Positions 1-64,000 of a stretch of 64,000 nucleotides of DNA are shown one piece after another; position 1 is the first letter of the stretch; each line of letters starts with the position of its first letter. Origin of the DNA: Novosphingobium sp. Chol11 (lineage in GTDB: Bacteria > Pseudomonadota > Alphaproteobacteria > Sphingomonadales > Sphingomonadaceae); contig CAMDQO010000009.1 in the NCBI GenBank assembly GCA_945906105.1, forward strand, positions 1 to 64,000. Direction: 5' to 3'. The position numbers were made by a program, and so were the translations under genes. Under the pieces are notes generated by a model. It was not told the DNA's origin. It saw only the letters and a program-made list of their open reading frames with translations, and ran no database searches.

Positions 1-1194
1 ATCGGTGCGGGCGGTGTCAGCTCGGTTGCGGTCCACAAGATGGCCCAAAATCCCGGCATCTTCAGCCATATCAGCCTCGCCAGCCGGACGCTTGCCAAAT
101 GTGACGCCATCGCCGAATCGGTGTTGGCGCGCACCGGTCAGACCGTGTCGACCTATGCGATTGACGCCGAGGACGTGCCAGCATTGTCGGCGCTGATCGC
201 ACAAATCGCCCCCAAGCTGGTGGTCAATCTGGCGCTGCCCTATCAGGACCTCACCATCATGGAGGCCTGCCTGAACACCGGCACGCACTATCTCGACACC
301 GCCAATTACGAGCCGAAGGACGTCGCGAAGTTTGAATACTCGTGGCAGTGGGATCTGCATGATCGCTTCAAGCAGCGCGGCATCATGGCGCTGCTGGGCA
401 GCGGTTTCGATCCCGGCGTGACCAGCGTGTTCGCTATGTGGCTCAAGAAACACAAGCTGAAGACCATTCGCCAGCTCGACATTCTCGATTGCAACGGCGG
501 CGATCACGGGCAGGCCTTTGCCACCAATTTCAACCCGGAAATCAACATCCGCGAAGTGACTGCGCCCGCGCGGCACTGGGAAAATGGCGCGTTCATCGAA
601 ACCCCGGCCTTGTCAAAGAAGGTCGCCTTTGATTTCGAGGCTGTCGGCCCCAAGAATATGTACATGATGTACCACGAGGAACTGGAAAGCCTCGCCCGGT
701 TCATCCCCGAACTGGAGCGTGGCCGCTTCTGGATGACCTTTGGCGATGCCTATATCAATCACCTGACCGTGCTGAAAAACGTCGGCATGATCGGCATCGA
801 GCCGGTGATGTACCAAGGACGCGAGATCGTCCCGCTGCAATTCCTCGCTGCCGTGCTGCCCAAGCCTGAATCGCTCGGCCCCACCACCAAAGGCAAGACC
901 AACATCGGCGATATTGCTACCGGCGAGGCGCTCGATGGCTCGGGTGAAAAGACCTACTACATCTCGCAAATCTGCGACCACGAAGAGGCCTATACCGAAA
1001 CCGGCAACCAGGCGATAAGCTACACCACTGGCGTCCCCGCGATGATCGGCGCGGCGACGATGCTCACCGGCGCGTGGAAGGGTGAGGGCGTGTTCAACAT
1101 GGAGCAGTTCGACCCCGATCCATTCATGGATATGCTGAACGAGCATGGGCTGCCGTGGACGGTGAAGGAATTGGCTGGGCCGGTGGAGTTTTGA
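1..1194 (+). CDS. Carboxynorspermidine/carboxyspermidine dehydrogenase (saccharopine dehydrogenase family), 5' end missing
   Basis: The reading frame is open from base 1, so the start codon lies before the window; 397 codons are visible. The first residues, IGAGGVSSVAVHK, are the end of a Rossmann nucleotide-binding glycine motif. Further on come the family blocks LLGSGFDPGVTSVFA and DCNGGDH. By family knowledge the enzyme reductively condenses aspartate semialdehyde with putrescine (or diaminopropane), using NADPH, to make carboxyspermidine (or carboxynorspermidine). The decarboxylase for the next step is at 1722 and a putrescine-forming decarboxylase at 4681, so spermidine synthesis is the likely role. 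A plain saccharopine dehydrogenase is less likely given the neighbours. Confidence 0.9.
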   Translation: MGAGGVSSVAVHKMAQNPGIFSHISLASRTLAKCDAIAESVLARTGQTVSTYAIDAEDVPALSALIAQIAPKLVVNLALPYQDLTIMEACLNTGTHYLDTANYEPKDVAKFEYSWQWDLHDRFKQRGIMALLGSGFDPGVTSVFAMWLKKHKLKTIRQLDILDCNGGDHGQAFATNFNPEINIREVTAPARHWENGAFIETPALSKKVAFDFEAVGPKNMYMMYHEELESLARFIPELERGRFWMTFGDAYINHLTVLKNVGMIGIEPVMYQGREIVPLQFLAAVLPKPESLGPTTKGKTNIGDIATGEALDGSGEKTYYISQICDHEEAYTETGNQAISYTTGVPAMIGAATMLTGAWKGEGVFNMEQFDPDPFMDMLNEHGLPWTVKELAGPVEF

Positions 1195-1204
1195 GCAACA
1201 AGGT

Positions 1205-1266
1205 CCTCTCCAAATTTGCGAAGCACATTTGGGGAGGTGGTAGCCCGAAGGGCTGACGGAGGGGTA
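1205..1266. repeat. Left copy of a ~62-bp inverted repeat flanking the DUF559 gene
   Basis: It starts CCTCTC-CAAATTTGCG and runs through GGGGAGGTGG to a closing GACGGAGGGGTA. The reverse complement of 1626-1689 aligns with it over the whole length with few mismatches; the outer CCTCTC, the GGGGAGGTGG block and the terminal GGAGGGGTA are shared. An inner small palindrome (AGCCC-gaa-GGGCT) differs in sequence between the two copies but is hairpin-forming in both. It ends next to the start codon of the DUF559 gene. Confidence 0.85.
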
Positions 1267-1267
1267 A

Positions 1268-1624
1268 TTGCCACGCAAGCGAGTTCCCCGAAACACTTCA
1301 AGAGCGAGGCAACTGCGCCAGCAGATGTCATTGCCCGAGGTTCTGTTGTGGAATTTGTTGCGAAAAGCCCCCGGCGGTGTGATTTTTCCACGTCAACACT
1401 CGTTTGAAAACAAGCTCGTCGTCGACTTTTATTGCGCCAAGGCCAAAGTCTGCATCGAAGTGGATGGAATCGCGCACGATATGGGCGACAATCCGGAATA
1501 TGACCAAGCACGCGATGCCAGATTGCGGGAAATGGGCCTGGAGGTTCTCCGTATTCCCGCCACCGAGGTTCTGAAATCGCCCGAGCTTGTGGCGGAGGGA
1601 CTGGTGTTATTTTGCAAGCGTTGA
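1268..1624 (+). CDS. DUF559 (very-short-patch-repair-like) endonuclease-domain protein
   Basis: The protein is 118 aa with a TTG start. It carries the DUF559 pattern: an N-terminal RQLRQQMSLPEVLLWNLLR helix, then VVDFYCAKAKVCIEVDG and the C-terminal block LEVLRIPATEV. The D in VDFYC and the E/D in IEVDG correspond to the acidic active-site positions of PD-(D/E)xK / Vsr-like nucleases. Substrate and role are unknown for this family. The gene sits between two polyamine genes and is flanked on both sides by copies of one inverted repeat, which suggests it was inserted here or moves together with the repeat. The start could be a little further in, because TTG has no clear Shine-Dalgarno apart from GGAGGGG within the repeat. 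Confidence 0.8.
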   Translation: MPRKRVPRNTSRARQLRQQMSLPEVLLWNLLRKAPGGVIFPRQHSFENKLVVDFYCAKAKVCIEVDGIAHDMGDNPEYDQARDARLREMGLEVLRIPATEVLKSPELVAEGLVLFCKR

Positions 1625-1625
1625 A

Positions 1626-1689
1626 TACCCCTCCGACCCGCCCTGCGGGCGGCCCACCTCCCCATTTGTGCTGCGCAAAAATTGAGAGG
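1626..1689. repeat. Right copy of the inverted repeat flanking the DUF559 gene
   Basis: This begins two bases after the DUF559 stop codon with TACCCCTCCGAC, continues through a GC-rich palindrome (CCGCCC-tgc-GGGCGG) and CCACCTCCCCATTTGTG, and ends ATTGAGAGG. It is the reverse-complement partner of 1205-1266. The inner hairpin may also act as a transcription terminator, though no T-run follows. Confidence 0.85.
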
Positions 1690-1721
1690 AACTTCCCAAC
1701 GACTTGCGCTAGGCGAACCTA

Positions 1722-2921
1722 ATGGAAACCAGAGCTGGCGATCCGGGCGCTTTTGCCCAATTTGACCTCCACCGCGTCGATAGCCCTGCTTTCGTCGTCG
1801 ATGCTGCTCGGCTGCGCGCCAACCTTGCCGTGCTCGCCGATGTCCGCGACCGCGCCGGGATCAAGGTTCTCGCCGCACTCAAGGCCTTTTCAATGTGGTC
1901 GACCGCGCCGATCATCGGCGAATATCTTGATGGTGTCTGCACCTCCGGCCTGTGGGAAGCGCGGCTGGCGAGTGAGTTCTACGACGGTGAAATCACCACC
2001 TATTGCGCCGCTTACAAGCCCGATGATCTCGACGAAATCCTGCGGCTTTCCGATCATGTGATCTTCAATTCCCCGGCCCAGATCATGCGATGCAGCGCGA
2101 TCATTGATGCAGCGCGCGCGCGCGGTGAAAGCTTTGACATCGGCCTGCGCATCAATCCCATGCACGCAACAGGCGAAGTGCCGCGCTATGATCCCTGCGC
2201 GCCCCATTCACGCCTTGGCTTTCCGATCGATCAGCTCACCGCAGAGCATATCGACCTGATCGACGGCTTGCACATGCACACGCTTTGCGAACAGGACTTC
2301 GAGCCGCTGGCCCGCACGTGGGATCATGCTTTCGACTATCTTGAGCCGCACTTCGGCAAGTTCAAATGGATCAACCTTGGCGGCGGCCACCACATTACTC
2401 GTGCCGATTATCAGCGCGATGAACTGGTGCAGTTCCTGCTTGATGTGCAGGAAGATACCGGCGCCGAAGTCTATCTTGAACCGGGTGAGGCGGTGGCGCT
2501 CGATGCCGGGATTCTCGTCGGCACAGTGCTCGATGTTCAGGACAACGGCATGCCGGTGGCGATCACTGATATTTCCGCCACCTGCCATATGCCTGATGTG
2601 ATCGAAGCGCCTTATCGCCCGGCCATGCTCGGTGAGCTTCCGATGGGTGACGAGATCATCGACGAGGGGCAGGGCGGTGCCGTACGGCTGGGTGGCCCAT
2701 CCTGCCTCGCCGGTGACGTCATCGGCGATTACCGACTGCCCATGCCCGCCGTGCCGGGCGCGCGTTTCGCCTTCCTCGATCAGGCGCATTATTCGATGGT
2801 CAAGACCACGACTTTCAACGGCGTGCCGCTGCCCTCGATCTGGCTGTGGGACAGCGAAAGCGATGTGCTCGAATGCGTCAAGCGGTTCACCTACGAGGAT
2901 TTTCGCGACCGGCTGAGTTAG
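1722..2921 (+). CDS. nspC: Carboxynorspermidine/carboxyspermidine decarboxylase
   Basis: The protein has 399 aa and is an alanine-racemase-fold PLP decarboxylase. Lys54 in LAALKAFSMW is the expected PLP Schiff-base lysine, GGGHH at residues 220-224 and EPGEA at 253-257 bind the cofactor phosphate, and a CLAGDVIGDY block carries the conserved active-site cysteine region. It decarboxylates carboxyspermidine (or carboxynorspermidine) in the cytosol to give the final polyamine. It follows the dehydrogenase at 1-1194; the DUF559 cassette separates the pair, which are usually adjacent. The 3' end overlaps the convergent DUF3137 gene by 4 nt. Confidence 0.93.
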   Translation: METRAGDPGAFAQFDLHRVDSPAFVVDAARLRANLAVLADVRDRAGIKVLAALKAFSMWSTAPIIGEYLDGVCTSGLWEARLASEFYDGEITTYCAAYKPDDLDEILRLSDHVIFNSPAQIMRCSAIIDAARARGESFDIGLRINPMHATGEVPRYDPCAPHSRLGFPIDQLTAEHIDLIDGLHMHTLCEQDFEPLARTWDHAFDYLEPHFGKFKWINLGGGHHITRADYQRDELVQFLLDVQEDTGAEVYLEPGEAVALDAGILVGTVLDVQDNGMPVAITDISATCHMPDVIEAPYRPAMLGELPMGDEIIDEGQGGAVRLGGPSCLAGDVIGDYRLPMPAVPGARFAFLDQAHYSMVKTTTFNGVPLPSIWLWDSESDVLECVKRFTYEDFRDRLS

Positions 2922-3871
2922 GCATTCCCCCGAGGCCGCTCATTCAACCTTGCCGCCAGCTCTGCCAGTGTCCCGAACTGGTCAATCGTCAGCTCCAGCA
3001 AGCGCCGGTCGTCCGCCGCTTCAAGACTGCCGCTTTCAAACAGGTTGCCGTTTTCGAGCAGGATCAGCAACTGACCTTCGCTGAACAGAGCGCGGACTTT
3101 CTCACCAGAGAATGCCTGCTCCACCGCTTTCAGTCGCTCGACATATTCGGGATGGACCAGATAGCGCGCCTCGACCTGATCGTTTGACCATACGGCATAT
3201 TCATCCTCGAACTGCGGATCGACCATATCGACCCGGCCAAGCATGATGCCATGCAGCTTGATCTCGTCGCTATCGCCCAGCAGGCCGAACAGCTTCTTGC
3301 GGCGGCCAGCGCGCTCAATCAGTGTCACGCCGTTGAATCGGCGGGCAAAGCCCAGGGTGATGATCGACCCGGTGAAAACGCTGACCCAGGTGCGGCTCTT
3401 GCCATTGCTGCGCTCGACTTCCAGCACGGCCTCATAGAGTTGGAAAGGCTGCTCGCCGATCTTGCCGGTCCACAGATCCTGAAAGTTTGACCGCTCGTAA
3501 TTGGGCAGCATCTCAAACGCTTTGGCCGTCTCAAATTCGAGTCCGGGCTGGGCGGTGATCGCATAGTTCATGTCGAGTGCGCGGGCGATGGCACCGTTGA
3601 TCCCGCCTTTGACATTATCGACTACCGGCTTGGCCGCCATGGCCGCCCAGGCAAATCCGCCGACGCCAACGAAAAAACCGAACTGGAAGGCGGTGCCGAT
3701 ATCGCCGCTGAACAGCACAATCAGCACCGCTACCGCAGCCGCGCCCGCCACGGCCAAGGTCTGGCGCTTGCGCATCTTGGCCTTGGCATCGCCGCGCGCG
3801 CCATCCTGCTGGCTGAGCCATGTGCCCAGTTCGCCCGCCATCAGTGCATCCGGATCAGGGCGGATAATCAC
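2918..3871 (-). CDS. DUF3137 domain membrane protein
   Basis: With a GTG start at 3871 the product has 317 aa. That start is preceded by GGAG at a spacing of 10; an ATG at 3841 is the alternative. The longer upstream reading would run antisense into lemA and is unlikely. Two hydrophobic segments (LAVAGAAAVAVLIVLF and FGFFVGVGGFAWAAMAA) are followed by a soluble domain with FQDLWTGKIGEQPFQLYEA and a TLIERAGRRKKLFGLL block, typical of DUF3137. No function is established. DUF3137 genes are often found with lemA, as here, where they are divergent with about 63 nt between starts, so the two may act together at the membrane. Confidence 0.8.
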   Translation of the reverse strand: MIIRPDPDALMAGELGTWLSQQDGARGDAKAKMRKRQTLAVAGAAAVAVLIVLFSGDIGTAFQFGFFVGVGGFAWAAMAAKPVVDNVKGGINGAIARALDMNYAITAQPGLEFETAKAFEMLPNYERSNFQDLWTGKIGEQPFQLYEAVLEVERSNGKSRTWVSVFTGSIITLGFARRFNGVTLIERAGRRKKLFGLLGDSDEIKLHGIMLGRVDMVDPQFEDEYAVWSNDQVEARYLVHPEYVERLKAVEQAFSGEKVRALFSEGQLLILLENGNLFESGSLEAADDRRLLELTIDQFGTLAELAARLNERPRGNA

Positions 3872-3934
3872 GCGACTTGCACTCCGGCGCGGCTGTGATA
3901 GCCCTTGGATATATCGGAAGGGGTTCCAGCTGAA

Positions 3935-4489
3935 ATGACTACTACACTCATCATCCTTGCCGTCCTGCTGATCATTGGCTTCTTGCTTGTCGGGATTTAT
4001 AACCGGCTTGTCAGTCTGCGCCAGTCGGTCAATCAGGGAACTGCCGATATTGATGCGCAATTGCGCCAACGGCACGATCTTATCCCCAATCTGGTCTCAA
4101 CGGTGAAAGGCTATGCCTCTCACGAGAAAGAAACCTTCGATGCGGTGATCGCGGCGCGTAATCAGGCCGAAGCCAGCCGCGCTGGAGATCCTGCAGCCGA
4201 GACGGCGCTGGGCGGGGCGCTGGGCAAGCTGTTTGCGCTGGCAGAGGCCTATCCCGATCTCAAGGCCAGCGCCAATTTCCAGTCACTGCAAGGCGAGCTG
4301 GCCGATGTGGAAGACAAGCTGGCGGCTGCCCGCCGCGCGCTCAATGCTGTCGCGGCACGTTACAACGCCGCGCGGGAGAGTTTCCCCGCAGTGCTTTTCG
4401 CCAGTGCCATGGGATTCGGTCCGTCGGAATTCCATCGAATCGGCGAGTCAGAACGCCAAGTCGCCAACACGCCGAAAGTGGAATTCTAA
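3935..4489 (+). CDS. lemA: LemA family protein
   Basis: The product has 184 aa, usual for LemA. It starts with one membrane segment (TTLIILAVLLIIGFLLVGIY) followed by the family signature YNRLVSLRQSVNQGTADIDAQLRQR split around the helix start, and RHDLIPNLVSTVKGYASHE. The rest is a helical coiled bundle ending in FHRIGESERQ. ATG 3935 was preferred over an in-frame codon at 3905 because GGAAGGGG precedes it and the membrane helix follows directly. LemA proteins are membrane-anchored with unknown biochemical role. It is divergent from the DUF3137 gene. Confidence 0.9.
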   Translation: MTTTLIILAVLLIIGFLLVGIYNRLVSLRQSVNQGTADIDAQLRQRHDLIPNLVSTVKGYASHEKETFDAVIAARNQAEASRAGDPAAETALGGALGKLFALAEAYPDLKASANFQSLQGELADVEDKLAAARRALNAVAARYNAARESFPAVLFASAMGFGPSEFHRIGESERQVANTPKVEF

Positions 4490-4680
4490 ACGGCTTGAAC
4501 ACCCCCTGCGAAGCCCGCAGAAATTGGCGGTTTTTCGTGCATTATGGCCCCTCGCATTCTGGGGGGCATTTTCACTTGCAGTTCACAATCAACCGATTAT
4601 ATCGACCTCCCGCTGCCCCATGGGGACTTCCAAACCGCAAGGCAGCCTTGTTCAACGTTTCCGTTTGGGGGTCCCTTGAG
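4490..4680 (+). promoter_or_regulatory. Structured 5' leader of the ornithine-decarboxylase-like gene (possible speF-type regulatory RNA)
   Basis: The 190 nt between lemA and the decarboxylase contain a long stem: GGGACTTCCAAAC at 4623-4635 pairs with GTTTGGGGGTCCC at 4663-4675, 13 pairs including two G-U. A smaller hairpin (CAAG-gcagc-CTTG) lies in its loop, and CCCCATGGGG at 4616-4625 offers a competing fold. The 3' arm holds the only purine-rich stretch that could serve as ribosome-binding site for TTG 4681. In alphaproteobacteria a regulatory RNA named speF is known upstream of COG0019 decarboxylases; membership here is inferred from position and structure only. Confidence 0.5.
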
Positions 4681-5886
4681 TTGCACATCTATCCTGACGC
4701 ACCGGCTGTAGTTCGCGCTCTCGCGCCTGACGAACCAGTTATTCTCAACCGCAAGGCTGCCGCTTCGCGTGCCGCTCGATTCTTCGCAGAGAAGTTTCCG
4801 GGCAAGTCGCTTTATGCGGTAAAGGCCAATCCTTCACCTGATCTGCTCAGGGTGCTGTGGGATGCGGGCATCACGCATTATGATGTCGCCTCGATTGCCG
4901 AGGTTCGTCTGGTGCGCGCGACGCTGCCCGAAGCCGTGCTGTGCTTCATGCACCCGGTAAAAACCGCCAGCGCCATCACCGAGGCTTACAAGGTCCATGG
5001 TGTGCGGACCTTCAGCCTTGATACGCAGGAAGAGCTTGAGAAAATTCTCGGCGCGACCAGTGATGATGCGGGCAATCTGGCTGAAGATCTGCGTCTGTGC
5101 GTGCGGCTGCGCGTCTCATCGGAATATTCCGAACTGAGCCTCGCCTCCAAGTTCGGCATTGATCTGGCAGACGCTGCGCCGCTGCTTCAGGCGACGCGTC
5201 AGGTGGCCGATTGGCTGGGCATCTGTTTCCACGTTGGCAGCCAGGCGATGACGCCGTTTGCCTATGTGCAGGCGCTTGAGCGCGTGCGTGCAGCGATTGT
5301 CGATGCTGCGGTGACGGTGGACATCATTGATGTTGGCGGGGGCTTTCCCTCGATCTATCCGGGCATGGAACCACCGCCGCTGGAGGATTTCTTCGGAGCA
5401 ATCCACCGTGCGTCTGAATCGCTGCCGATCTCCTATTCGTCGGAGCTGTGGTGCGAACCGGGCCGCGCACTCTGCGCTGAATACAATTCGCTGATCGTGC
5501 GCGTCGAAAAGCGCCGCGGTGACGAACTCTATATCAACGACGGCGCTTATGGCGCGCTGTTCGATGCCGCACATGTTGGCTGGCGCTTCCCGGTGAAGTG
5601 CCTGAATGCGGGCCGTCAAGGCGGTGAGGCCGAGTTTTCGTTCTACGGCCCCACCTGCGATGATGCCGATTACATGAAGGGGCCGTTCACCCTTCCGGCA
5701 GACATTGCGGCGGGCGATTACATCGAAATTGGCATGCTCGGGGCTTATGGCGCAGCCATGCGCACGGCGTTCAACGGCTTCGGTCAGGGTGAAGTCGTCG
5801 AAGCCAGTGATGAGCCGATGGCCAGCCAGTATCTCGGCAACCGCCGCGATCCGCGCGTTTCGGATAATGTTGTTTCGCTGCGCTAG
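4681..5886 (+). CDS. Ornithine/lysine decarboxylase-like PLP enzyme (alanine-racemase fold)
   Basis: With TTG 4681 as start the product has 401 aa; the frame is open back to 4495, but that extension has no family similarity and lies in a structured leader. Lys48 in LYAVKANPSP is the PLP lysine. IDVGGGFPS, the ELWCEPGRALCAEY phosphate-binding block, and YGPTCDDADY with the conserved Cys-Asp pair complete the active site. The family makes putrescine from ornithine (or cadaverine from lysine). Putrescine would feed the carboxyspermidine genes at 1-2921. The exact start is uncertain. Confidence 0.85.
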   Translation: MHIYPDAPAVVRALAPDEPVILNRKAAASRAARFFAEKFPGKSLYAVKANPSPDLLRVLWDAGITHYDVASIAEVRLVRATLPEAVLCFMHPVKTASAITEAYKVHGVRTFSLDTQEELEKILGATSDDAGNLAEDLRLCVRLRVSSEYSELSLASKFGIDLADAAPLLQATRQVADWLGICFHVGSQAMTPFAYVQALERVRAAIVDAAVTVDIIDVGGGFPSIYPGMEPPPLEDFFGAIHRASESLPISYSSELWCEPGRALCAEYNSLIVRVEKRRGDELYINDGAYGALFDAAHVGWRFPVKCLNAGRQGGEAEFSFYGPTCDDADYMKGPFTLPADIAAGDYIEIGMLGAYGAAMRTAFNGFGQGEVVEASDEPMASQYLGNRRDPRVSDNVVSLR

Positions 5887-5952
5887 GCCTTGGGTTGTTG
5901 CGCTGCGCTAGGGTAGCCAATTCGATAAGCCGAAAATTCCGATAGATCGTCC

Positions 5953-5985
5953 GGGCAGAGCAGGCCAGCTTGGCTTGTTCTGCCC
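5953..5985. other. 15-bp hairpin in the 5' region of the hexapeptide-protein gene
   Basis: GGGCAGAGCAGGCCA at 5953-5967 pairs with TGGCTTGTTCTGCCC at 5971-5985 around a 3-nt loop; all 15 pairs form if two G-U pairs are allowed. No T-run follows, so it is not a classical terminator. It lies 35 nt before ATG 6021 and 67 nt after the decarboxylase stop, so it may be a weak terminator, an mRNA stabiliser or a 5'-UTR element. Confidence 0.55.
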
Positions 5986-6020
5986 GTTCGCCATAGTCTC
6001 CCGATCAGGGAGACGAAGCC

Positions 6021-6560
6021 ATGAAGATATATCCATTCAACGGAATGCTGCCGAAAATCGGCAAGAACTGCATGATCGCCGATAGTGTGATCCTGATCGG
6101 CGATGTCGTGATTGGCGATAATTGCTCGATCTGGCCCAATGTCGTGATCCGGTCTGACACCACGCCGATCCGCATCGGCAACAATGTCCATATTGAGGAG
6201 AACTCGGTGCTCCACACCTCGACCCATATCGAGGACAATGTGATGGTCGGGCACAGCTGCACCATCGAGGCTTTCATTGGCCACGATACGATGATCGGCA
6301 ACACAGCCAGCCTGATGCCGATGTCGCGGGTAGGATCGTTCTGCGCGGTGGCCGCTGGTAGCGTGCTCACCGATGGCGCGGTGATCCCGGACAACAGCTT
6401 TGCTGTGGGCAGTCCGGCCAAGGTGCATTCGCTGATAGACCCCGATAATCCCAAACACGCCATGCGGCTTTCGCGCACCTATCTTGACGGCGCGCGCGGG
6501 ATGCGTGCCTTGGCGCAGAGCTATATCGAACAGGGCATCTGGGAACATAAAGATGTCTGA
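6021..6560 (+). CDS. Left-handed beta-helix hexapeptide protein (gamma-carbonic-anhydrase / PaaY-CaiE type)
   Basis: The 179-aa protein consists of isoleucine-rich hexapeptide repeats (IADSVI, LIGDVV, IGDNCS, IRIGNN and on), with histidines in NVHIEENSVLHT and MVGHSCT placed like the metal ligands of gamma-class carbonic anhydrases. PaaY/CaiE-type members include CoA-thioester hydrolases that protect CoA pathways. It overlaps the following CoA-transferase gene by 8 nt, which supports a CoA-linked role over CO2 hydration. GGGAGACGAAGCC precedes the ATG. Confidence 0.75.
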   Translation: MKIYPFNGMLPKIGKNCMIADSVILIGDVVIGDNCSIWPNVVIRSDTTPIRIGNNVHIEENSVLHTSTHIEDNVMVGHSCTIEAFIGHDTMIGNTASLMPMSRVGSFCAVAAGSVLTDGAVIPDNSFAVGSPAKVHSLIDPDNPKHAMRLSRTYLDGARGMRALAQSYIEQGIWEHKDV

Positions 6561-7815
6561 ACCCACTGAAAGCCCGGACGCCCCACTTGGCCCGCTTGAC
6601 GGCATCAAGATTGTCGACTGGACGATCTGGCAGCAGGGTCCGGTTGCCGGCGCGATGATGGGCGATCTTGGTGCGGAAGTGATCAAGATTGAGGAGCGCG
6701 AAAAGGGCGATGGCGGGCGGCAGATGTTCCTCGTCCCCGGCGGCGATGGCTCATCCCCCTATTGGGAGATGAACAACCGCAACAAGAAGAGCTTCAACGT
6801 CGATCTCAAGCACCCGGAAGGCGTGGAGCTGGTCCGCAAGCTGATCGATCAGGCCGATGTGTTCATCCAGAACTTCCGGCCTTCGGTGGCCGAGAAGGTG
6901 GGACTGGATTACGAGACGTTGAAGGCGCGCAATCCCAAGCTGATTTATGCCTCGGCCAGTGCCTTTGGCCCCGAAGGTCCGGAACGCAAGGCGCGGGCTT
7001 ATGATCTGATCGGCCAGGCACGATCCGGCTTCCTGCTGCGCGATGGCAAGGACGAGCCTGATATTCCCGATGGCGGCATGGCCGATCAGATGGGGGCGAT
7101 TATGCTCGCCTATGCGGTGATGTGCGGGCTGATGGCGCGTGAGCGGCACGGGATCGGACAGAAGGTCGATACTTCGCTGCTGGGCAGCATGATGTGGCTG
7201 CGCGGACTGCCTTTCGCCCGCACCTTGATGAACGATCCGCGGCGTCAACGCTCAGATATGGGCCAGCATATGCAGTCCAAGGTTCCGACCCGGACCGATC
7301 CCGGCAATCCGCTTTGGAACACCTACAAGTGCGGCGATGGGCGCTGGATGGCGCTGGCAATACTTGCCACCGATCCGCATTGGCCAGTGGTGCTGGAGGC
7401 GCTGGGGCAGCCGCCTGAATTGACCGATAACCCCGCTTATCAGGATCACTGGGGCCGATGTTCACACGCTGGCGAGATCGTCGCGGTGCTCGATCCGCTG
7501 TTCGCCAGCCAGCCACGCGATTATTGGCTCGATCGGCTGATTGCCAAGGGTGATCTGCCGGTTTGCGCGATCAACACCACCGAAGAGGCGGCCAATGATC
7601 CGCAGGCGCTGATCAACGGCTATATCACCGAATATGACCACCCCCACTACGGCAAGCTCAAACTGCCCGGCTTCCCCGTGACCTTGTCGGAAACGCCCGC
7701 GCGCATTCACTGCCGCGCGCCGGAATTTGGCGAGCATACCGAGGAACTGCTGCTAGACCGGCTGGGATTGGATTGGGATGAGGTTTCGCGCCTCAGGGAA
7801 GCCGGAGTAATTTGA
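6553..7815 (+). CDS. CaiB/BaiF (class III) CoA-transferase
   Basis: The 420-aa product has the family N-terminus (LDGIKIVDWTIWQQGPVAGAM with MGDLGAEVIKIE shortly after), NRNKKSFNVDLK, and the IQNFRPSVAEKVGLDYETL block. The Asp in IPDGGMADQMGA falls in the region of the catalytic aspartate that forms the acyl anhydride. Such enzymes move CoA between carboxylic acids or act as racemases; the substrate cannot be told. The start ATG 6553 lies inside the end of the upstream gene, and the stop overlaps the following SDR start (ATGA), so 6021-8600 is one operon. Confidence 0.9.
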   Translation: MSEPTESPDAPLGPLDGIKIVDWTIWQQGPVAGAMMGDLGAEVIKIEEREKGDGGRQMFLVPGGDGSSPYWEMNNRNKKSFNVDLKHPEGVELVRKLIDQADVFIQNFRPSVAEKVGLDYETLKARNPKLIYASASAFGPEGPERKARAYDLIGQARSGFLLRDGKDEPDIPDGGMADQMGAIMLAYAVMCGLMARERHGIGQKVDTSLLGSMMWLRGLPFARTLMNDPRRQRSDMGQHMQSKVPTRTDPGNPLWNTYKCGDGRWMALAILATDPHWPVVLEALGQPPELTDNPAYQDHWGRCSHAGEIVAVLDPLFASQPRDYWLDRLIAKGDLPVCAINTTEEAANDPQALINGYITEYDHPHYGKLKLPGFPVTLSETPARIHCRAPEFGEHTEELLLDRLGLDWDEVSRLREAGVI

Positions 7816-8600
7816 TGTCTGCGTTCAAGGAGAAGTATGGTCCCGTCGCGCTTGTCACTGGCGCAAGTTCCGGCATTGGCGTCGGTTTTGCCGAGGAACT
7901 AGCCTCGCGCGGGCTTGATCTGGTGCTGGCAGCGCGCCGGGTGGACCGGATGGAGGAATTGCAGGCCCGGTTGGAGGCGGCACACGGCATCACGGTGCGC
8001 GTGATCGAAAGCGATCTTTCGCGGGCAGAAGCTCCGGCGGAATTGGCAGCGGCGGTTGCCGATCACGATGTCGGACTGGTGATCAGCAATGCCGGTTTCG
8101 GCGCCAAGGGCTGGTTCGAAGCTATCGACCCCGCCTTCATGGCCGATCTGCTGATGGTGAATTGCAACGCCCCGATGCAGTTGGCCCATGCCTTTGTTCC
8201 CCGGCTCAAGGCGCGTGGCAAGGGCGGTCTGGTGCTTACTTCGTCCGTCGAAGGACTGATGGGCGGGCCGTTTTCCACCGCCTATGCCGCCAGCAAGGCG
8301 CTGGTCATTTCGCTGGGTGAGGGGCTGTGGGGCGAACTTGCCGGAACCGGCGTTGATGTCCTGACGCTCTGCCCCGGCGCGACGGAGAGCGAGGCAGCTG
8401 CCAAGCAGGGCTTCGATCCCTCAAAGATGCAGAACGTGATGAAAGCACGCGAAGTGGCGCGGCTGACGCTCGACAACATCACCAATGGCCCGACTTTCAT
8501 TTCAAGCGACCATTACAAGGCAACCTTCGATATGCTGCTCTCAATGCCGCGCCAGCAGGCCATCATGGCTATGGCGCAGGGGATGAAGCCGGAAGGCTAA
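7815..8600 (+). CDS. Short-chain dehydrogenase/reductase (classical SDR)
   Basis: The 261-aa protein has the cofactor motif TGASSGIG near residue 15, ISNAG in mid-chain and the catalytic YAASK. It most resembles acyl/keto reductases annotated as SDR family NAD(P)-dependent oxidoreductases. ATG 7815 overlaps the CoA-transferase stop codon by one base (TGATG). Substrate is unknown; presumably it acts on the product of the CoA-transferase. The 3' end overlaps the convergent regulator gene by 4 nt. Confidence 0.88.
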   Translation: MSAFKEKYGPVALVTGASSGIGVGFAEELASRGLDLVLAARRVDRMEELQARLEAAHGITVRVIESDLSRAEAPAELAAAVADHDVGLVISNAGFGAKGWFEAIDPAFMADLLMVNCNAPMQLAHAFVPRLKARGKGGLVLTSSVEGLMGGPFSTAYAASKALVISLGEGLWGELAGTGVDVLTLCPGATESEAAAKQGFDPSKMQNVMKAREVARLTLDNITNGPTFISSDHYKATFDMLLSMPRQQAIMAMAQGMKPEG

Positions 8601-9994
8601 TCATCTGCAAAGACATAGGGCGCTGGCGCTCTTCGTTGATCGTCTGCCAGAATCTCACGCCCGATCGGTGGTGCGGCGCGGGCAGTGCAGGCAGCGCGTG
8701 GGCATAGGCGGCACGAGACGCCGATGGGCGTTGCTGGCGCGGATTTCGGTTCGATGCCCTGTGCATAGACCAGTAAAGGCGCGTGCTCAGCCGCACAAGC
8801 CAGCGCCACTGCGTGGCTGACCGCAGGCTGATTCCAGCCACCACCACCGGTGCTGACCGTGCGGGCAATCGAGAAAAAGCGCTGCCCGTCCGGCAGCTCC
8901 AGCCACTGGGTTCTGATCTGACCGGGGGTGCCAAAGGTGCCATGCAGGTTCCACAACGGACAGCCCCCGCCATGCGCGGCAAAGGGAAAGCCCGCGCCAT
9001 CAAGTCGCTTCGAGACATTGCCCGCCGGATCGACGCGGATGAAGAAGAAGGGCACGCCTTCTGCGCCGGGGCGGTGCAGAGTTGTCAGCCGGTGTGCGAC
9101 TTGCTCGAAGCTGGTGCCAAACAGGTTCGCCAGTGCCTCTATGTCATAGTGACGGGCAGAGGCTGCGCGGGCAAAGCGATCATAGGGCATTCGCAGCGCA
9201 GCCGCTGCATATCCGGCGAGCGCGCGGCGGACGAGCACTTCAGCGGTCTTGCTGGCGAATGTTTCGCGCCGCAGCAGATTGCCGATTTCCTCGCGCAGAT
9301 AGCTATAGGCGATGTGCAGTGCGGTCTGAAAATCGCGGCTGGGGCCGGAAAGGGTATCGGCGATCAGCAACTGCTGGTTGTGGCGATCAAAGCGGCGCAC
9401 GGCATCCACCAGCACGTCGGGCGGGACCAGGCGCAATCGGACGCCCTTGAGCTTGAGCCAGTCTTGCGCATCGCCTGCCTGAGCGATTTCCGCCGCCAGT
9501 TCCTCAGCGCGGACGTCCAGGCTGGCGAAGAAGTTGCGGTTGGCTGCGATATAGCGCCGCGCTTCGCCCACAGGATCGCTTGCTGCGTCGTCACCGCCGC
9601 TTTCGCGTTGTGATGCCAGCGCCACCGTTTCGCGCTGATAGGCAGTGTGCAGCCGCAGGATTGCCTCGGTTATGCCGGGGAAGCTGGTGGCGATGTCTGC
9701 CACTTCGAGGGCAGGCAGATCGATGTCAGCGAACAGCGGATCGCGCAGAATGTCGGTCAGACGGCGGCCGTAATCCTCGGCATCCTCGCCTGCCAGATCG
9801 GCCACTTCGAGCCGGTAGGTGCGCGCCAGTCGCAGCAGCAGTTCGGCAGTGATTGGCCGCTGGTTGCGTTCAAGCAGCGCAACATAGCTCGCTGAAACGG
9901 ACAATTCGTCAGCCATCGCCTGCTGCGTGAGGCCAAGTTCGCGGCGCAAACGGCGCAGGCGAGGGCCGAGATAGAGGGGTTTAGATTGGCTCAT
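8597..9994 (-). CDS. XRE-family regulator with IrrE-like and DUF2083 domains (ScfR/RamB type)
   Basis: The 465-aa product starts at ATG 9994 with an XRE helix-turn-helix (LGLTQQAMADELSVSASYVALLERNQRPI, split over residues 18-46). The middle part is the IrrE/ImmA-like region, but HEXXH is absent (FQTALHIAYSYLREE), so no protease activity is expected. The C-terminal DUF2083 part carries CPLWNLHG and a CRLCPRAAC cysteine cluster. Relatives (RamB in Corynebacterium, ScfR in Alphaproteobacteria) control acetate/glyoxylate or short-chain fatty-acid metabolism. It is divergent from isocitrate lyase with a palindromic operator in between, so it very likely regulates aceA and perhaps itself. Confidence 0.85.
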   Translation of the reverse strand: MSQSKPLYLGPRLRRLRRELGLTQQAMADELSVSASYVALLERNQRPITAELLLRLARTYRLEVADLAGEDAEDYGRRLTDILRDPLFADIDLPALEVADIATSFPGITEAILRLHTAYQRETVALASQRESGGDDAASDPVGEARRYIAANRNFFASLDVRAEELAAEIAQAGDAQDWLKLKGVRLRLVPPDVLVDAVRRFDRHNQQLLIADTLSGPSRDFQTALHIAYSYLREEIGNLLRRETFASKTAEVLVRRALAGYAAAALRMPYDRFARAASARHYDIEALANLFGTSFEQVAHRLTTLHRPGAEGVPFFFIRVDPAGNVSKRLDGAGFPFAAHGGGCPLWNLHGTFGTPGQIRTQWLELPDGQRFFSIARTVSTGGGGWNQPAVSHAVALACAAEHAPLLVYAQGIEPKSAPATPIGVSCRLCPRAACTARAAPPIGREILADDQRRAPAPYVFADD

Positions 9995-10019
9995 TCCGTG
10001 CATTTTGTCATGCCTGCAC

Positions 10020-10046
10020 AACTTTACAATCAAAATCTGTAAAGTT
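10020..10046. promoter_or_regulatory. Perfect inverted-repeat operator between the RamB/ScfR-type gene and aceA
   Basis: AACTTTACA at 10020-10028 and TGTAAAGTT at 10038-10046 are exact reverse complements separated by 9 bp. Each arm resembles the RamB box known from Corynebacterium (AACTTTGCAAA-like). It lies 26 bp upstream of the regulator start codon and 92 bp upstream of the aceA GTG, where a shared divergent operator would be expected. Confidence 0.7.
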
Positions 10047-10138
10047 TGACAATGCGACTCTGTTCCCCATTCCGCAATGCACAATAACGGCATATTCCGT
10101 GCTGCAACAGCTAACCGCATTTCAAGGGAATTTCTCTC

Positions 10139-11734
10139 GTGACCTATCAGCAGACGATCATCGATGCCGGCCAGCAGATCGGCCGTTTCTCCACTACCTG
10201 GAGCGGGATCGAGCCGGAATCGGTCGCGCGTATGCAGTTGCAGAACCGTTTCCGCACGGGTCTTGATATTGCCAAATACACCGCCGGGATCATGCGCCGC
10301 GATATGGCTGCCTATGATGCCGATCCCGCCAATTACACTCAGTCACTGGGCTGCTGGCACGGATTCATCGGTCAGCAAAAGCTGATTGCGATCAAGAAGC
10401 ACTTCGGCACCACCAAGGGCCGCTACCTTTACCTTTCAGGCTGGATGATCGCTGCGCTGCGCAGCGAATTCGGCCCGCTGCCCGATCAGTCGATGCACGA
10501 AAAAACCAGCGTTCCGGCGCTGATCGAGGAACTTTACACCTTCCTCAAGCAAGCTGATGCCCGCGAGCTTGGCATGATGTTCCGCGATCTTGATAAGGCT
10601 CGCGACGAAGGCAACGCGGTTGAGGCGCAGCGCATCCAACACGCCATCGACAACTATGAGACTCATGTCGTGCCGATCATCGCCGATATCGACGCCGGTT
10701 TCGGCAATGCCGAAGCGACCTATCTGCTCGCCAAGAAGATGATCGAGGCGGGTGCCTGCGCGCTCCAGATCGAGAACCAGGTTTCCGATGAAAAGCAGTG
10801 CGGCCATCAGGACGGCAAAGTCACCGTACCGCATGAGGACTTCCTCGCGAAAATTCGCGCCTGCCGCTATGCCTTCATGGAAATGGGCGTTGAGGACGGC
10901 GTCATCGTCGCCCGTACCGACTCGCTCGGTGCAGGCTTGACCAAACAGATCGCCTTCAGCCGCGAGGCTGGCGACATTGGCGATCAGTACAACGCCTTCC
11001 TCGATTGCGAGGAGGTCGATGCTGGCCAGCTGGGCCACGGCGATGTCCTGATCAGCCGCGATGGCAAACTGATGCGCCCCAAGCGCTTGCCATCCAACCT
11101 CTATCAGTTCCGCTCCGGCTCGGGTGAGGACCGCTGCGTGCTCGACAGCATCACCTCGTTGCAGAACGGTGCCGACTTGCTGTGGATCGAAACCGAGAAG
11201 CCGCATATCGAGCAGATCGCCGGAATGGTGGACCGCATCCGCGAAGTGATCCCCAATGCCAAGCTGGTTTACAACAATTCGCCCAGCTTCAACTGGACGT
11301 TGAACTTTCGCCAGCAGGTGTTTGATGCATGGGGTGAAGCTGGCAAGGATGTTTCGGCCTATGATCGGGCGAAGCTGATGAGCGTTGATTATGACGCCAC
11401 CGATCTTGCCGCTGAGGCTGACGAGCGTATCCGCACTTTCCAAAGCGATTCTGCCAAGCGCGCAGGCATCTTCCATCACCTGATTACCCTGCCGACCTAT
11501 CACACGGCAGCGCTCAGCACCGATAATCTCGCTCGCGAATATTTCGGCGAACAGGCCATGCTGGGCTACGTCAAGAACGTCCAGCGGCAGGAAATCCGGC
11601 AAGGTATCGCCTGCGTGCGGCACCAGAATATGTCCGGGTCAGACGTTGGTGACGATCACAAGGAATACTTCGCCGGTGAGGCCGCGCTGAAAGCGGGCGG
11701 CGCTCACAACACGATGAACCAGTTTGCAGCTTAA
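10139..11734 (+). CDS. aceA: Isocitrate lyase (long, Pseudomonas-type)
   Basis: The 531-aa protein uses a GTG start with AAGGGAA nine bases before it. KQCGHQDGKV is the catalytic cysteine loop of the longer isocitrate lyase subtype (KKCGH in the E. coli enzyme). IADIDAGFGNAEATYLL binds Mg2+, and YNNSPSFNW and the closing TGF-like region are conserved. It cleaves isocitrate to glyoxylate and succinate, the first step of the glyoxylate shunt for growth on acetate or fatty acids. No malate synthase is seen here. It is divergent from its probable regulator. Confidence 0.95.
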   Translation: MTYQQTIIDAGQQIGRFSTTWSGIEPESVARMQLQNRFRTGLDIAKYTAGIMRRDMAAYDADPANYTQSLGCWHGFIGQQKLIAIKKHFGTTKGRYLYLSGWMIAALRSEFGPLPDQSMHEKTSVPALIEELYTFLKQADARELGMMFRDLDKARDEGNAVEAQRIQHAIDNYETHVVPIIADIDAGFGNAEATYLLAKKMIEAGACALQIENQVSDEKQCGHQDGKVTVPHEDFLAKIRACRYAFMEMGVEDGVIVARTDSLGAGLTKQIAFSREAGDIGDQYNAFLDCEEVDAGQLGHGDVLISRDGKLMRPKRLPSNLYQFRSGSGEDRCVLDSITSLQNGADLLWIETEKPHIEQIAGMVDRIREVIPNAKLVYNNSPSFNWTLNFRQQVFDAWGEAGKDVSAYDRAKLMSVDYDATDLAAEADERIRTFQSDSAKRAGIFHHLITLPTYHTAALSTDNLAREYFGEQAMLGYVKNVQRQEIRQGIACVRHQNMSGSDVGDDHKEYFAGEAALKAGGAHNTMNQFAA

Positions 11735-11758
11735 ACCACTTAATCAAGGAGAAGAGCC

Positions 11759-11917
11759 ATGTCCGAACCAACCCGTGCCCGCGCCGTCCTCTCCACCGAG
11801 GATTTCAAGCTGATCCGTGAGGCAGTGTTGCACTACCTGAAAGTGATCGAGGACAAGCCCGAATCGGTGAAGTTCTCCAATCTCTATCACCGCCTCGGCA
11901 GCGCTGCCGGACGGTAA
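11759..11917 (+). CDS. Small 52-aa protein downstream of isocitrate lyase
   Basis: ATG 11759 is preceded by AAGGAGAA at good spacing, 24 nt after the aceA stop, so it is almost surely translated from the aceA mRNA. The product is charged and helical (STEDFKLIREAVLHYLKVIED followed by FSNLYHRLGSAAGR), without signal or membrane segment. Function is not known to me; the position suggests a small partner or modulator of isocitrate lyase or of acetate growth. Confidence 0.7.
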   Translation: MSEPTRARAVLSTEDFKLIREAVLHYLKVIEDKPESVKFSNLYHRLGSAAGR

Positions 11918-11986
11918 GTTTACAGTTCCTGGGGAGGAACACCGGCTCGTCATGCGACTCTTTGTCGGTGGCGGGCCGGTTGAATT

Positions 11987-12643
11987 TTAGCCGTGCATGA
12001 TCCCGTGCAAAAACAGCCGAACGCCGTATTGTGTCTGCCGCGCCACGTCCTCTGCGCTGAGCTTTACGCCCCATGCGCTGATGCTCGCTGGACCACCGAC
12101 AACGAGGTGCAGGAATGCATAGGCGATAGCCTCAACCTCGCCCGCTTCAGAAAACCGCCCGGGCAGGCGGCGATTGAACAGATCGCTGAGATATTCGATA
12201 GTCGGTCTGGTGCCGAGCCGTACGGTATAGTCGCCCAGATCAGGCAAGCGGATTGATTCTGCATTGGTGATCCGCATCAAGCGCAAGCCTTGAGGCTTCA
12301 GGATATTGGCGACGAGGATGCGTCCGATTTCCAACAGGCTCGCCTCAAAATCCTCGGTTTCCGCCTCGCGCAGGCGATCAATCGGCACGATCCAATCATC
12401 AATTGCGCGTTGCAAAGCGGTGCGGAACAGCGTTTCCTTGTCACCATAGCGGGCATAAACTGTGCGTTTGGCCATGCCGACGGCAGCAGTGATACCTTCA
12501 ATGGTCGTCCGTTCGAAGCCGTTTTCCAGAAACATGTCGAGCGCAGTGTCGAGCAGTTCATCGTTCCGCACTTCGGCCTGCTTGCGCGTCGGACGGCCGG
12601 GGCTGCGGTGGCGGCGATAGTCAGCGGGCTTTGGTTTTTCCAT
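11987..12643 (-). CDS. TetR/AcrR-family transcriptional regulator
   Basis: The 218-aa product has a TetR N-terminal helix-turn-helix (ALDMFLENGFERTTIEGI followed by GMAKRTVYARYGDKETLF) and a helical ligand domain without recognisable ligand. ATG 12643 was chosen over a TTG three codons earlier. It is divergent from a TauD-type dioxygenase gene with about 80 bp between starts, so that gene is its likely target. Confidence 0.87.
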   Translation of the reverse strand: MEKPKPADYRRHRSPGRPTRKQAEVRNDELLDTALDMFLENGFERTTIEGITAAVGMAKRTVYARYGDKETLFRTALQRAIDDWIVPIDRLREAETEDFEASLLEIGRILVANILKPQGLRLMRITNAESIRLPDLGDYTVRLGTRPTIEYLSDLFNRRLPGRFSEAGEVEAIAYAFLHLVVGGPASISAWGVKLSAEDVARQTQYGVRLFLHGIMHG

Positions 12644-12723
12644 CAGGAGCAACTTGATTATTGAAACGCTTTGGGTGACAATACATCAGGGTAGTCGAGA
12701 TGAGAAGACTTGGCGAGGATGCG

Positions 12724-13563
12724 ATGGCACTGCAATCAACCGAACTGACTCCGAACACGGGTTCCGAAATATTCGTCGATAAGTCAGTGCTGCTCAGCGG
12801 CGCGCTTGCGGGCGAGCTTCGCGCGCTGCTGGTGCAGCGAGGCGTGATTATCGCGCGCGGGCTGAATCTGACAGATGATGAGCAACGCGCTCTTGCTCGA
12901 TCGCTCGGCGATCTGCGCCTCGGCACGGTCAAGAAGGAGGGCGACGAGGGGCTGATGAAAGTCACCTTCGATGCCAAGATCAACCCCGAATATGCCCAGT
13001 TCTTCTTCGGCAGTCAGCTGTGGCACATGGACGGAACCTATGAAGAGGTGCCGCCGTTTGCCACGCTGCTCACCCCGCGCGTGCTGTCCGAAACGGGTGG
13101 GCAGACCGAATTCGTCAGCAATTACGCGGCCTATGAAGACCTGCCTGACGATGAGAAGGCGTTGCTTGATACATTGACCGTGGTCCACACCATGCAGGCG
13201 GCGCTGTTCCCCGGAAAACGTGATTGCTCGCCTGAGGAATTCGCGATGTGGTGTGCTTACCCCAACCGTGAGCACCCTCTGGTCTGGCAGCACAAATCGG
13301 GCCGCAAGAGCCTCGTGCTATCCACCTCGGGTTCGCATATTGTCGGGATGCATCCGCTCGACAGCCACGATCTGCTGCAACGCCTGATGCGCCACGCCAC
13401 ACAAGAGAAATACCTCTACCGCCACACCTGGCAAATGGGCGATCTACTGATCTGGGACAACACTGGCACGATGCACCGAGTGACCCCGTTCCCCGAAGAG
13501 AGCGGGCGTCAACTGCACCGCTTTACGCTCAACGGGGAAGAGGTGGTTCGCGGGGTGGTGTGA
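12724..13563 (+). CDS. TauD/TfdA-family Fe(II)/2-oxoglutarate dioxygenase
   Basis: The 279-aa protein shows the iron ligands HMD (in LWHMDGTYE) and the distal His in TMHRVTPF, plus the 2-oxoglutarate-binding Arg in GRQLHRF. GGCGAGGA precedes ATG 12724; an upstream ATG at 12700 lacks such a site. The family hydroxylates taurine, alkyl sulfates, 2,4-D and many other small substrates at the cost of 2-oxoglutarate. The substrate is unknown. A second, distinct member is at 16023. Confidence 0.88.
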   Translation: MALQSTELTPNTGSEIFVDKSVLLSGALAGELRALLVQRGVIIARGLNLTDDEQRALARSLGDLRLGTVKKEGDEGLMKVTFDAKINPEYAQFFFGSQLWHMDGTYEEVPPFATLLTPRVLSETGGQTEFVSNYAAYEDLPDDEKALLDTLTVVHTMQAALFPGKRDCSPEEFAMWCAYPNREHPLVWQHKSGRKSLVLSTSGSHIVGMHPLDSHDLLQRLMRHATQEKYLYRHTWQMGDLLIWDNTGTMHRVTPFPEESGRQLHRFTLNGEEVVRGVV

Positions 13564-13669
13564 GAGCGACTTAGCGCCAACGCTTGACCTTTTCCGCGTC
13601 TCCGCCGACGATCCAGCCCAAGAGCGATTACGAGGTGCTTCAGGCACCCGAAGGGGGAAGGGACGCGGC

Positions 13670-14482
13670 ATGAGACCAGAGGCTATCTGGATATTTGTGG
13701 TTTTTGTCGGCTTCGCGCTGTTGGAATTGCTGCGGGGAAGCTTCTTTCACAAGAAGAACCAGACCAGCGCCGATATCTGGGTTGAGCTGATCGGAACGCC
13801 GGTGCTGCTTGTCATCACCCAGCCGCTCATCCTCCTCGCTTCCTATTTACTGATGGCGCAGGCGTTTCCTCAGGCGGCGGGATCGTGGGCGGTGCTTCCT
13901 ATACTCGCGCAGATCGCCCTGCTCATCGTGTTTGATGATATGATGCAATATTGGTGGCACCGGGCTTCGCACAGCTTCACCTGGCTCTACAATCTCCACC
14001 GCGCACATCACAGCGGCGAATATATGTCGGTGCGGATCGTCTATCGGAACAACGTGTTCTACTATCTGACGATGCCGAGCCTGTGGTTTTCGGGTGCGTT
14101 GATCTATCTCGGGCTGGGGCCGGTGTTCGTGCCCTATGTGATGGTCAAGCAACTGGTGATCATCGCCGCCCATTCCGATGTGCCATGGGACCGTCCGCTA
14201 TACCGGATCAAGTGGCTATCGCCGATCATGTGGCTGGTGGAGTGCACGATCTCAACGCCATCGACCCACAGCGCGCATCACGGCAAGCACAAGGCCGATG
14301 GCGTGACCAACTATAAGGGCAACTTCGGCAACCTGCTGTTCTTCTGGGATGTGCTGTTCGGCACGGCCAAGATCACGCGCAAATATCCGCCAGAGATCGG
14401 CGTCGAGAACCTGCCGCCGATCACCGCAGCCGAGCAGCTGGCATGGCCGATATTCCGGTCAGAAGCGTCGCGAGTTACCTGA
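13670..14482 (+). CDS. Sterol desaturase / fatty acid hydroxylase family membrane enzyme
   Basis: This 270-aa integral membrane protein has the three histidine boxes of the family: HRASH, HRAHH and HSAHHGKH, which bind a di-iron centre. About five hydrophobic segments surround them. Members hydroxylate or desaturate sterols, carotenoids, fatty acids or sphingolipid bases; which is not clear. GGGAAGGGA precedes the ATG. It is followed by a bidirectional terminator. Confidence 0.88.
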   Translation: MRPEAIWIFVVFVGFALLELLRGSFFHKKNQTSADIWVELIGTPVLLVITQPLILLASYLLMAQAFPQAAGSWAVLPILAQIALLIVFDDMMQYWWHRASHSFTWLYNLHRAHHSGEYMSVRIVYRNNVFYYLTMPSLWFSGALIYLGLGPVFVPYVMVKQLVIIAAHSDVPWDRPLYRIKWLSPIMWLVECTISTPSTHSAHHGKHKADGVTNYKGNFGNLLFFWDVLFGTAKITRKYPPEIGVENLPPITAAEQLAWPIFRSEASRVT

Positions 14483-14488
14483 CTTTAC

Positions 14489-14521
14489 AAAAAGGCGGCA
14501 GGATCGCTCCGGCCGCCTTTT
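14489..14521. terminator. Bidirectional Rho-independent terminator
   Basis: AAAAAGGCGGC and GCCGCCTTTT form a GC-rich stem around an 11-12 nt loop, with an A-run on one side and a T-run on the other. It lies exactly between the convergent ends of the hydroxylase (14482) and the amidohydrolase (14542), so it can serve both. Confidence 0.85.
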
Positions 14522-14541
14522 CACTCGCTGTTCGGGCGAAC

Positions 14542-15810
14542 TCAGAACGGCAGGTTGTAAAGCCGCACCGCATTATCCTGCAGCACCTTCTTCTGCACTT
14601 CGCGGCTGTGTCCGCCCATCACATCCTTGAGGTGTGCCTGCACCCCCGGATAAAGCGAGGTCGGGTGCGGGAAATCGGTTTCGAACATGACGTTTTCAAC
14701 GCCGATGATATCGAGCAGATACTTCGGTGCGATCTTTTCGAACCAGAAGGTGCAGAAGAAATGATCGTGGAAATACTCCCACGGGCGCTTGTGGAGCAGG
14801 CCCATCTTGCTGGGCAGCATTTCGTTGAACTGGTGCTCCAGCGCTTCCACTGCAAAGGGAACCCAGCCTGCGCCGCTCTCGATCAAGCCGATCTTGAGCT
14901 TGGGGTGCTTGTCGAGACGACCAGATACCATCCAGTTGCCCATGGTCGCGGCATTGCCGATCGAGAACATGGTGGCGACCACCGCCAGCGTCTGTTCAAA
15001 GCCGAAGCCTTCCCAGGTAATCGTATTGGGATCGACCGCTGAATTGAGGTGGAAGTTGAGCGGCATGCCAGTGGCTTCACACATCTCAAGCACGCCGTCC
15101 CAGTAATCGTGCATGAAGCTGGGCACACCGACGCGTTCGGGCGTATCGGGCAGCACGAAGCCGCGCAGGCCCATGTCGTGGCAGCGGCGTGCTTCGGTTT
15201 CCATCGCCGCCTTGTCCCAGAACGGCAGGTGCGCCATGTTGAAGATGCGCTGGCCTGAGACCTGCTGATATTCCGCCGAGGCATCGTTGAAGATCTGCAC
15301 GATGGTGAGCGCGAGATCATTATCGCCCAGAGTCATCAGCGATCCGGCCTGCGTCACGCCCGAATTCTGGTAGCAGATCTGGGCGTAAATGCCCATGTCG
15401 TCCATCGCTTGCAGCCGTTCCTTCATCAGGTGGCCGCCGGGATGCGCTTGTTCAAGCCTTGGAAAGGCGAGGCGACCGAGCACCTTGTTGTTATCCTTGC
15501 GGATGACATTTCCGCCCATCGAACCGAAGTTGCGATCGCCGACATACCAGCGTTCAACGCCATCGTTATCGAGCTTCACATAGGGCACCTTGTCCTTGTA
15601 TCGCGCCGGGGCTCGGCTGGTGAACAGGTCTGGCGCTTCGGTGATATGCGTGTCGGTATCAACGATCTTGATGCCTTCAAACATCGGATCGAGCCCGCCC
15701 GACTGGGTGGCATAGTCCACCTCGCGGATCACACCGCCATCGGTGTAGCCTTCAGAGTTCCAGTACTTGCGCGCAGAAGCGGCGAGTTCGGTGGGATCGG
15801 CGTCAGCCAT
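14542..15810 (-). CDS. Amidohydrolase-2 family protein (ACMSD-like)
   Basis: The 422-aa protein has the metal-dependent hydrolase pattern: DTDTHITEAP near residue 50, LNFHLNSA in the middle, GLIESGAGWVP, and FETDFPHPTS near the C-terminus with the metal-binding Asp. This subgroup includes decarboxylases and hydrolases of carboxylated aromatic or amide compounds. It is divergent from a TauD-type dioxygenase with a 212-bp region between them, which holds no obvious gene; a joint catabolic role is likely. Confidence 0.87.
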   Translation of the reverse strand: MADADPTELAASARKYWNSEGYTDGGVIREVDYATQSGGLDPMFEGIKIVDTDTHITEAPDLFTSRAPARYKDKVPYVKLDNDGVERWYVGDRNFGSMGGNVIRKDNNKVLGRLAFPRLEQAHPGGHLMKERLQAMDDMGIYAQICYQNSGVTQAGSLMTLGDNDLALTIVQIFNDASAEYQQVSGQRIFNMAHLPFWDKAAMETEARRCHDMGLRGFVLPDTPERVGVPSFMHDYWDGVLEMCEATGMPLNFHLNSAVDPNTITWEGFGFEQTLAVVATMFSIGNAATMGNWMVSGRLDKHPKLKIGLIESGAGWVPFAVEALEHQFNEMLPSKMGLLHKRPWEYFHDHFFCTFWFEKIAPKYLLDIIGVENVMFETDFPHPTSLYPGVQAHLKDVMGGHSREVQKKVLQDNAVRLYNLPF

Positions 15811-16022
15811 TGATGAATTCCTTTATCCTATTGCGACGCATTTTCGCATGGCTGAGGTGCACTCGCAATGTGATTCCAGCAGACATCGGCCCTTATCGCC
15901 CGGCTGATGCATCTCTGATTGCTTCATGATGCAAGGGCGGGGCATCGGCACAGCGTTCTTGGTGTGTCAGCACTTGACCAACGGCCTCTGCGCGGGTTTC
16001 CATGCACCCATGGAGTAATGCG

Positions 16023-16988
16023 ATGAGCCTGCTTGATATTAGCCCTTTGCGCGATGGCCTGCCATTCGGTGTGCGCATTGCGGGAATGACCCGCGATATG
16101 ACCAGTGACCCGGCGATCCGGGGGGATCTCAATGCCCTGTTTCGCCAGCACGGGGTAATCATCTTCGAAGGTGTTGAGCCGAGCGATGCGATGCAATTGG
16201 CATTGAGCAACATGTTCGGCCCGCTCAAGGAGCATCCGGTCAAGAACGTCACCCGTGTTGATGGCGATGCGATGCCCGGGGTGGTGCGCATTCACAGTCC
16301 GGCGGGTTCGGGCGGCATGGTATCGCTTGATGGCAAGCTACGCTCGCACTGGCTGCCGTGGCATTTCGATCATGCCTATAATGACGAGCTCAACTACGCT
16401 GGCATCCTGCGCGCGACTGAGATCGTGGCTGACGGGGGGCTGACCGGGTTCAGCGATGGCATCACGCTGTACAACGCCTTTCCCAAAGATCTGCTGGCGA
16501 AGATTGAGGGCAAGACGATCATCTACACGCTGAACGTCCAGTATGAGAACATGCGTTTCGGCCGTCCCGCCGGACTTGAAGTGGTGCAGCGCAAGCCTGC
16601 TCCGCCAGGATTTGAGGAGGAGGCCAAGGCTATGCCACGCGCGCTGCATCCAGCAGTATGGACGCGCGATAGTGGCGAGAAGGTTCTGCATGTCAGCCCA
16701 TGGATGTGTGATGGCATTGTCGGCCTGGAAGATGCTGAGGGCGATGCCCTGCTGGAAGATGTTTGCCAGACGATCAATCGTCTCAGCCGTGAACTGAGCT
16801 ATTTTCACAAGTGGCAGCCAAGTGACATGGCGATCTGGGACAATACCCGCTGCCTTCACGCTGTTTCTGGTCATGATCCCGCACTTGATCGCTCCATGCA
16901 GCGCACGACAATCAAGGGCGATTACGGGCTCGGCCGGTTTGAGAACGATGCTGATGGCGGCAAGATTCTTTCTGAAACAGTAGTTTAG
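16023..16988 (+). CDS. TauD/TfdA-family dioxygenase
   Basis: The 321-aa product contains WHFDHAYN with the HxD iron ligands, CLHAVSGHD with the distal His, and an Arg in SMQRTTIKGDYG for 2-oxoglutarate. It is longer than the enzyme at 12724 and not a recent duplicate. ATG 16023 is preferred to the upstream in-frame 16002. It leads a probable operon with the alpha/beta hydrolase and the SnoaL-like gene. Confidence 0.87.
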   Translation: MSLLDISPLRDGLPFGVRIAGMTRDMTSDPAIRGDLNALFRQHGVIIFEGVEPSDAMQLALSNMFGPLKEHPVKNVTRVDGDAMPGVVRIHSPAGSGGMVSLDGKLRSHWLPWHFDHAYNDELNYAGILRATEIVADGGLTGFSDGITLYNAFPKDLLAKIEGKTIIYTLNVQYENMRFGRPAGLEVVQRKPAPPGFEEEAKAMPRALHPAVWTRDSGEKVLHVSPWMCDGIVGLEDAEGDALLEDVCQTINRLSRELSYFHKWQPSDMAIWDNTRCLHAVSGHDPALDRSMQRTTIKGDYGLGRFENDADGGKILSETVV

Positions 16989-17012
16989 TAAATCAACGCG
17001 CGGGGGAGTGCG

Positions 17013-17879
17013 ATGGCTCGGATAGATGTGGGCGGGCTTGAGCTCGATTATGAACTGATCGGGCCTGAACACGGCCAGCCATTGGTACTGACTCCGGGCG
17101 GGCGCTATCCGCGCGATACGGCGGGGGTGCCCGAACTCGGGGCGATCTTTGCCGATAACGGCTACCGCGTGCTGCTGTGGGATCGTCCCGGCTGCGGAGC
17201 TTCCGACATCGCCTTTACCGCGCCCAGCGAGTCAGTGATGAACAGCGAGGCGCTGGTCGGACTGGTGCGAGCGCTTAACCTCAAGGATGTGGTGCTGGTT
17301 GGCGGATCAGCCGGATCGCGCATTTCGCTGATGGCGGCAGCGCGGATGCCGCAGAATGTGCAGAAAATTGCCATCTGGTGGTTAAGCGGTGGTCCGGTCG
17401 GGCTGGCGGGCCTTGCCTGGTTCTATTGCGGCGATCAGGTTGCGGCGGCCTCTAAAGGCGGGATGGAGGCGGTCGCCGCACTACCAAGCTGGGCCGAACA
17501 GATATCGAAGAACCCGCGTATCAAGGACATTCTGCTGGCGCAGGATGCTGATGCTTACATTGGGAAGATGCAGAGCTGGGCCAAGGCCTTCACTTACCGT
17601 GACGATACGCCAATGCCGGGGATATCAGCCGATGACTTCGCGCGGTTGACCATGCCAATTCAGCTGTTCCGCAGCGGCAAGAGCGATATGGCGCACACCC
17701 GGCGGACCAGCGAATGGGTGCATGAACTGCTCCCAAACTCCACCCTGTTCGAGCCGCCGTGGGGTGATCAGGAATGGAACTATGTTTCCACATTTCCGGT
17801 CGATCCGGCAAACCGACGCGGGCGGTTTGAGCGCTGGCCGCTGATCGCACCCATGGTGCTCGATTTTCTGAAAGGGTGA
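17013..17879 (+). CDS. Alpha/beta hydrolase
   Basis: The 288-aa protein has the nucleophile elbow GGSAGS (GxSxG) near residue 95, LLWDRPGCGASD as the oxyanion-strand region, and a WGDQEW segment near the catalytic histidine position, where a clear His is not evident. It resembles epoxide hydrolase / C-C hydrolase type enzymes. GGGGGAG precedes the ATG. It starts 24 nt after the dioxygenase and ends one base before the next gene. Confidence 0.85.
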   Translation: MARIDVGGLELDYELIGPEHGQPLVLTPGGRYPRDTAGVPELGAIFADNGYRVLLWDRPGCGASDIAFTAPSESVMNSEALVGLVRALNLKDVVLVGGSAGSRISLMAAARMPQNVQKIAIWWLSGGPVGLAGLAWFYCGDQVAAASKGGMEAVAALPSWAEQISKNPRIKDILLAQDADAYIGKMQSWAKAFTYRDDTPMPGISADDFARLTMPIQLFRSGKSDMAHTRRTSEWVHELLPNSTLFEPPWGDQEWNYVSTFPVDPANRRGRFERWPLIAPMVLDFLKG

Positions 17880-17880
17880 G

Positions 17881-18423
17881 ATGTTGGATGCAACTTTAGA
17901 AACCAGACTGCGCGATCTGCTTGATCGCGATGCCATCCGGCAAGTGCTTAACCGGATGGCGCGCGGGCTGGACCGGGTCGACAACGCGCTTGTCCTCTCG
18001 TGCTATTGGCCCGAGGCGATTGATGATCACACCCATTACGTCGGGCCGCCTGAAGGCTTCGTCCAATATGCTGACGGGATGACCCTGTCATTCGAGAGCT
18101 GTCTGCATGGGCTCATGACTCATAACTGCGAGATCACCGGCGACGATGCCCATTGCGAAACCTATTTCACTTTCATGGCCGAAGCCGCACAGCCGCCGCA
18201 TTTCATGGCGACGGGGCGCTATGTCGATCATTTCCAGAAACGCGGTGGTGAATGGCGGATACTCAATCGCTTCACTGTGGTTGACGGGACTTACGATCTG
18301 CAGCCAACACAATCCACGGCAGCACGGTCGTCACCATATGCACCTGGGGAGCGGCAGGTTGCGCGCGACAAAAGTGATCTGAGCTACCAACGTCCCCTGC
18401 GGGTGCGGGCGCCAAAAAGCTAA
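17881..18423 (+). CDS. SnoaL-like / NTF2-fold protein
   Basis: The 180-aa product starts with a helix containing LRDLLDRDAIRQVLNRMARGLDR and the block LVLSCYWPEAIDDHTHYVG, the usual opening of the nuclear-transport-factor-2 family that includes ring-hydroxylating dioxygenase beta-like and SnoaL-like proteins. Members are isomerases, dehydratases or structural partners. It begins one base after the hydrolase stop. A second relative is at 21458. The 3' end overlaps the convergent dienelactone-hydrolase gene by 4 nt. Confidence 0.8.
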   Translation: MLDATLETRLRDLLDRDAIRQVLNRMARGLDRVDNALVLSCYWPEAIDDHTHYVGPPEGFVQYADGMTLSFESCLHGLMTHNCEITGDDAHCETYFTFMAEAAQPPHFMATGRYVDHFQKRGGEWRILNRFTVVDGTYDLQPTQSTAARSSPYAPGERQVARDKSDLSYQRPLRVRAPKS

Positions 18424-19139
18424 ACCCGCAAAACCGCATCCAGCAAATCCACCGTTCCCGCCCAGCTGAGCCGCGCAGAAAGTTCGTGGTATTTTATCCC
18501 ATCCATGCCGAGTTTATCGGCATCCGGATCGGTGAAGGCATGTGCCGCCTCGCCAAAAATGGTGATGGTGTGCTTGGCGCCAGCAGCGGTCATTTCAGTG
18601 CGCAGAGCCTCGATGTGATCGAGCGGCGCGTAAGGATCCTTTGCGCCGCAATAGGCGATGACTTCACCGGGGATCATTCCCGGCTGGGCTGGTGCAAAGG
18701 TTGTCAGGATGCCGTGATAACTCACCACTGCGCGCGCCGGAGCGCCGCTGCGCGCCAGTTCCAGCACACAAGTTCCGCCAAAGCAGTAGCCGATGGCGGC
18801 GACGCGATCAGTTATGACATTCGGCATGGCGGCAACGTGTTCATACCATCGCGCCGCGCGTTCGCGTAGCAATGCCGGATCCTTCATTATTCCTTCAAAG
18901 TGCACTGCTGAACTCTGCATGTCGCCTGCTGGTGCGCCACCTCCATACATGTCGGTCGCGACTGCGAAATAGCCTAGTTCTGCCAGCTTTTGTGCTGTTT
19001 CGCGCACATGTGATCCAAGCCCAAGTGCGTTATGCATCACCAGCACGGCGGGGAAGGGGCCAGTTCCTTCAGGAACAGCCGCCTGGCCGATGAGCGTTGC
19101 TCCAGCATGTTTGAGTTCTACCGCAACAAATTCAGCCAT
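18420..19139 (-). CDS. Dienelactone hydrolase family protein
   Basis: The 239-aa protein has GYCFGGTC, with the family's cysteine nucleophile in place of serine, IAYCGAKDPYAPL with the catalytic Asp, and AAHAFTDPDA with the His. The typical reaction is hydrolysis of dienelactones in ring-cleavage pathways, though many members have other ester substrates. It lies between catabolic genes and is divergent from the acyl-CoA ligase at 19224. Confidence 0.88.
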   Translation of the reverse strand: MAEFVAVELKHAGATLIGQAAVPEGTGPFPAVLVMHNALGLGSHVRETAQKLAELGYFAVATDMYGGGAPAGDMQSSAVHFEGIMKDPALLRERAARWYEHVAAMPNVITDRVAAIGYCFGGTCVLELARSGAPARAVVSYHGILTTFAPAQPGMIPGEVIAYCGAKDPYAPLDHIEALRTEMTAAGAKHTITIFGEAAHAFTDPDADKLGMDGIKYHELSARLSWAGTVDLLDAVLRV

Positions 19140-19223
19140 TTTCCGGGACTCCCTTGTCGAGTGATCTAAGCCGCATTACCGAACCGCTGGCAAGCGTCTG
19201 TCGAACAAAGGTTTCAGCTCAAG

Positions 19224-20723
19224 ATGAACGGCAATATCTTTTCCCGCTTTCTGTCAGTTGCTGCCGAGCAGGGCGACAAACCCTTCCTGATCGAAGAGGG
19301 GCAGGCGATTGCCCGCTTCGCTGATCTCGATGCCGATACCGCCCGTCTCGCCGCACGGCTTGAGGCGCTTGGCGGCAAGGCTGGTGAACGGATTGTGGTG
19401 CAGGTGGAAAAGAGCCCGGACAACGTCCTGCTATACCTTTCGGCGCTGCGACTGGGCATGGTCTATGTGCCGCTCAACACGGCCTATACCGCTAGCGAAC
19501 TCGAATATTTTCTGAGCGATGCCGAGCCGGTGATCGTTGTCTGCCGTCCGGATGACGAGGCAACTGTGCGCGGTCTTGTGGGCAGTGCCGCAGTGGTGAC
19601 TCTGGGGGAGGACAGCAGTGGCAGCCTTTACGACGATGTGCCTGATGAGGGTGCGCCGGTGGCTGAGCTCGGGCCGGATGATCTCGCCGCAATCCTCTAT
19701 ACCTCGGGCACCACCGGGCGCTCCAAGGGGGCCATGCTCACACACGCCAATCTGCTCAGCAATGCCGAGACGCTGCATGGTCTGTGGTGCTGGTCGAGCG
19801 AAGATGTGCTGCTGCACATCCTGCCGATCTATCACGTCCACGGGCTGTTCGTGGCTCTGCACGGCGCACTGCTGGCAGGCGCAACCATACTGTTCCATCG
19901 CAACTTCGATCCGGCGAAGATCATCGGCGAGTTTGATGCGGCCACCGTCTTGATGGGCGTGCCGACGCATTATGGGAGGTTGCTTGGCTCCCCCGAACTG
20001 ACGCCCGATGCTTGCGCGCACATGCGCCTGTTCGTCTCCGGCTCTGCGCCGCTGCTAGCCGAAGTGCATGATCGGTTTGCCGAACAAACCGGCCAGCGCA
20101 TCCTGGAACGCTATGGCATGACCGAAACCGGCATGATTACCTCAAACCCTTATGACGGCGATCGGTTGGCCGGAACGGTCGGCTATGCGCTTCCCGGTGA
20201 GGAGGTGCGGATACGAGTGGGCGAGAGTGATGTGGCACCGGGTGAACCGGGCGTACTCGAAGTGCGCGGACCCAACGTCTTTGCCGGGTACTGGCGGAAC
20301 CCTGACAAGACCGCTGAGGAATTTCGCGAAGGCGGCTGGTTCGTCACCGGCGATGTCGCCACCATGGCTGAGGACGGCCGCATCATGTTGGTCGGCCGCG
20401 CAAAGGATCTGATCATCTCGGGTGGGCTGAACGTCTATCCAAAGGAAATCGAGGAAGCCATCGATGCGCTGCCCGGTGTTGAGGAAAGCGCGGTAATTGG
20501 TGTGCCTCATGCCGATATGGGCGAAGGTGTGGTCGCGGTTGTCGTGGCGCGCAAGGGCGTGGTGCTTGATCCGCAGGCGATACTCGCGGCCCTCGAAAAC
20601 CAGCTGGCGAAGTTTAAGCGCCCGCGCCACATCGCCGTGGTCGATGCCCTGCCGCGCAACGCCATGGGCAAAGTGCAGAAAGCAGAATTACGCCGGGTCT
20701 ATGCTGTGCTGTTTGCGGGATAA
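19224..20723 (+). CDS. Acyl-CoA ligase, malonyl-CoA-synthetase-like (AMP-forming)
   Basis: The 499-aa enzyme carries YTSGTTGRSKGAMLTH (AMP-binding P-loop), ERYGMTETGM, the WFVTGDVATM hinge region and the C-terminal catalytic Lys in RNAMGKVQK. The ILPIYHVHGLFVALHG block and overall length resemble malonyl-CoA synthetase (MatB), but a broader acyl-CoA ligase role cannot be excluded. It likely activates an acid produced by the surrounding oxygenases and hydrolases. It starts about 85 bp from the divergent dienelactone hydrolase. Confidence 0.88.
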   Translation: MNGNIFSRFLSVAAEQGDKPFLIEEGQAIARFADLDADTARLAARLEALGGKAGERIVVQVEKSPDNVLLYLSALRLGMVYVPLNTAYTASELEYFLSDAEPVIVVCRPDDEATVRGLVGSAAVVTLGEDSSGSLYDDVPDEGAPVAELGPDDLAAILYTSGTTGRSKGAMLTHANLLSNAETLHGLWCWSSEDVLLHILPIYHVHGLFVALHGALLAGATILFHRNFDPAKIIGEFDAATVLMGVPTHYGRLLGSPELTPDACAHMRLFVSGSAPLLAEVHDRFAEQTGQRILERYGMTETGMITSNPYDGDRLAGTVGYALPGEEVRIRVGESDVAPGEPGVLEVRGPNVFAGYWRNPDKTAEEFREGGWFVTGDVATMAEDGRIMLVGRAKDLIISGGLNVYPKEIEEAIDALPGVEESAVIGVPHADMGEGVVAVVVARKGVVLDPQAILAALENQLAKFKRPRHIAVVDALPRNAMGKVQKAELRRVYAVLFAG

Positions 20724-20771
20724 GCTTAAAAGAAGGTGCCTTAGAGTTTGTTGCAAGAGATCAGAATCATT

Positions 20772-20807
20772 CGTCATTGCTTCGTTGCTACGCGCCTCGC
20801 AATGACG
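20772..20807. repeat. REP-like palindromic repeat
   Basis: CGTCATTGC at 20772-20780 and GCAATGACG at 20799-20807 are exact inverted copies around an 18-bp centre (TTCGTTGCTACGCGCCTC). The reverse complement reads CGTCATTGCGAGGCGCGTAG then CAACGAAGCAATGACG, a form of the widespread CGTCATTGCGAG intergenic repeat of Proteobacteria. It sits between the convergent ends of the acyl-CoA ligase and sodC. Confidence 0.75.
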
Positions 20808-20864
20808 AAGAAGTGGTGCAGATTAATCGCGCGCCGCTCTGGCCAGAGCCCAAGCGTGCCGAAT

Positions 20865-21395
20865 TCAATTCTTGCGAAACACCCCGCAGGCAATGCGTCC
20901 GCCGCTGTTGCCGCTGGGATCGGTGATATTATCGTCTGGTCCTGCATGAACGACAATGGCCGAGCCATCGGCATCAAACAGCGCGGCAATCAGCCGCTTG
21001 GCTGAACCGGTCAGCGGAATTTCGGTCAGGACAAAGCCGTTGGCATCGGCGGTGATATTGGGCAAATCGCCAAGATGGCTGCCCATCGGGTTTTTCATGC
21101 CGTGCTGGTGACCGCCAGGGTTCAGGTGGCCACCTGCGCCCGAAAAGCCATCACCCTTGCAGGCTCCTGTGGTGTGGAAGTGCAGGCCATGATCGCCCGG
21201 CGCAATCCCGTTCAGTGAAATCCGCAGGACGGCCCTATCGCGCTTTTTGGAGATCACGGCATAGCCGACATCGGAACCCTTGGCCGAAAACAGCGCCGCG
21301 CTGCCCACGGATTGGCTTGCAGGCTTGGCAGTGATGGGCGCGCTCAACAGTGCGAGGGCCAAGGGAATCAGATGAATTGTGCGGGGAACTGGCAT
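20865..21395 (-). CDS. sodC: Cu/Zn superoxide dismutase, secreted
   Basis: The 176-aa precursor has a signal peptide (IHLIPLALALLSAPITA) and the copper/zinc ligands in HGLHFHTTGAC, GGHLNP, GGHQHG and AIVVHAGPDDN, with the second disulfide cysteine in GRIACGVF. It removes superoxide in the periplasm. GGAGG stands just before ATG 21395; nine upstream codons in frame are ignored. It follows the SnoaL-like gene by 62 bp and may be read with it or alone. Confidence 0.93.
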   Translation of the reverse strand: MPVPRTIHLIPLALALLSAPITAKPASQSVGSAALFSAKGSDVGYAVISKKRDRAVLRISLNGIAPGDHGLHFHTTGACKGDGFSGAGGHLNPGGHQHGMKNPMGSHLGDLPNITADANGFVLTEIPLTGSAKRLIAALFDADGSAIVVHAGPDDNITDPSGNSGGRIACGVFRKN

Positions 21396-21457
21396 GGGAA
21401 CCTCCTTGCAAATGTGCTGCAAGTGCTACGCCTTTGGCCGCGTGACAGCAATCCTGA

Positions 21458-21994
21458 TCAGTGGCGCGCACCGCGTTGGAACAGGCGCATGGCAAGTTCG
21501 TCGTAGCTTGGATCATTCACGAAATCCGGGAACTCCACCGCCGGCCCCGCAAGCGGTCGCCTGATTTTCATGTCATAGGTAACAACCCGCTTGGCAAAGC
21601 GCCACTTGCCGTCATCGCAGCGCCGGTAATTGTCGATATAGCGCACCGCCATCAGGTCTTCCATCTGGCCACCTGATCCATCGGGGATCAGATGATAGGC
21701 GATGGCATAGATCTCGCCGCAGCCGGTCCCGGCATCCACATCAACATCGATCAGATGATTGCAGGCATGGTGCCCGCTGTAAGGCATGTAGGGAAATGAC
21801 CGCTCGATGAAATCGCAGTATCCCTGCTGCCCGCCATCGAAGCTGTCACCATGGGTATCGGTGGCGTCCGGCGTGTAGAGATCACGCAGCAGGTCAATGT
21901 CCTTGCGGTCAATCGCGCGCGAATAGAGCAGCGCGAGGGTGCGGATTTCATCCTTGGCGATGAGCTTGGCGAGTGCCTTGGCATCGGTGGTCAT
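21458..21994 (-). CDS. SnoaL-like / NTF2-fold protein
   Basis: The 178-aa protein opens with IAKDEIRTLALLYSRAIDRKD and LLRDLYTPDATDTHGD, characteristic of the SnoaL-like group related to ring-hydroxylating dioxygenase small subunits. It is the last gene of the Rieske operon, and its ATG overlaps the sulfotransferase stop (ATGA). It could be the beta-like partner of the Rieske subunit at 23980, or a separate isomerase/dehydratase. Confidence 0.82.
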   Translation of the reverse strand: MTTDAKALAKLIAKDEIRTLALLYSRAIDRKDIDLLRDLYTPDATDTHGDSFDGGQQGYCDFIERSFPYMPYSGHHACNHLIDVDVDAGTGCGEIYAIAYHLIPDGSGGQMEDLMAVRYIDNYRRCDDGKWRFAKRVVTYDMKIRRPLAGPAVEFPDFVNDPSYDELAMRLFQRGARH

Positions 21995-23157
21995 GCAATC
22001 ATCTCCTGTTCGCGCGGGATGGCAAAGCGCTGGCGATAAGCGGCAAAGCGTTCTTCTGCCTCACCCTCTGACAGGCCGAATTGGGCGAGGGTATAGGCAT
22101 TGGTGCCGCGTTTGCCTTTGGGATTTTCACGCTGCCAGCCTGTGATCTCGGCCATGACATCATCGGGGGAGTCGATGCCAATTACCTCGTGGACTTCGCG
22201 CATTACGCGGCCCGGATCGGCGACCAGCGCGTAGTAATCAACATGGGTTACGCGGTCTGCCTGCGGCCCGGTATCGAAGGTCATGATGCGTTCTATGTGC
22301 CGCTCGATGAAGTGCAGCATCTGCATGCCGACGCGGTTTGCGTCGACGGCATCATAGCGGGTGCGCCGCAGAGTCAGCGTCATCTTGGCAATCGAGGCCA
22401 GCACCTGCACCGGATCGCGGTGCGTCATGGCAAAGCGCGCCGTGGGGTGAACCTTCAGGATCGTATCCATGAAAAGTAAGTGATTGGGGTACTTGAGCGC
22501 CCACGGTTTGGCTTCCTGCCGCCACTGGAGCAGCTGAAGCTGGCGCTTGTGGGCACGGTAAGCGGGCAGAGGATCGCAGCCCTCGAGCAGCCAATCGAAG
22601 TAGCTTGGCACGTCGAACACGTTGTGAAAACCTGCGGCAGTGGCGCCTTGTTCAAGGAATGCGTGGCATTCGTCGGACCCGTCATCATCATAGAGGTGGA
22701 GCGCTGCGAAGTTCTCAGGCTCGGCCGGACGCGTCCGGGCGCGCACTTCGCGCGCAAAAGCCTTGCGCTCCTCAACCGACTGAGGATCGACAGCGGGCGG
22801 GGGCAGGGGGACAAGACTTTGCCAAGTGCGCACCAATTGAAAGCGGCGGTCACGGTCAAACAGGTACTGGAAATAGGTCGTGCCCGAACGCGGCAGACCG
22901 CAGAGAAAAACGGGCTTTTCGATCGGTTTCTCGGCGATCTCCGGATGATCGGATATCCATTTCAGTCCGCCGATACGGTCCGCTTGCCGGATAATCAGTG
23001 CGCGCAGGGCTGCCGCTTCGCCAGCCTCGCTCAGGCAGGCGTCGTGGTTGAGGGCATCGCACAGCGCGTTCAGGTTGGCGTGGATCGCTGGCTCAGTATC
23101 GCTGAAACCGGCGCGATTTTCGGCCTCGGCGATGATTGAGACAGCGCATAGCGTCAC
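21991..23157 (-). CDS. Sulfotransferase family protein
   Basis: The 388-aa product shows the 5'-phosphosulfate loop LCGLPRSGTTYFQYLF and the 3'-phosphate-binding stretch ARFAMTHRDPVQVLASI of PAPS-dependent sulfotransferases. The GTG start overlaps the stop of the SDR upstream by 4 nt (GTGA). Sulfonation of a hydroxylated intermediate or a lipid is possible; the substrate is unknown. A sulfotransferase within a Rieske/SDR operon is uncommon, though such genes recur in sphingomonad catabolic clusters. Confidence 0.85.
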   Translation of the reverse strand: MTLCAVSIIAEAENRAGFSDTEPAIHANLNALCDALNHDACLSEAGEAAALRALIIRQADRIGGLKWISDHPEIAEKPIEKPVFLCGLPRSGTTYFQYLFDRDRRFQLVRTWQSLVPLPPPAVDPQSVEERKAFAREVRARTRPAEPENFAALHLYDDDGSDECHAFLEQGATAAGFHNVFDVPSYFDWLLEGCDPLPAYRAHKRQLQLLQWRQEAKPWALKYPNHLLFMDTILKVHPTARFAMTHRDPVQVLASIAKMTLTLRRTRYDAVDANRVGMQMLHFIERHIERIMTFDTGPQADRVTHVDYYALVADPGRVMREVHEVIGIDSPDDVMAEITGWQRENPKGKRGTNAYTLAQFGLSEGEAEERFAAYRQRFAIPREQEMIA

Positions 23158-23969
23158 CGTAACAGCGCTCCGCCATCGACTTGCATGATCTGCCCTGTCA
23201 CCCAGCTGGCCTGAGCCGAAGCGAGCCAGGCCACCAGCGCTGCGACTTCTTCCGGCGTGCCCACCGGCCTGCCGAGCAATGGCTGGCGCGCGCGCATCGA
23301 CTTGTCATAATCGCTCGAACCGACAAAGGCAGTGGCGAAGAAATTGCTATCGGGATTGAATCGGCTGCCCTTGCTGTAGGCCTCGGGATCGGCGGACATC
23401 GTGCCATAAGGGGCAACGCAGTTCACGCGGATGCCATGCTGCCCCACTTCCTTGGCGAGCACTGCAGTGAAGGAATGGACCGCGCCCTTCATCGCTGAAT
23501 AGACCGCCAACTGGTAATCGCCGACGATCCCGGCGGTGGAACCGAGGTTGATCACCGCGCCGCTCTTGCGCGCGATCATGCCGGGCAGCACGGCGTGAGT
23601 CATGGCGAGCATGGTGCGGACATTGATGTCAAAATCGCCTTGCCAGTCCGCCGGGTCATTATCGACGAACATGCCCGTGGCCGAATTGCCGCCGACATTG
23701 TTAACGAGAACTTCAATAGGGCCAAGCGCAGAGGCGGCCTCGGCAATTTGCTGGCCGGCGCCGGGTGCCAGCATATCGACGGGCAGGAACAGCGCTTCAT
23801 CAGCTCCGGCGGCAAGAGCAAGGTCCGCCACCTTCTTGCCCGCTTCAGCATCGCGCCCGGTGAAGACCAGCTTCACGCCTTCACCCGCCAGTGCCAGCGC
23901 TATCGCACGGCCGATGTTGGCGGTGCCGCCGGTGACTATGGCGACCTTTCCTTGCAGCCCCAGATCCAC
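23154..23969 (-). CDS. Short-chain dehydrogenase/reductase
   Basis: GTG 23969, preceded by GGGAG, gives 271 aa starting VDLGLQGKVAIVTGG. The cofactor loop is TGGTANIGRAI, followed by NNVGGN and the catalytic YSAMK. The C-terminus WVTGQIMQVDGG is typical for classical SDRs. It starts 11 nt after the Rieske gene and overlaps the sulfotransferase. It could oxidise a dihydrodiol or alcohol made by the Rieske oxygenase. Confidence 0.88.
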   Translation of the reverse strand: MDLGLQGKVAIVTGGTANIGRAIALALAGEGVKLVFTGRDAEAGKKVADLALAAGADEALFLPVDMLAPGAGQQIAEAASALGPIEVLVNNVGGNSATGMFVDNDPADWQGDFDINVRTMLAMTHAVLPGMIARKSGAVINLGSTAGIVGDYQLAVYSAMKGAVHSFTAVLAKEVGQHGIRVNCVAPYGTMSADPEAYSKGSRFNPDSNFFATAFVGSSDYDKSMRARQPLLGRPVGTPEEVAALVAWLASAQASWVTGQIMQVDGGALLR

Positions 23970-23979
23970 GCAAATCTCC

Positions 23980-25170
23980 CTAAGTAAGGCCTTGTTCGAC
24001 CTTGTATTCTTCAACCGCTTTGGCAACCATCATGTAAAGGTGGCGGCAGAGCACTTCCTGTTCCTGAAAATAGATATGCTCCAGCGCGCCACTGGCCAAA
24101 CCGCGTTGGCCGGCCTGAATGACCGCGACATCTTCTGAGTGGACATCGCGGGTCACTGCCAGAGTGAACTCGCGGGCATAGCGGGTGCCGGGGGTCTGAT
24201 CATCGTTGATCCAGTAGATCCGGATCACCCCGCGCGATTTTTCCGGGCCAATCGGATAGACGGTGTGCGAGAAATTGTTGCCCGTTGATCCCAGCATGAA
24301 GAAGCTGGGGAACACAGCGAAATAGGCGCGGTTGAAGGGGTTTTCCGGCACATCGCCGCGCAACAGCGCCTTGGCCCCCATGCCAAAGCCGAGCATCTGC
24401 GTTGCCGTCATCTGGCTGGCGCTATCGGGGTTGGTCCAGATCGTCTGGGTACGGTGCGGATCGTGGAGTTCCTGCGCCGCCGGATAGCCAAACGGATTGG
24501 CCGCACTGAAGGTGGCCTTGCCGGTGTTCGGATGAATGAAGCGCAGGTGATAGTTTTCCTGAAAGTTATCGTAAGTCAGCTTCCAGTTGGCATCGATCTC
24601 ATAGACATATTCGGAGAAATTGGTGGCATGGGCGCAGGGCAAGTGGCTCATGCCTTCAGCCAGTGGCCCGAGAAATTCGACGAGGCTCTGTTTCGGCGCC
24701 TTGTCAAAGTTGATGAAAATTAGCCCGCCGTGCACTTCGCAGGCGACGCGGGGCAGGGCGCAGTCCTTTTTTTCCAGGCCGAACTTCTCGAAGTCCGGGG
24801 CGGAGAGCAGGTTGCCGTCATTGCCGAAGGTCCACATATGATAACGGCAGGAAAAGGTGTTGCGCTTGCCCTCGGTTTCATCGGTTAGTTGCGTACCTCG
24901 GTGCGTGCAGACATTGTGAAACGCGCGTATCTCACCATCCTTGCCGCGTGAGATCAGCAGTGATGCGCGGGCAAATTCAAATTCACGGCGGATGAAGCTG
25001 CCGGGTTCAGGCAGCTCGCAGACATGGCCTGCCGGGAACCATGTGCGCAGGAAGATTGCCTGCCGTTCAAGCTCAAACCATTCGGGATCATAATAGGCCT
25101 TGGCCGGAATTGGTGCATTGCCAAGATCGGGTATGGGAGCCGGTTCAAAGCCGCTGGTCTGCACGTTCAT
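23980..25170 (-). CDS. Rieske-type aromatic ring-hydroxylating oxygenase, alpha subunit
   Basis: The 396-aa protein has a Rieske [2Fe-2S] site C-x-H-x17-C-x2-H (CTH near residue 88, CRYH after it) and the mononuclear iron ligands in NFQENYHLRFIHP. Such oxygenases need an electron-transfer partner and sometimes a small subunit; no ferredoxin or reductase is seen nearby, so a remote partner must serve. It is the first gene of the operon 25170-21458 behind a palindromic promoter at 25225-25253. Substrates in this subgroup range from aromatics to steroids and N-methyl compounds. Confidence 0.9.
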   Translation of the reverse strand: MNVQTSGFEPAPIPDLGNAPIPAKAYYDPEWFELERQAIFLRTWFPAGHVCELPEPGSFIRREFEFARASLLISRGKDGEIRAFHNVCTHRGTQLTDETEGKRNTFSCRYHMWTFGNDGNLLSAPDFEKFGLEKKDCALPRVACEVHGGLIFINFDKAPKQSLVEFLGPLAEGMSHLPCAHATNFSEYVYEIDANWKLTYDNFQENYHLRFIHPNTGKATFSAANPFGYPAAQELHDPHRTQTIWTNPDSASQMTATQMLGFGMGAKALLRGDVPENPFNRAYFAVFPSFFMLGSTGNNFSHTVYPIGPEKSRGVIRIYWINDDQTPGTRYAREFTLAVTRDVHSEDVAVIQAGQRGLASGALEHIYFQEQEVLCRHLYMMVAKAVEEYKVEQGLT

Positions 25171-25224
25171 GGTTGACGCACCTTTCCTGTGATTGCTGAT
25201 CTCAGGTGGGGATTAACGCAGTGC

Positions 25225-25253
25225 TGTATAAATTACAACAGACCTGTTGTAAA
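25225..25253 (-). promoter_or_regulatory. Promoter with embedded palindromic operator for the Rieske operon
   Basis: Read on the minus strand, TTTACA (25253-25248) and TATACA (25230-25225) are separated by exactly 17 bp. Between and overlapping the -35 lies TTACAACAG-ac-CTGTTGTAA (25233-25252), a perfect 9-bp inverted repeat. It overlaps the last codons of the upstream isomerase gene. Such placement suits repression by a MarR or TetR dimer. Confidence 0.6.
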
Positions 25254-26048
25254 AGTGCGCGTCGCCACTACTACTGTGCTCACACGTTCGTGCGGATCTA
25301 CGCCGGCCAGATCGCGTGATTGTTGGGGAACTTCAATGCCAAGTGGCAAATCGCGGGGCAGTGCGGCGATGAATTCGGCCAGAGGCAGATCACCGTCACC
25401 GGGGGCGAGTCGTTCACACTTGGCCTCTTCGCCATAGCTGGCAAAGGCTGACTCCCAAGGCACGTCGCAGATCTGCACATGGCCGATCCGCGCCGGATCG
25501 AACGCCTGCAATTCGGCGATAGTGCCGCCGCTGCGGAAGAAGTGCATGGCATCGATAAGCACCCCCGCATCCCCATTTCCGCTAGCCTCGACACAGGCGA
25601 ACGCGGCGGCCAATGTTCCAATCGGCATGGCGGGCATATATTCGATTGTCGGGCGCATACCGCGCTCGCTGGCCATGGCGGCGAAGTGGGCGAACTGATC
25701 GTGCGCGCGCATAGTATCGGGATCGATGCTGACCATATTGGCGCGCTCGGCCCCAAGTTCGGCGAGCAGATCGAGGTCATGGGCGCTATCAGCGATTTCC
25801 ACCGATGGACGGATCAGAAAACCCTCACCCAGCATCACTGAAACGCTGCGCTCCGAGAGCGCTGTCTTTACCGCCCGGTGAAGTGCGGCATCATCACGCA
25901 TCGACCAGCGTAAGGCGCTTTCCGGTACGAGCAGGATCGGGCTGAGCGCCAGACCGATCCGGCTAACTCCCAGGTCGGCAGCCAGATGCACAAAAGCAAC
26001 CGGGTCCATGCCGTGACCGGTGATGAATTCGATGCCGATGCGGTCCAT
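25233..26048 (-). CDS. Sugar phosphate isomerase/epimerase family (TIM barrel) protein
   Basis: The 271-aa product has the AP-endonuclease-family-2 fold: GIEFITGHGMDP at the start, PTIEYMPAM with a metal-binding Glu, GVLIDAMHFFRSGG and HVQICDVP with metal-ligand His/Asp, and GIEVP near the end. This fold covers isomerases, epimerases, inosose and dehydroshikimate dehydratases. No substrate can be named. It lies upstream of the Rieske gene on the same strand, 62 bp away, but has the operon promoter inside its end. Confidence 0.82.
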   Translation of the reverse strand: MDRIGIEFITGHGMDPVAFVHLAADLGVSRIGLALSPILLVPESALRWSMRDDAALHRAVKTALSERSVSVMLGEGFLIRPSVEIADSAHDLDLLAELGAERANMVSIDPDTMRAHDQFAHFAAMASERGMRPTIEYMPAMPIGTLAAAFACVEASGNGDAGVLIDAMHFFRSGGTIAELQAFDPARIGHVQICDVPWESAFASYGEEAKCERLAPGDGDLPLAEFIAALPRDLPLGIEVPQQSRDLAGVDPHERVSTVVVATRTFTTGLL

Positions 26049-26131
26049 TGCTCCTGTCTCCCGGCATGCAGTCTAGGGGCAGATCGGCCAGACTGGGAAG
26101 GCGCAGGAGCGATATCACTATCGGGGTTTCA

Positions 26132-26662
26132 TCACTCCTGCGGCGCAGATGTATTAACGCGAAGATCGCGCAGGATACGCGCCGCAAGGCGAACCTCATC
26201 CGGGCTATAGGCGGATAATGCCTTGGTCAGCATATTTGCCAAGCCATCGCGAATTTCATCATGGACCTTCTCGCCAAGTTTGGTGAGCGCCAATTCACTG
26301 CGGCGGCGGTCAGTTGCGCCAGGACGGCTTTCGATCAGACCTGCCTCGGTCAGCCGCGCCAGTTCTGCCGAGATCAGACTGCGCCCGATGTGAAAAACAT
26401 TGCTGAGCTCATGCGGATAGACGATGCCTGCCGAAATCAGATTGAGCATCCATGCGCCGCGCGGCCCCAGTGAATAACGTTCGGTAATCTCGCGCGTGAC
26501 CACAAACAATGCGCGCGGGGCAAAGGACAGACCCTGACACAGGAAGCCGAAATCGTCCCAGTCGAGCGGAGTGCCGGGTTCGCGTTCGCCGGTCAGGAAC
26601 TGTGTCGCACCGATCCGCCGAAAAATAGCATCGCGGACGGGATCGTCCTTTTCGTGCGACAT
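26132..26662 (-). CDS. MarR-family transcriptional regulator
   Basis: The 176-aa product has a winged helix with VYPHELSNVFHIGRSLISAELARL as recognition region and the DRRRSELALTKLGEK wing typical of MarR. ATG 26662 overlaps the stop of the HiPIP gene (TGATG). It is the last gene of the eight-gene minus-strand operon that begins at 33108, so it probably regulates that operon; the palindrome at 33157-33180 is a candidate site. Confidence 0.85.
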   Translation of the reverse strand: MSHEKDDPVRDAIFRRIGATQFLTGEREPGTPLDWDDFGFLCQGLSFAPRALFVVTREITERYSLGPRGAWMLNLISAGIVYPHELSNVFHIGRSLISAELARLTEAGLIESRPGATDRRRSELALTKLGEKVHDEIRDGLANMLTKALSAYSPDEVRLAARILRDLRVNTSAPQE

Positions 26663-26964
26663 CAACCGGCCTTGGCGGCGAAGGATGTGCAGACCGAACC
26701 TGCGCCAACCGGGCCGCCACTAAGCAATTGGCAGGTGCCACAACCCGCGGCGCCTGCCTTGAAGAAAGCACAGAGATCGCAGCGCTTCTTGGGATCGGTT
26801 GATACGGCCACGAAACCCAACGAGCGGCGCATGCTCTGCTGGCTGAGTGGCAGGTTGACCGGATCGTAACAGGCAGGAGTCTCGGCCATCGCCCGACCAG
26901 CTGCCACTGCGGCAAAAGGGGCTGCGACGGCCAGTGACAAGAACTTACGGCGGGTGGGGATCAT
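26662..26964 (-). CDS. High-potential iron-sulfur protein (HiPIP), Tat-exported
   Basis: The 100-aa precursor begins with a twin-arginine signal (TRRKFLSLAVAAPFAAVAAG, cleavage after AMA). The mature part has Cys62-x2-Cys65, Cys78 in TCQLL and Cys92 in SVCTSF, the four ligands of a HiPIP [4Fe-4S] cluster. An extra Cys75 lies three residues before the third ligand. HiPIPs are small periplasmic one-electron carriers. Folding with cofactor before Tat export fits. It overlaps the preceding VOC gene by 20 nt and likely accepts or donates electrons for the other exported proteins of this operon. Confidence 0.87.
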   Translation of the reverse strand: MIPTRRKFLSLAVAAPFAAVAAGRAMAETPACYDPVNLPLSQQSMRRSLGFVAVSTDPKKRCDLCAFFKAGAAGCGTCQLLSGGPVGAGSVCTSFAAKAG

Positions 26965-27463
26965 TCAATTTCTCCGGTCGTGCGGCGGATTCAACGAGTT
27001 CGAGGCGGTAACCATCGGGATCAGCAGCCATAGCCATGCGGTAACCCATTGCAACCTCTCGGACATCACCGACCGTGTAGCCCATAGACCGCAGCCGGGC
27101 CACCACCTCTGCTATGCTGCGGACACGCATCACCAGCCGATCAAATCCGGTGCCGTGCGTTACTCTTTTCGGCGCGGTCTTGGTGCTATTGCCCAACAGG
27201 ATAAAAGCAGGTTGGCGCGGATCGCTGCCAAAGCCGACCATGTACTCACGCCGGTTTTCCGGCCCCATCTGCATCTGCAGCTTCAGACCAAGCCCCTCGG
27301 TATAGAAACGCAGCGATTTGCCGATATCGGTGACGTGCAGTGTCGGCCCGATCATAGCCACCGCAGCAGGTGGCAACGGCGCTGTCGGTGCCGGTGCTTC
27401 TGCCAGCGCCGGTGTGCTGATCAGTGCGCCAGCAAGAAGAAAAAGCCTCAAATCGCTCCTCAC
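26945..27463 (-). CDS. VOC (glyoxalase/dioxygenase fold) protein with signal peptide
   Basis: The 172-aa product has an N-terminal signal (LRLFLLAGALISTPALAEA) and then one VOC domain: GPTLHVTDIGKSLRFYTEGLG, FDRLVMRVRS and the C-terminal DPDGYRLELVE. The H in LHVTD and E in LELVE are metal-ligand positions. VOC enzymes include glyoxalase I, extradiol dioxygenases and epimerases. Export to the periplasm is unusual for this family. GTG 27463 overlaps the DUF1552 stop by 4 nt. Confidence 0.82.
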   Translation of the reverse strand: MRSDLRLFLLAGALISTPALAEAPAPTAPLPPAAVAMIGPTLHVTDIGKSLRFYTEGLGLKLQMQMGPENRREYMVGFGSDPRQPAFILLGNSTKTAPKRVTHGTGFDRLVMRVRSIAEVVARLRSMGYTVGDVREVAMGYRMAMAADPDGYRLELVESAARPEKLNDPHPP

Positions 27464-28815
27464 GCCATGATCTCTGTGATCGTGCGATTAGTCTCCATGC
27501 TTTTGGTCCCCCAGCGATCCACAGGCACACCCATCGCTTGCTGGATAGTCAGTCCGACACGGCTGACCGGGGTGCCGATGCCATCGACATAGATGCCCGA
27601 TTTCACCCGGCCGCCAGCTGTGCCCGCCAGCATCATCGGGATATTGTCGATGGTGTGAAATTTGGCGAACTCGGTTTCGGAATGGGCGAGTACAAGCGTG
27701 TTATCGAGCAAGGTGCGGTTGCCTTCCTTCACCTTGTCGAGCGCGCCGACGAAATAGACCCAGGCCTCCATGATGCGGGTCAGGAAGTAGGTTGCTTCGG
27801 GTTGATAGCCGAGGCGGTTATCCAGCACTTCCTCATGCGTCAGCTGGTGGTGCGTGATCGTGCTGCCGATCCGCGTCAGGCTGGAAGCCCCGTTGTTGAA
27901 CATCATGTTGAACACCCGTGTCTGATCGCAGGCGAGCGCCATGACCAGCATGTCGGTCATGAATTCATGATTACGCATGACATTTTCGATCTCGGCATTG
28001 ACTGGCAATTCAGGGATCTTGCGCGGGACATTGCAGGCCTGAAGTGGCTCGGGCTTGGTCAGCTGGACATCGAGCTGATTTTCCAACTGCCGGATCGAAG
28101 TAAAATACTGGTCAAGCTTCTGTTTGTCCTCAGTTCCTACCGCAGCCAGCAGCGACTGGCGTTGTTCCGATACCCCCGAAAGCACAGAGCGCCGCGCCAT
28201 GGTCACAGGATCGGGGGTAAAGGTGCCGCTGTTCGGGTCCTGAAAACCCAGGCCGAAAACACGTTGGTACAGCCCGGCTGCTGAAACTTCCGAAGGATTG
28301 AGGTTACCGCCGCCGCGACCGGAAAGCGAGTTTCGCGCGTCACCGGTTGAAGACATTTCGAGGCTGGAAAAGCGCGAGCGGCTGCCGATCAGATCGGCAA
28401 TGGTCACATCGAAGCTTTCTCCGGGAAGCCCGCGCTCAGCCGTCAGCGCGCGGCCAGTGCGAATGGCGGGGCCACCGCTGCCATGCGGCAGGTTTGGCGC
28501 CCCATCAAGCGGCACTGAGAAGTTGCCCAATACGCTGATCTTTGACTGGAACGCCTTGATCGGTTCAAGTTCAGGCTTGAGGTCATAATTGGGCCCGGTC
28601 TTGCTCGGGAACCAGCGGGTGGGATTAACTCCCAGCCCCCAGAACCAGGTGCCAAAGCGCACCGGCATTGGCGCGCCGCCTGCTGCTCCACCAGTCGCGG
28701 CAAGCGCCTCGCCATTGCCATCAAGAAAGGCGTTGAGCAGTGGCACCCCAACCACGACACCGGCACCATTGAGCATCCCTTTGAGGGCGGTTCTGCGGGA
28801 TAGATCGTAGGCCAT
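27460..28815 (-). CDS. DUF1552 domain protein, Tat-exported
   Basis: The 451-aa product starts at ATG 28815 behind AGGAG, with a Tat signal (SRRTALKGMLNGAGVVVG). Downstream are DUF1552 features: RFGTWFWGLGVNPTRWFP, ISVLGNFSVPL, LPGESFDVTIADLIG and the late THHQLTHE and LAHSETEFAKFHTID segments, rich in His and Asp. DUF1552 proteins are distantly like sulfatase/DUF1501 proteins and nearly always adjoin DUF1592-family genes, as here; no activity is established. Exported as a folded protein, it may carry a metal site. Confidence 0.88.
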   Translation of the reverse strand: MAYDLSRRTALKGMLNGAGVVVGVPLLNAFLDGNGEALAATGGAAGGAPMPVRFGTWFWGLGVNPTRWFPSKTGPNYDLKPELEPIKAFQSKISVLGNFSVPLDGAPNLPHGSGGPAIRTGRALTAERGLPGESFDVTIADLIGSRSRFSSLEMSSTGDARNSLSGRGGGNLNPSEVSAAGLYQRVFGLGFQDPNSGTFTPDPVTMARRSVLSGVSEQRQSLLAAVGTEDKQKLDQYFTSIRQLENQLDVQLTKPEPLQACNVPRKIPELPVNAEIENVMRNHEFMTDMLVMALACDQTRVFNMMFNNGASSLTRIGSTITHHQLTHEEVLDNRLGYQPEATYFLTRIMEAWVYFVGALDKVKEGNRTLLDNTLVLAHSETEFAKFHTIDNIPMMLAGTAGGRVKSGIYVDGIGTPVSRVGLTIQQAMGVPVDRWGTKSMETNRTITEIMA

Positions 28816-28831
28816 CGGAATTCTCCTCAGC

Positions 28832-30550
28832 TCATGGATTTTTGGCGCGCAGGTCGGCAAAGCTGACTTGCGATTCGATAACAGGCTTGCTTGCCCGCAC
28901 ACGCCAGGCTTCGGGCATGATGGCGACCTGCAGGAACAGTGAGCGGATGCCATAACCATTGCTGCCAAAGCTCTTGGTCAGCGCTTCAATCAGCGCGGCA
29001 TTTTCGCTGGGGCGGCCCGTAGCAAATTCAAAGGCACGCGAGGCGACGCACATCGGGGTTGAAGGACTATCGGCGAGCGCTTTGCCGAGGCCTGCACCAC
29101 CGAAAAAGTCGCTGCCGTCCATCGAACCGGCTATATTGATCGGTGTGTCGTTTTCAGTAGCCCGAAATGCGCCAATGCCATCAAAACGCTCAAGACTTAG
29201 GCCGGCGGGGTCGGTGATGCGGTGGCAGCCGGAGCAGGTCGGGTCAGTGGCGTGTTCACTAAGCCGGATGCGCGCCGTCGGCATGGCCTTGTTTGCGGTG
29301 TCTTGAACAGCAGTGAAGTTCACATTGCCGGGTGGATTGGGCACCGGCTGGCACATCAGCACCTCTCGGATGGCGCGGCCGCGCAGGGTCGGCGAACTGC
29401 GGCCCGAATGCGAATAGAGCGCAAGGAATCCGGCTTGGCCAAGCAGCCCTGCGCGATCATCCTTGGGCGAGAACTGATAATCCACCCAGCCTTTCGATTT
29501 GCTCACCGGCACCTGATAAACCGGGCCAAGAACGCGCGTCATGAATGTGCGGTTGGTGGTGAACAGCTGACGGTAATCACCGTTCTGCACCAGCAAGTGA
29601 TCGGTGATCGTACGCAACGTTTGTTCGGGCAGAGCGGCGGCGACTTCCTGATTGAAATAGGGATAGACAACCGGATCCTTGGCCAGCTCGTCGAACTTTT
29701 CGAACAGCAGCATATCTGAGAAAAAAGCGCGTAGCCCCTGCTCGAAACGGGGCGATTTCACCATGGATTCGGCCACGGTGCTTAGTTTGGCCTGATCGGT
29801 GAGTGCTCCGATTTCAGCCGCATGCAGCAGCGCTTCATTCGGCGTGGTATTCCATAGCATGAAACTCAGCCGGGAAGCGCGGGAATAATTGTCCAGTCGC
29901 AGCGATCCTGGGCTGGCCGGGTCAGCCTCGGCGCGCTCGATGACATAGAGAAAATTCGGCGAAACCAGCATCGCCGCCAAAGACAGCTCGAGCCCCTTGG
30001 CGAACGAGCCTGATCGGGTGGCGGCTCGTCCCGCAAGCCCGGTAAAAAACGCCTGTTCGCTCGGTGTCAGAGGGCGACGAAACAGGTAGCGCCCCAGCGG
30101 CGCGAGAGTGCCGCCAGCACAGGCATCATCAGCCTTGGTGGCATCAAGAGGTGCGCAAGGCGTGAACTGGCTGCGATGCTTTTCATCAAACACATGAGAG
30201 GCGATAACGCGCGCAATCGCATCGAACTGTTCAATACCCGCCGGAGAGATCGCTGCATCACTCGCCCCGCTGGAGATCAGCTCATGGACTGGGCGTACAA
30301 TCGGTTCAAACCGACCGGCAACGCGGATATCAGGGCCAAACACATCGGCGATGATGTGCCGGTATTGCGATTCCGAAATCCGCCGCATGGCCACAATCTG
30401 ACCGGGCTGGGCCTGCGCTGCAGAAGCGCTGAGCGATTGGGCTGCGATCGGCGCGGGCTGTAAGGCCGTGTAGCCGAATGCGGCAACTGGCAAGGCGGTG
30501 AGTGCAAGCATCAGGGCTTTGCTTTTCAGCCCAGAGTTTTTCAGGATCAT
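28832..30550 (-). CDS. DUF1592/DUF1588/DUF1585 family exported protein with CxxCH motif
   Basis: The 572-aa precursor starts at ATG 30550 and has a signal segment (ALMLALTALPVAAFGYTAL). It then has regions matching the DUF1587 / DUF1595 (LGRYLFRRPLTPSEQAFF) / DUF1592 (SRASRLSFMLWNTTPNEALL) / DUF1588 (AGFLALYSHSGRSSPTLRG) / DUF1585 series first noted in Planctomycetes. CSGCH near residue 439 could bind a c-type haem. Planctomycete relatives usually carry an extra N-terminal cytochrome c domain, which is missing here. It starts 4 nt inside the previous gene and is paired with DUF1552. Confidence 0.87.
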   Translation of the reverse strand: MILKNSGLKSKALMLALTALPVAAFGYTALQPAPIAAQSLSASAAQAQPGQIVAMRRISESQYRHIIADVFGPDIRVAGRFEPIVRPVHELISSGASDAAISPAGIEQFDAIARVIASHVFDEKHRSQFTPCAPLDATKADDACAGGTLAPLGRYLFRRPLTPSEQAFFTGLAGRAATRSGSFAKGLELSLAAMLVSPNFLYVIERAEADPASPGSLRLDNYSRASRLSFMLWNTTPNEALLHAAEIGALTDQAKLSTVAESMVKSPRFEQGLRAFFSDMLLFEKFDELAKDPVVYPYFNQEVAAALPEQTLRTITDHLLVQNGDYRQLFTTNRTFMTRVLGPVYQVPVSKSKGWVDYQFSPKDDRAGLLGQAGFLALYSHSGRSSPTLRGRAIREVLMCQPVPNPPGNVNFTAVQDTANKAMPTARIRLSEHATDPTCSGCHRITDPAGLSLERFDGIGAFRATENDTPINIAGSMDGSDFFGGAGLGKALADSPSTPMCVASRAFEFATGRPSENAALIEALTKSFGSNGYGIRSLFLQVAIMPEAWRVRASKPVIESQVSFADLRAKNP

Positions 30551-31755
30551 CGCTTGGTCATCCTCTCGGCTGCTGGCACATCGTTGACGAAGGCTGGAAT
30601 GGCTCTGATCTGCATGGCGGACGAAACACCGCTGCACTTGCCCGTTTTGGGATCTCGGATACCATCGGCATATTTGCGCAAGGTCTGAAGATACTGCGCG
30701 CAGTCTATGCCCGCCACCAGCGCCGATCCGACGCCGCCGATGCCAGGGCTCTGGATCACGTCAAACACCGGCTTGTAACCGCCCAGCATACCACGCAAGC
30801 TGCCATCAGGCTGGAATGTCAGCTGCAGTTTTCCACGGCGATAGTCAAACTTGGTACGATTTCCGCGAATGTCGCGTGAGCCGCCTTGGCCCCAAGTTTG
30901 TGCCAACATGATGTCTTGTGGATCGGTGGTCAGTACGCCATTTTCGATGCGGCCATGCAACACATTGCGATGGCGTGGCAGCTTGGTCGAAGCCGAGAAG
31001 CTGGCTCCGCGCAAGAAGTGCCCCTTGCTGTCCTGCACCGGACGGTCAGGCGTGTTGGCATAGATTACCTCAACGCTATCATCATGCTGCAGGCTATCAA
31101 CACCCTTGAGCAGGATGACCTGCGTCCACTCACCCGAGGCATGGAACTGGCGGGTGCCGATGGCCTGATCACCCGCGATGCCATCAACGCCGCGCCATTC
31201 GAGCGTGCAGCCCATCACCCGATATTCCTGATTGTCGATCCCGGTCACGCCAGCGGGGGAGGCAAATTCCTCATGGGCGCAAGTATCAACGCTTTTCCCG
31301 CCGTCCAGATCAAGGCCATGCGAAAATTTGCTCTGCACCGTGCGCATATCAGCACGGGTAAACATGTCCGGCTGAGAGCAGATATTGGTGTTGTTCGAGC
31401 CAAAAAGCGAAGCTTGCCATTTGGCCACCAGCTCCTCCTCATTTTCCTTCAGCATCAGCCGGGTTCTTTCGGCTTCCGGAAGCGCGGCCAGATATTCGTC
31501 GCGGACTTTGCGGACTGTGCCTTCGGGGCAGGCATCCTTGCCCTGAATGACCGGTGGGATAAAGTCCTCGACGACAAAGCCCATAATGCCATCAGCGGGG
31601 GGATTGGGCAGCTTGGTCACTGCCTGCTGTCCGATAGCTGGCGAACCAAAATCGGCAACCCCGGTCATCGGACCTACCGCCAGAAGTGCGCCGCCAAGAG
31701 GGAGAAAGCAGGCGGTGCGTATCAGATTACGCTTCCTTGCTTTTGCATAGGTCAT
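30547..31755 (-). CDS. Secreted protein of unknown function in the DUF1552/DUF1592 operon
   Basis: I do not recognise this family. The 402-aa product from ATG 31755 has a clear signal segment (IRTACFLPLGGALLAVGPMTGVA). The rest has several cysteines (CPEGT, NICSQPDM, DTCAHEEF, MGCTLEW, DCAQYL, GKCSG) and aromatic-rich soluble blocks such as TKFDYRRGKLQLTFQPDGSL; no CxxCH. An ATG at 31794, overlapping the upstream stop, is the alternative start and would add 13 residues. Place and export suggest it works with the DUF1592 and DUF1552 proteins, perhaps as substrate-binding or scaffold component. Confidence 0.75.
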   Translation of the reverse strand: MTYAKARKRNLIRTACFLPLGGALLAVGPMTGVADFGSPAIGQQAVTKLPNPPADGIMGFVVEDFIPPVIQGKDACPEGTVRKVRDEYLAALPEAERTRLMLKENEEELVAKWQASLFGSNNTNICSQPDMFTRADMRTVQSKFSHGLDLDGGKSVDTCAHEEFASPAGVTGIDNQEYRVMGCTLEWRGVDGIAGDQAIGTRQFHASGEWTQVILLKGVDSLQHDDSVEVIYANTPDRPVQDSKGHFLRGASFSASTKLPRHRNVLHGRIENGVLTTDPQDIMLAQTWGQGGSRDIRGNRTKFDYRRGKLQLTFQPDGSLRGMLGGYKPVFDVIQSPGIGGVGSALVAGIDCAQYLQTLRKYADGIRDPKTGKCSGVSSAMQIRAIPAFVNDVPAAERMTKR

Positions 31756-31790
31756 CCCGATATTCCCGCTTTCTTGCGTTATTATAGTAC

Positions 31791-32636
31791 TCATGGTCGC
31801 AACACCGTGCCACCAGCAGGAACGCTAGTCGGATCATCCCTCTGGCTGACGAACACCGCCTTGCCGCGATAGTGCCATTGCGGCGCATCGGGCGCAGTGT
31901 TGATCTGCCAATCACCGATGGCCCGGCTTGCCATGCCACCGGTAAACGGCACCCAGCCATCGCAGATTGCGTCGCACTGGCCGGTGAACAGCACGCGGCC
32001 ATCCTTGTCAGTCAGCGCATAAGCACCACTGGTGAATAGCGCTGCGACGTTACTCGGCGCAGTCAGCACAGGGACCGGGGGGACGAATTTCAGCGTGTTC
32101 CATGTGCCACCCTCAGCACCATCCAGATCATTGGAGCCGCGCTTGCTGCCCTTGCGGACAAAAACCATATGCCAGCCCTTATAGACCCATTGCGGCCCAG
32201 CAGCGCCGTCAATGATGGTCCAGTCAGGGGCTGCTTGCGGCGAGACAAAACCGGCGGGCAGGCCGGGAGGCGGCGTGCCTGGAGCAACGCGTCGCTCCCC
32301 AAATCCGCGCGGGAACATGATGTTGGGCTTGGCATCCTTGGGCGCGAGCAAGGGTTCCCATTTGGCCGCGCACTCAGCCTGACAGTATTTCGCTGGGTCG
32401 GGATTCCAGCGGAGCAGGGTGCGCATGTCCATGCCGTAAAGCGTCAGTCCGCGCTTGTTGGCATAGACGTTGTATGCGCTGCTTTTGGCGATCTTGACGC
32501 CCTGCGGATATTCACTTGCCGTGGCGGGCGGGATGGGCAGGTCTGCGGGCTGTGCAGTTGCTGGCGTCATGGCCGAACCGATCAGGCTGAGCGCTGGTAC
32601 TGCCATGAGCCAGAATTGTGATCGTGTTACCGCCAT
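31791..32636 (-). CDS. Exported COG4315-type (Yx[FWY]xxD repeat) protein
   Basis: The 281-aa precursor has a signal (FWLMAVPALSLIGSAMTPATA). Two related units follow: one with LTLYGMDM, CQAECAAKWEP and QWVYKGWHMVFV, and one with RVLFTGQCDAICDGWVPF and QWHYRGKAVFV. This is the pattern of the COG4315 secreted repeat (short beta units with a C-x3-C-x2-W core), whose role is unknown; some members neighbour cytochromes and electron-transfer genes. GAGGA precedes ATG 32636. It begins 13 nt after the cytochrome gene. Confidence 0.78.
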   Translation of the reverse strand: MAVTRSQFWLMAVPALSLIGSAMTPATAQPADLPIPPATASEYPQGVKIAKSSAYNVYANKRGLTLYGMDMRTLLRWNPDPAKYCQAECAAKWEPLLAPKDAKPNIMFPRGFGERRVAPGTPPPGLPAGFVSPQAAPDWTIIDGAAGPQWVYKGWHMVFVRKGSKRGSNDLDGAEGGTWNTLKFVPPVPVLTAPSNVAALFTSGAYALTDKDGRVLFTGQCDAICDGWVPFTGGMASRAIGDWQINTAPDAPQWHYRGKAVFVSQRDDPTSVPAGGTVLRP

Positions 32637-32649
32637 GCCCATTTCCTCA

Positions 32650-33108
32650 TCAGTTATCCGGCGTCCGAAAAGTGTCGTGGCAACCTTTGCAAGTCGCACC
32701 GAGCTTGCGCGATTCTGCCTGAATCATCGCCACATTGCCTGAACCTGCCGCGCGCTGGAACGCCAAGGCTTGCTTGCCAAAAGCATCCTGAGCCAGTTTG
32801 AACTTTGCCGCCTGCTTCCAGATTTCCGGCTTGGCTTTGGTCTTGGCTCCCGATTCCGGGCCGCTGCCCGCCGGGAACCAGAGATAAATCTGCTTCGATG
32901 AATTGACGATTTGCCGCGCGGCTATCTGGATCAACATGGTCTGCGGGCTGGGTGATCGCATCGCATCATTCACCGTTTTGAATGATGCCCCAAGCTCGCG
33001 AAATTCAGCAATCCGCATACGCACGCTATCAGCCGGAGCTGCCAGCAGGGGTGATGCGGCAAGGGTGCATCCAAGGAAAACTGTCAGGCAGGATTTCAGG
33101 CGAAGCAA
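32650..33108 (-). CDS. Class II cytochrome c (cytochrome c' type), exported
   Basis: The 152-aa precursor has a signal peptide (CLTVFLGCTLAASPLLA) followed by a four-helix-bundle type sequence and a single CKGCH haem motif at residues 140-144, close to the C-terminus, with GATCKGCHDTFR as in class II cytochromes. This is a periplasmic redox or gas-binding protein. It is the first gene of the eight-gene operon running to 26132, with a palindrome at 33157-33180 upstream. Confidence 0.9.
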   Translation of the reverse strand: MLRLKSCLTVFLGCTLAASPLLAAPADSVRMRIAEFRELGASFKTVNDAMRSPSPQTMLIQIAARQIVNSSKQIYLWFPAGSGPESGAKTKAKPEIWKQAAKFKLAQDAFGKQALAFQRAAGSGNVAMIQAESRKLGATCKGCHDTFRTPDN

Positions 33109-33156
33109 GTGTCATTCTCCCAATCAGGCAGCTCTATCACGACGGCTTTATCGAAT

Positions 33157-33180
33157 GATAGTTCAAAAGTTGAACTTATC
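33157..33180. promoter_or_regulatory. Palindromic operator candidate upstream of the cytochrome c operon
   Basis: GTTCAA-aag-TTGAAC at 33161-33175 is flanked by GATA and TTATC, giving nearly 10-bp arms (GATAGTTCAA / TTGAACTTATC with one inserted T). It lies 49-72 bp before the cytochrome start codon, in the 114-bp gap after the MFS gene. It is a plausible site for the MarR protein encoded at the end of the operon. Confidence 0.45.
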
Positions 33181-33222
33181 AAGTGCTGACTTTAAGCTGA
33201 CAGCTGATTCTCGGAACAAGAC

Positions 33223-34467
33223 TTATTTTTCATCGGGTTTACTGTTGAATTCAGGATATTTACCCAGAAACAGCATAAGTGCAGCAGCAATCAGGCAGAT
33301 CGGAATAACTGCCCACAGCAGCGGGTGATAGGTGTGGAACTTGTCATAGATCGCCGCACCGATCGGCGGTCCCAGCGCGGTGCCCAGCATCAGCATCGAT
33401 CCCAGAACGCCATAGACTGCACCGAATGATTTCAGTCCGGCATAGCGCGAAACAAGGAAGGCGGTTACGCTCAGGCCTGCGCCAGTATAGGCCCCATAGA
33501 TCAGCACGCCCAGGATCACGGCTGGTGCTGAATGAAACAGATCGAGCATCAGGAAAAACGCCAGCGAGCCAATGCCAAAGCTCAGTGCCGGGACCCATTT
33601 GCTGTCCGTCCGGTCAAGCAGCCAGCCGGTGCCAAGTTTTCCAAGTATTCCAGTGATCCCAGCGGTCGCCGCAACCAGCGCCGATCCGCTTTCACCCAAT
33701 ACCGTGTCGCTCAGGATTGGCTTGAGCTGGAAGGTGATTCCTGATCCCATCAGGGCGTTGAGCAGGTTGGCGATGAAGATCAGGATCATCGGCTTGCTGA
33801 AGATTGCCTGCCGGAAGGTGTAGCCAGGAAGGCTGGCGCGCGCATCAACCCCGGCTTGCCCCGCAGCGGGTCTGTTGGCATCGCGGAACAGGAACAGCGC
33901 CAGCACGAGTGCTATGCCGCCCCAACCGAGCCCGAAGACGAAGTAGGTGTGCCGCCAGCCAATATCAGGGATCAGCCAGCGGCCAAGGATCGGCGCGCCC
34001 AACTGCGCCAGCGCGCTGCCTGACAGCATGACCGAAAGCGCCATGGCCCGGTTCTTGACGAAAGCGCTGGATATTGCTGCCGTCCAGACCGTGGATTTTA
34101 TCGCCAGTCCCGTCGTGGCCAGTATCAGCCACAGGCCGAACCATGTCCGGACATCGCCAGTGGTGAAGCCCAGCGCGGCAAAGGCCAGCGATGACAGCGC
34201 CAACCCCGGCAAAGCAATCCGCCTTGCACCAAAACGATCAACCATCGCTCCGATCAGTGGCCCCAGCAGGAACGCGACCATGGCATAGATCGAATAGCCG
34301 AAAGCAATATCGCGGCGAGGCCAGCCAAATTCCTTTTCCAGCGGCTGAACGAACATCTGGTTCGAATAGGCGAACAACGCGTAGAAACTCATGCCAAAAA
34401 AAGCCGCGAGTACCATCGGCCAATGGCGCCGCCATTCACTGGCAGAGGTCTGCGATTGCTGATCCAT
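33223..34467 (-). CDS. MFS transporter
   Basis: The 414-aa protein has about twelve membrane segments in two halves. The first loop 2-3 motif reads GAMVDRFGARRI, the family's G-x3-D-R-x-G-R-R form, and the second half has LGTGWLLDRTDSKW. It resembles the monocarboxylate/oxalate-formate-antiporter-like group of the major facilitator family. It lies 56 bp downstream of the F420-type oxidoreductase gene and upstream of the cytochrome operon, so it may import the compound these enzymes act on. Confidence 0.88.
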   Translation of the reverse strand: MDQQSQTSASEWRRHWPMVLAAFFGMSFYALFAYSNQMFVQPLEKEFGWPRRDIAFGYSIYAMVAFLLGPLIGAMVDRFGARRIALPGLALSSLAFAALGFTTGDVRTWFGLWLILATTGLAIKSTVWTAAISSAFVKNRAMALSVMLSGSALAQLGAPILGRWLIPDIGWRHTYFVFGLGWGGIALVLALFLFRDANRPAAGQAGVDARASLPGYTFRQAIFSKPMILIFIANLLNALMGSGITFQLKPILSDTVLGESGSALVAATAGITGILGKLGTGWLLDRTDSKWVPALSFGIGSLAFFLMLDLFHSAPAVILGVLIYGAYTGAGLSVTAFLVSRYAGLKSFGAVYGVLGSMLMLGTALGPPIGAAIYDKFHTYHPLLWAVIPICLIAAALMLFLGKYPEFNSKPDEK

Positions 34468-34523
34468 GCCTAGTCTCTCCCACCAGCCGCCGTGTTCCCG
34501 GCAATGTCAGCTTGCATGATTGT

Positions 34524-35441
34524 CTAATCGAGCTTGGCCAGCACCCGTTCGCCGAAATCTCGGGCCAGGTCACACCACTCTGCGCGGCTGTCGACGTAAA
34601 TGCTCGCGCCTGCGCCGTGGGCACCCTTGGCGCGGTAGCCTGAGATCACGTCGATGGCTTCCTGCGGGCTGTAGCCGGGCTTGGCGGTGAACACGCTGGA
34701 CAGGATCACCTCTGGCGGCGCATCGCGGCCGACCTTGGCGCAGTGATCGTGCATATAGGCGAGCGCTGCGTCGATATCTTCTTCATCGGCCAGCGATACG
34801 GTCCGCGCCGTGGCGGTAACAGCAGCGGGAGCGAAGAAGGGGTGCCAGGCATCGCCCAGTTCCACCGCACGGCGGATGGCGCGGCGGCTGTTGCCACCGA
34901 TCAGCAGTGGCGGATGAGGACTCTGCACCGGGCGGGGCAGCATCCGATTGCCCGGGGCGGAATAGCCGGTGCCTTCAAAGGTGAAATCTTCACCGGTCCA
35001 GGCCAGTTTCATCGCCTTCAGATATTCATCCATGATGTCATTGCGGGCATCGAAATCAGCGCCCAGCGCCTTGTATTCGGCCTTGAGATAGCCCGCACCC
35101 AGCCCGAGTACGACGCGCCCTTTGGAAAAGACGTCAAGCGTCGCCACGGCGCGCGCGGTGATGAAGGGGTTGCGATAGGGCAGGACAAGGATGTTGGTCT
35201 GCAACCGCAGCGTGGTCGTCAATGCAGCGATCAGCGAGAGCATGACGAAGGGCTCCTGCGCATAGTGCCCACCGTTATCGAGCCAGCGCGAACCGGGCAC
35301 CGGATGATCGGTGACGCAGCCCGCAGAAAAGCCTGCTACCTCTGCTGTCTGGCAGATCTCTGTCACCGCTTCCATCGAGATGAACTCTTCGGGAAGGTGG
35401 ATGTGATCGAATGGTAGGCTGACACTGACCGGGAAACGCAT
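34524..35441 (-). CDS. Luciferase-like (LLM) F420-dependent oxidoreductase
   Basis: The 305-aa TIM-barrel protein has VTDHPVP, the TNILVLPYRNPFITARAVATLD... pattern (blocks ILVLPYRNP and ATLDVFSKGRVVLGLGAGYL) and PLLIGGNSRRAIRRAVELGDAW, matching the LLM class F420-dependent oxidoreductases, subgroup TIGR03619-like. Such enzymes use reduced F420 for hydride transfer. F420 synthesis genes lie beside it, which supports F420 rather than FMN. It is 36 nt downstream of the SDR and may form one transcript with npdG, cofC and the SDR. Confidence 0.87.
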   Translation of the reverse strand: MRFPVSVSLPFDHIHLPEEFISMEAVTEICQTAEVAGFSAGCVTDHPVPGSRWLDNGGHYAQEPFVMLSLIAALTTTLRLQTNILVLPYRNPFITARAVATLDVFSKGRVVLGLGAGYLKAEYKALGADFDARNDIMDEYLKAMKLAWTGEDFTFEGTGYSAPGNRMLPRPVQSPHPPLLIGGNSRRAIRRAVELGDAWHPFFAPAAVTATARTVSLADEEDIDAALAYMHDHCAKVGRDAPPEVILSSVFTAKPGYSPQEAIDVISGYRAKGAHGAGASIYVDSRAEWCDLARDFGERVLAKLD

Positions 35442-35477
35442 GATATTCTCTCCGCAGAGCTGCCTTATCGTGGCACC

Positions 35478-36332
35478 CTATCTGGGCATTTCGGGTGGCA
35501 GCACCCACTTGCCACTATCGCTGCGAATCCAGCCGCCGCTAGCCCATGTGCCGCCATCAACAGGAATGATCGTCCCGGTGATGTAGGACGCCAGTGGCGA
35601 GGCGAGGAAGGCTATCAGATTGCCGCATTCGCTGTCGATGCCCGCGCGGCCAGCAGGAATGCGGCGACGCAGCACATCCTGCTGCTCTGGCGTACGCTTG
35701 GGCCAGCTACTTTCATCGACCGGTCCAGTGAAGTTACCCTGCGTGCCGGGTGTCAGAGTGAAGTCCGGCGCGATGGCGTTGACGCGAATACCGTGTTCGG
35801 AAAGCTCGACCGCCAGCGTGCGGGTCAGGTTGTTGATCCCCGCCTTGCAGGCCGCATAGACGGCATAGCCGGGAGCAGCCCGCGCGCCTTCGATGGAGGT
35901 GACATTGATGATCGCACCGCCGCCCGCTGCGATCATATGCGGGATGGCACTGGAGGTAGCAGCAAGATTGCTGATCAGATTGAGATCGATATGCCGCCGC
36001 CAGTTCTTCTCGGCAAGATCGGTAAAAGCGCGCCAGGTGACACCGCCGGCATTATTGACCAGCACATCGAGCCGCCCGAAATGCGCTGCCGCTTGTTCAA
36101 CCGCATCGCGCACAAAATCGGCGTCCATGACATTGCCGGTGATACCCAGAGCGCGGCGACCCATAGCGGTGATCTGCTCGACAACTTCATCGCAGCGTTC
36201 AGGGATTACATCGATCACTGCCACATCCGCGCCCGACGCCGCCAGCGCCAGCGCCGCCGAACGGCCAATCCCGCCACCGCCGCCGGTGATAAGCGCAGTC
36301 TTTCCGGTCAGGTCGATATCGGGCTTTTCCAT
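35478..36332 (-). CDS. Short-chain dehydrogenase/reductase in the F420 gene cluster
   Basis: ATG 36332 behind AAGGA gives 284 aa; the longer frame would overlap cofC. Motifs are ITGGGGGIGRSAALAL, NNAGGV and the catalytic YAACK, with the closing YITGTIIPVDGGTWASGGW. It is only 4 nt downstream of cofC and 36 nt upstream of the LLM gene, so its substrate is probably shared with the F420-type oxidoreductase. Confidence 0.88.
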   Translation of the reverse strand: MEKPDIDLTGKTALITGGGGGIGRSAALALAASGADVAVIDVIPERCDEVVEQITAMGRRALGITGNVMDADFVRDAVEQAAAHFGRLDVLVNNAGGVTWRAFTDLAEKNWRRHIDLNLISNLAATSSAIPHMIAAGGGAIINVTSIEGARAAPGYAVYAACKAGINNLTRTLAVELSEHGIRVNAIAPDFTLTPGTQGNFTGPVDESSWPKRTPEQQDVLRRRIPAGRAGIDSECGNLIAFLASPLASYITGTIIPVDGGTWASGGWIRSDSGKWVLPPEMPR

Positions 36333-36336
36333 GACG

Positions 36337-36933
36337 CTATCCTTGATGCCGTGAGAGCAGGCCTTGCGCATCGGCCAAATCGGCAGGTTCATCTATATCG
36401 CGTGCAAGGCCGGGGGTAACAATCTCGCGCAGGGTAAGGCCGTTCCGCGCCGCCTCCGCCTTGTGCCTCGCGCAACTGCCGACTCCATAGCCATAGGCGA
36501 AGTCCAGCGCGGCGGGGACTGGCAGCGAAAGTGCATTGGTTCCGGTGCCATGCCGATCAGGGGCAATCGCTGCTTCGCCCGAGGGTAGGGCGATCAACAT
36601 TTCAACATCTGCCGAAGTTATCAGGGGCAAGTCTCCCGCCAGAGATATCACTCGCGTAGCCCCTCGCTTTGCCAGCTCGGCGCGGGCGAAAGTCAGCGCT
36701 GCGTTGAGTCCGCCTTCGGGTTCGGGCAGCAGTTCGATAATTGCCGTCAACTCCAGCGGCAATGTGCCAACCAGCACGACACCAGCAACGCCATCAGCAC
36801 TGCGGGCCGCCGTGATGGCCGTTTCCAGCATGGCTGCTGCCAGAGCATTGCGTTCGGTTTGGCTCATCACGCTCGCGAGTCTGCCCTTCGCCTCAGGTGG
36901 TGCCTTGGCTGGGATGACGATCCAGCAGGTCAC
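36337..36933 (-). CDS. cofC: 2-phospholactate (or phosphoenolpyruvate / 3-phosphoglycerate) guanylyltransferase CofC/FbiD
   Basis: The 198-aa nucleotidyltransferase starts IVIPAKAPPEAKGRLA, the CofC form of the nucleotide-binding loop, with ISLAGDLPLITSADVE holding the metal-binding Asp and GTGTNALSLP following. It makes the activated GPP-type intermediate that CofD uses in F420 assembly. Which phospho-acid it prefers (phospholactate, PEP or 3-phosphoglycerate) cannot be read by eye. GTG 36933 shares one base with the npdG stop. Confidence 0.88.
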   Translation of the reverse strand: MTCWIVIPAKAPPEAKGRLASVMSQTERNALAAAMLETAITAARSADGVAGVVLVGTLPLELTAIIELLPEPEGGLNAALTFARAELAKRGATRVISLAGDLPLITSADVEMLIALPSGEAAIAPDRHGTGTNALSLPVPAALDFAYGYGVGSCARHKAEAARNGLTLREIVTPGLARDIDEPADLADAQGLLSRHQG

Positions 36934-37580
36934 TAGATAGCCCGCGCCTTGGTCAGCCCGGTAAACCGAATACCCGCGCCGTCTGCGCCATAGGTCTTGT
37001 TCATATAGATGAGGATCGAGGTCAGCGCTTCTGCCGCTGCCGAATTGACCAGCGCACCGCCTGAAAGCCCGCGCAGATCCATGTCCTCACACAGCCCGAC
37101 GACAACGCCGCGTGCTTCGACATCGTCGGAGAACACCAGCACGTCGCAATCGATCTTCTCGTCATGAATCAGTTTGTGCGCTGCGACCGAATGGAAGGCG
37201 GAAACCAGCCGAACACCTTCGCCCAGATGTGCCAGTGCCTCCACCGCCGCGCTGCCCGTCTCAGGAAGTTGCACGCGCATCACCTTGGGCGGTACCAGCG
37301 GCACGGTAGTATCAACGACGATGGCCGAACCGACATGATCCTTGATCTGTGCGAGCGTTCCGGCGTGGGCGGAATAGGGCACGGTAACGATCACCACATC
37401 CTTCCCGCTTGCCGCATCGCTGTTGGTTGCACCGCCTGCCGCGCCAACTTCCTGAGCGGCGATTTCTGCGCTCTCAGCCGAGCGAGAGCCGATAGTCACA
37501 CTATGTCCGGCCTTGGCCAGGCGGCGTGCGATAGCCTTACCTAATGCACCGGTCCCGCCGATTACGCCGATAGCTGCCAT
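36933..37580 (-). CDS. npdG: F420-dependent NADP reductase (F420:NADPH oxidoreductase)
   Basis: The 215-aa protein has IGVIGGTGALGKAIARRLA with the Rossmann loop, TIGSR for NADP phosphate binding, VIVTVPYSAH, and ALVNSAAAEALTSILIYMNKTYG at the C-terminus, as in archaeal and actinobacterial Fno/NpdG enzymes. It moves hydride between NADPH and F420 and so supplies reduced F420. It is the first gene of the minus-strand cof unit, divergent from cofE. Confidence 0.9.
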   Translation of the reverse strand: MAAIGVIGGTGALGKAIARRLAKAGHSVTIGSRSAESAEIAAQEVGAAGGATNSDAASGKDVVIVTVPYSAHAGTLAQIKDHVGSAIVVDTTVPLVPPKVMRVQLPETGSAAVEALAHLGEGVRLVSAFHSVAAHKLIHDEKIDCDVLVFSDDVEARGVVVGLCEDMDLRGLSGGALVNSAAAEALTSILIYMNKTYGADGAGIRFTGLTKARAI

Positions 37581-37632
37581 GTCAATTAGCTCCTGAAACT
37601 TGCCTGATTTGTGTTTGCCGTTGCGGATAGTG

Positions 37633-37644
37633 GTGCCATGGCAC
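37633..37644. promoter_or_regulatory. Palindrome between divergent npdG and cofE
   Basis: GTGCCATGGCAC is a perfect 12-bp palindrome, extended by TAG/CTA with a one-base offset. It lies in the 119-bp divergent promoter region, about 53 bp from the npdG start and 56 bp before the cofE start; CATAAT at 37655-37660 is a possible -10 for cofE. A 14-codon leader frame (37659-37703) ends with ATGA overlapping the cofE start. Confidence 0.45.
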
Positions 37645-37699
37645 TAGGCAACCCCATAATGCAACGCCCGCTATTCATCACAGCGGCGGACTGGACCTC

Positions 37700-38470
37700 A
37701 TGACTGTCGCCACACCCTCTCTTTCGGTAGTAATCTTGCCTGGACTGCCAATGTTTAAGGCGGGGATGGACATAACTGCGGAAATTATTGATGCGGCGGA
37801 CAAGGCTGGCGTGACGATAGGCGGCGGCGATGTTGTCGTTATCGCGCAGAAGATTGTGTCGAAAGCTGAGGGGCGGATCGTCAGCCTTGCCAGTGTCGAG
37901 CCGGGGCCGCATGGGCTGGAATTGGGTGCGGTGTCTGGCAAACCAGCAACTTTGGCACGACTGATCCTTGATGAGAGCCAATCGGTTATGCGCGCGAGCC
38001 CGCTGGCCATCATCACTCGCCACCGCACCGGCCATGTTACTGCCAATGCCGGAATAGACGCCTCGAATGTTGAAGGCGGAGATAAGGAGCAGGTGCTGCT
38101 CTGGCCGCGCGATCCTGATGCCAGTGCTCGGACAATCCGCTCTGGCTTCGCCGCTGCTCCTGCCGTTGTCATTGCCGACAGCCTGGGCCGGGCCTGGCGC
38201 CAAGGCACGATGGGCACCGCCATCGGCTGTGCGGGATTGGTCCACACCGATGACCGGCGCGGGCAGGTGGATATGTTCGGGCGCACCTTGCAGGCCACCA
38301 TAGTCGCCGTTGCCGATGCCATCGCCGCCTTTGCCGTGCTCGCCATGGGTGAAGGGGCGGAAGGCACGCCGGTTGCAGTTGTGCGCGGGGCGGGGCGGTG
38401 GGTGACGGCAGAGGACGGTCTTGGCGCAGCTGCTATCATGCGGCCTGTTGAAGGGGATATGTTCCCGTGA
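37700..38470 (+). CDS. cofE: F420-0:gamma-glutamyl ligase
   Basis: The 256-aa protein has the CofE blocks GDVVVIAQKIVSKAEGR, RTGHVTANAGIDASN, and IADSLGRAWRQGTMGTAIG, with metal and GTP binding residues in each. It adds one or more glutamates to F420-0. It is the single-domain form, without the nitroreductase-like C-terminal domain of mycobacterial FbiB. Its stop overlaps the cofD GTG by 4 nt, and it opens the cofE-cofD-fbiC operon. Confidence 0.92.
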   Translation: MTVATPSLSVVILPGLPMFKAGMDITAEIIDAADKAGVTIGGGDVVVIAQKIVSKAEGRIVSLASVEPGPHGLELGAVSGKPATLARLILDESQSVMRASPLAIITRHRTGHVTANAGIDASNVEGGDKEQVLLWPRDPDASARTIRSGFAAAPAVVIADSLGRAWRQGTMGTAIGCAGLVHTDDRRGQVDMFGRTLQATIVAVADAIAAFAVLAMGEGAEGTPVAVVRGAGRWVTAEDGLGAAAIMRPVEGDMFP

Positions 38471-39426
38471 ATGCCATAAGCTCCGGGGGCCACGTGCTGG
38501 CCCTATCTGGCGGTGTTGGCGGGGCGAAACTCGCTGCTGGTCTTGCTGCGGTAATCCCGCCTGAGCGGCTGACCATTGCGGTCAACACCGGCGATGATTT
38601 CGAGCATCTTGGCCTTACCGTGTGTCCTGACATCGATTCCGTGGTCTATGCCATGGCTGGCCTTAACGACCGCCAACGCGGCTGGGGCGTGGTTGATGAA
38701 TCGTGGCGCATGATGGAGCAGTTGCGCTCACTGGGCGAGGCGGACTGGTTCAATCTGGGCGACCGCGATCTCGCCATGCACATTGCCCGCAGCTGGCGAT
38801 TGCGCGCCGGTGAGAGCCTGTCAGCAGTTACCGCAAGGCTGACTAACCAACTCGGCATCGCGCACCGCGTCGTGCCGATGAGCGACGCGCCAGTGCGAAC
38901 GCAGGTGGAAACTGATGCGGGCTGGCTCGATTTTCAGCACTATTTCGTGCGCGAGCAATGCCGCCCTGTGGTGAAGGCAATCTGCTTTTCCGGGACGCCA
39001 GGGGCCGGGCCATCGGCAGGGCTGGCAGAGGCCTTGGCGCGGCCCGATCTGGCGGCGGTGGTGCTGTGCCCTTCCAACCCATTTCTGTCTGTCGATCCAA
39101 TCCTTGCGGTCGATGGGGTTCGCCAAGCACTACTCAGCCTCAAGGTGCCGCGCATCGCTGTGTCACCGTTGATTGGTGGCAAGGCACTGAAGGGTCCGCT
39201 TTCGAAAATGCTCGATGAGCTTGGTTTTGAGGGCAGCAACACGGCTATCGCGGCCCATTATGGTGCATTGATCAGCCATTTGGTGATTGATCGCACGGAC
39301 GAAGACGGCGCACTGGCCTTGCGTGCCAGTGGCCTTCAGGTCACCTTGGCGGAAACGCTGATGAAAAGCAGTGAAGATCAGGCGAGGCTGGCGCGTGACG
39401 TGCTCACCGCCGCTGGAGTGGAGTAG
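38467..39426 (+). CDS. cofD: 2-phospho-L-lactate transferase (CofD/FbiA)
   Basis: The 319-aa protein opens with ALSGGVGGAKLAAGL, the nucleotide/phosphate loop of CofD, then NTGDDFEHLGLTVCPDIDSV and WFNLGDRDLA. It joins the guanylyl-activated phospho-acid to Fo, giving F420-0 or dehydro-F420-0. GTG 38467 overlaps cofE. fbiC starts 5 nt after the stop. Confidence 0.93.
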   Translation: MNAISSGGHVLALSGGVGGAKLAAGLAAVIPPERLTIAVNTGDDFEHLGLTVCPDIDSVVYAMAGLNDRQRGWGVVDESWRMMEQLRSLGEADWFNLGDRDLAMHIARSWRLRAGESLSAVTARLTNQLGIAHRVVPMSDAPVRTQVETDAGWLDFQHYFVREQCRPVVKAICFSGTPGAGPSAGLAEALARPDLAAVVLCPSNPFLSVDPILAVDGVRQALLSLKVPRIAVSPLIGGKALKGPLSKMLDELGFEGSNTAIAAHYGALISHLVIDRTDEDGALALRASGLQVTLAETLMKSSEDQARLARDVLTAAGVE

Positions 39427-39430
39427 TCAA

Positions 39431-41767
39431 GTGGACGCGATTACCAGTTTGAAGGCCCAGCTTGCCGCAATGCCCACCGAAGCATTGCTGGCTCAAGCGC
39501 GGAATCGCCGTGATGCCCGCGACGGGTTCGCAGGATTTGGGCGGATGACCTATAGCCGCAAGGTGTTCATTCCGCTGACACGGCTGTGCATGGATGTCTG
39601 CCACTATTGCACATTCGCCACCACACCATCGCAGCTTGCCGCGCCTTATCTGACGCTGGACGAAGTGCTCGACATCGCCCGCGCTGGTGCGGAGGCGGGC
39701 TGCAAGGAAGCACTGTTCACGCTGGGTGATGCGCCCGAGCGCCGCTATGTCGCCGCGCGCGAATGGCTGGCCGAGCATGGCTTTGAACGTACCATCGACT
39801 ATGTTCGGCATTGCGCCGAAGCGGTACTCAAGGAAACCGGGCTGCTGCCGCACGTGAATGCCGGCGTTCTGGAAGAAGCGGACTATCTTGCGCTCAAGCC
39901 ATTTGCCGCTTCCTGCGGGCTGATGCTGGAAACCACGGCTGATCGGCTGGGGGATAAAGGCGGGGCGCATTTCGGATCACCGGACAAGGTTCCCGCGCTG
40001 CGGCTTGCCTCACTGGAAGCAGCGGGCCGGGCAAAAATGCCGATGACCAGTGGCATCCTCGTCGGCATTGGCGAGACCGAGGAAGAGCGGATCGAGGCGC
40101 TGATGGCGCTGAACGAGGTCCACCACCGCCATGGCAACTTGCAGGAAGTCATCGTCCAGAACTTCTGCGCCAAGGCTGACACCAAGATGGCCGATGCGCC
40201 CGAACTGACCGATGAGGAATTCCTGCGGGCGCTGGCCCTCGCGCGGATCGTGCTCGATGATGAAATATCGGTACAGGCACCGCCCAATCTCAATGATGCG
40301 CGACTTGGACGGTTGATTGATACCGGCATCAATGACTGGGGCGGCATTTCACCAGTCACCAAGGACCATGTAAACCCAGAGGCACCCTGGCCCGAAATTG
40401 CCCGGCTGGAGCAGATTTGCGCTTCGGCGGGGCGGCCTCTGGTCGAGCGACTGACCATCTATCCGCGCTATGTTGCTGAGCCAGGCTGGATCGATCCAAA
40501 GTTACGACCGTCAGTGATCAAACTCGCCGATGCCGAGTGGCTGGGGCGCGATTCTGTGTGGAGTCCGGGCGTGTCCGGAGCGGCCCCCGGATCGCCGCAG
40601 GCACCAATTGGCGCTGTGGTGCCGGGGCCGGTGGCGATACAACTCCACGCCATGCTGGATCGCGCTGCGGACGGCCATGAACTATCCGAAGCAGAGATCG
40701 TCAGCCTGTTTGAAACGCGCGGTTCTGCGGCGCAGGCGGCAATCGAGGCGGCGGATGCCTTGCGCGCCGAGGTCAACGGCGATGCGGTGACCTATGTGAT
40801 CAACCGCAACATCAATTATACCAACATCTGCGCCTATTCGTGCAGTTTTTGCGCCTTTTCAAAGACATCATCAAAGGGTGGTTATCGCGACAAACCCTAT
40901 GCCCTCGATTTCGGCGAAGTGGCGAGCCGCGCGCAGGAAGCTGTCGCCAAGGGTGCCACCGAAGTCTGCCTGCAAGGCGGTATCCACCCAAGCTATACCG
41001 GCGATACCTATGCGGGGATCCTTGAGGCGGTGAAGGCAGCTTGCCCGGACCTGCACGTTCATGCCTTCTCGCCGCTTGAAGTCAGCCAGGGCGCAAAGAC
41101 TCTGGGCGTTTCGGTTGAGGATTATCTGCGCCGCCTGAAGGATTCCGGCCTTGGCTCGCTGCCCGGCACGGCGGCGGAAATCCTCGACGATGGCATCCGG
41201 ATGCAGATATGCCCGGACAAGCTGATGAGCGGGGAATGGCTCGATGTCGTTGGCACCGCACACCGCATCGGCCTGCCGACCACATCGACGATCCTGTACG
41301 GCCACCTTGAAGAACCAGTCCATTGGGCACGGCATCTGCTGGCTTTGCGCCGCTTGCAGGGCGAAACCGGTGGCTTCACCGAATTCGTACCGCTGCCGCT
41401 CGTCCACATGGAAGCGCCAATGTATCGCAAAGGGCTGAGTCGCAAGGGGCCGACATGGCGCGAAGCTGTGATGATGCACGCGGTTGCGCGCATCGTGCTG
41501 CACACCCGGATCAGCTCAATCCAATGTTCATGGGTAAAGCTTGGCACAGAAGGCGCCGCGGCGGTGCTGAATGCCGGAGCGAATGACATCGGCGGGGTGC
41601 TGATGAACGAAAGCATCAGCCGCGCCGCTGGGGCCAGCCATGGTCAGGAACTGACGGTGGAGAACCTTGAAACCATCGCCATGGCCGCTGCCAAGACCAC
41701 TAGCCGCCCGCTGCGCCAGCGCACGACGCTTTACAAGACGGTGGTGCGCGAAGCGGTGCTTGCCTAG
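39431..41767 (+). CDS. fbiC: FO synthase, fused CofG-CofH radical SAM enzyme
   Basis: The 778-aa product joins two radical SAM domains. The N-terminal CofG half has C53-x3-C57-x2-C60 (CMDVCHYC), and the C-terminal CofH half C467-x3-C471-x2-C474 (CAYSCSFC). Each binds a [4Fe-4S] cluster and SAM; together they make the deazaflavin Fo from tyrosine and a ribityl-uracil intermediate. The fused form is the actinobacterial arrangement; archaea have separate genes. GTG 39431 was chosen, 5 nt after cofD. The 3' end overlaps the convergent SDR by 4 nt. Confidence 0.94.
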   Translation: MDAITSLKAQLAAMPTEALLAQARNRRDARDGFAGFGRMTYSRKVFIPLTRLCMDVCHYCTFATTPSQLAAPYLTLDEVLDIARAGAEAGCKEALFTLGDAPERRYVAAREWLAEHGFERTIDYVRHCAEAVLKETGLLPHVNAGVLEEADYLALKPFAASCGLMLETTADRLGDKGGAHFGSPDKVPALRLASLEAAGRAKMPMTSGILVGIGETEEERIEALMALNEVHHRHGNLQEVIVQNFCAKADTKMADAPELTDEEFLRALALARIVLDDEISVQAPPNLNDARLGRLIDTGINDWGGISPVTKDHVNPEAPWPEIARLEQICASAGRPLVERLTIYPRYVAEPGWIDPKLRPSVIKLADAEWLGRDSVWSPGVSGAAPGSPQAPIGAVVPGPVAIQLHAMLDRAADGHELSEAEIVSLFETRGSAAQAAIEAADALRAEVNGDAVTYVINRNINYTNICAYSCSFCAFSKTSSKGGYRDKPYALDFGEVASRAQEAVAKGATEVCLQGGIHPSYTGDTYAGILEAVKAACPDLHVHAFSPLEVSQGAKTLGVSVEDYLRRLKDSGLGSLPGTAAEILDDGIRMQICPDKLMSGEWLDVVGTAHRIGLPTTSTILYGHLEEPVHWARHLLALRRLQGETGGFTEFVPLPLVHMEAPMYRKGLSRKGPTWREAVMMHAVARIVLHTRISSIQCSWVKLGTEGAAAVLNAGANDIGGVLMNESISRAAGASHGQELTVENLETIAMAAAKTTSRPLRQRTTLYKTVVREAVLA

Positions 41768-42549
41768 GGCCGCAGCACCCAGCCACCATCGACGTGGATT
41801 GTCTGACCGGTGATCCATGCACCTGCCTCTGAACACAGCAGCAGCAGGGTGCCAACCAGTTCATCAGGCTCACCGCGCGGACGCATGGCGCAGGTCATGC
41901 TCAGGTACTGGATGAAGGGCGAATCATCAGGCACCAGCAGCTTGCCCGCATCCGATTTGACATTGCCCGGCGCAATTGCGTTGCAGGTGATGCCATCCTT
42001 GCCGAACTGCTTGGCAAGGCTGGTGGTCAGGCCGACCAGCGCCAGCTTGGTGATGCCGTAAAGCCCGCTGGCCGGAAAAGCGCCGCCGCTGGTCTGGTTG
42101 ACGATACGCCCGCCACCGCGCCCGCGCATCGAAGGAACGACCGCACGTGAACAGAGCAATGCGCCCTCAAGATTGACGGCAAAAGCCTTGTGCCATGCGT
42201 CCATGCTGACGGTTTCGAAATTATCATAGCTGATATCGACCATTAGCGCGGCATTGTTGACCAGCACATCAACGCCGCCGAATGCCTTAATTGCCGCAGC
42301 CGCCATGGCGAGGGTGCTTGCCTCATTGGCGACATCGACCTGAACGCCGATAGCTTTGCCGCCGCCCGCGACGATTTCTTCGGCAACTGTCTGAGCGCCT
42401 GCCTCATTAAGGTCAGCCACGACCACTGATGCCCCTGCATTGGCGAGTCCCAGTGCATAGGCCCGGCCTATCGAGTTGCCGCGTCCGCCAGCACCGGTGA
42501 CGACGGCCACTTTGCCATCAAGGCGGAACTGATCAAGATTGAAGCTCAT
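41764..42549 (-). CDS. Short-chain dehydrogenase/reductase
   Basis: The 261-aa protein has VTGAGGRGNSIGRAYA, a cofactor loop longer than the standard TGxxxGIG, NNAALMVD and the catalytic YGITK, ending ITGQTIHVDGGW. It is convergent with fbiC and does not seem to belong to the F420 operon. The role is unknown; the closest description is an alcohol/keto dehydrogenase. The 110 bp upstream to purN hold nothing obvious. Confidence 0.87.
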   Translation of the reverse strand: MSFNLDQFRLDGKVAVVTGAGGRGNSIGRAYALGLANAGASVVVADLNEAGAQTVAEEIVAGGGKAIGVQVDVANEASTLAMAAAAIKAFGGVDVLVNNAALMVDISYDNFETVSMDAWHKAFAVNLEGALLCSRAVVPSMRGRGGGRIVNQTSGGAFPASGLYGITKLALVGLTTSLAKQFGKDGITCNAIAPGNVKSDAGKLLVPDDSPFIQYLSMTCAMRPRGEPDELVGTLLLLCSEAGAWITGQTIHVDGGWVLRP

Positions 42550-42659
42550 GAAAGATATCCCTCTGGGCTGGCTGATGCGCCAGCCATATGCCGATCAGCC
42601 TTGAGCCTAGCCCAATTTTCAGGAAGGAAAAGTTCAGCCGGAACGGGGGGGCGATATCG

Positions 42660-43613
42660 CTAGAATTGGTCAGCGATATTCAGCAGGGCGGTCAGTTTTT
42701 TGGGAGCTACAGCCTGCCAGCTGCGCTGCAACCACACGCTGATGGCCTGCCAATCATTATCCCCCAGATCCAGCCGGATCGCGATCCAGTCACCGCCAAA
42801 ATAGGCGGGGCGATAATAGCGGGCAGCGTCCATTTCGATCAGCTGCTGCTGCTCATCAAGCCCGCTGATCTTGACCAGCAGTGCCAGCTTGCCATCGCCG
42901 TGGTGGTCGCGGCTGATGTAAGCGAACTTCTTGCCCTTCACGATGCCGAAGCAGGGCATGCCATGAGACACAACTTCGTCCGCTTCCGGCTGCGCCATGG
43001 CGATTGCGCGGACCTGATCAATCACGCTTTCGGGTGAGCGCTCGCGTGACACCAGATCGGCGAGGCAGCGGGAATAGAGTTGATGCTCGGCGATCAGAAC
43101 GCGCGAGGCCAGCTTATCCGGTGTGTCATCCGGCAGGACGGCCACTAGTGTCTGACCCAGAATAGGTCCGTCATCTAGTTCCGCAGTCACGACATGGACG
43201 GTGCAGCCGCCATGACTGTCACCGGCTTCCAGCGCTCGTTCGTGGGTGTGAAGGCCAGTGTATCTGGGCAGCAACGAGGGGTGGATATTGATCATCCGAC
43301 CCTGCCAAGCGCTGACAAATTCCGCTGTCAGGATGCGCATATAACCGGCCAGCGCGACATATTCCGCACCACTCGACCTGATCGCCGAGTCCATCGCCAT
43401 ATCATGGTCCGCGCGCGTCATGCCCTTGTGGGACAGAGCGAAAGTGGCGACACCTTCAGCTACGGCAAGTTTCAGGCCGCCGGCATCCGGGTTGTTGCTG
43501 GCGACCAGCACGATCTCATAGGGGCAGCTTTCGTCACGACTGGCATAAAGCAATGCTGCCATATTGGTGCCGCTGCCTGAGATGAGCACGGCGACTTTTG
43601 CCCTCTCAGCCAA
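42660..43613 (-). CDS. purN: Phosphoribosylglycinamide formyltransferase with C-terminal MmcQ/YjbR-like domain
   Basis: TTG 43613 overlaps the purM stop by 8 nt and gives 317 aa. Residues 1 to about 195 form Pur[12 protein letters not shown], the catalytic [22 protein letters not shown] and DDGPILGQ. This transfers a formyl group from formyl-tetrahydrofolate to GAR. The remaining about 115 residues ([19 protein letters not shown] to [14 protein letters not shown]) look like an MmcQ/YjbR domain, a small fold of unknown role. Usual PurN is about 200 aa, so this is a fusion. Confidence 0.9.
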
Positions 43614-44709
43614 AATGGGTCGCTTCCCAGACACCGCGTGAACTCCAGACTTCGTCAGCGCCCTGAACCGTGCAGCCGCGTGGCCCAGCTTCGATTCCGC
43701 CAATGACATAAACAGTCTCACCGGCTGCTTCGAGATCGGCCTGCACACTGGCAACATCATCTGCCGCTACCGCCAGCACCATACCCACACCGCAGTTGAA
43801 TGTGCGCGCCATTTCCTCGGGCTCGATATTCCCCTGTGCTTGCAGGAAAGCCATCAGTCTGGGCTGCTCCCACGCACCGGCGTCAATCCGGGCATGAAGA
43901 TGCTTTGGCAGCACGCGTGGCACGTTTTCCAGCAGGCCGCCGCCAGTAATATGGGCAAGGGCGTGGATACGGCCAGAGCGGATCACCGGCAGCAGGCTCT
44001 TCACGTATATCCGCGTCGGCTCGATCAGGTGGTCGATCAGCAGGCGGTCAGCATCGAACAGGGCAGGGCGGTCAAGTTTCCAGCCCTTGTCAGCCGCCAG
44101 CCGCCGGACCAGCGAATAGCCGTTGGAATGGACACCCGAACTGGCAAGGCCGAGCAGAATATCACCCTCGGCCACCTTGTCACCGGTCAGCTGTTCGCCG
44201 CGTTCCACCGCGCCGACGCAGAAGCCGGCCAGATCATAGTCACCAGCGGCATACATCCCCGGCATCTCCGCCGTTTCGCCGCCGATCAGCGCGCATCCGG
44301 AAATCTTGCAACCCTCGGCAATTCCGGCGACCACGCGTTCAGCGATGCCACTATCGAGTTTTCCAGTGGCGAAGTAATCAAGGAACAGCAGCGGTTCTGC
44401 GCCTTGCACGATCAGATCGTTGACGCACATGGCGACGAGATCGATGCCGATCTGGTCATGCCGGTCGTAATCAATGGCCAGTTTTACTTTGGTGCCAACA
44501 CCGTCATTGGCGGCGACTAGCAATGGGTCTTTGTATCCTGCAGCTTTCAGATCGAAGAAGCCGCCAAAGCCGCCAAGCTCTGCGTCTGCGCCGGGACGGG
44601 CGGTGGCTTTTGCCAGCGGCGCGATGGCTTTCACCAATGCGTTTCCAGCGGCGATAGAGACGCCAGCTTGCGCATAGCTGTAGCTCTTTGGGGAAGGTTT
44701 ATCAGACAT
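43606..44709 (-). CDS. purM: Phosphoribosylformylglycinamidine cyclo-ligase
   Basis: The 367-aa protein has [59 protein letters not shown] and [16 protein letters not shown], all PurM signatures. It closes the imidazole ring of AIR in purine synthesis. ATG 44709 begins at [16 protein letters not shown]; the longer frame crosses the promoter region. It is co-transcribed with purN and divergent from the DUF2066 gene. Confidence 0.95.
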
Positions 44710-44810
44710 TGCCAGCCGCCTAGCCTTTTCGCGCTTGGATTTCCACGGATGATTGGGCAATAGGATTGTGGTTTTCCCCGATGGTAGTCGCAACTCCCCC
44801 TTCAAGCCTC

Positions 44811-46085
44811 ATGGCACACCGGCACGGCCGGGCCGCGCAAATCGGTTTTGGGCTGGTTGTGCTGGCAGCAATCGGGCTGGCAATCGCTGGTCCAGCGCGG
44901 CTTTTTGCGCAAATTGAAGGCGATCGCGGCATTGCCCCTGTAGCGGTCACGAACGATATCGAAGTCAGCGGAATCGATGTGAATGTCACCGGCAAGAACG
45001 CTGATGAGGCGCGTAATTCCGGCTGGGTTGAGGCCAAGCGCAAGGCCTGGATCAAACTGGGCGGCGCGGCGATGCCCGATGGCCAGCTCGATTCGCTGGT
45101 TTCAGCAATAGTTGTCGAGCAGGAACAGATCGGCCCGCGCCGCTATATTGCCAGGCTGGGCGTGGTGTTTGATCGTGCCCGAGCCGGGCAATATGTCGGT
45201 TCAGGCGATGGCGGGCCGTCCACTCATTCAGCACCGATGTTGACCCTGCCGGTGCTCTATTCGGGAGGAACGGTGCAGGTCTATGAAGTGCGCGGTCCCT
45301 GGCAGAACGCCTGGGCGCAATTCAAGGCGGGGGCGAGCGGCATAGACTATGTCCGGCCCGCAGGCGGCGGCGGCGATTCGCTGCTGATGAATGCCGGGCA
45401 GACCGGCAGGCGCAGCCGCTCGTGGTGGAGCAATATCCTCAGCTCGTTCAATGCCTCAGACACGCTGTTTCCGGTTGCGAGGCTGGAGCGGCAATGGCCG
45501 GGCGGTCCGATCCGCGGGACGTTTACTGCACGTTATGGGCCGGACAACAATTATCTCGGTTCCTTCACGCTTAACGCAAATGACGAGGCCGGACTTCCCG
45601 CCATGCTGAACGAGGCGGTGAAGCGGCTTGATGGGCTATATAATGATGCCTTGAGCAAGGGCTTGCTACGCCCCGATCCAACCTTGAATGCCCAGCCGAC
45701 GCTTGATCCGGCAATAGCCGCCTTGATTGCCGCAGCCGCCAAGGCTGACGCTGCGGCCAATCCTGCTGATGGCCCCTTAACGGTAGCCACACCCGGAGCG
45801 GCAACGCCTGCACCAACGCCTACGCCGACACCGACCGTCGAGGCAAAAATCACCTCGATCACCGTGCAGTTCGCCTCACCTGATGCCAAGGCCGTCGATT
45901 CGGCGCTGTCCTCTGTCCGCTCTGTCCCAGGGGTGCGCGGGGCATCCACCAGCAGCCTTGCCATGGGCGGCACATCAGTGATGCGAGTCAGCTTCGCCGG
46001 CTCGCTCGATGATTTGCGCGATGCCTTGCGCGCACGGGGCTGGTCGGTTTCTGCTGGCAGCAATGCACTTAGTATCCGGCGCTGA
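44811..46085 (+). CDS. DUF2066 domain exported protein
   Basis: The 424-aa product from ATG 44811 begins with a signal-like segment (AAQIGFGLVVLAAIGLAIAG). DUF2066 covers the next part (GWVEAKRKAWIKLGG and LPVLYSGGTVQVYE). A proline-threonine linker near residue 340 (APTPTPTPTPTVE) leads to a short C-terminal domain with ITVQFASPDAKAVDSALSSVR, like a heavy-metal-associated or ACT-like fold. Function is unknown. It lies between purM and hdaA, a conserved order. An ATG at 44781 is an alternative start. Confidence 0.82.
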   Translation: MAHRHGRAAQIGFGLVVLAAIGLAIAGPARLFAQIEGDRGIAPVAVTNDIEVSGIDVNVTGKNADEARNSGWVEAKRKAWIKLGGAAMPDGQLDSLVSAIVVEQEQIGPRRYIARLGVVFDRARAGQYVGSGDGGPSTHSAPMLTLPVLYSGGTVQVYEVRGPWQNAWAQFKAGASGIDYVRPAGGGGDSLLMNAGQTGRRSRSWWSNILSSFNASDTLFPVARLERQWPGGPIRGTFTARYGPDNNYLGSFTLNANDEAGLPAMLNEAVKRLDGLYNDALSKGLLRPDPTLNAQPTLDPAIAALIAAAAKADAAANPADGPLTVATPGAATPAPTPTPTPTVEAKITSITVQFASPDAKAVDSALSSVRSVPGVRGASTSSLAMGGTSVMRVSFAGSLDDLRDALRARGWSVSAGSNALSIRR

Positions 46086-46089
46086 ACTG

Positions 46090-46707
46090 ATGACCCAGAT
46101 TCCGCTGCCTCTCGCGCTTCGGGCGGGGAGCAATCCTTCACGTATCGTCGTAGGTGCGGGCAATTCTGCCGTGCTTGATGCTTTTTCGCGGGCTGCCGAC
46201 TGGCCGTTTCGCACCGCCGTGCTGTTTGGCCCACCGCGCGCTGGCAAATCGCTGCTGGCGCGCTGGTTTGCGACAAGCGGGCAGGGTGAGGCTATCGACG
46301 ATGCTGATAAGCTGGACGAGGCCGACCTGTTCCACCGCTGGAACCGTGCGCAGGAAAGCGGGCTGCCACTGCTCATCGTGGCCAATGCGCCCGATGGCGG
46401 CTGGAAAATTACTTTGCCAGACCTCGCATCGCGGCTGGGATCGGCGTTGCACCTCGAAATCGGCGAGCCGGATGACGCTATGCTGGCTGATCTGATTGCG
46501 GTCCATGCCGAAATGCGCGGGCTTGCTCTGGGGCCAGATGCGGGTGCCTATCTTGTCCCGCGCGCTACGCGTTCCCATTTGGGTGCAGAGAAGCTGGTCA
46601 GTGTGATCGACCGGCTGAGCCTTGAACGCAAACAGGCACCGACATTGGCGATCTGGCGCGATGCGCTGGAGGAGATCCACGGGGTAGCGCAGCCGCGCTT
46701 GCTTTGA
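46090..46707 (+). CDS. hdaA: DnaA-related replication regulator HdaA
   Basis: The 205-aa AAA+ protein has VLFGPPRAGKSLLARW (Walker A), IDDADKLDEADLFHRWN (Walker B region) and the sensor ASRLGSALHLEI, but no DnaA DNA-binding domain. In Alphaproteobacteria HdaA stimulates ATP hydrolysis by DnaA at the replisome and prevents re-initiation. ATG 46090 lies 4 nt after the DUF2066 stop. Confidence 0.88.
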   Translation: MTQIPLPLALRAGSNPSRIVVGAGNSAVLDAFSRAADWPFRTAVLFGPPRAGKSLLARWFATSGQGEAIDDADKLDEADLFHRWNRAQESGLPLLIVANAPDGGWKITLPDLASRLGSALHLEIGEPDDAMLADLIAVHAEMRGLALGPDAGAYLVPRATRSHLGAEKLVSVIDRLSLERKQAPTLAIWRDALEEIHGVAQPRLL

Positions 46708-46734
46708 CGGGGCAATTGGGGAAGAATTGCAGCG

Positions 46735-47442
46735 ATGTTTAACGAGCTGACCGACTATCTTGATTCCATCGTTGCCCGCGATCCGGCTCCGCGTTCGCGC
46801 TGGGAAGTGCTGCTCTATCCGGGCGTTCTGGCGGTGGGAATGCACCGGATTGCACACTGGCTGTTTGAAGCACGGCTCTATTTTCTCGCCCGCTTTATCA
46901 ACCACTGGTCGCGCGCCATGACGGCAATTGATATTCATCCGGGTGCGAAGATCGGCAGGCACCTGTTTATCGACCACGGTTTTACCGTGATCGGTGAGAC
47001 GGCGGAGATCGGCAATAATGTGACGATCTATCAATGCGTCACACTCGGCGGGACCAATCCGGCCAATGGTGTGGGCGGCAAGCGCCACCCAACCCTGCTC
47101 GATAATGTCATCGTCGGATCGGGCGCGCAGATCCTTGGGCCGATCACCGTCGGTCCGCGCGCGCGGATCGGTGCCAATGCCGTAGTGACCGACGATGTGC
47201 CCGAAGGCGCGACAATGATCGGCCTCAAGGCACGGTCAACTTTGGTGGCGGTCGAAACCTGGGCCAAGGAATTCATGCCCTATGGCACACCCTGCAAAGA
47301 GCCGTGTGAGCCAGGCGGAAAGCGATTCGAAGATCTGGAGCTGGAACTGACCGCGCTCAAGGCGCAGGTCGAGTTGCTACTGGCTGATCGCAGCGCCACC
47401 AAGCCGGAAAGCCCGGCACCACGCAAGCGCACAAGGGTCTAA
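46735..47442 (+). CDS. cysE: Serine O-acetyltransferase (short EpsC-type)
   Basis: The 235-aa protein has AIDIHPGAKIGRHLFIDHG and the following VIGETAEIGNNVTIYQ hexapeptide helix, with IDHG and the YQCVTLGG loop forming the CoA/serine site. It lacks the long N-terminal helical domain of enterobacterial CysE, as usual in this short type. It acetylates serine in cysteine synthesis. The C-terminal tail is charged (APRKRTRV). Confidence 0.93.
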   Translation: MFNELTDYLDSIVARDPAPRSRWEVLLYPGVLAVGMHRIAHWLFEARLYFLARFINHWSRAMTAIDIHPGAKIGRHLFIDHGFTVIGETAEIGNNVTIYQCVTLGGTNPANGVGGKRHPTLLDNVIVGSGAQILGPITVGPRARIGANAVVTDDVPEGATMIGLKARSTLVAVETWAKEFMPYGTPCKEPCEPGGKRFEDLELELTALKAQVELLLADRSATKPESPAPRKRTRV

Positions 47443-47448
47443 GCAAGG

Positions 47449-47820
47449 ATGGCGCTGGGCGGAGCAGGCATGAGTGGCTCCGGCGCTCAGATCCTTGCAT
47501 TCTCGCCGCACCGCAATGTTCAGATTGGCTTTGATCGGCAGGAACTGACGCGCATCCTCGATATTTATGGCCGCATGGTCGCCGCCGGGTTCTGGCGTGA
47601 CTATGCCATGGACTTTGGCCGAGAAGCCGCCAGCTTCAGCGCTTTTCGCCGCGCTGCAGAGCGACCGCAGACTCGGATCGAGAAGCGGCCCGAACTGCGC
47701 AGCCGCCAAGGCATGTGGACTTTGTTTGGTGAGGGAGGGCAGGTGCTCAAGCGGGGGCATGAGCTGGCCGGAGTGCTGTTTCCGCTGGAGCGGCGCTTGC
47801 TCAAGCTGGTTGAGGACTGA
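47449..47820 (+). CDS. DUF2794 domain protein
   Basis: The 123-aa product contains ILDIYGRMVAAGFWRDYAMDF and RRAAERPQTRIEKRPELRSRQG, the conserved DUF2794 blocks, found almost only in Alphaproteobacteria. Function is unknown. The start may be 47449 or the ATG at 47470. It is 6 nt downstream of cysE. Confidence 0.85.
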   Translation: MALGGAGMSGSGAQILAFSPHRNVQIGFDRQELTRILDIYGRMVAAGFWRDYAMDFGREAASFSAFRRAAERPQTRIEKRPELRSRQGMWTLFGEGGQVLKRGHELAGVLFPLERRLLKLVED

Positions 47821-47850
47821 AGCAGTAATAGCTCGCATTCAAATCTGCTA

Positions 47851-47903
47851 CCGCCCTCATCCCTTTGAGGGAAGAGGGCGGGCCTTTGAGGGAAGAGGGC
47901 GGG
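47851..47903. repeat. Hairpin-forming repeat plus tandem 21-bp duplication
   Basis: CCGCCCTCATCCCT (47851-47864) pairs with AGGGAAGAGGGCGG (47868-47881) with one mismatch, and a 21-bp unit CCTTTGAGGGAAGAGGGCGGG is present twice head-to-tail (47862-47882, 47883-47903; written here in one 21-base form split CCTTTGAGGG / AAGAGGGCGGG). It lies between the convergent ends of DUF2794 and the membrane-protein gene and may work as a terminator. Confidence 0.7.
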
Positions 47904-47925
47904 ATGAATTCGGTACTGCAAATTG

Positions 47926-48969
47926 TCAGCCCATGGCAGCGACAGGCAGCCTCGTCCGCACATTATCAGGCAATTGCCCAACCACCGCATTGCGGATCGG
48001 CGTCCAGAAAGCGGAGAGCGAGAGCAGCGCTGATCCAATCACCAGACCGGTGATAGCGACATTGAGTTCAACCACACCGAACTGGCGGAACAGGAAGGTC
48101 ATGGCGATCAGCACATAGGCCAGCGCCGAGACCAGCAAAGCGCGCCGGTCCACCGCAAGCGCCACCAGTCCCATCAGCACATAGACGGCGATCACGCCAA
48201 ATGCCGCAGCCGGGGCAATGTTCTCGCCATGGTTTACACCAATCCAGTTGAACAGAGGATGGGCAATCATCGGCGCGGCAAGCAGGTGGAGCCAGAAGGC
48301 AACATCGCTGCGCCTGGTTTCGCGGGCGCGGTCTGTCATGTCCCAGCGCATAGCGACGGTGAAAACGGCTAAGCCCGCGATGAACACCAGTGGCAGGAGA
48401 ATGCGTTCAGCATCTTGGGCCTCGGGTTTGATGAAGGCTGTCGCGATTAGTGCGATTACCGTAGCAGAAGCAGCAGCAGCTCCTGCCGCAACGGTGATTG
48501 GCACCATGAATCGCCGCCAGTGCAGCCATGCTCCAGCCGCAACAAAGGCGGCTACTCCGGCAGCGCAGAGTGTGGTTTGGGTAACGGACATGTTCGGATC
48601 ATAGGCATCGAGAATGCCAATGGGGATCGCAGCCAGACCGGCGGCAAAGGCCAGCAACAGCACAATTGAGGGTAGAGCCATGTGGCGCTGGCGGGTGAAA
48701 TATTCAGCCATACCCCACGCGGCCAGCGCAACCAGCGCCCCGCCAACTCCCGGCGCAATCGCCTGACCAATTGAACCAACTGCCATGATCAGCAGAGCGG
48801 CCGCGATGGTCACGAAAATATCGTTGAAGCCGGTGATGAGGCGGAAATGCTCTTCATCGGCGGATGATCCGGCGCGCTGGCCGGAAACGTGCGAGCGCAA
48901 TGCCTCGGCAGCGTCATGGCTGAGTGCGCCAGCCGCAACGGCGGATTGAAGATCTGATTCTGAATACAT
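47926..48969 (-). CDS. Multi-pass membrane protein, DUF2157-like N-terminus
   Basis: The 347-aa protein starts with a cytosolic helix (SDLQSAVAAGALSHDAAEAL) similar to the DUF2157 opening, then has about ten hydrophobic segments such as FVTIAAALLIMAVGSIGQAI and GVIAVYVLMGLVALAV. No catalytic motif is visible. Its ribosome-binding site lies in the 3' arm of a perfect 12-bp hairpin at 48971-49004, so translation may be regulated. Function unknown. Confidence 0.8.
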   Translation of the reverse strand: MYSESDLQSAVAAGALSHDAAEALRSHVSGQRAGSSADEEHFRLITGFNDIFVTIAAALLIMAVGSIGQAIAPGVGGALVALAAWGMAEYFTRQRHMALPSIVLLLAFAAGLAAIPIGILDAYDPNMSVTQTTLCAAGVAAFVAAGAWLHWRRFMVPITVAAGAAAASATVIALIATAFIKPEAQDAERILLPLVFIAGLAVFTVAMRWDMTDRARETRRSDVAFWLHLLAAPMIAHPLFNWIGVNHGENIAPAAAFGVIAVYVLMGLVALAVDRRALLVSALAYVLIAMTFLFRQFGVVELNVAITGLVIGSALLSLSAFWTPIRNAVVGQLPDNVRTRLPVAAMG

Positions 48970-48970
48970 T

Positions 48971-49004
48971 GGGCATCCTCCCCTGTGATAGCGGGAGGAT
49001 GCCC
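48971..49004 (-). promoter_or_regulatory. Perfect hairpin sequestering the ribosome-binding site of the membrane-protein gene
   Basis: GGGCATCCTCCC (48971-48982) and GGGAGGATGCCC (48993-49004) are exact inverted copies around 10 nt. On the minus-strand mRNA the GGGGAGG Shine-Dalgarno sits in the second arm, about 8 nt before the start codon at 48969. An RNA switch, thermosensor or protein-binding hairpin is possible. It could instead be a DNA operator. Confidence 0.6.
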
Positions 49005-49012
49005 CAAGTGTA

Positions 49013-49032
49013 TTACTGCGTCAATACAGTAA
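49013..49032. promoter_or_regulatory. Short inverted repeat near the membrane-protein promoter
   Basis: TTACTG (49013-49018) and CAGTAA (49027-49032) are separated by 8 bp. On the minus strand the spacer holds TTGACG, a fair -35 element for the gene starting at 48969. A regulator-binding site over the -35 is possible; the evidence is short. Confidence 0.3.
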
Positions 49033-49047
49033 AGCGTGATACCGCGC

Positions 49048-49956
49048 TTACTTGCCCGCCAGCTTCATCAGCGCTTCGAGTGCCCACTGCGATTGCTCCA
49101 TGCCGCTCTGCACGACCTGGTCCCCGCTGCGATCACTGATGCGGTTCCATGCTGCAGCAAAGCCTTCAACGGTCTGTTCATCCTTGGGCAGGGCAACGCC
49201 ATGAGTCATGGTGACGAAAGCGCTCTGATAAACGCCTGCACCTGCGCCAACGATGGCATTAGTCGGGGCGTCATCCGAAACCAGATACAGCGCGGCAGGA
49301 GCGACCGATTCAGGGCTGAAGGCCTTGAAGGCTTCTTCCGGGAAGATATCCTGCGTCATGCGGGTGCCCGCTGTTGGCGCGAGCGAATTGACGCGAATGT
49401 TATACTTCGCGCCTTCAAGATAGAGCGTCTTGGCCAGACCGACCATGCCCAGCTTGGCCGCACCATAATTCGCCTGGCCGAAATTACCGCCTAGCCCAGT
49501 GGAGGATGTTGTCATCAAAATGCGACCGTAATTCTGCTCGCGCATGGTTTCCCACACCGCCTTGGAAGCATTAGCCGCGCCGCTTAGATGAACCTTGACC
49601 ACTAGATCGAAATCCATCGGCTCCATCTTGACGAAAGTCTTGTCACGCAGGATGCCCGCATTGTTGATCAGGATATGAACACCGCCCCAGGCTTCCTTGG
49701 CCTTGGTGACCATTTCGGTCATTTGCGCATATTCGGTAACGCTGCCGCCATTGGACATTGCCTCGCCGCCAGCCGCCTTGATTTCTTCCACCACCAGCAA
49801 GGCCGCGTCTGAATGACCGGTGCCATCACGCGATGCGCCAAGATCATTGACCACGACCTTCGCCCCGCGCCGCGCCAGTTCCATCGCATAAGCCCGGCCC
49901 AGACCACCGCCAGCTCCCGTGACGATTGCGACTTTGTCCTTGAACGAAATGGTCAT
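49048..49956 (-). CDS. SDR family oxidoreductase (3-hydroxyacyl-CoA-dehydrogenase-like, MFE-2 type)
   Basis: ATG 49956 gives 302 aa, longer than usual SDRs. It has VTGAGGGLGRAYAMEL, VVNDLGASRDGTGHS with an insertion typical for the peroxisomal multifunctional-enzyme-2 type, NNAGILRDK, and the catalytic YGAAK. The C-terminal extension replaces the hydratase domain of MFE-2. It may oxidise a 3-hydroxyacyl-CoA in fatty-acid or steroid side-chain oxidation. Confidence 0.87.
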   Translation of the reverse strand: MTISFKDKVAIVTGAGGGLGRAYAMELARRGAKVVVNDLGASRDGTGHSDAALLVVEEIKAAGGEAMSNGGSVTEYAQMTEMVTKAKEAWGGVHILINNAGILRDKTFVKMEPMDFDLVVKVHLSGAANASKAVWETMREQNYGRILMTTSSTGLGGNFGQANYGAAKLGMVGLAKTLYLEGAKYNIRVNSLAPTAGTRMTQDIFPEEAFKAFSPESVAPAALYLVSDDAPTNAIVGAGAGVYQSAFVTMTHGVALPKDEQTVEGFAAAWNRISDRSGDQVVQSGMEQSQWALEALMKLAGK

Positions 49957-50077
49957 GTCTGAGTCTCCATTTGGGCCGCTTAGGGCTGAATTATGTGGGG
50001 CGGAATGGCACTTCACTGCCCGAGATTCAACTGCCAAGAATTGCCGCTACGGCGAAGCGGACGTGCAAATGTGACAC

Positions 50078-50095
50078 GTGTCAAGAATGTGTCAC
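50078..50095 (+). promoter_or_regulatory. PHO-box-like direct repeat upstream of the porin gene
   Basis: GTGTCAA-GAAT-GTGTCAC repeats GTGTCA at an 11-bp interval, the layout of the PhoB box (CTGTCAT-N4-CTGTCAC type); 14 of 18 positions fit that form. It overlaps a perfect palindrome TGACACGTGTCA at 50072-50083. It lies 57 bp before the porin start codon. Confidence 0.45.
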
Positions 50096-50151
50096 CAAAC
50101 CGTCGTAGGACCGCAATCGAATCGTCATTGAGTTCGCAGGGAGTGTTGAAA

Positions 50152-51549
50152 ATGAATAATACCGTACGCTTTTCAGTGCTGGCATTGGCCTGTGCATCAG
50201 GTTGGGTACTTCCGGCTCAGGCGCAGAGTGCTGATTCGGCCGCCATCCAGCAGGAACTCGCAGCCATGCGCGCGCAGATGCAGGCGATGAACCAGCGGAT
50301 TGACACGCTCGAAGGCCAGCTCGTCAGTGCCAATGCCAAGGCTGAAGCAGCAACCGCGCGGGCGGATTCGGTGACAGCGGCCTTGGCGAAAGCCCCCGTG
50401 GCCAGTGTTACAGCCAAGCCTGCCACTGAAATCACCTGGGATGGGGCGCCCAAAATTGCTACCAAGGATGGCTGGAGCTTCAAACCGCGCGGGCGCTTGC
50501 AGCTGGATGTCGGAACACTGACAACGCCAGCCACTCTGGTGAGCACGCAAAAGGGCATCGCCACCGAGTTCCGTCGGCTATACATTGGCTTTGATGGCAC
50601 GATCCCCGGCGGTTTCGGCTATCGCATCGAAGCTGACCTCGCGAACAGTTCAGTCCAGCTTACCGATGCCTACCTGACCTACAAGGCGAGCAAGGCGGTA
50701 ACAGTCACGCTTGGCCAGCAAAAGCCGTTCCAGAGCATGGAGGACATGACCTCTGATCTTTACACCAGCTTCATGGAGCGCGCCGCCTTCAACAGTGCCT
50801 TTGGCTATGAGCGCCGGGTTGGCCTGAGCGCGACCTATCTGGGCAAGAGCTTTCTGGTGCAGGGCGGGGTGTTTGCTGATGATGCCGCAGCGCTGAACAG
50901 CGATACCAACAACAGCTACAGCCTGGATGCGCGCGTGGTGTTCATGCCGAAACTGGGTGATGCTCAGTTGCATCTTGGCGGATCGATCCACACCCGCAAG
51001 TTCAACGATGTTTCGACCACGGCACGTTACTCTGTGCGGCCATTCGTTCATACCACCGATCTGCGCCTCGTTGATACCAAAGCCTTCAGCGCCACATCCG
51101 AGCGCAGCATTGGCCTTGAGGCCGCCTATATCAACGGGCGCTTCCACGCGACCGCCGAAAACCACTGGATGACGGCATCGCGCCCCGGCCTTGCCGACCC
51201 CACCTTCAACGGCGGCTTTGCCGAGCTTGGCTATCTGCTGACGGACGATGTCACCGCCTACAAGGCTGGTGGTTATGACCGCATCCGCCCCAAAACCCCG
51301 CTGGGCAAGGGAGGATTTGGTGCGGTGCAGATCAACGCGCGCTATGATTGGCTTGACCTCAATTCGGGTGCAATCATCGGCGGACAGCAGCAGATCGCTG
51401 GCATCTCGGCAGTGTGGATTCCGACCGACTATGTCCGCTTCATCGCCAACTACGGCCATATCTGGCTCAGCGATGCGGCGGTGGCGGCGGGAACTTCGCG
51501 CAAGTATCAGGCCGATTCAGCAGGTGTGCGCGCGCAATTTGATTTCTGA
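50152..51549 (+). CDS. Phosphate-selective porin O/P (OprP/OprO) family outer-membrane protein
   Basis: The 465-aa precursor has a signal (VLALACASGWVLPAQAQ) and an N-terminal coiled coil (IQQELAAMRAQMQAMNQRID), which in this family helps trimerise. Then come many amphipathic strands, with FKPRGRLQLDVG, FRRLYIGFDGTIPGGFGYRIE and GQQKPFQSMEDMTSD as family blocks. It ends in F, as outer-membrane barrels do. GGGAG precedes ATG 50152; the frame upstream to 49993 is not used. A PHO-like box precedes it. Confidence 0.9.
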   Translation: MNNTVRFSVLALACASGWVLPAQAQSADSAAIQQELAAMRAQMQAMNQRIDTLEGQLVSANAKAEAATARADSVTAALAKAPVASVTAKPATEITWDGAPKIATKDGWSFKPRGRLQLDVGTLTTPATLVSTQKGIATEFRRLYIGFDGTIPGGFGYRIEADLANSSVQLTDAYLTYKASKAVTVTLGQQKPFQSMEDMTSDLYTSFMERAAFNSAFGYERRVGLSATYLGKSFLVQGGVFADDAAALNSDTNNSYSLDARVVFMPKLGDAQLHLGGSIHTRKFNDVSTTARYSVRPFVHTTDLRLVDTKAFSATSERSIGLEAAYINGRFHATAENHWMTASRPGLADPTFNGGFAELGYLLTDDVTAYKAGGYDRIRPKTPLGKGGFGAVQINARYDWLDLNSGAIIGGQQQIAGISAVWIPTDYVRFIANYGHIWLSDAAVAAGTSRKYQADSAGVRAQFDF

Positions 51550-51655
51550 TCCAGCGATGCTCGTCTTCTGGTGCGGCATAAGGCAATCCGGATAATCACC
51601 GCCAGATGCAGCGCCGTTGTGGAATCGGCAAGCATTTGGTGGCAAAGGCTTGTCC

Positions 51656-53023
51656 ATGACCGCCGTTAACCAAACCCGGCCACTGGCCGCCGTCATCCTC
51701 GCCGCTGGCAAGGGCACCCGCATGAAGAGCGATCTTCACAAGGTGCTGCATCCGATTGCGGGCCGTCCGATGCTTGAGCACTTGCTGGCAAGCGTGGCGC
51801 AGCTCTTGCCAGAGCGGCAGGTTGTCGTCGTTGGCAGCGGGCGTGATCAGCTTGAGGCGTGTCTTGGCAACCGTGCTGCAATTGCCGTGCAAGACCCGCA
51901 ACACGGCACTGCTCACGCGGTGCAACAGGCTGAGGCGGCTTTGGCCGGTTTCGCGGGCGACGTGCTGATTCTCTATGGCGATGTGCCTTTCGTCAGCGCC
52001 GCCACAATGCGCGCGATGATCGAGCGGTTGAACGGAGCCGATGCTCCTGCCGCCGTCGTGCTGGGCTTTCAGCCAGCCGATGCGCTGCACTATGGCCGGA
52101 TCATCACACAGGGCGATGCCATCGTGAAGATGATCGAATACAAGGACGCCAGCGCCGATGAGCGCGCCTGCACCTTGTGCAATTCAGGCCTGATGGCGGT
52201 GCGTGGGTCAGATCTGTTCGCGCTGCTCGCCCGCGTCACCAACGACAATGCCCAGGCCGAATATTACCTGCCCGATGTGGTGAATATCGCGCGTGACGAT
52301 GGCCGCGCCTGTGTCGTGGTGACTGCTGATCCTGATGAAGTGGCCGGCATCAACAGCCGCTCCGAATTGGCTGAGGCGGAAGCGCGCTGGCAGCAGCGCC
52401 GCCGTGCCTCTGCCATGGCCGAAGGTGCCAGCCTGATCGCGCCCGAAACGGTGTGGTTCAGTTGGGACACCGTGCTGGGCCGCGATGTTTCCATCGAGCC
52501 TAACGTCTTTTTCGGCTGCGGTGTGACCGTGGCAGACAACGTCACCATCCGCGCATTTTGCCATCTCGAAGGCGCAAGCCTGGCCAATGGTGCAGAAATC
52601 GGCCCTTACGCGCGCCTGCGCCCCGGCGCGGTGCTGGGCGAAAAGGTCAAGATCGGCAATTTCGTCGAGATCAAGAAGGCAGTGTTCGGCAAGGGTGCCA
52701 AGGCCAACCACCTCTCCTACATCGGGGATGCCGAGGTCGGGGCAGGGGCCAACATCGGCGCGGGCACCATCACCTGCAATTATGACGGCTATTTCAAGCA
52801 CAAGACCGTAATCGGCGAACGCGCCTTCATCGGCTCGAACTCCGCCCTGATCGCTCCGGTTAAAATCGGAGCAGATGCCATCGTCGCCGCAGGCAGCGCA
52901 GTCAGCCGCGATGTCGCTGAGGGCGAGCTGCGGATGGTGCGGGCCGAGCAACTGGTCAAGCCAGGCTGGGCTGACCGGTTCCATGATGCGATGAAGAAGC
53001 GCAAGGCGGAGAAGAAGGGGTAG
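51656..53023 (+). CDS. glmU: Bifunctional UDP-GlcNAc pyrophosphorylase / glucosamine-1-phosphate acetyltransferase
   Basis: The 455-aa enzyme has the N-terminal uridyltransferase signature LAAGKGTRMKS, then QHGTAHAV, LYGDVPFVS and the C-terminal left-handed beta helix with ANHLSYIGDAEVG and NYDGYFKHKT, the acetyltransferase site. It makes UDP-GlcNAc for peptidoglycan and LPS. Full length. glmS follows at 54499, with three genes between them. Confidence 0.96.
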   Translation: MTAVNQTRPLAAVILAAGKGTRMKSDLHKVLHPIAGRPMLEHLLASVAQLLPERQVVVVGSGRDQLEACLGNRAAIAVQDPQHGTAHAVQQAEAALAGFAGDVLILYGDVPFVSAATMRAMIERLNGADAPAAVVLGFQPADALHYGRIITQGDAIVKMIEYKDASADERACTLCNSGLMAVRGSDLFALLARVTNDNAQAEYYLPDVVNIARDDGRACVVVTADPDEVAGINSRSELAEAEARWQQRRRASAMAEGASLIAPETVWFSWDTVLGRDVSIEPNVFFGCGVTVADNVTIRAFCHLEGASLANGAEIGPYARLRPGAVLGEKVKIGNFVEIKKAVFGKGAKANHLSYIGDAEVGAGANIGAGTITCNYDGYFKHKTVIGERAFIGSNSALIAPVKIGADAIVAAGSAVSRDVAEGELRMVRAEQLVKPGWADRFHDAMKKRKAEKKG

Positions 53024-53027
53024 TCGT

Positions 53028-53699
53028 GTGAATTCCTTAGTTCTGCTCAAACTGGTCCCGTGCCTCGTTCTTATCGGCCTTGTCCCGGTTTCGGCACAGG
53101 CGCAGGAAAGCGATTGCGAACTTCATGTCTGGCCAACCACTCAGTTCGGTGCGGTGTTTCATGGTGCGAATGTAAGCATAGGAACCTATGGTCCGTTCGT
53201 TAGCAGCTTGATGCTCACACCAATGCAGGATGTCGCACGAAGGCTGGGCGAATCTATTGATCCCACTGCGCAGACAGACGCAATTACCGCACTCGATCTG
53301 GGATCAAGCAATCGGTTTCAGGGCTATCGTCTGGTGCTTCACGAGGCTCCGGTTACGCCGAAATACGGCAATTGGATAGCAAAGGATGTGGGAGAAGGTG
53401 CCCGTGATAGTACTTCGAAGTCGTCGTGCTATGCCGAACTTCACATAGTTTTCATCACGCTGTTTCGAACCGCACTCAGTAAAATGATTCAGACGGGTTT
53501 TCTGTTTCGCGAATTCGGTTCATCGCAATCAATGACTTTCAAGGCGGTTGATGCCGGCAGCACAGGAGCGCCGGCTTTTGAAACCAATGGTGAAGAAAAG
53601 TCCACAGAGGCAAAAGCCAGCGTTCGCGCAGCCCTTCAGGAGAACCTGAGGATTTTCCTTCGAAAAAAGAAAATGCGCCCCGGGACCACGCGTTCTTGA
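53028..53699 (+). CDS. Secreted protein of unknown function
   Basis: GTG 53028, 4 nt after glmU, gives 223 aa with a signal peptide (LVLLKLVPCLVLIGLVPVSAQA). The mature part has two cysteines (SDCELHVWP and SSCYAELH), a GYRLVLHEAPVTP block and a basic C-terminus (LRIFLRKKKMRP). I do not recognise a family. The codon choice appears less GC-rich than the neighbours, so it may have come in recently, together with the toxin-antitoxin pair downstream. Confidence 0.65.
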   Translation: MNSLVLLKLVPCLVLIGLVPVSAQAQESDCELHVWPTTQFGAVFHGANVSIGTYGPFVSSLMLTPMQDVARRLGESIDPTAQTDAITALDLGSSNRFQGYRLVLHEAPVTPKYGNWIAKDVGEGARDSTSKSSCYAELHIVFITLFRTALSKMIQTGFLFREFGSSQSMTFKAVDAGSTGAPAFETNGEEKSTEAKASVRAALQENLRIFLRKKKMRPGTTRS

Positions 53700-53726
53700 C
53701 ATGATATCATGATGTGATATCACTAT
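53696..53726 (+). promoter_or_regulatory. Autoregulated promoter of the RHH-PIN toxin-antitoxin operon
   Basis: TTGACA at 53696-53701 is a perfect -35. Two copies of the palindrome TGATATCA (53702-53709 and 53715-53722, 13 bp apart) fill the spacer and reach the weak -10 region (TATCAC/CACTAT). The antitoxin ATG is at 53731, so the leader is very short. Paired half-sites are usual for ribbon-helix-helix repressors. Confidence 0.65.
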
Positions 53727-53730
53727 CGCC

Positions 53731-54105
53731 ATGACCCGCATCCTCGCTGATCTTCCTGAAGACGATATCAAGTGGCTTGATGCCCGCGCAGCGGAGCAGG
53801 GCAAATCGCGCGCTTCGGTGCTGCGTGAGGCGGTGTCAGTCTATAAGGGGCAATCCGCTACGACTGACAAGGAATGGCTGGAGATCGGCTTTGGTGCCTG
53901 GAAGGATCGGACCGACATCGGTGATTCGGTTGTGTGGCAGCGTCGCGAACGCGCTGCATCGACCCGATACTGGGATGATGACTATGAAGAGGTAAAGGCC
54001 GAATTCCCTGACCTGTTTGATGAGGAAGACGATCGCCAGCGTCGGATTTATCTCGACATGGTGGCCGGCAAATACCCCAAACCAAAGCGTCCTGGCACCA
54101 AGTGA
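53731..54105 (+). CDS. Ribbon-helix-helix antitoxin-type protein
   Basis: The 124-aa product starts with a ribbon-helix-helix: ILADLPEDDIKWLDARAAEQ, then SRASVLREAV. The C-terminal part is acidic (DDDYEEVKAEFPDLFDEEDD), as expected for neutralising a toxin, but longer than in most such antitoxins. Its stop overlaps the GTG of the PIN toxin by 4 nt. It probably represses its own promoter through the TGATATCA sites. Confidence 0.83.
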   Translation: MTRILADLPEDDIKWLDARAAEQGKSRASVLREAVSVYKGQSATTDKEWLEIGFGAWKDRTDIGDSVVWQRRERAASTRYWDDDYEEVKAEFPDLFDEEDDRQRRIYLDMVAGKYPKPKRPGTK

Positions 54106-54482
54106 GCGGCTTTACTTTCGACTCGAACATCGTGATCGATGCGCTCGCAGGCTTCGGTCCGGCGCGCGACGAGATTGATCGCGCAACTGATTTTGGCTCG
54201 CGCGCCTGGATTAGCCGTGTGGTCTGGATCGAAGTTATGTCGAAGGGCGATGGTGACGGCCTCAAGCGTGCTGAAACGCTTCTCTCAGGTTTCGGAATTG
54301 ATGAAATCGATGCTGAAATCGGAAGAAGGGCAGCGGCACTTCGCCGCGAGCGGTCCCGGCTCAAAGCTATGGACGCCATCATCCTTGCTACTGCCCAGAC
54401 CCGCGGCCGCGTTCTAATTACCCGCAACACTAAAGACTTCCCGGCCGAACTCCCGGGTATCCGTGTCCCTTATGTCATTTGA
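54102..54482 (+). CDS. PIN-domain toxin (VapC-like ribonuclease)
   Basis: The 126-aa protein has the acidic residues of a PIN nuclease: D7 in FTFDSNIVID, E in VVWIEVMSK, D in LKAMDAIILATAQ and the TRNTKDF block at the end. VapC toxins cut tRNA or rRNA. Active-site residues appear intact. The GTG start overlaps the antitoxin gene. The pair is lodged between glmU and glmS. Confidence 0.87.
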   Translation: MSGFTFDSNIVIDALAGFGPARDEIDRATDFGSRAWISRVVWIEVMSKGDGDGLKRAETLLSGFGIDEIDAEIGRRAAALRRERSRLKAMDAIILATAQTRGRVLITRNTKDFPAELPGIRVPYVI

Positions 54483-54498
54483 AGAAAGCTGAATCCCC

Positions 54499-56322
54499 AT
54501 GTGCGGCATCATCGGCATCGTCAGCAAGCAGGAAGTGGCGGATCGTCTGGTTGATGGTCTGCGCCGCATGGAATATCGCGGTTATGATTCTGCCGGGGTC
54601 TGCACCGCGCATAACGGCCAGCTGATCCGCCGCCGGGCTCCGGGCAAGCTGGCTGGTCTCGTTGCCGAACTGGCGCGCGATCCGGCGCAGGGGACGACTG
54701 GCATCGCCCATACCCGCTGGGCGACACACGGCGCGCCAACGGCGGCCAATGCTCACCCCCATGCCACCGAGCAACTGGCGCTGGTCCACAACGGCATTAT
54801 CGAGAACTTCCGCACCCTGCGGGAAGCGCTGACCGCGCGTGGCCGCAAGTTTGAGAGCGATACCGACACCGAAGTCGTCGCGCACTTGCTGTCCGAACAG
54901 GTAGAGTCCGGGGCCAGCCCGCAGCAGGCCGTGCAGGCGGTGCTGCCACAGCTGCGCGGAGCCTTTGCGCTTGCCATCGTGTTTCGTTCGCACCCGGATA
55001 TGCTGATCGGTGCGCGGCTCGGCTCGCCCTTGGTGGTTGGCTATGGCGAGGGGGAGATGTTCCTCGGTTCCGATGCGCTGGCATTGGCGCCGCTGACGCA
55101 GCAGATATCCTACCTCGATGAAGGCGATTGGGTGATCATCACCCGCGACGGTGCAGAGATTTTTGACAAGGATAACAATCCAGTAACGCGCGAGATCACC
55201 ACCTCGGGTGCGTCGGCTGCGGCAATCGAGAAAGGCAATTATCGCCACTTCATGCAGAAGGAAATCTTCGAGCAGCCGACCGTGGTTGCCCAGACGCTGA
55301 GCTCCTATCTGCGCCAGGTCGATCAGAGTGTGGCGCTACCGCAGTTCGATTTTGATCTGTCGACGATCAACCGCGTCACCATCGTCGCCTGCGGGACGAG
55401 TTTCTACGCGGGCATGGTGGCGAAATACTGGTTCGAGCAATTCGCGCGGCTGCCCGTCGATATCGATGTCGCCAGCGAGTTCCGATACCGCGATCCGGTG
55501 CTGGAGGCGGGCGGGCTGTCGCTGTTCATCTCGCAAAGCGGCGAGACTGCAGACACTCTGGCAGCTCTTCGCCATTGCAAGGCAGCGGGGCAAACTATCG
55601 CGGTGGTGGTCAATGTGCCCACCAGCTCAATGGCGCGAGAGGCGGACCTGTTGCTGCCGACTCACGCTGGCCCCGAAATCGGTGTTGCTTCAACCAAGGC
55701 TTTTACTTGTCAGCTGGCCGTGCTGGCTGCTCTCGCTGCCCATTTGGCGGTCAAGCGCGGCCGGATGGACCGGGCGGAGGAGTGCGAGGTTGTGGAGCAA
55801 CTGCTTGAAGTGCCCGCCATGCTCAACGCCGCACTTAGCCATGATGACGAGATTGCCGCCATGGCGCACCTCATCGCACCGGCGCGCGATGTGCTTTATC
55901 TCGGGCGCGGGCAAGACTATCCGCTGGCCCTGGAAGGTGCGCTAAAACTCAAGGAAATCAGCTACATTCATGCCGAAGGTTATGCAGCAGGTGAAATGAA
56001 ACACGGCCCGATAGCCTTGATCGACGAGGCAGTGCCGGTGATCGTCCTCGCACCATCAGGCCCGCTGTTCGAAAAGACCGTCAGCAATATGCAGGAAGTG
56101 CGCGCGCGCGGCGGCAAGATCGTGCTGATCTCTGACCGTGAAGGGCTGGACGAGGCGGGCGAGGGCTGCCTTGCGACCATCGAAATGCCCAAGGTTCACC
56201 CACTGATCGCGCCGCTAGTCTATGCCGTTCCGGTGCAATTGCTCGCCTACCATGTCGCCTGCGCCAAGGGCACAGACGTCGATCAGCCGCGCAATCTGGC
56301 GAAATCGGTGACAGTGGAATGA
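54499..56322 (+). CDS. glmS: Glutamine--fructose-6-phosphate aminotransferase (isomerizing)
   Basis: The 607-aa enzyme starts MCGIIGIVS with the catalytic Cys2 of the glutaminase domain, followed by YRGYDSAG, TRWATHGAPT and two SIS domains (ACGTSFYAGM; SQSGETADT; GRGQDYPLALEGALKLKEISYIHAE in pieces), ending PRNLAKSVTVE. It makes glucosamine-6-phosphate. No glmS ribozyme-like leader is seen. Its stop overlaps the GFA gene by 4 nt. Confidence 0.96.
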   Translation: MCGIIGIVSKQEVADRLVDGLRRMEYRGYDSAGVCTAHNGQLIRRRAPGKLAGLVAELARDPAQGTTGIAHTRWATHGAPTAANAHPHATEQLALVHNGIIENFRTLREALTARGRKFESDTDTEVVAHLLSEQVESGASPQQAVQAVLPQLRGAFALAIVFRSHPDMLIGARLGSPLVVGYGEGEMFLGSDALALAPLTQQISYLDEGDWVIITRDGAEIFDKDNNPVTREITTSGASAAAIEKGNYRHFMQKEIFEQPTVVAQTLSSYLRQVDQSVALPQFDFDLSTINRVTIVACGTSFYAGMVAKYWFEQFARLPVDIDVASEFRYRDPVLEAGGLSLFISQSGETADTLAALRHCKAAGQTIAVVVNVPTSSMAREADLLLPTHAGPEIGVASTKAFTCQLAVLAALAAHLAVKRGRMDRAEECEVVEQLLEVPAMLNAALSHDDEIAAMAHLIAPARDVLYLGRGQDYPLALEGALKLKEISYIHAEGYAAGEMKHGPIALIDEAVPVIVLAPSGPLFEKTVSNMQEVRARGGKIVLISDREGLDEAGEGCLATIEMPKVHPLIAPLVYAVPVQLLAYHVACAKGTDVDQPRNLAKSVTVE

Positions 56323-56687
56323 TCGCAAAGGGCGGCTGTCACTGCGGCGCCGTCCGCTTCGCTATCGAGGTGGCGACCAGTGTTGAACTGCTCGACTGCA
56401 ATTGTTCCATATGCGCGCGCACCGGCTATTTGCATCTCAATATCCCGCACGCACAGTTCAAACTGCTGCAAGGACAGAATAATCTGAACTCCTATCGCTT
56501 TGGCACTGGCGCTGCCGAACACCTGTTCTGCCGGATTTGCGGGATCAAAAGCTTTTACCAGCCGCGCTCGCATCCCGATTGCTGGAGCGTTAACTTCACC
56601 TGCCTGGATAAGGGGCATGGAATTGAAGCTGTTACCCAAGGATTCGACGGGCAAAACTGGGAAATGGCCTGCGGTAATCTGCGATAA
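56319..56687 (+). CDS. GFA/CENP-V family zinc protein
   Basis: The 122-aa protein has GGCHCGAVRF, CNCSICARTGYLHL and FCRICGIKSFY, the cysteine sets that bind two zinc ions in the GFA (glutathione-dependent formaldehyde-activating enzyme) family. Whether it acts on S-hydroxymethylglutathione is doubtful for most members. ATG overlaps the glmS stop (ATGA), so it is on the same mRNA. Confidence 0.88.
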   Translation: MIAKGGCHCGAVRFAIEVATSVELLDCNCSICARTGYLHLNIPHAQFKLLQGQNNLNSYRFGTGAAEHLFCRICGIKSFYQPRSHPDCWSVNFTCLDKGHGIEAVTQGFDGQNWEMACGNLR

Positions 56688-56787
56688 ATCCCATCGCCTG
56701 TTCAGCGCGCGAAATTTCTTTGAATTCGGGCAGATCAAATCGCCCAGATTTACGTGGTGCTAACGAGTTTGCGGCTATCTCAGCATT

Positions 56788-59151
56788 GTGAAGCCGAATA
56801 CACCTGATCTTACGTTGCTACCCGGGCACCTGCCGGGCATGGCCATCCTCGGATTATCACATCCGATCGAGGGTGATTGGCATCGGCTGAGGGGCATCCA
56901 ATATGCCAATCTGGCCCGCACTTCTTTGCCACGGCTGGCTGCGCATATCATCGCAGCTCTGGCTGGAGCGCAGATATGTTATGGCTTTGTCAGTGGTTTA
57001 GTGCTGATTACATGGCTTGGTGTTCTGGGCTTAGCCTTGTTCGTCTCTATTCGCCTTGATCTTGGCTTGCACGATACGGATCGCCGCCAGATTACGCGTG
57101 AGGAGATGAATTCCCAGGCTTTGGCAACTGTTGCACTGGCTGCAGTCTGGGCGGTTCCGGCCACCGTGCTTTTGCGTGACGGACAGATGCAGCCGGTGCT
57201 GCAGTTCTGGTCGGTGATGGCCATGCTGATGACTGCGACCTTGGTCGTGGGATCGTCTGTGCCGCTGGCAACCATGCTGTTCAGCGGTGTGATATGCGGC
57301 TTCGCCATGCTGCAATTCGTCCTTTCCGGGCAATATGAGATGGTGGCTGTTGCTGCTGCCTTCTTTGGTTTCATCATTTTTGGTGCGATTCAGGGCGCGA
57401 GAACATATCTGACTTCTCGTGTCGCTGAAGCAGCCATGCTGGAAAAGGGCGAGGTCGTCTCGCTGCTGCTGCGCGAATTCGAAGAAGGCGGGGCGGACTG
57501 GCTGTGGCAAATCGATACCGCGCGCCGGGTCCGTTCGATCTCGGCGCGATTTGCCTATGCTCTGGGGCTTGAGCCTGAGGCGATTGACGGCAAGCCATTC
57601 ATTGAACTGATCGCCGGGGAAGCTTGGGAAACCGGCCAGTTCCCGACAAGTCTGCACGATCTTGCCGAGCGTCTGAAGCGCCGGGAGAGTTTTTCCAACC
57701 TGCTCGTTCGCGTGACGATCAAGGGGCAGGATCGCTGGTGGGAGCTTTCGGGCACGCCCAGACTCGATGAGAGCGGCGTTTTTGACGGTTTTCGCGGCGT
57801 TGGTTCGGATGTTACCGAACAGCGTGAGAGCGCCGACAAGATCGCGCAGCTTGCCCGCTATGATACACTGACCGGCCTTCCCAACCGCCTGATGCTCAAC
57901 GAAACGATGGGCGAAGCCATGCGCGATGCTGAAAAATGGCGCAACAAATGCGCCTTCCTGATGATCGATCTGGATCGCTTCAAGGCGGTCAATGATACGC
58001 TCGGCCATATTGTCGGCGATCAACTGCTGGCGCGCGTATCTGCCCGGCTTCAGGGAATTGTCACCGCCAATGAATTCTGTGGCCGTCTGGGCGGTGATGA
58101 ATTTGCCATTGTCATCCGCGATGCCTCTGACCTCAACCGGGTAGAGCAGGTTGCACAGGCAGTGATCGAGCGTCTTTCGCGGCCCTATGAGGTTGATCAC
58201 CACACGCTATATGTTGGCGCTAGCATTGGATCGGCGATTGGCCCCCGTGATGGCTCAACGGTCGAGACGCTGATGCGCAATGCCGACCTTGCGCTGTATC
58301 GTGCCAAGGATGCTGGCGGAGGGACGCATTTCAATTATGAGCCGACCCTGCATGCCCACGCCGAAGAACGCCGGAAGCTGGAATTCTCACTGCGCCGAGC
58401 GCTCGAAAAGAACGAGCTGGAGCTCCATTATCAGCCGGTTGTCGATGCCGAATCAGAACAGATCGTCAGTTTTGAAGCATTGCTGCGCTGGAACAGCGAT
58501 GAGCATGGCTCGGTCAGTCCGGCCAAATTCATCCCGCTCGCCGAAGATACCCGCCTGATCGTGCCGATTGGTGAATGGGTGCTGCGTGAGGCTTGCCGCG
58601 AAGCGACAAACTGGCCTGCCCACGTCAAGGTCGCGGTAAATGTCTCTGGTGAGCAGCTGCTCGATCAGCACTTTGCCTCCACTGTGGTGGCGGCGCTGGC
58701 GACCAGTGGCTTGCCGGCAAGCAGGCTGGAAATCGAAGTAACCGAGAGCATCTTTCTACGCGATGCGACGACAGCGCGATCCACGCTTGAACAGATCATG
58801 GCGCTGGGTGCGGGTGTGGCGCTTGATGATTTCGGCACCGGCTATTCCTCGCTGGGGTACATCCGGAAACTGCGTTTCTCGACCATCAAGGTGGACCGCA
58901 GCTTTGTGCAAGGGGCGGCGACGGGCAATCCGGAGAGCTTGGCGATCATCCGCGCCGTTGTCGCCATGGCGCAGAGCCTCGACATGTCGACCACCGCAGA
59001 AGGTGTTGAGACCGAAGCCGAACTGAAAATCGTGCGTGAATTGGGGGCAACCAAGATCCAGGGCTTCTACTTCGGGCGGCCGATGATTACCTCTGAGGCC
59101 AGAAAATTGTTTTATCAGCCGGTGCTGAAACGCAGCGGTGAAGCGGCCTAA
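56788..59151 (+). CDS. Membrane-bound PAS-GGDEF-EAL cyclic-di-GMP enzyme
   Basis: The 787-aa protein (GTG start) has about six membrane segments in residues 50-215, a PAS-like domain around 235-340, a GGDEF domain with intact GGDEF near residue 435 and an EAL domain with EALLRW at about 563, [28 protein letters not shown] and AEGVETEAE. Both catalytic centres look intact, so it may make and break c-di-GMP. No RxxD inhibitory site precedes GGDEF. Signal unknown; 100 bp separate it from the GFA gene. Confidence 0.9.
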
Positions 59152-59828
59152 GCCCCAACCAGTCCCTTAATCGCAGATTCGAACATGGCACGGCCATCTG
59201 TATTGCCATGGGCTGCCTCAATTACGCGCTCAGGGTGAGGCATCATCCCCAGCACATTGCCAGCCGCGTTAAGCAAACCGGCAATATTGCGCGCAGATCC
59301 GTTCACTTCCTCGGCATAACGGAAAGCAACGCGGCCTTCGCCCTCAAGCCGATCCAGCGTGACATTATCGGCGAAATAGTTGCCATCGTGGTGGGCAACG
59401 GGTATCTTGATGTGCTGGCCGGCGCTGTATCCTGCGGTAAAAAGCGACTGATTGTTTTCGACAGTCAGTGCAACCTCGCGGCAAACAAAGCGAATACCAG
59501 CATTACGCATGAGCGCACCCGGCAGAAGACCGGCTTCGGTCAGCACCTGAAAGCCGTTGCAAACGCCGAGCACAGGAACACCGCCTGCCGCCGCTTCGAT
59601 TACCGCCTGCATGATCGGGCTGCGCGCTGCCATGGCACCAGAGCGCAGATAATCCCCATAGGAAAAGCCACCAGGCAGGGCGATGAAATCAAGGTTCTCG
59701 GGCAGCGCGGCATCGCCATGCCAAACGCGGAATGGGGCATGGCCTGAAACTTTCTCCAGCGCATCGGCCATATCCCGATCACAATTCGATCCTGGAAAGG
59801 TTATCACGGCAGAGCGAAAGGCGCTCAT
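59148..59828 (-). CDS. purQ: Phosphoribosylformylglycinamidine synthase, glutaminase subunit
   Basis: The 226-aa protein has the class I amidotransferase nucleophile in [26 protein letters not shown] at the start, and the His/Glu pair in [11 protein letters not shown]. It supplies ammonia to PurL. ATG 59828 overlaps the purS stop (ATGA). The 3' end overlaps the convergent GGDEF-EAL gene by 4 nt. Confidence 0.95.
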
Positions 59829-60061
59829 GCTTCCAGTCTTTCGATGCGGTAATTTTCGATCACCATGTTGGCGAGCAGCTTCTTGCACATCTCGTTCAGC
59901 GCTGCGTCGGTGATCGTTTCATCAACCTCAAGTTCGAACATGCGGCCGGCGCGAACATCCGTAACGCCGCCGAAGCCCATACCTTCCAGTGAATGCTGGA
60001 TCGCCCGTCCCTGTGGATCGAGGACTCCGTTTTTGAGGCTGACGGAAACGCGGACTTTCAT
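59825..60061 (-). CDS. purS: Phosphoribosylformylglycinamidine synthase subunit PurS
   Basis: The 78-aa protein [20 protein letters not shown]... fits PurS exactly (blocks [18 protein letters not shown]-like [17 protein letters not shown] and the C-terminal [10 protein letters not shown]). PurS bridges PurL and PurQ in the FGAR amidotransferase complex. ATG 60061 is the family start; the open frame extending to 60349 is not coding. purL is not in the window. Confidence 0.93.
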
Positions 60062-60257
60062 CGCGGGGCCTTTCGCTGGGCGGATATTGCCGCCGCCTAT
60101 GCCGCCAAGCGGGGCGCGGGGCAAGGATTCGCGAAGCTTCATCCACATCGGGCCACTTCCTTTTGCACGCGATTTGTCGGAGACGCCTATGCAGTGCTTG
60201 ACTGAAGTCTTCAGGTCCGGTTCGATTGAGACAAATTCTATTACGGAGAGAGTGACC

Positions 60258-61133
60258 ATGGCGACCCCCGGCGAAAAACTGCGCGCACTAATCGACAAGG
60301 GGGAACATTTCATCACTGGTGACTGCTTTTCCGCATTGACCGCACGCATCGCCGAGCATGTCGGTTTTCCGGCTGCCTATCTTGGTGGCCATGCTTGCTC
60401 GGCCTTTCACTACGCAGTGCCTGACAACGGAATTTTCAGCCAAGTCGAGCAGATCGAGCAAGCGAGCCGCATCGCCAATGTTATCCAGATTCCCTTGATC
60501 GCCGATGCCGATACCTTGGGTGAAACTGTTGCTGATGCTTACCATTTTACGCGCCGCTATATCCAGCAAGGCATTGCCGGCATCCATATTGAGGACGAGC
60601 GCAATCCCAAGCATTCGCGGCACGTCAATGGACTGTGCTCGATCGAGGACCAGCAGGCGCGGATTGATGCCGTAGTGCGCGCGCGGCGGGATTCGGGGCA
60701 GGATCTCGTCATTATTGCGCGATGCGATGAGCTCTATCCCAATGATGCTGGCGGCGGTGGCACCGGATCGATGGAAGAGGCAATCCGGCGCGGCCATGCC
60801 TATGTCGAGGCCGGTGCCGATGTGCTGTTTTATCCGCCTTATCCGGATCCAGTTGCGGAACTGGTCAAAGCTTTCGGATCGAAGATTCCAGTGGCGACAA
60901 TGGGCTTCAGTGTTCCCGGCGCGCGGTTCAACATGGCCACTGGGGCATGGGTTACTGCGGCGGCCAACCACCTCAAAATGGCGCGTGAATTGATGGAAAC
61001 CGGCCAGGTGCAGAGTGCCAATTATAACTTCCCGGAGAAATACGAGCTGATTGATCAGCCGTTCTACGATGAGTTGATTGCTGGTTGGGCCGAAAAAACT
61101 GGGCGCCCGACGCGGCCAAACAGCGCACGTTGA
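60258..61133 (+). CDS. Isocitrate lyase / PEP mutase superfamily protein
   Basis: The 291-aa protein has GDCFSALTARIAEHVGFPAAYLGG (in two parts), the metal-binding IADADTLGE and IEDERNPKHS, as in 2-methylisocitrate lyase, oxaloacetate decarboxylase and carboxyphosphonoenolpyruvate mutase. The catalytic KRCGH-type loop of true isocitrate lyases is not present (IEDERNPKHSRH in its place), so C-C lyase or hydrolase action on another acid is likelier. Divergent from purS with 196 bp between them. Confidence 0.83.
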   Translation: MATPGEKLRALIDKGEHFITGDCFSALTARIAEHVGFPAAYLGGHACSAFHYAVPDNGIFSQVEQIEQASRIANVIQIPLIADADTLGETVADAYHFTRRYIQQGIAGIHIEDERNPKHSRHVNGLCSIEDQQARIDAVVRARRDSGQDLVIIARCDELYPNDAGGGGTGSMEEAIRRGHAYVEAGADVLFYPPYPDPVAELVKAFGSKIPVATMGFSVPGARFNMATGAWVTAAANHLKMARELMETGQVQSANYNFPEKYELIDQPFYDELIAGWAEKTGRPTRPNSAR

Positions 61134-61163
61134 GATGTCTCGGGATTGGGCAAGGATCACCTC

Positions 61164-61194
61164 TTGATTTATAACTGACCAGTCAGTTATAAAT
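61164..61194 (+). promoter_or_regulatory. Promoter and TetR operator of the HlyD/ABC exporter operon
   Basis: TTGATT (61164-61169) and TTATAA (61187-61192) are spaced 17 bp. They overlap the palindrome ATTTATAACTGAC-ca-GTCAGTTATAAAT (61167-61194), with 13-bp perfect arms. The tetR ATG follows at 61200, six bases later, so transcripts would be nearly leaderless. The layout is that of an autorepressed tetR gene. Confidence 0.75.
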
Positions 61195-61199
61195 GAGTC

Positions 61200-61820
61200 A
61201 TGGCCCGTCCAGCTCATCCCACCCGGCGCGAGGATATCCTTGACGCAGCGCGTGAGGAGTTCAACGCGCGTGGCTTTGCCGGGGCTCGGCTGGATGACAT
61301 CGCCCGCAAGGCCGGCATTTCCAAGGCGGCGATATATCTTCAGTTCGAAAGCAAGGAAGCGATTTTCCGCGCACTGGTGACAGAAATTCTCGAGAAAATG
61401 CTGCCGCAGATCGCACCTTCAGATCCGGGAGAGGAAAGTGCCGAAAAGCTGATCCGCCAGTTCATCGCCATGGCTTTTGCGCAGTTCACCAGCCGGGAAC
61501 TGGCTTTCCTGCCACGCATGATACTGGGTGAAGGACAGAATTTTCCAGAGCTGGCGCGCTTTTATCACGATCACGCGATCCTGCGCGTCATGGCGATGAT
61601 CGAAGCGATGATCGAGCGCGGTGTCACACGCGGTGAATTTGTCTGTGCCATGCCCCAGCACGCTTGCCGCTCAATTGTCGGCGGGATTGTGCTTGCTGCG
61701 CTATGGCGCATCGTTCTCGAACCCGTGGGTGCCGCTGTTCTCGATGTTGACAGCGCGGCGCAGGTTCACGCCGACATGCTGCTGGGCGGCTTGCTGGTGC
61801 GAAAGGAAGCTGATCAATGA
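61200..61820 (+). CDS. TetR-family repressor of the downstream exporter
   Basis: The 206-aa protein has an N-terminal helix-turn-helix with ILDAAREEFNARGFAGARLDD followed by IARKAGISKAAIYLQFESKE. The C-terminal domain resembles TetR regulators of HlyD/ABC exporters (TetR_C_33-like). Its stop overlaps the HlyD ATG (ATGA). A strong palindrome covers its promoter. Confidence 0.9.
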   Translation: MARPAHPTRREDILDAAREEFNARGFAGARLDDIARKAGISKAAIYLQFESKEAIFRALVTEILEKMLPQIAPSDPGEESAEKLIRQFIAMAFAQFTSRELAFLPRMILGEGQNFPELARFYHDHAILRVMAMIEAMIERGVTRGEFVCAMPQHACRSIVGGIVLAALWRIVLEPVGAAVLDVDSAAQVHADMLLGGLLVRKEADQ

Positions 61821-62791
61821 AGTCTGTCCCCAAGCCTCTGATCCTTGCATTGCTGGTCTTGGTGGTGCTCGCTGGTTGGTGGTTCATGCGCAAGCCCGCA
61901 ACTGAAGACCGCTGGCTGGGCTATGTTGAGGGTGAGACGCTTTATGTCGCCGCCCCTGTTGCTGGCAGGTTGCAAAGCCGTGCTGTGGAGCGCGGGGCCA
62001 ATGTGGCAGCGGGAGCGCCGCTGTTCCAGCTCGATTCGGATGTCAGCGATGCCTCGGTCAGTCAGGCCGAAGCGCAAGTGGCGGCAAGCGCGGCGCAAGC
62101 CGTGGATTTGACACAGGCTCGCCAGCGGCAGGCCGAGATTGATGTCTGGCGCGCCAATGAGGCGGGCGCACAGGCGCAGTTGATCAAAGCCAGCCATGAT
62201 TTTGATCGCATGTCGGCGCTTGCATCACGCGGCTTTGCCTCACGATCACAGCTCGATTCAGTGCGGGCTGCGCGGGACAGTGCGCAGGCCAACCTCGCCC
62301 AGATGCGCGCGCAGATCCGCTCGTCGGAATTGACCGCCGGTCGCCAAGGCCAGATTGCGGCGGCGCAGGCTAATGTTACGGGCGCTGAGGCCCAGCTCAA
62401 GACCCAGCGCAAGTTGCGCAGCGAAATTGCGCCGCTCTCGCCCGCCAAAGGCGTGGTTGAGCAGACTTTCTACAATCCGGGTGAGTGGGTTCCTGCTAAT
62501 TCGCCGGTGGTTTCGGTTTTACCGGACGATCGCAGCAAGCTGCGGTTCTATGTTCCGCAAGATAAGGTGGCGGGTCTCAAGACGGGCACCTCGATCCGCT
62601 TTACCTGCGATGGCTGCGGCGCAGAACGTCAGGCCAGAATCAGCTTCATCGCCCCGCGCAGCGAATTCACTCCGCCGGTGATTTACAGCGAACGCGCCCG
62701 CGCCAAGCTGGTGTTCATGGTCGAGGCACTGCTGCCGCCTTCCGATAAGCCGCTCCCGCTTGGTCTGCCGGTGGAAGTGGCTCCGCAGTGA
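61817..62791 (+). CDS. HlyD-family periplasmic adaptor (YbhG-like)
   Basis: The 324-aa protein is anchored by one N-terminal segment (PLILALLVLVVLAGWWF). It has a lipoyl-like barrel-sandwich half (YVAAPVAGRLQSRAVERGANVAAGAPLFQLD in pieces), a long coiled-coil hairpin rich in Ala/Gln (residues 75-195), and the second half IAPLSPAKGVVEQTFYNPGEWVP. It links an inner-membrane pump to an outer-membrane channel. The ABC gene overlaps by 4 nt (GTGA). Confidence 0.9.
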   Translation: MKSVPKPLILALLVLVVLAGWWFMRKPATEDRWLGYVEGETLYVAAPVAGRLQSRAVERGANVAAGAPLFQLDSDVSDASVSQAEAQVAASAAQAVDLTQARQRQAEIDVWRANEAGAQAQLIKASHDFDRMSALASRGFASRSQLDSVRAARDSAQANLAQMRAQIRSSELTAGRQGQIAAAQANVTGAEAQLKTQRKLRSEIAPLSPAKGVVEQTFYNPGEWVPANSPVVSVLPDDRSKLRFYVPQDKVAGLKTGTSIRFTCDGCGAERQARISFIAPRSEFTPPVIYSERARAKLVFMVEALLPPSDKPLPLGLPVEVAPQ

Positions 62792-63717
62792 GCGAGGCTC
62801 CGGCCATTGCGGTCAGAGGGCTGACCAAGCGCTTTGGCGGCCGTACGGTGGTCGATCACGTTGATCTTATCGTACAACCGGGGCGGATATGCGGGTTTCT
62901 TGGCCCCAATGGCTCTGGCAAAACCACGACGCTGCGCATGATCTGCGGGTTGATCATCCCCGATGAGGGAGAGGGCGAAGTGCTCGGGCTAAACCTGCGG
63001 AGCCGCCGCAATGCGATCAAAGGCCAGATCGGCTATATGACGCAGAAGTTCGGGCTGTTTGGTGATCTGACCATTCGTGAGAATTTGCAGTTCATCGGGC
63101 GTGTTTACGGCCTCGATAGGCTTGAGAGCAGGGTTGATGCTGCGCTGGAGAAACTGGGTCTCGCCAGCCGCGCCGATCAGATGGCGGGCAAGCTTTCGGG
63201 CGGATGGAAACAGCGCCTCGCACTCGCCGCCGCCGTGCTGCACGAGCCGCGCATCCTGTTGCTCGATGAGCCCACCGCCGGCGTCGATCCGCAGGCACGG
63301 CGCGATTTCTGGGACCAGATTCACGGCCTGGCGCGCGATGGTATGACCGTGCTCGTTTCCACTCATTACATGGACGAGGCTGAGCGCTGCCACGAGATCG
63401 CTTATATCGCCTATGGCGTGATGCTGGCACGCGGCACCACGGCAGAGGTGATTGCTGCCTCGGGCCTCCATGCCTTGCAGGGAGAAGGGCCAGGAGCAGA
63501 CCGTCTCGCCGCCGAGATCGAGGGGCGTCCAGGTGTCGCCATGGCGGCGCCTTTTGGCACTACGCTGCATGTCTGTGGGCTTGACCCCGAAGCCTTGCGA
63601 GAAGCTGTCAGGCCATGGGATGACCGCGTTCGCTGGCACGAAACCGCGCCGACTCTGGAAGACGTGTTCATCAACCTGATGCGCACTGCCGAAGACAACA
63701 GCGTTATTTCTGCATGA
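62788..63717 (+). CDS. ABC transporter ATP-binding protein (YbhF/DrrA-like exporter)
   Basis: The 309-aa ATPase has Walker A GPNGSGKTT, Q-loop in MTQKFGLFGDLT, signature LSGGWKQRLALA, Walker B ILLLDEPTAGVD and the switch His in VSTHYMDEAERC. The single ATPase domain and ~70-residue C-terminal tail fit the drug-export ABC-2 group. GTG start overlaps the adaptor gene; the permease follows with ATGA overlap. Confidence 0.93.
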   Translation: MSEAPAIAVRGLTKRFGGRTVVDHVDLIVQPGRICGFLGPNGSGKTTTLRMICGLIIPDEGEGEVLGLNLRSRRNAIKGQIGYMTQKFGLFGDLTIRENLQFIGRVYGLDRLESRVDAALEKLGLASRADQMAGKLSGGWKQRLALAAAVLHEPRILLLDEPTAGVDPQARRDFWDQIHGLARDGMTVLVSTHYMDEAERCHEIAYIAYGVMLARGTTAEVIAASGLHALQGEGPGADRLAAEIEGRPGVAMAAPFGTTLHVCGLDPEALREAVRPWDDRVRWHETAPTLEDVFINLMRTAEDNSVISA

Positions 63718-64000
63718 ACAACGCTGCCAAAATCTCTCGCTTTGCCATGACGGTTGCGCGGATCAGGGCTATGATCTTCAAGGAGATTCGCCAGGCGATC
63801 CGCGATCCCGGCACTGTGGCGATGATGTTCATCATGCCGATCATGCAACTGATGATCTTCGGCTATGCCATCAACAGCGATCCGCGCCACCTGCCGCTGG
63901 CGATCGAAGCCAATGACAATTCAGAATATACCCGTTCGATCACTGCGGCACTAACCAACACCGGGTATTTTCGGGTTCACAAGATCGTATCGGACTATGG
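63714..64000 (+). CDS. ABC-2 type transporter permease (YbhS/YbhR-like), 3' end missing
   Basis: Visible are 95 codons: a short cytosolic lead with MIFKEIRQAIRDPGTVAMMF, the connector helix of ABC-2 exporters, then the membrane segment IMPIMQLMIFGYAINSD and the start of the periplasmic loop. ATG 63714 overlaps the ATPase stop. The gene continues past the right edge. With the adaptor and ATPase it forms a tripartite drug-type exporter; a second permease likely follows. Confidence 0.9.
   Translation, partial: MNNAAKISRFAMTVARIRAMIFKEIRQAIRDPGTVAMMFIMPIMQLMIFGYAINSDPRHLPLAIEANDNSEYTRSITAALTNTGYFRVHKIVSDY

Follow-up and report, generated by a model that had tools for sequence, protein, structure and literature searches.

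Eight consecutive minus-strand open reading frames at 26132–33108 of a 64,000-nucleotide stretch (the window) of Novosphingobium sp. Chol11 contig CAMDQO010000009.1 are best explained, with roughly even confidence, as a single metallo-haem oxidoreductase system, exported by the Tat and Sec routes and linked to catabolic loci, some of which lie beside steroid-type genes. Comparison of gene neighborhoods shows a single unit with a conserved exported core, comprising a COG4315-like protein (C4315), an exported protein whose family matched nothing in Pfam (U415), a DUF1592-type protein and a DUF1552 protein, accompanied by carriers that differ between clades. The names of the DUF1552 and DUF1592 families go back to planctomycete proteins; to our knowledge, no activity has been assigned to either, and a literature search for the two families returned the pair in no title or abstract. 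As in that pair, both families score above curated cut-offs here and their genes are neighbors, whereas the present version is extended by U415, C4315 and redox carriers.

The open reading frames and Pfam families bear out the gene order and coordinates given in the initial annotation. In order, the genes encode an exported class II cytochrome c′ with a TTG start (32650–33108; PF01322), C4315, a secreted repeat protein with CxxxC motifs (31791–32642), U415 (30547–31794), the DUF1592-type protein with PSD5, PSD4, PSCyt3 and PSD2 domains and one haem c motif (28832–30550), the DUF1552 (HXXSHH) protein with a Tat-type signal and an alkaline-phosphatase-superfamily fold in its model (27460–28815; PF07586), an exported VOC/glyoxalase-fold protein (26945–27463; PF00903, 45.5 bits), a HiPIP with a Tat-type signal (26662–26964) and a MarR-family regulator (26132–26665; PF12802, 27.8 bits against a cut-off of 27). 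C4315 most likely starts at the ATG at 32642, 7 nt past the cytochrome stop, and from this second gene onward the spacings are −4, −4, +16, −4, −20 and −4 nt, in keeping with the tight packing described earlier. The earlier observation that all products except the regulator carry export signals also held on reading of the N-termini, with putative Tat arginine pairs in DUF1552 and HiPIP and Sec-like signals in the other five.

The cluster may be longer than these eight genes. The same strand runs on through 20865–26048 with gaps of at most 83 nt, encoding TIM-barrel, Rieske, SDR, sulfotransferase, SnoaL and exported Cu/Zn superoxide dismutase (SOD) proteins. The TIM-barrel isomerase-like gene (25233–26048; PF01261), 83 nt away and possibly on the same transcript, occupies the same position in loci L020 and L036. 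Behind it lie minus-strand genes for a Rieske oxygenase alpha subunit (23980–25170; PF00848/PF00355), a linked catabolic gene also found in L020, L024, L036 and L064; a short-chain dehydrogenase (23154–23957, the Pfam-scanned stretch, with a true start maybe upstream), also linked in L024, L036 and L064; a sulfotransferase-family protein (21991–23157; PF13469, 112 bits), also linked in L020 and L064; and the exported SOD (20865–21395; PF00080, 114.1 bits), also linked in L020, L036 and L064.

To compare neighborhoods, loci were collected by similarity to DUF1552 (the best 80 of 143 relatives, 78 distinct), so distant clades are under-sampled, and the set includes near-identical strains (e.g., L052/L054 and L053/L055) that are not independent. 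Clade counts were taken from an HMM tally, since in 11 loci DUF1552 had escaped gene calling; duplicates L056, L057 and L067 were dropped, and short loci L001–L019, repeats of other loci, were left out. DUF1592 lies near DUF1552 in 24/24, 32/32 and 5/5 full-flank loci of the three clades. Among the 24 close relatives, window included, U415 and C4315 also accompany DUF1552 in every locus, followed by cytochrome c′ (21), HiPIP (19), VOC (13), b561 (12) and MarR (10). Loss of the cytochrome, HiPIP and COG4315 genes from homologous clusters had been named as evidence against a single system; in close relatives all three persist, even where gene order is reshuffled. The middle clade retains cytochrome c′ in 7/32 and HiPIP in 3/32 loci, and C4315 is missing from 13/32. 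Cytochrome c′ and HiPIP are thus mostly absent from more distant relatives and are clade-specific partners, so that in this respect the original proposal is not supported as written. Cytochrome c′ together with b561 also occurs in 4/5 loci of the distant clade, which has no U415, and in 7/32 middle-clade loci.

Profile searches of 298 same-family genomes gave a similar picture. DUF1552 matches occurred in 16 genomes, and U415 in 11, exactly those with a strong DUF1552 match (Fisher p 3e-20), the five weak-match genomes being without it; C4315 agreed in 8/9 of its genomes in the co-occurrence tally, with the U415 and C4315 profiles having been built in part from genomes later searched. HiPIP gave eight matches, seven of them strong, and all seven lie inside these clusters. 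The core is also duplicated in tandem, as a block, in L085, L092 and L099. Synteny, profile counts and persistence despite reshuffling support the earlier view of one functional unit. A collection of exported genes brought together by chance or hitch-hiking would fit the wide variation of neighborhoods outside the module, but the same counts and the block duplication already disfavor it, and we regard it as very improbable.

The DUF1552 protein scores 170.3 bits against PF07586 (cut-off 30) and contains the HxxSHH-type motif (HHQLTHEE, residues 322–329). Four histidines are never substituted, the remaining rows being gaps: H111 in 92/92 rows, H323 and H327 in 91/92 and H387 in 89/92, with the window counted twice and some duplicates included. 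The Tat arginines R7 and R8 are invariant across the 80 rows of alignment A1. The DUF1552, U415 and DUF1592 profiles found no sequence relative in the PDB at E 1; at E 10 the DUF1552 profile retrieved dynein-type chance rows only and DUF1501 none. The structure model adopts an alkaline-phosphatase/sulfatase fold (VIA against PafA: Z 16.9, with 267 residues aligned at rmsd 3.8; Foldseek E 3.8e-4), as in alkaline phosphatases, sulfatases and NPP. Members of this superfamily carry a Thr/Ser/Cys nucleophile, a two-metal site and an Asp after strand 1. Motif spacing suggests that DUF1552 has no such Asp and probably a His in place of the nucleophile: H111 lies 9 residues ahead of T120-G121, a distance that we take to be the nucleophile spacing as in NPP, so that an invariant histidine appears to occupy the nucleophile position of phosphatases. 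By fold topology and motif spacing, all four histidines are probably brought together. Sulfatases bear a C/S-x-P-x-R motif; none is present at the nucleophile helix (residues 111–121), and a canonical sulfatase was rejected on that ground. A plain dehydrogenase was rejected because of the fold of the model. The proposal that DUF1552 is among the electron sources is not supported as it stands, since the model resembles the alkaline phosphatase superfamily and no recognizable redox enzyme; this hydrolase-like predicted fold counts against the redox reading, as do the many middle-clade loci that lack the carriers or C4315.

A second pair of families offers a comparison. DUF1501, identified by PF07394 search, adjoins putative DUF1800 proteins in L115–L118 and L120. 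The C-terminus of DUF1592 resembles these neighbors (hhalign E 3.6e-5), and DUF1501 shares the His-x9-Gly spacing of DUF1552 (H116/G126 versus H111/G121), whereas the DUF1552–DUF1501 profile match is marginal (p 0.017, probability 2.7%).

All four DUF1592 domains, PSD5, PSD4, PSCyt3 and PSD2, exceed their cut-offs; among the matches listed, a PSD4 literature search returned the human gene PSD4 only. The CxxCH motif of DUF1592 occurs in 94/95 rows, the exception being truncated where the retrieved DNA stops (this count, like those below for cytochrome c′ and C4315, includes the window twice and some duplicates), which makes electron transfer by this protein plausible. U415 has no Pfam match in 73/73 members. 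Its model is confident (pLDDT 87.4) and gave no clear match to solved folds (Foldseek best E 0.018, VIA best Z 7.9); the best VIA rows are beta barrels such as avidin, TbpB and lipocalins, at a level seen for models without clear match, so U415 is described here as probably barrel-like and no closer fold assignment is kept. The C4315 of the window matched 0 Pfam families, PF03640 (Lipoprotein_15) included, while 34/46 aligned members match PF03640, and we file it only as a probable divergent relative of COG4315/Lipoprotein_15. Inspection of the window protein revealed no Y-x-[FWY]-x-x-D motif, which is absent also from 30/65 aligned rows; invariant residues are Y75, C93, C97, W147, Q157 and W158, and the profile retrieved one chance-level row from the PDB at E 1 (E 0.85).

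Among the carriers, cytochrome c′ is firmly assigned (83.1 bits against a cut-off of 26.5; solved cytochromes c′ matched at E 2.7e-14), with a C-terminal CxxCH in 31/31 rows. HiPIP reaches 21.0 bits, 1 bit below its cut-off of 22, and aligns with the solved HiPIP 3h31 (E 8.6e-6), its CxxC and following cluster cysteines in register; a literature search for HiPIP with Novosphingobium found no paper. Cytochromes c′ are often gas binders rather than electron carriers. In relatives of the module, the c′ gene adjoins a b561 gene (PF01292), as in cytochrome c′/b561 pairs; although b561 is often part of the module there, it is missing from the window operon, which holds c′ only, and the c′/b561 pair of this genome lies elsewhere (G000:C22).

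Control by MarR, as first proposed, is plausible because a promoter palindrome recurs mostly at MarR-linked loci. A promoter-like TTGATA-16-TATCAT (33155–33182, minus strand) precedes the first gene and matches 10/12 positions, in a scan that found 6 promoters overall versus 4.9 expected by chance. Its spacer contains a perfect palindrome, AGTTCAA-CTT-TTGAACT (33160–33176), the predicted MarR operator. Upstream of the operon in relatives, the palindrome recurs at 8/13 MarR-linked loci versus 3/17 without linked MarR, the 17 still including duplicates L056 and L057; those three score 11 or 12, and the five remaining MarR-linked loci score below 11/14, one of them having no upstream DNA. A combined operator–promoter pattern, composed after the sites had been seen, matched 11 times in 3.5 million strand-bases, every time upstream of this operon.

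In the proposed mechanism, the DUF1552 histidines would hold a metal inserted ahead of export by Tat, and DUF1552 and DUF1592 would jointly process an extracytoplasmic catabolic substrate, with U415 and C4315 binding substrate or holding the complex. Electrons would exit via the DUF1592 haem to cytochrome c′/HiPIP, which would hand them to a membrane cytochrome of the b561 type or to the respiratory chain; the product would pass inside to linked Rieske, SDR and MFS proteins, and MarR would keep the promoter repressed until it senses substrate or product. The roles of VOC, U415 and C4315 are guesses. Periplasmic dehydrogenase systems of the PQQ or flavin type work with c-type cytochromes. The same logic of exported enzyme and haem c carrier would apply here, whereas the eight genes include no PQQ, flavin or molybdenum enzyme. 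A bolder and rather improbable version is that DUF1552 is an alkaline-phosphatase fold turned metal redox enzyme, in which the nucleophile and one metal ligand were lost, the four histidines make up a novel mononuclear site for Fe, Cu or Zn, the DUF1592 haem protein serves as dedicated electron-transfer subunit and U415 presents a substrate that is polycyclic and hydrophobic on the far side of the cytoplasmic membrane; we know of no redox member of the superfamily.

The phosphatase/sulfatase-like fold also invites the reading that C4315, U415, DUF1592 and DUF1552 form a hydrolase or binding complex, the operon being shared with an independent stress module of c′, HiPIP and VOC that handles gas or superoxide. 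Absence of the carriers from most middle-clade loci, together with the exported SOD and the sulfotransferase in the window cluster, would suit this arrangement, which we consider unlikely: a His appears to stand at the nucleophile place with no sulfatase-like motif, DUF1592 itself has a haem motif in 94/95 rows, and cytochrome c′/b561 occurs in all three clades. Envelope protection against oxidants, with c′, b561 and SOD dealing with NO or superoxide while the DUF pair scavenges in the manner of a haem peroxidase, draws on the linked SOD genes and on b561-type cytochromes in 12/24 close relatives; the SOD link is seen in the subgroup of the window, L020, L036 and L064 only, however, and the patchy distribution (16/298 genomes) and varied neighborhoods suit specialized metabolism better than general defense, which leaves this quite unlikely.

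That the module acts outside the cytoplasm on steroids or similar polycyclic molecules is a minority possibility. On Sphingobium herbicidovorans pMSHV, the genes next to U415-DUF1592-DUF1552-c′-b561 encode proteins with HsaA and HsaC as top NCBIfam matches, but these score 397.8 and 269.4 bits, each against a curated cut-off of 450, and the HsaA cut-off is exceeded in 0/298 genomes. HsaA-like genes of at least 380 bits are enriched in strong-DUF1552 genomes (5/11 versus 15/287, p 0.0003), a line picked after the list had been seen; at E 1e-60 the enrichment is weaker (6/11 versus 56/287, p 0.013). Module copies occur in the bile-salt strain Chol11 and on plasmids of Sphingobium isolates from tomato roots and tomatine soil (PMC10653915). 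The main text of PMC10653915 contains no "cytochrome" and nothing on these genes, and the passages of PMC12175502 that were searched no "cytochrome" or "DUF" and likewise nothing on them. Against a steroid role, the window genome has a 307-bit HsaA relative only, its cluster shows no steroid signature, and other module loci adjoin unrelated genes; a steroid substrate for the window cluster itself is not supported.

DUF1552 and DUF1592 occur here in a compact, regulated-looking sphingomonad module that also contains two soluble carriers and a haem protein. Since some relatives of the sphingomonads that carry it are culturable degraders of tomatine or bile salts, DUF1552/DUF1592 function becomes directly testable by knockout and spectroscopy. 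With U415 the module also adds a family that matched nothing in Pfam, and in DUF1552 a well-known hydrolase fold may have been put to a new purpose.

All eight genes named by the initial annotation were found on the minus strand at 26132–33108, under family names that stand, and are closely packed (gaps of at most 16 nt, with four 4-nt overlaps). The gene for the COG4315-like secreted protein (C4315; 31791–32642) probably starts at the ATG at 32642, judging from the sequence; its product retains paired cysteines (CxxxC) plus Trp/Gln positions and does not itself reach PF03640, which is matched by 34 of 46 aligned members. HiPIP scores one bit below its Pfam cut-off, and the solved HiPIP 3h31 aligns with it, cysteines in register. 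No b561-type cytochrome (PF01292) was found in the operon; a cytochrome c'/b561 pair lies on another contig of this genome (G000:C22:40368–41449). The same-strand run extends from the module to 20865 with no gap above 83 nt, and transcription may therefore reach beyond the eight genes. This downstream run holds TIM-barrel, Rieske oxygenase, SDR, sulfotransferase-family (21991–23157, minus strand, in the catabolic cluster) and SnoaL genes, and ends with an exported Cu/Zn superoxide dismutase (20865–21395, minus strand) that is kept in loci L020, L036 and L064.

DUF1552 loci were gathered from 298 genomes belonging to the window organism's family (16 with a match) and from named genome contigs (at least 78 loci among the matches listed), and 15 plasmid records were also inspected. 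Six-frame ORFs were searched with profiles to count partner genes encoded on the same strand no more than 6.5 kb away. Among 24 close-relative loci (at least 69% identity to the window protein and at least 5.5 kb on each side, window included), DUF1592, C4315 and the exported family U415 (30547–31794) were present in 24/24, cytochrome c' in 21, HiPIP in 19, VOC in 13, b561 in 12 and MarR in 10; the initial proposal of a single system is well supported. Gene order varies between loci (HiPIP-b561-c'-C4315-U415-DUF1592-DUF1552 in several Sphingobium loci), so the association goes beyond mere local conservation. In a middle clade of 32 loci, DUF1592 accompanied 32, U415 31, C4315 19, c' 7, b561 7, a CHRD protein 6 and HiPIP 3. 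The five distant loci (L031–L035) had DUF1592 in 5/5 and c' with b561 in 4/5, and profile searches found neither U415 nor C4315 there; an exported protein, ankyrin-repeat-like as read from its sequence, is present. The U415-DUF1592-DUF1552-C4315 block occurs twice in tandem in L085, L092 and L099, loci that also contain CHRD-domain and PQQ-dehydrogenase-type genes; PQQ dehydrogenase or CHRD-domain genes also lie near some other loci, on either strand. A MAG labelled Candidatus Marinimicrobia (RH-23may17-447) carries at least seven DUF1552 copies (L061, L074, L081, L088, L112), which suggests paralogue expansion.

Across the 298 genomes, to whose profile Fisher tests were applied, U415 occurred in 11, exactly those with a strong DUF1552 match (E below 1e-80), and was absent from all 5 with weak matches. 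C4315 occurred in 9, of which 8 also had DUF1552 (exception, G240). Because the U415 and C4315 profiles were partly built from the loci under study, their absence elsewhere is the telling result. HiPIP gave 8 matches, 7 of them strong, and all 7 strong ones lie inside DUF1552 clusters. Cytochrome c' was found in 62 genomes, including all 11 with strong DUF1552, although one of these genomes (G172) has no copy inside its DUF1552 cluster.

MarR control, also put forward initially, is plausible given a predicted operator in the promoter, found mostly at MarR-linked loci. A perfect palindrome, AGTTCAA-N3-TTGAACT (33160–33176), precedes gene 1 and fills the spacer of a promoter-like TTGATA-16-TATCAT; allowing up to 3 mismatches, it is the window's single match, about as many as chance would give, and the promoter scan gave 6 matches vs 4.9 expected. 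Similar arrangements stand upstream of the operon in L020, L024, L036, L044, L046 and L064, and variant forms occur at other loci. Among close relatives, the palindrome scored at least 11/14 in 8/13 MarR-linked loci vs 3/17 without linked MarR (scores, p 0.0007, for loci not independent owing to kinship and two duplicates). Searching 3.5 million strand-bases with a pattern drawn from these sites gave 11 matches; every one lies upstream of the operon, and 9 of the 10 loci concerned are MarR-linked. The rearranged locus L048 has the operator-promoter at 4104 and 6134, before the cytochrome gene and before the C4315 gene.

The AlphaFold2 model of DUF1552 (80 sequences, pLDDT 87.9) has the fold of alkaline phosphatases, sulfatases and NPPs (PafA: VIA Z 16.9, rmsd 3.8 over 267 residues; Z at least 8 in 489/821 chains; Foldseek E 3.8e-4). 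Strand 1 (53–58) lacks the Asp that usually follows it in this fold, and H111 lies nine residues ahead of T120-G121, a spacing that matches that of the nucleophile Thr in NPPs. DUF1501 shows an equal His-to-Gly distance between two invariant residues, H116 and G126. H111 is conserved in 92/92 alignment rows, H323 and H327 in 91/92 and H387 in 89/92, with gaps in all other rows; 84 rows have Glu or Asp at position 380. Fold topology would place these residues at the catalytic end of the sheet, and we infer a His-rich metal site and the loss of ordinary phosphatase chemistry. The Tat arginines R7 and R8 are invariant, consistent with cofactor loading ahead of export. The sulfotransferase-family gene lies near this sulfatase-fold gene.

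CxxCH is present in 94/95 DUF1592 rows, the lone exception being truncated where the retrieved sequence stops. The DUF1592 C-terminal part resembles (hhalign E 3.6e-5) proteins that adjoin DUF1501 in five loci and that we take to be DUF1800; the haem-bearing DUF1592/DUF1552 pair and the DUF1501/DUF1800 pair may therefore be of common design. The window genome also has a DUF1501 gene (L117, G000:C5:3899–4891), beside a gene that is presumably DUF1800. No Pfam family was matched by any of 73 U415 members, and the confident U415 model (pLDDT 87.4) shows beta-barrel likeness at background level only.

The window copy is linked with Rieske oxygenase, SDR, sulfotransferase, superoxide dismutase and MFS transporter genes and an F420 gene set, linkages partly common to L020, L036 and L064. 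The F420 set (34524–41767), itself partly co-conserved with the module there, holds a CofC-like gene (36340–36861), F420-dependent NADP oxidoreductase, CofD and FbiC-like radical SAM genes, and adjoins a luciferase-like enzyme. The module copy on Sphingobium herbicidovorans pMSHV lies next to proteins with best NCBIfam matches to the steroid-catabolism enzymes HsaC and HsaA, both below cut-offs. HsaA-like genes of at least 380 bits, a line drawn after the list was seen, occur in 5/11 strong-DUF1552 genomes vs 15/287 others, and at E 1e-60 in 6/11 vs 56/287; the best relative in the window genome reaches only 307 bits. The bile-salt strain Chol11 has two module copies, and further copies are found on large plasmids in eleven Tom* Sphingobium records. 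Isolates of that series, including TomTYG65, TomTYG72, TomTYG74 and TomMM15, are the tomatine degraders of PMC10653915. As a guess, the substrate is polycyclic or aromatic, of plant type.

The redox function initially proposed is likely on the strength of the haem and carrier genes rather than of DUF1552; a phosphatase fold turned redox enzyme would be a bolder, less probable reading. The module would act outside the cytoplasm as a metallo-haem oxidoreductase, a mechanism to which we give an even chance.
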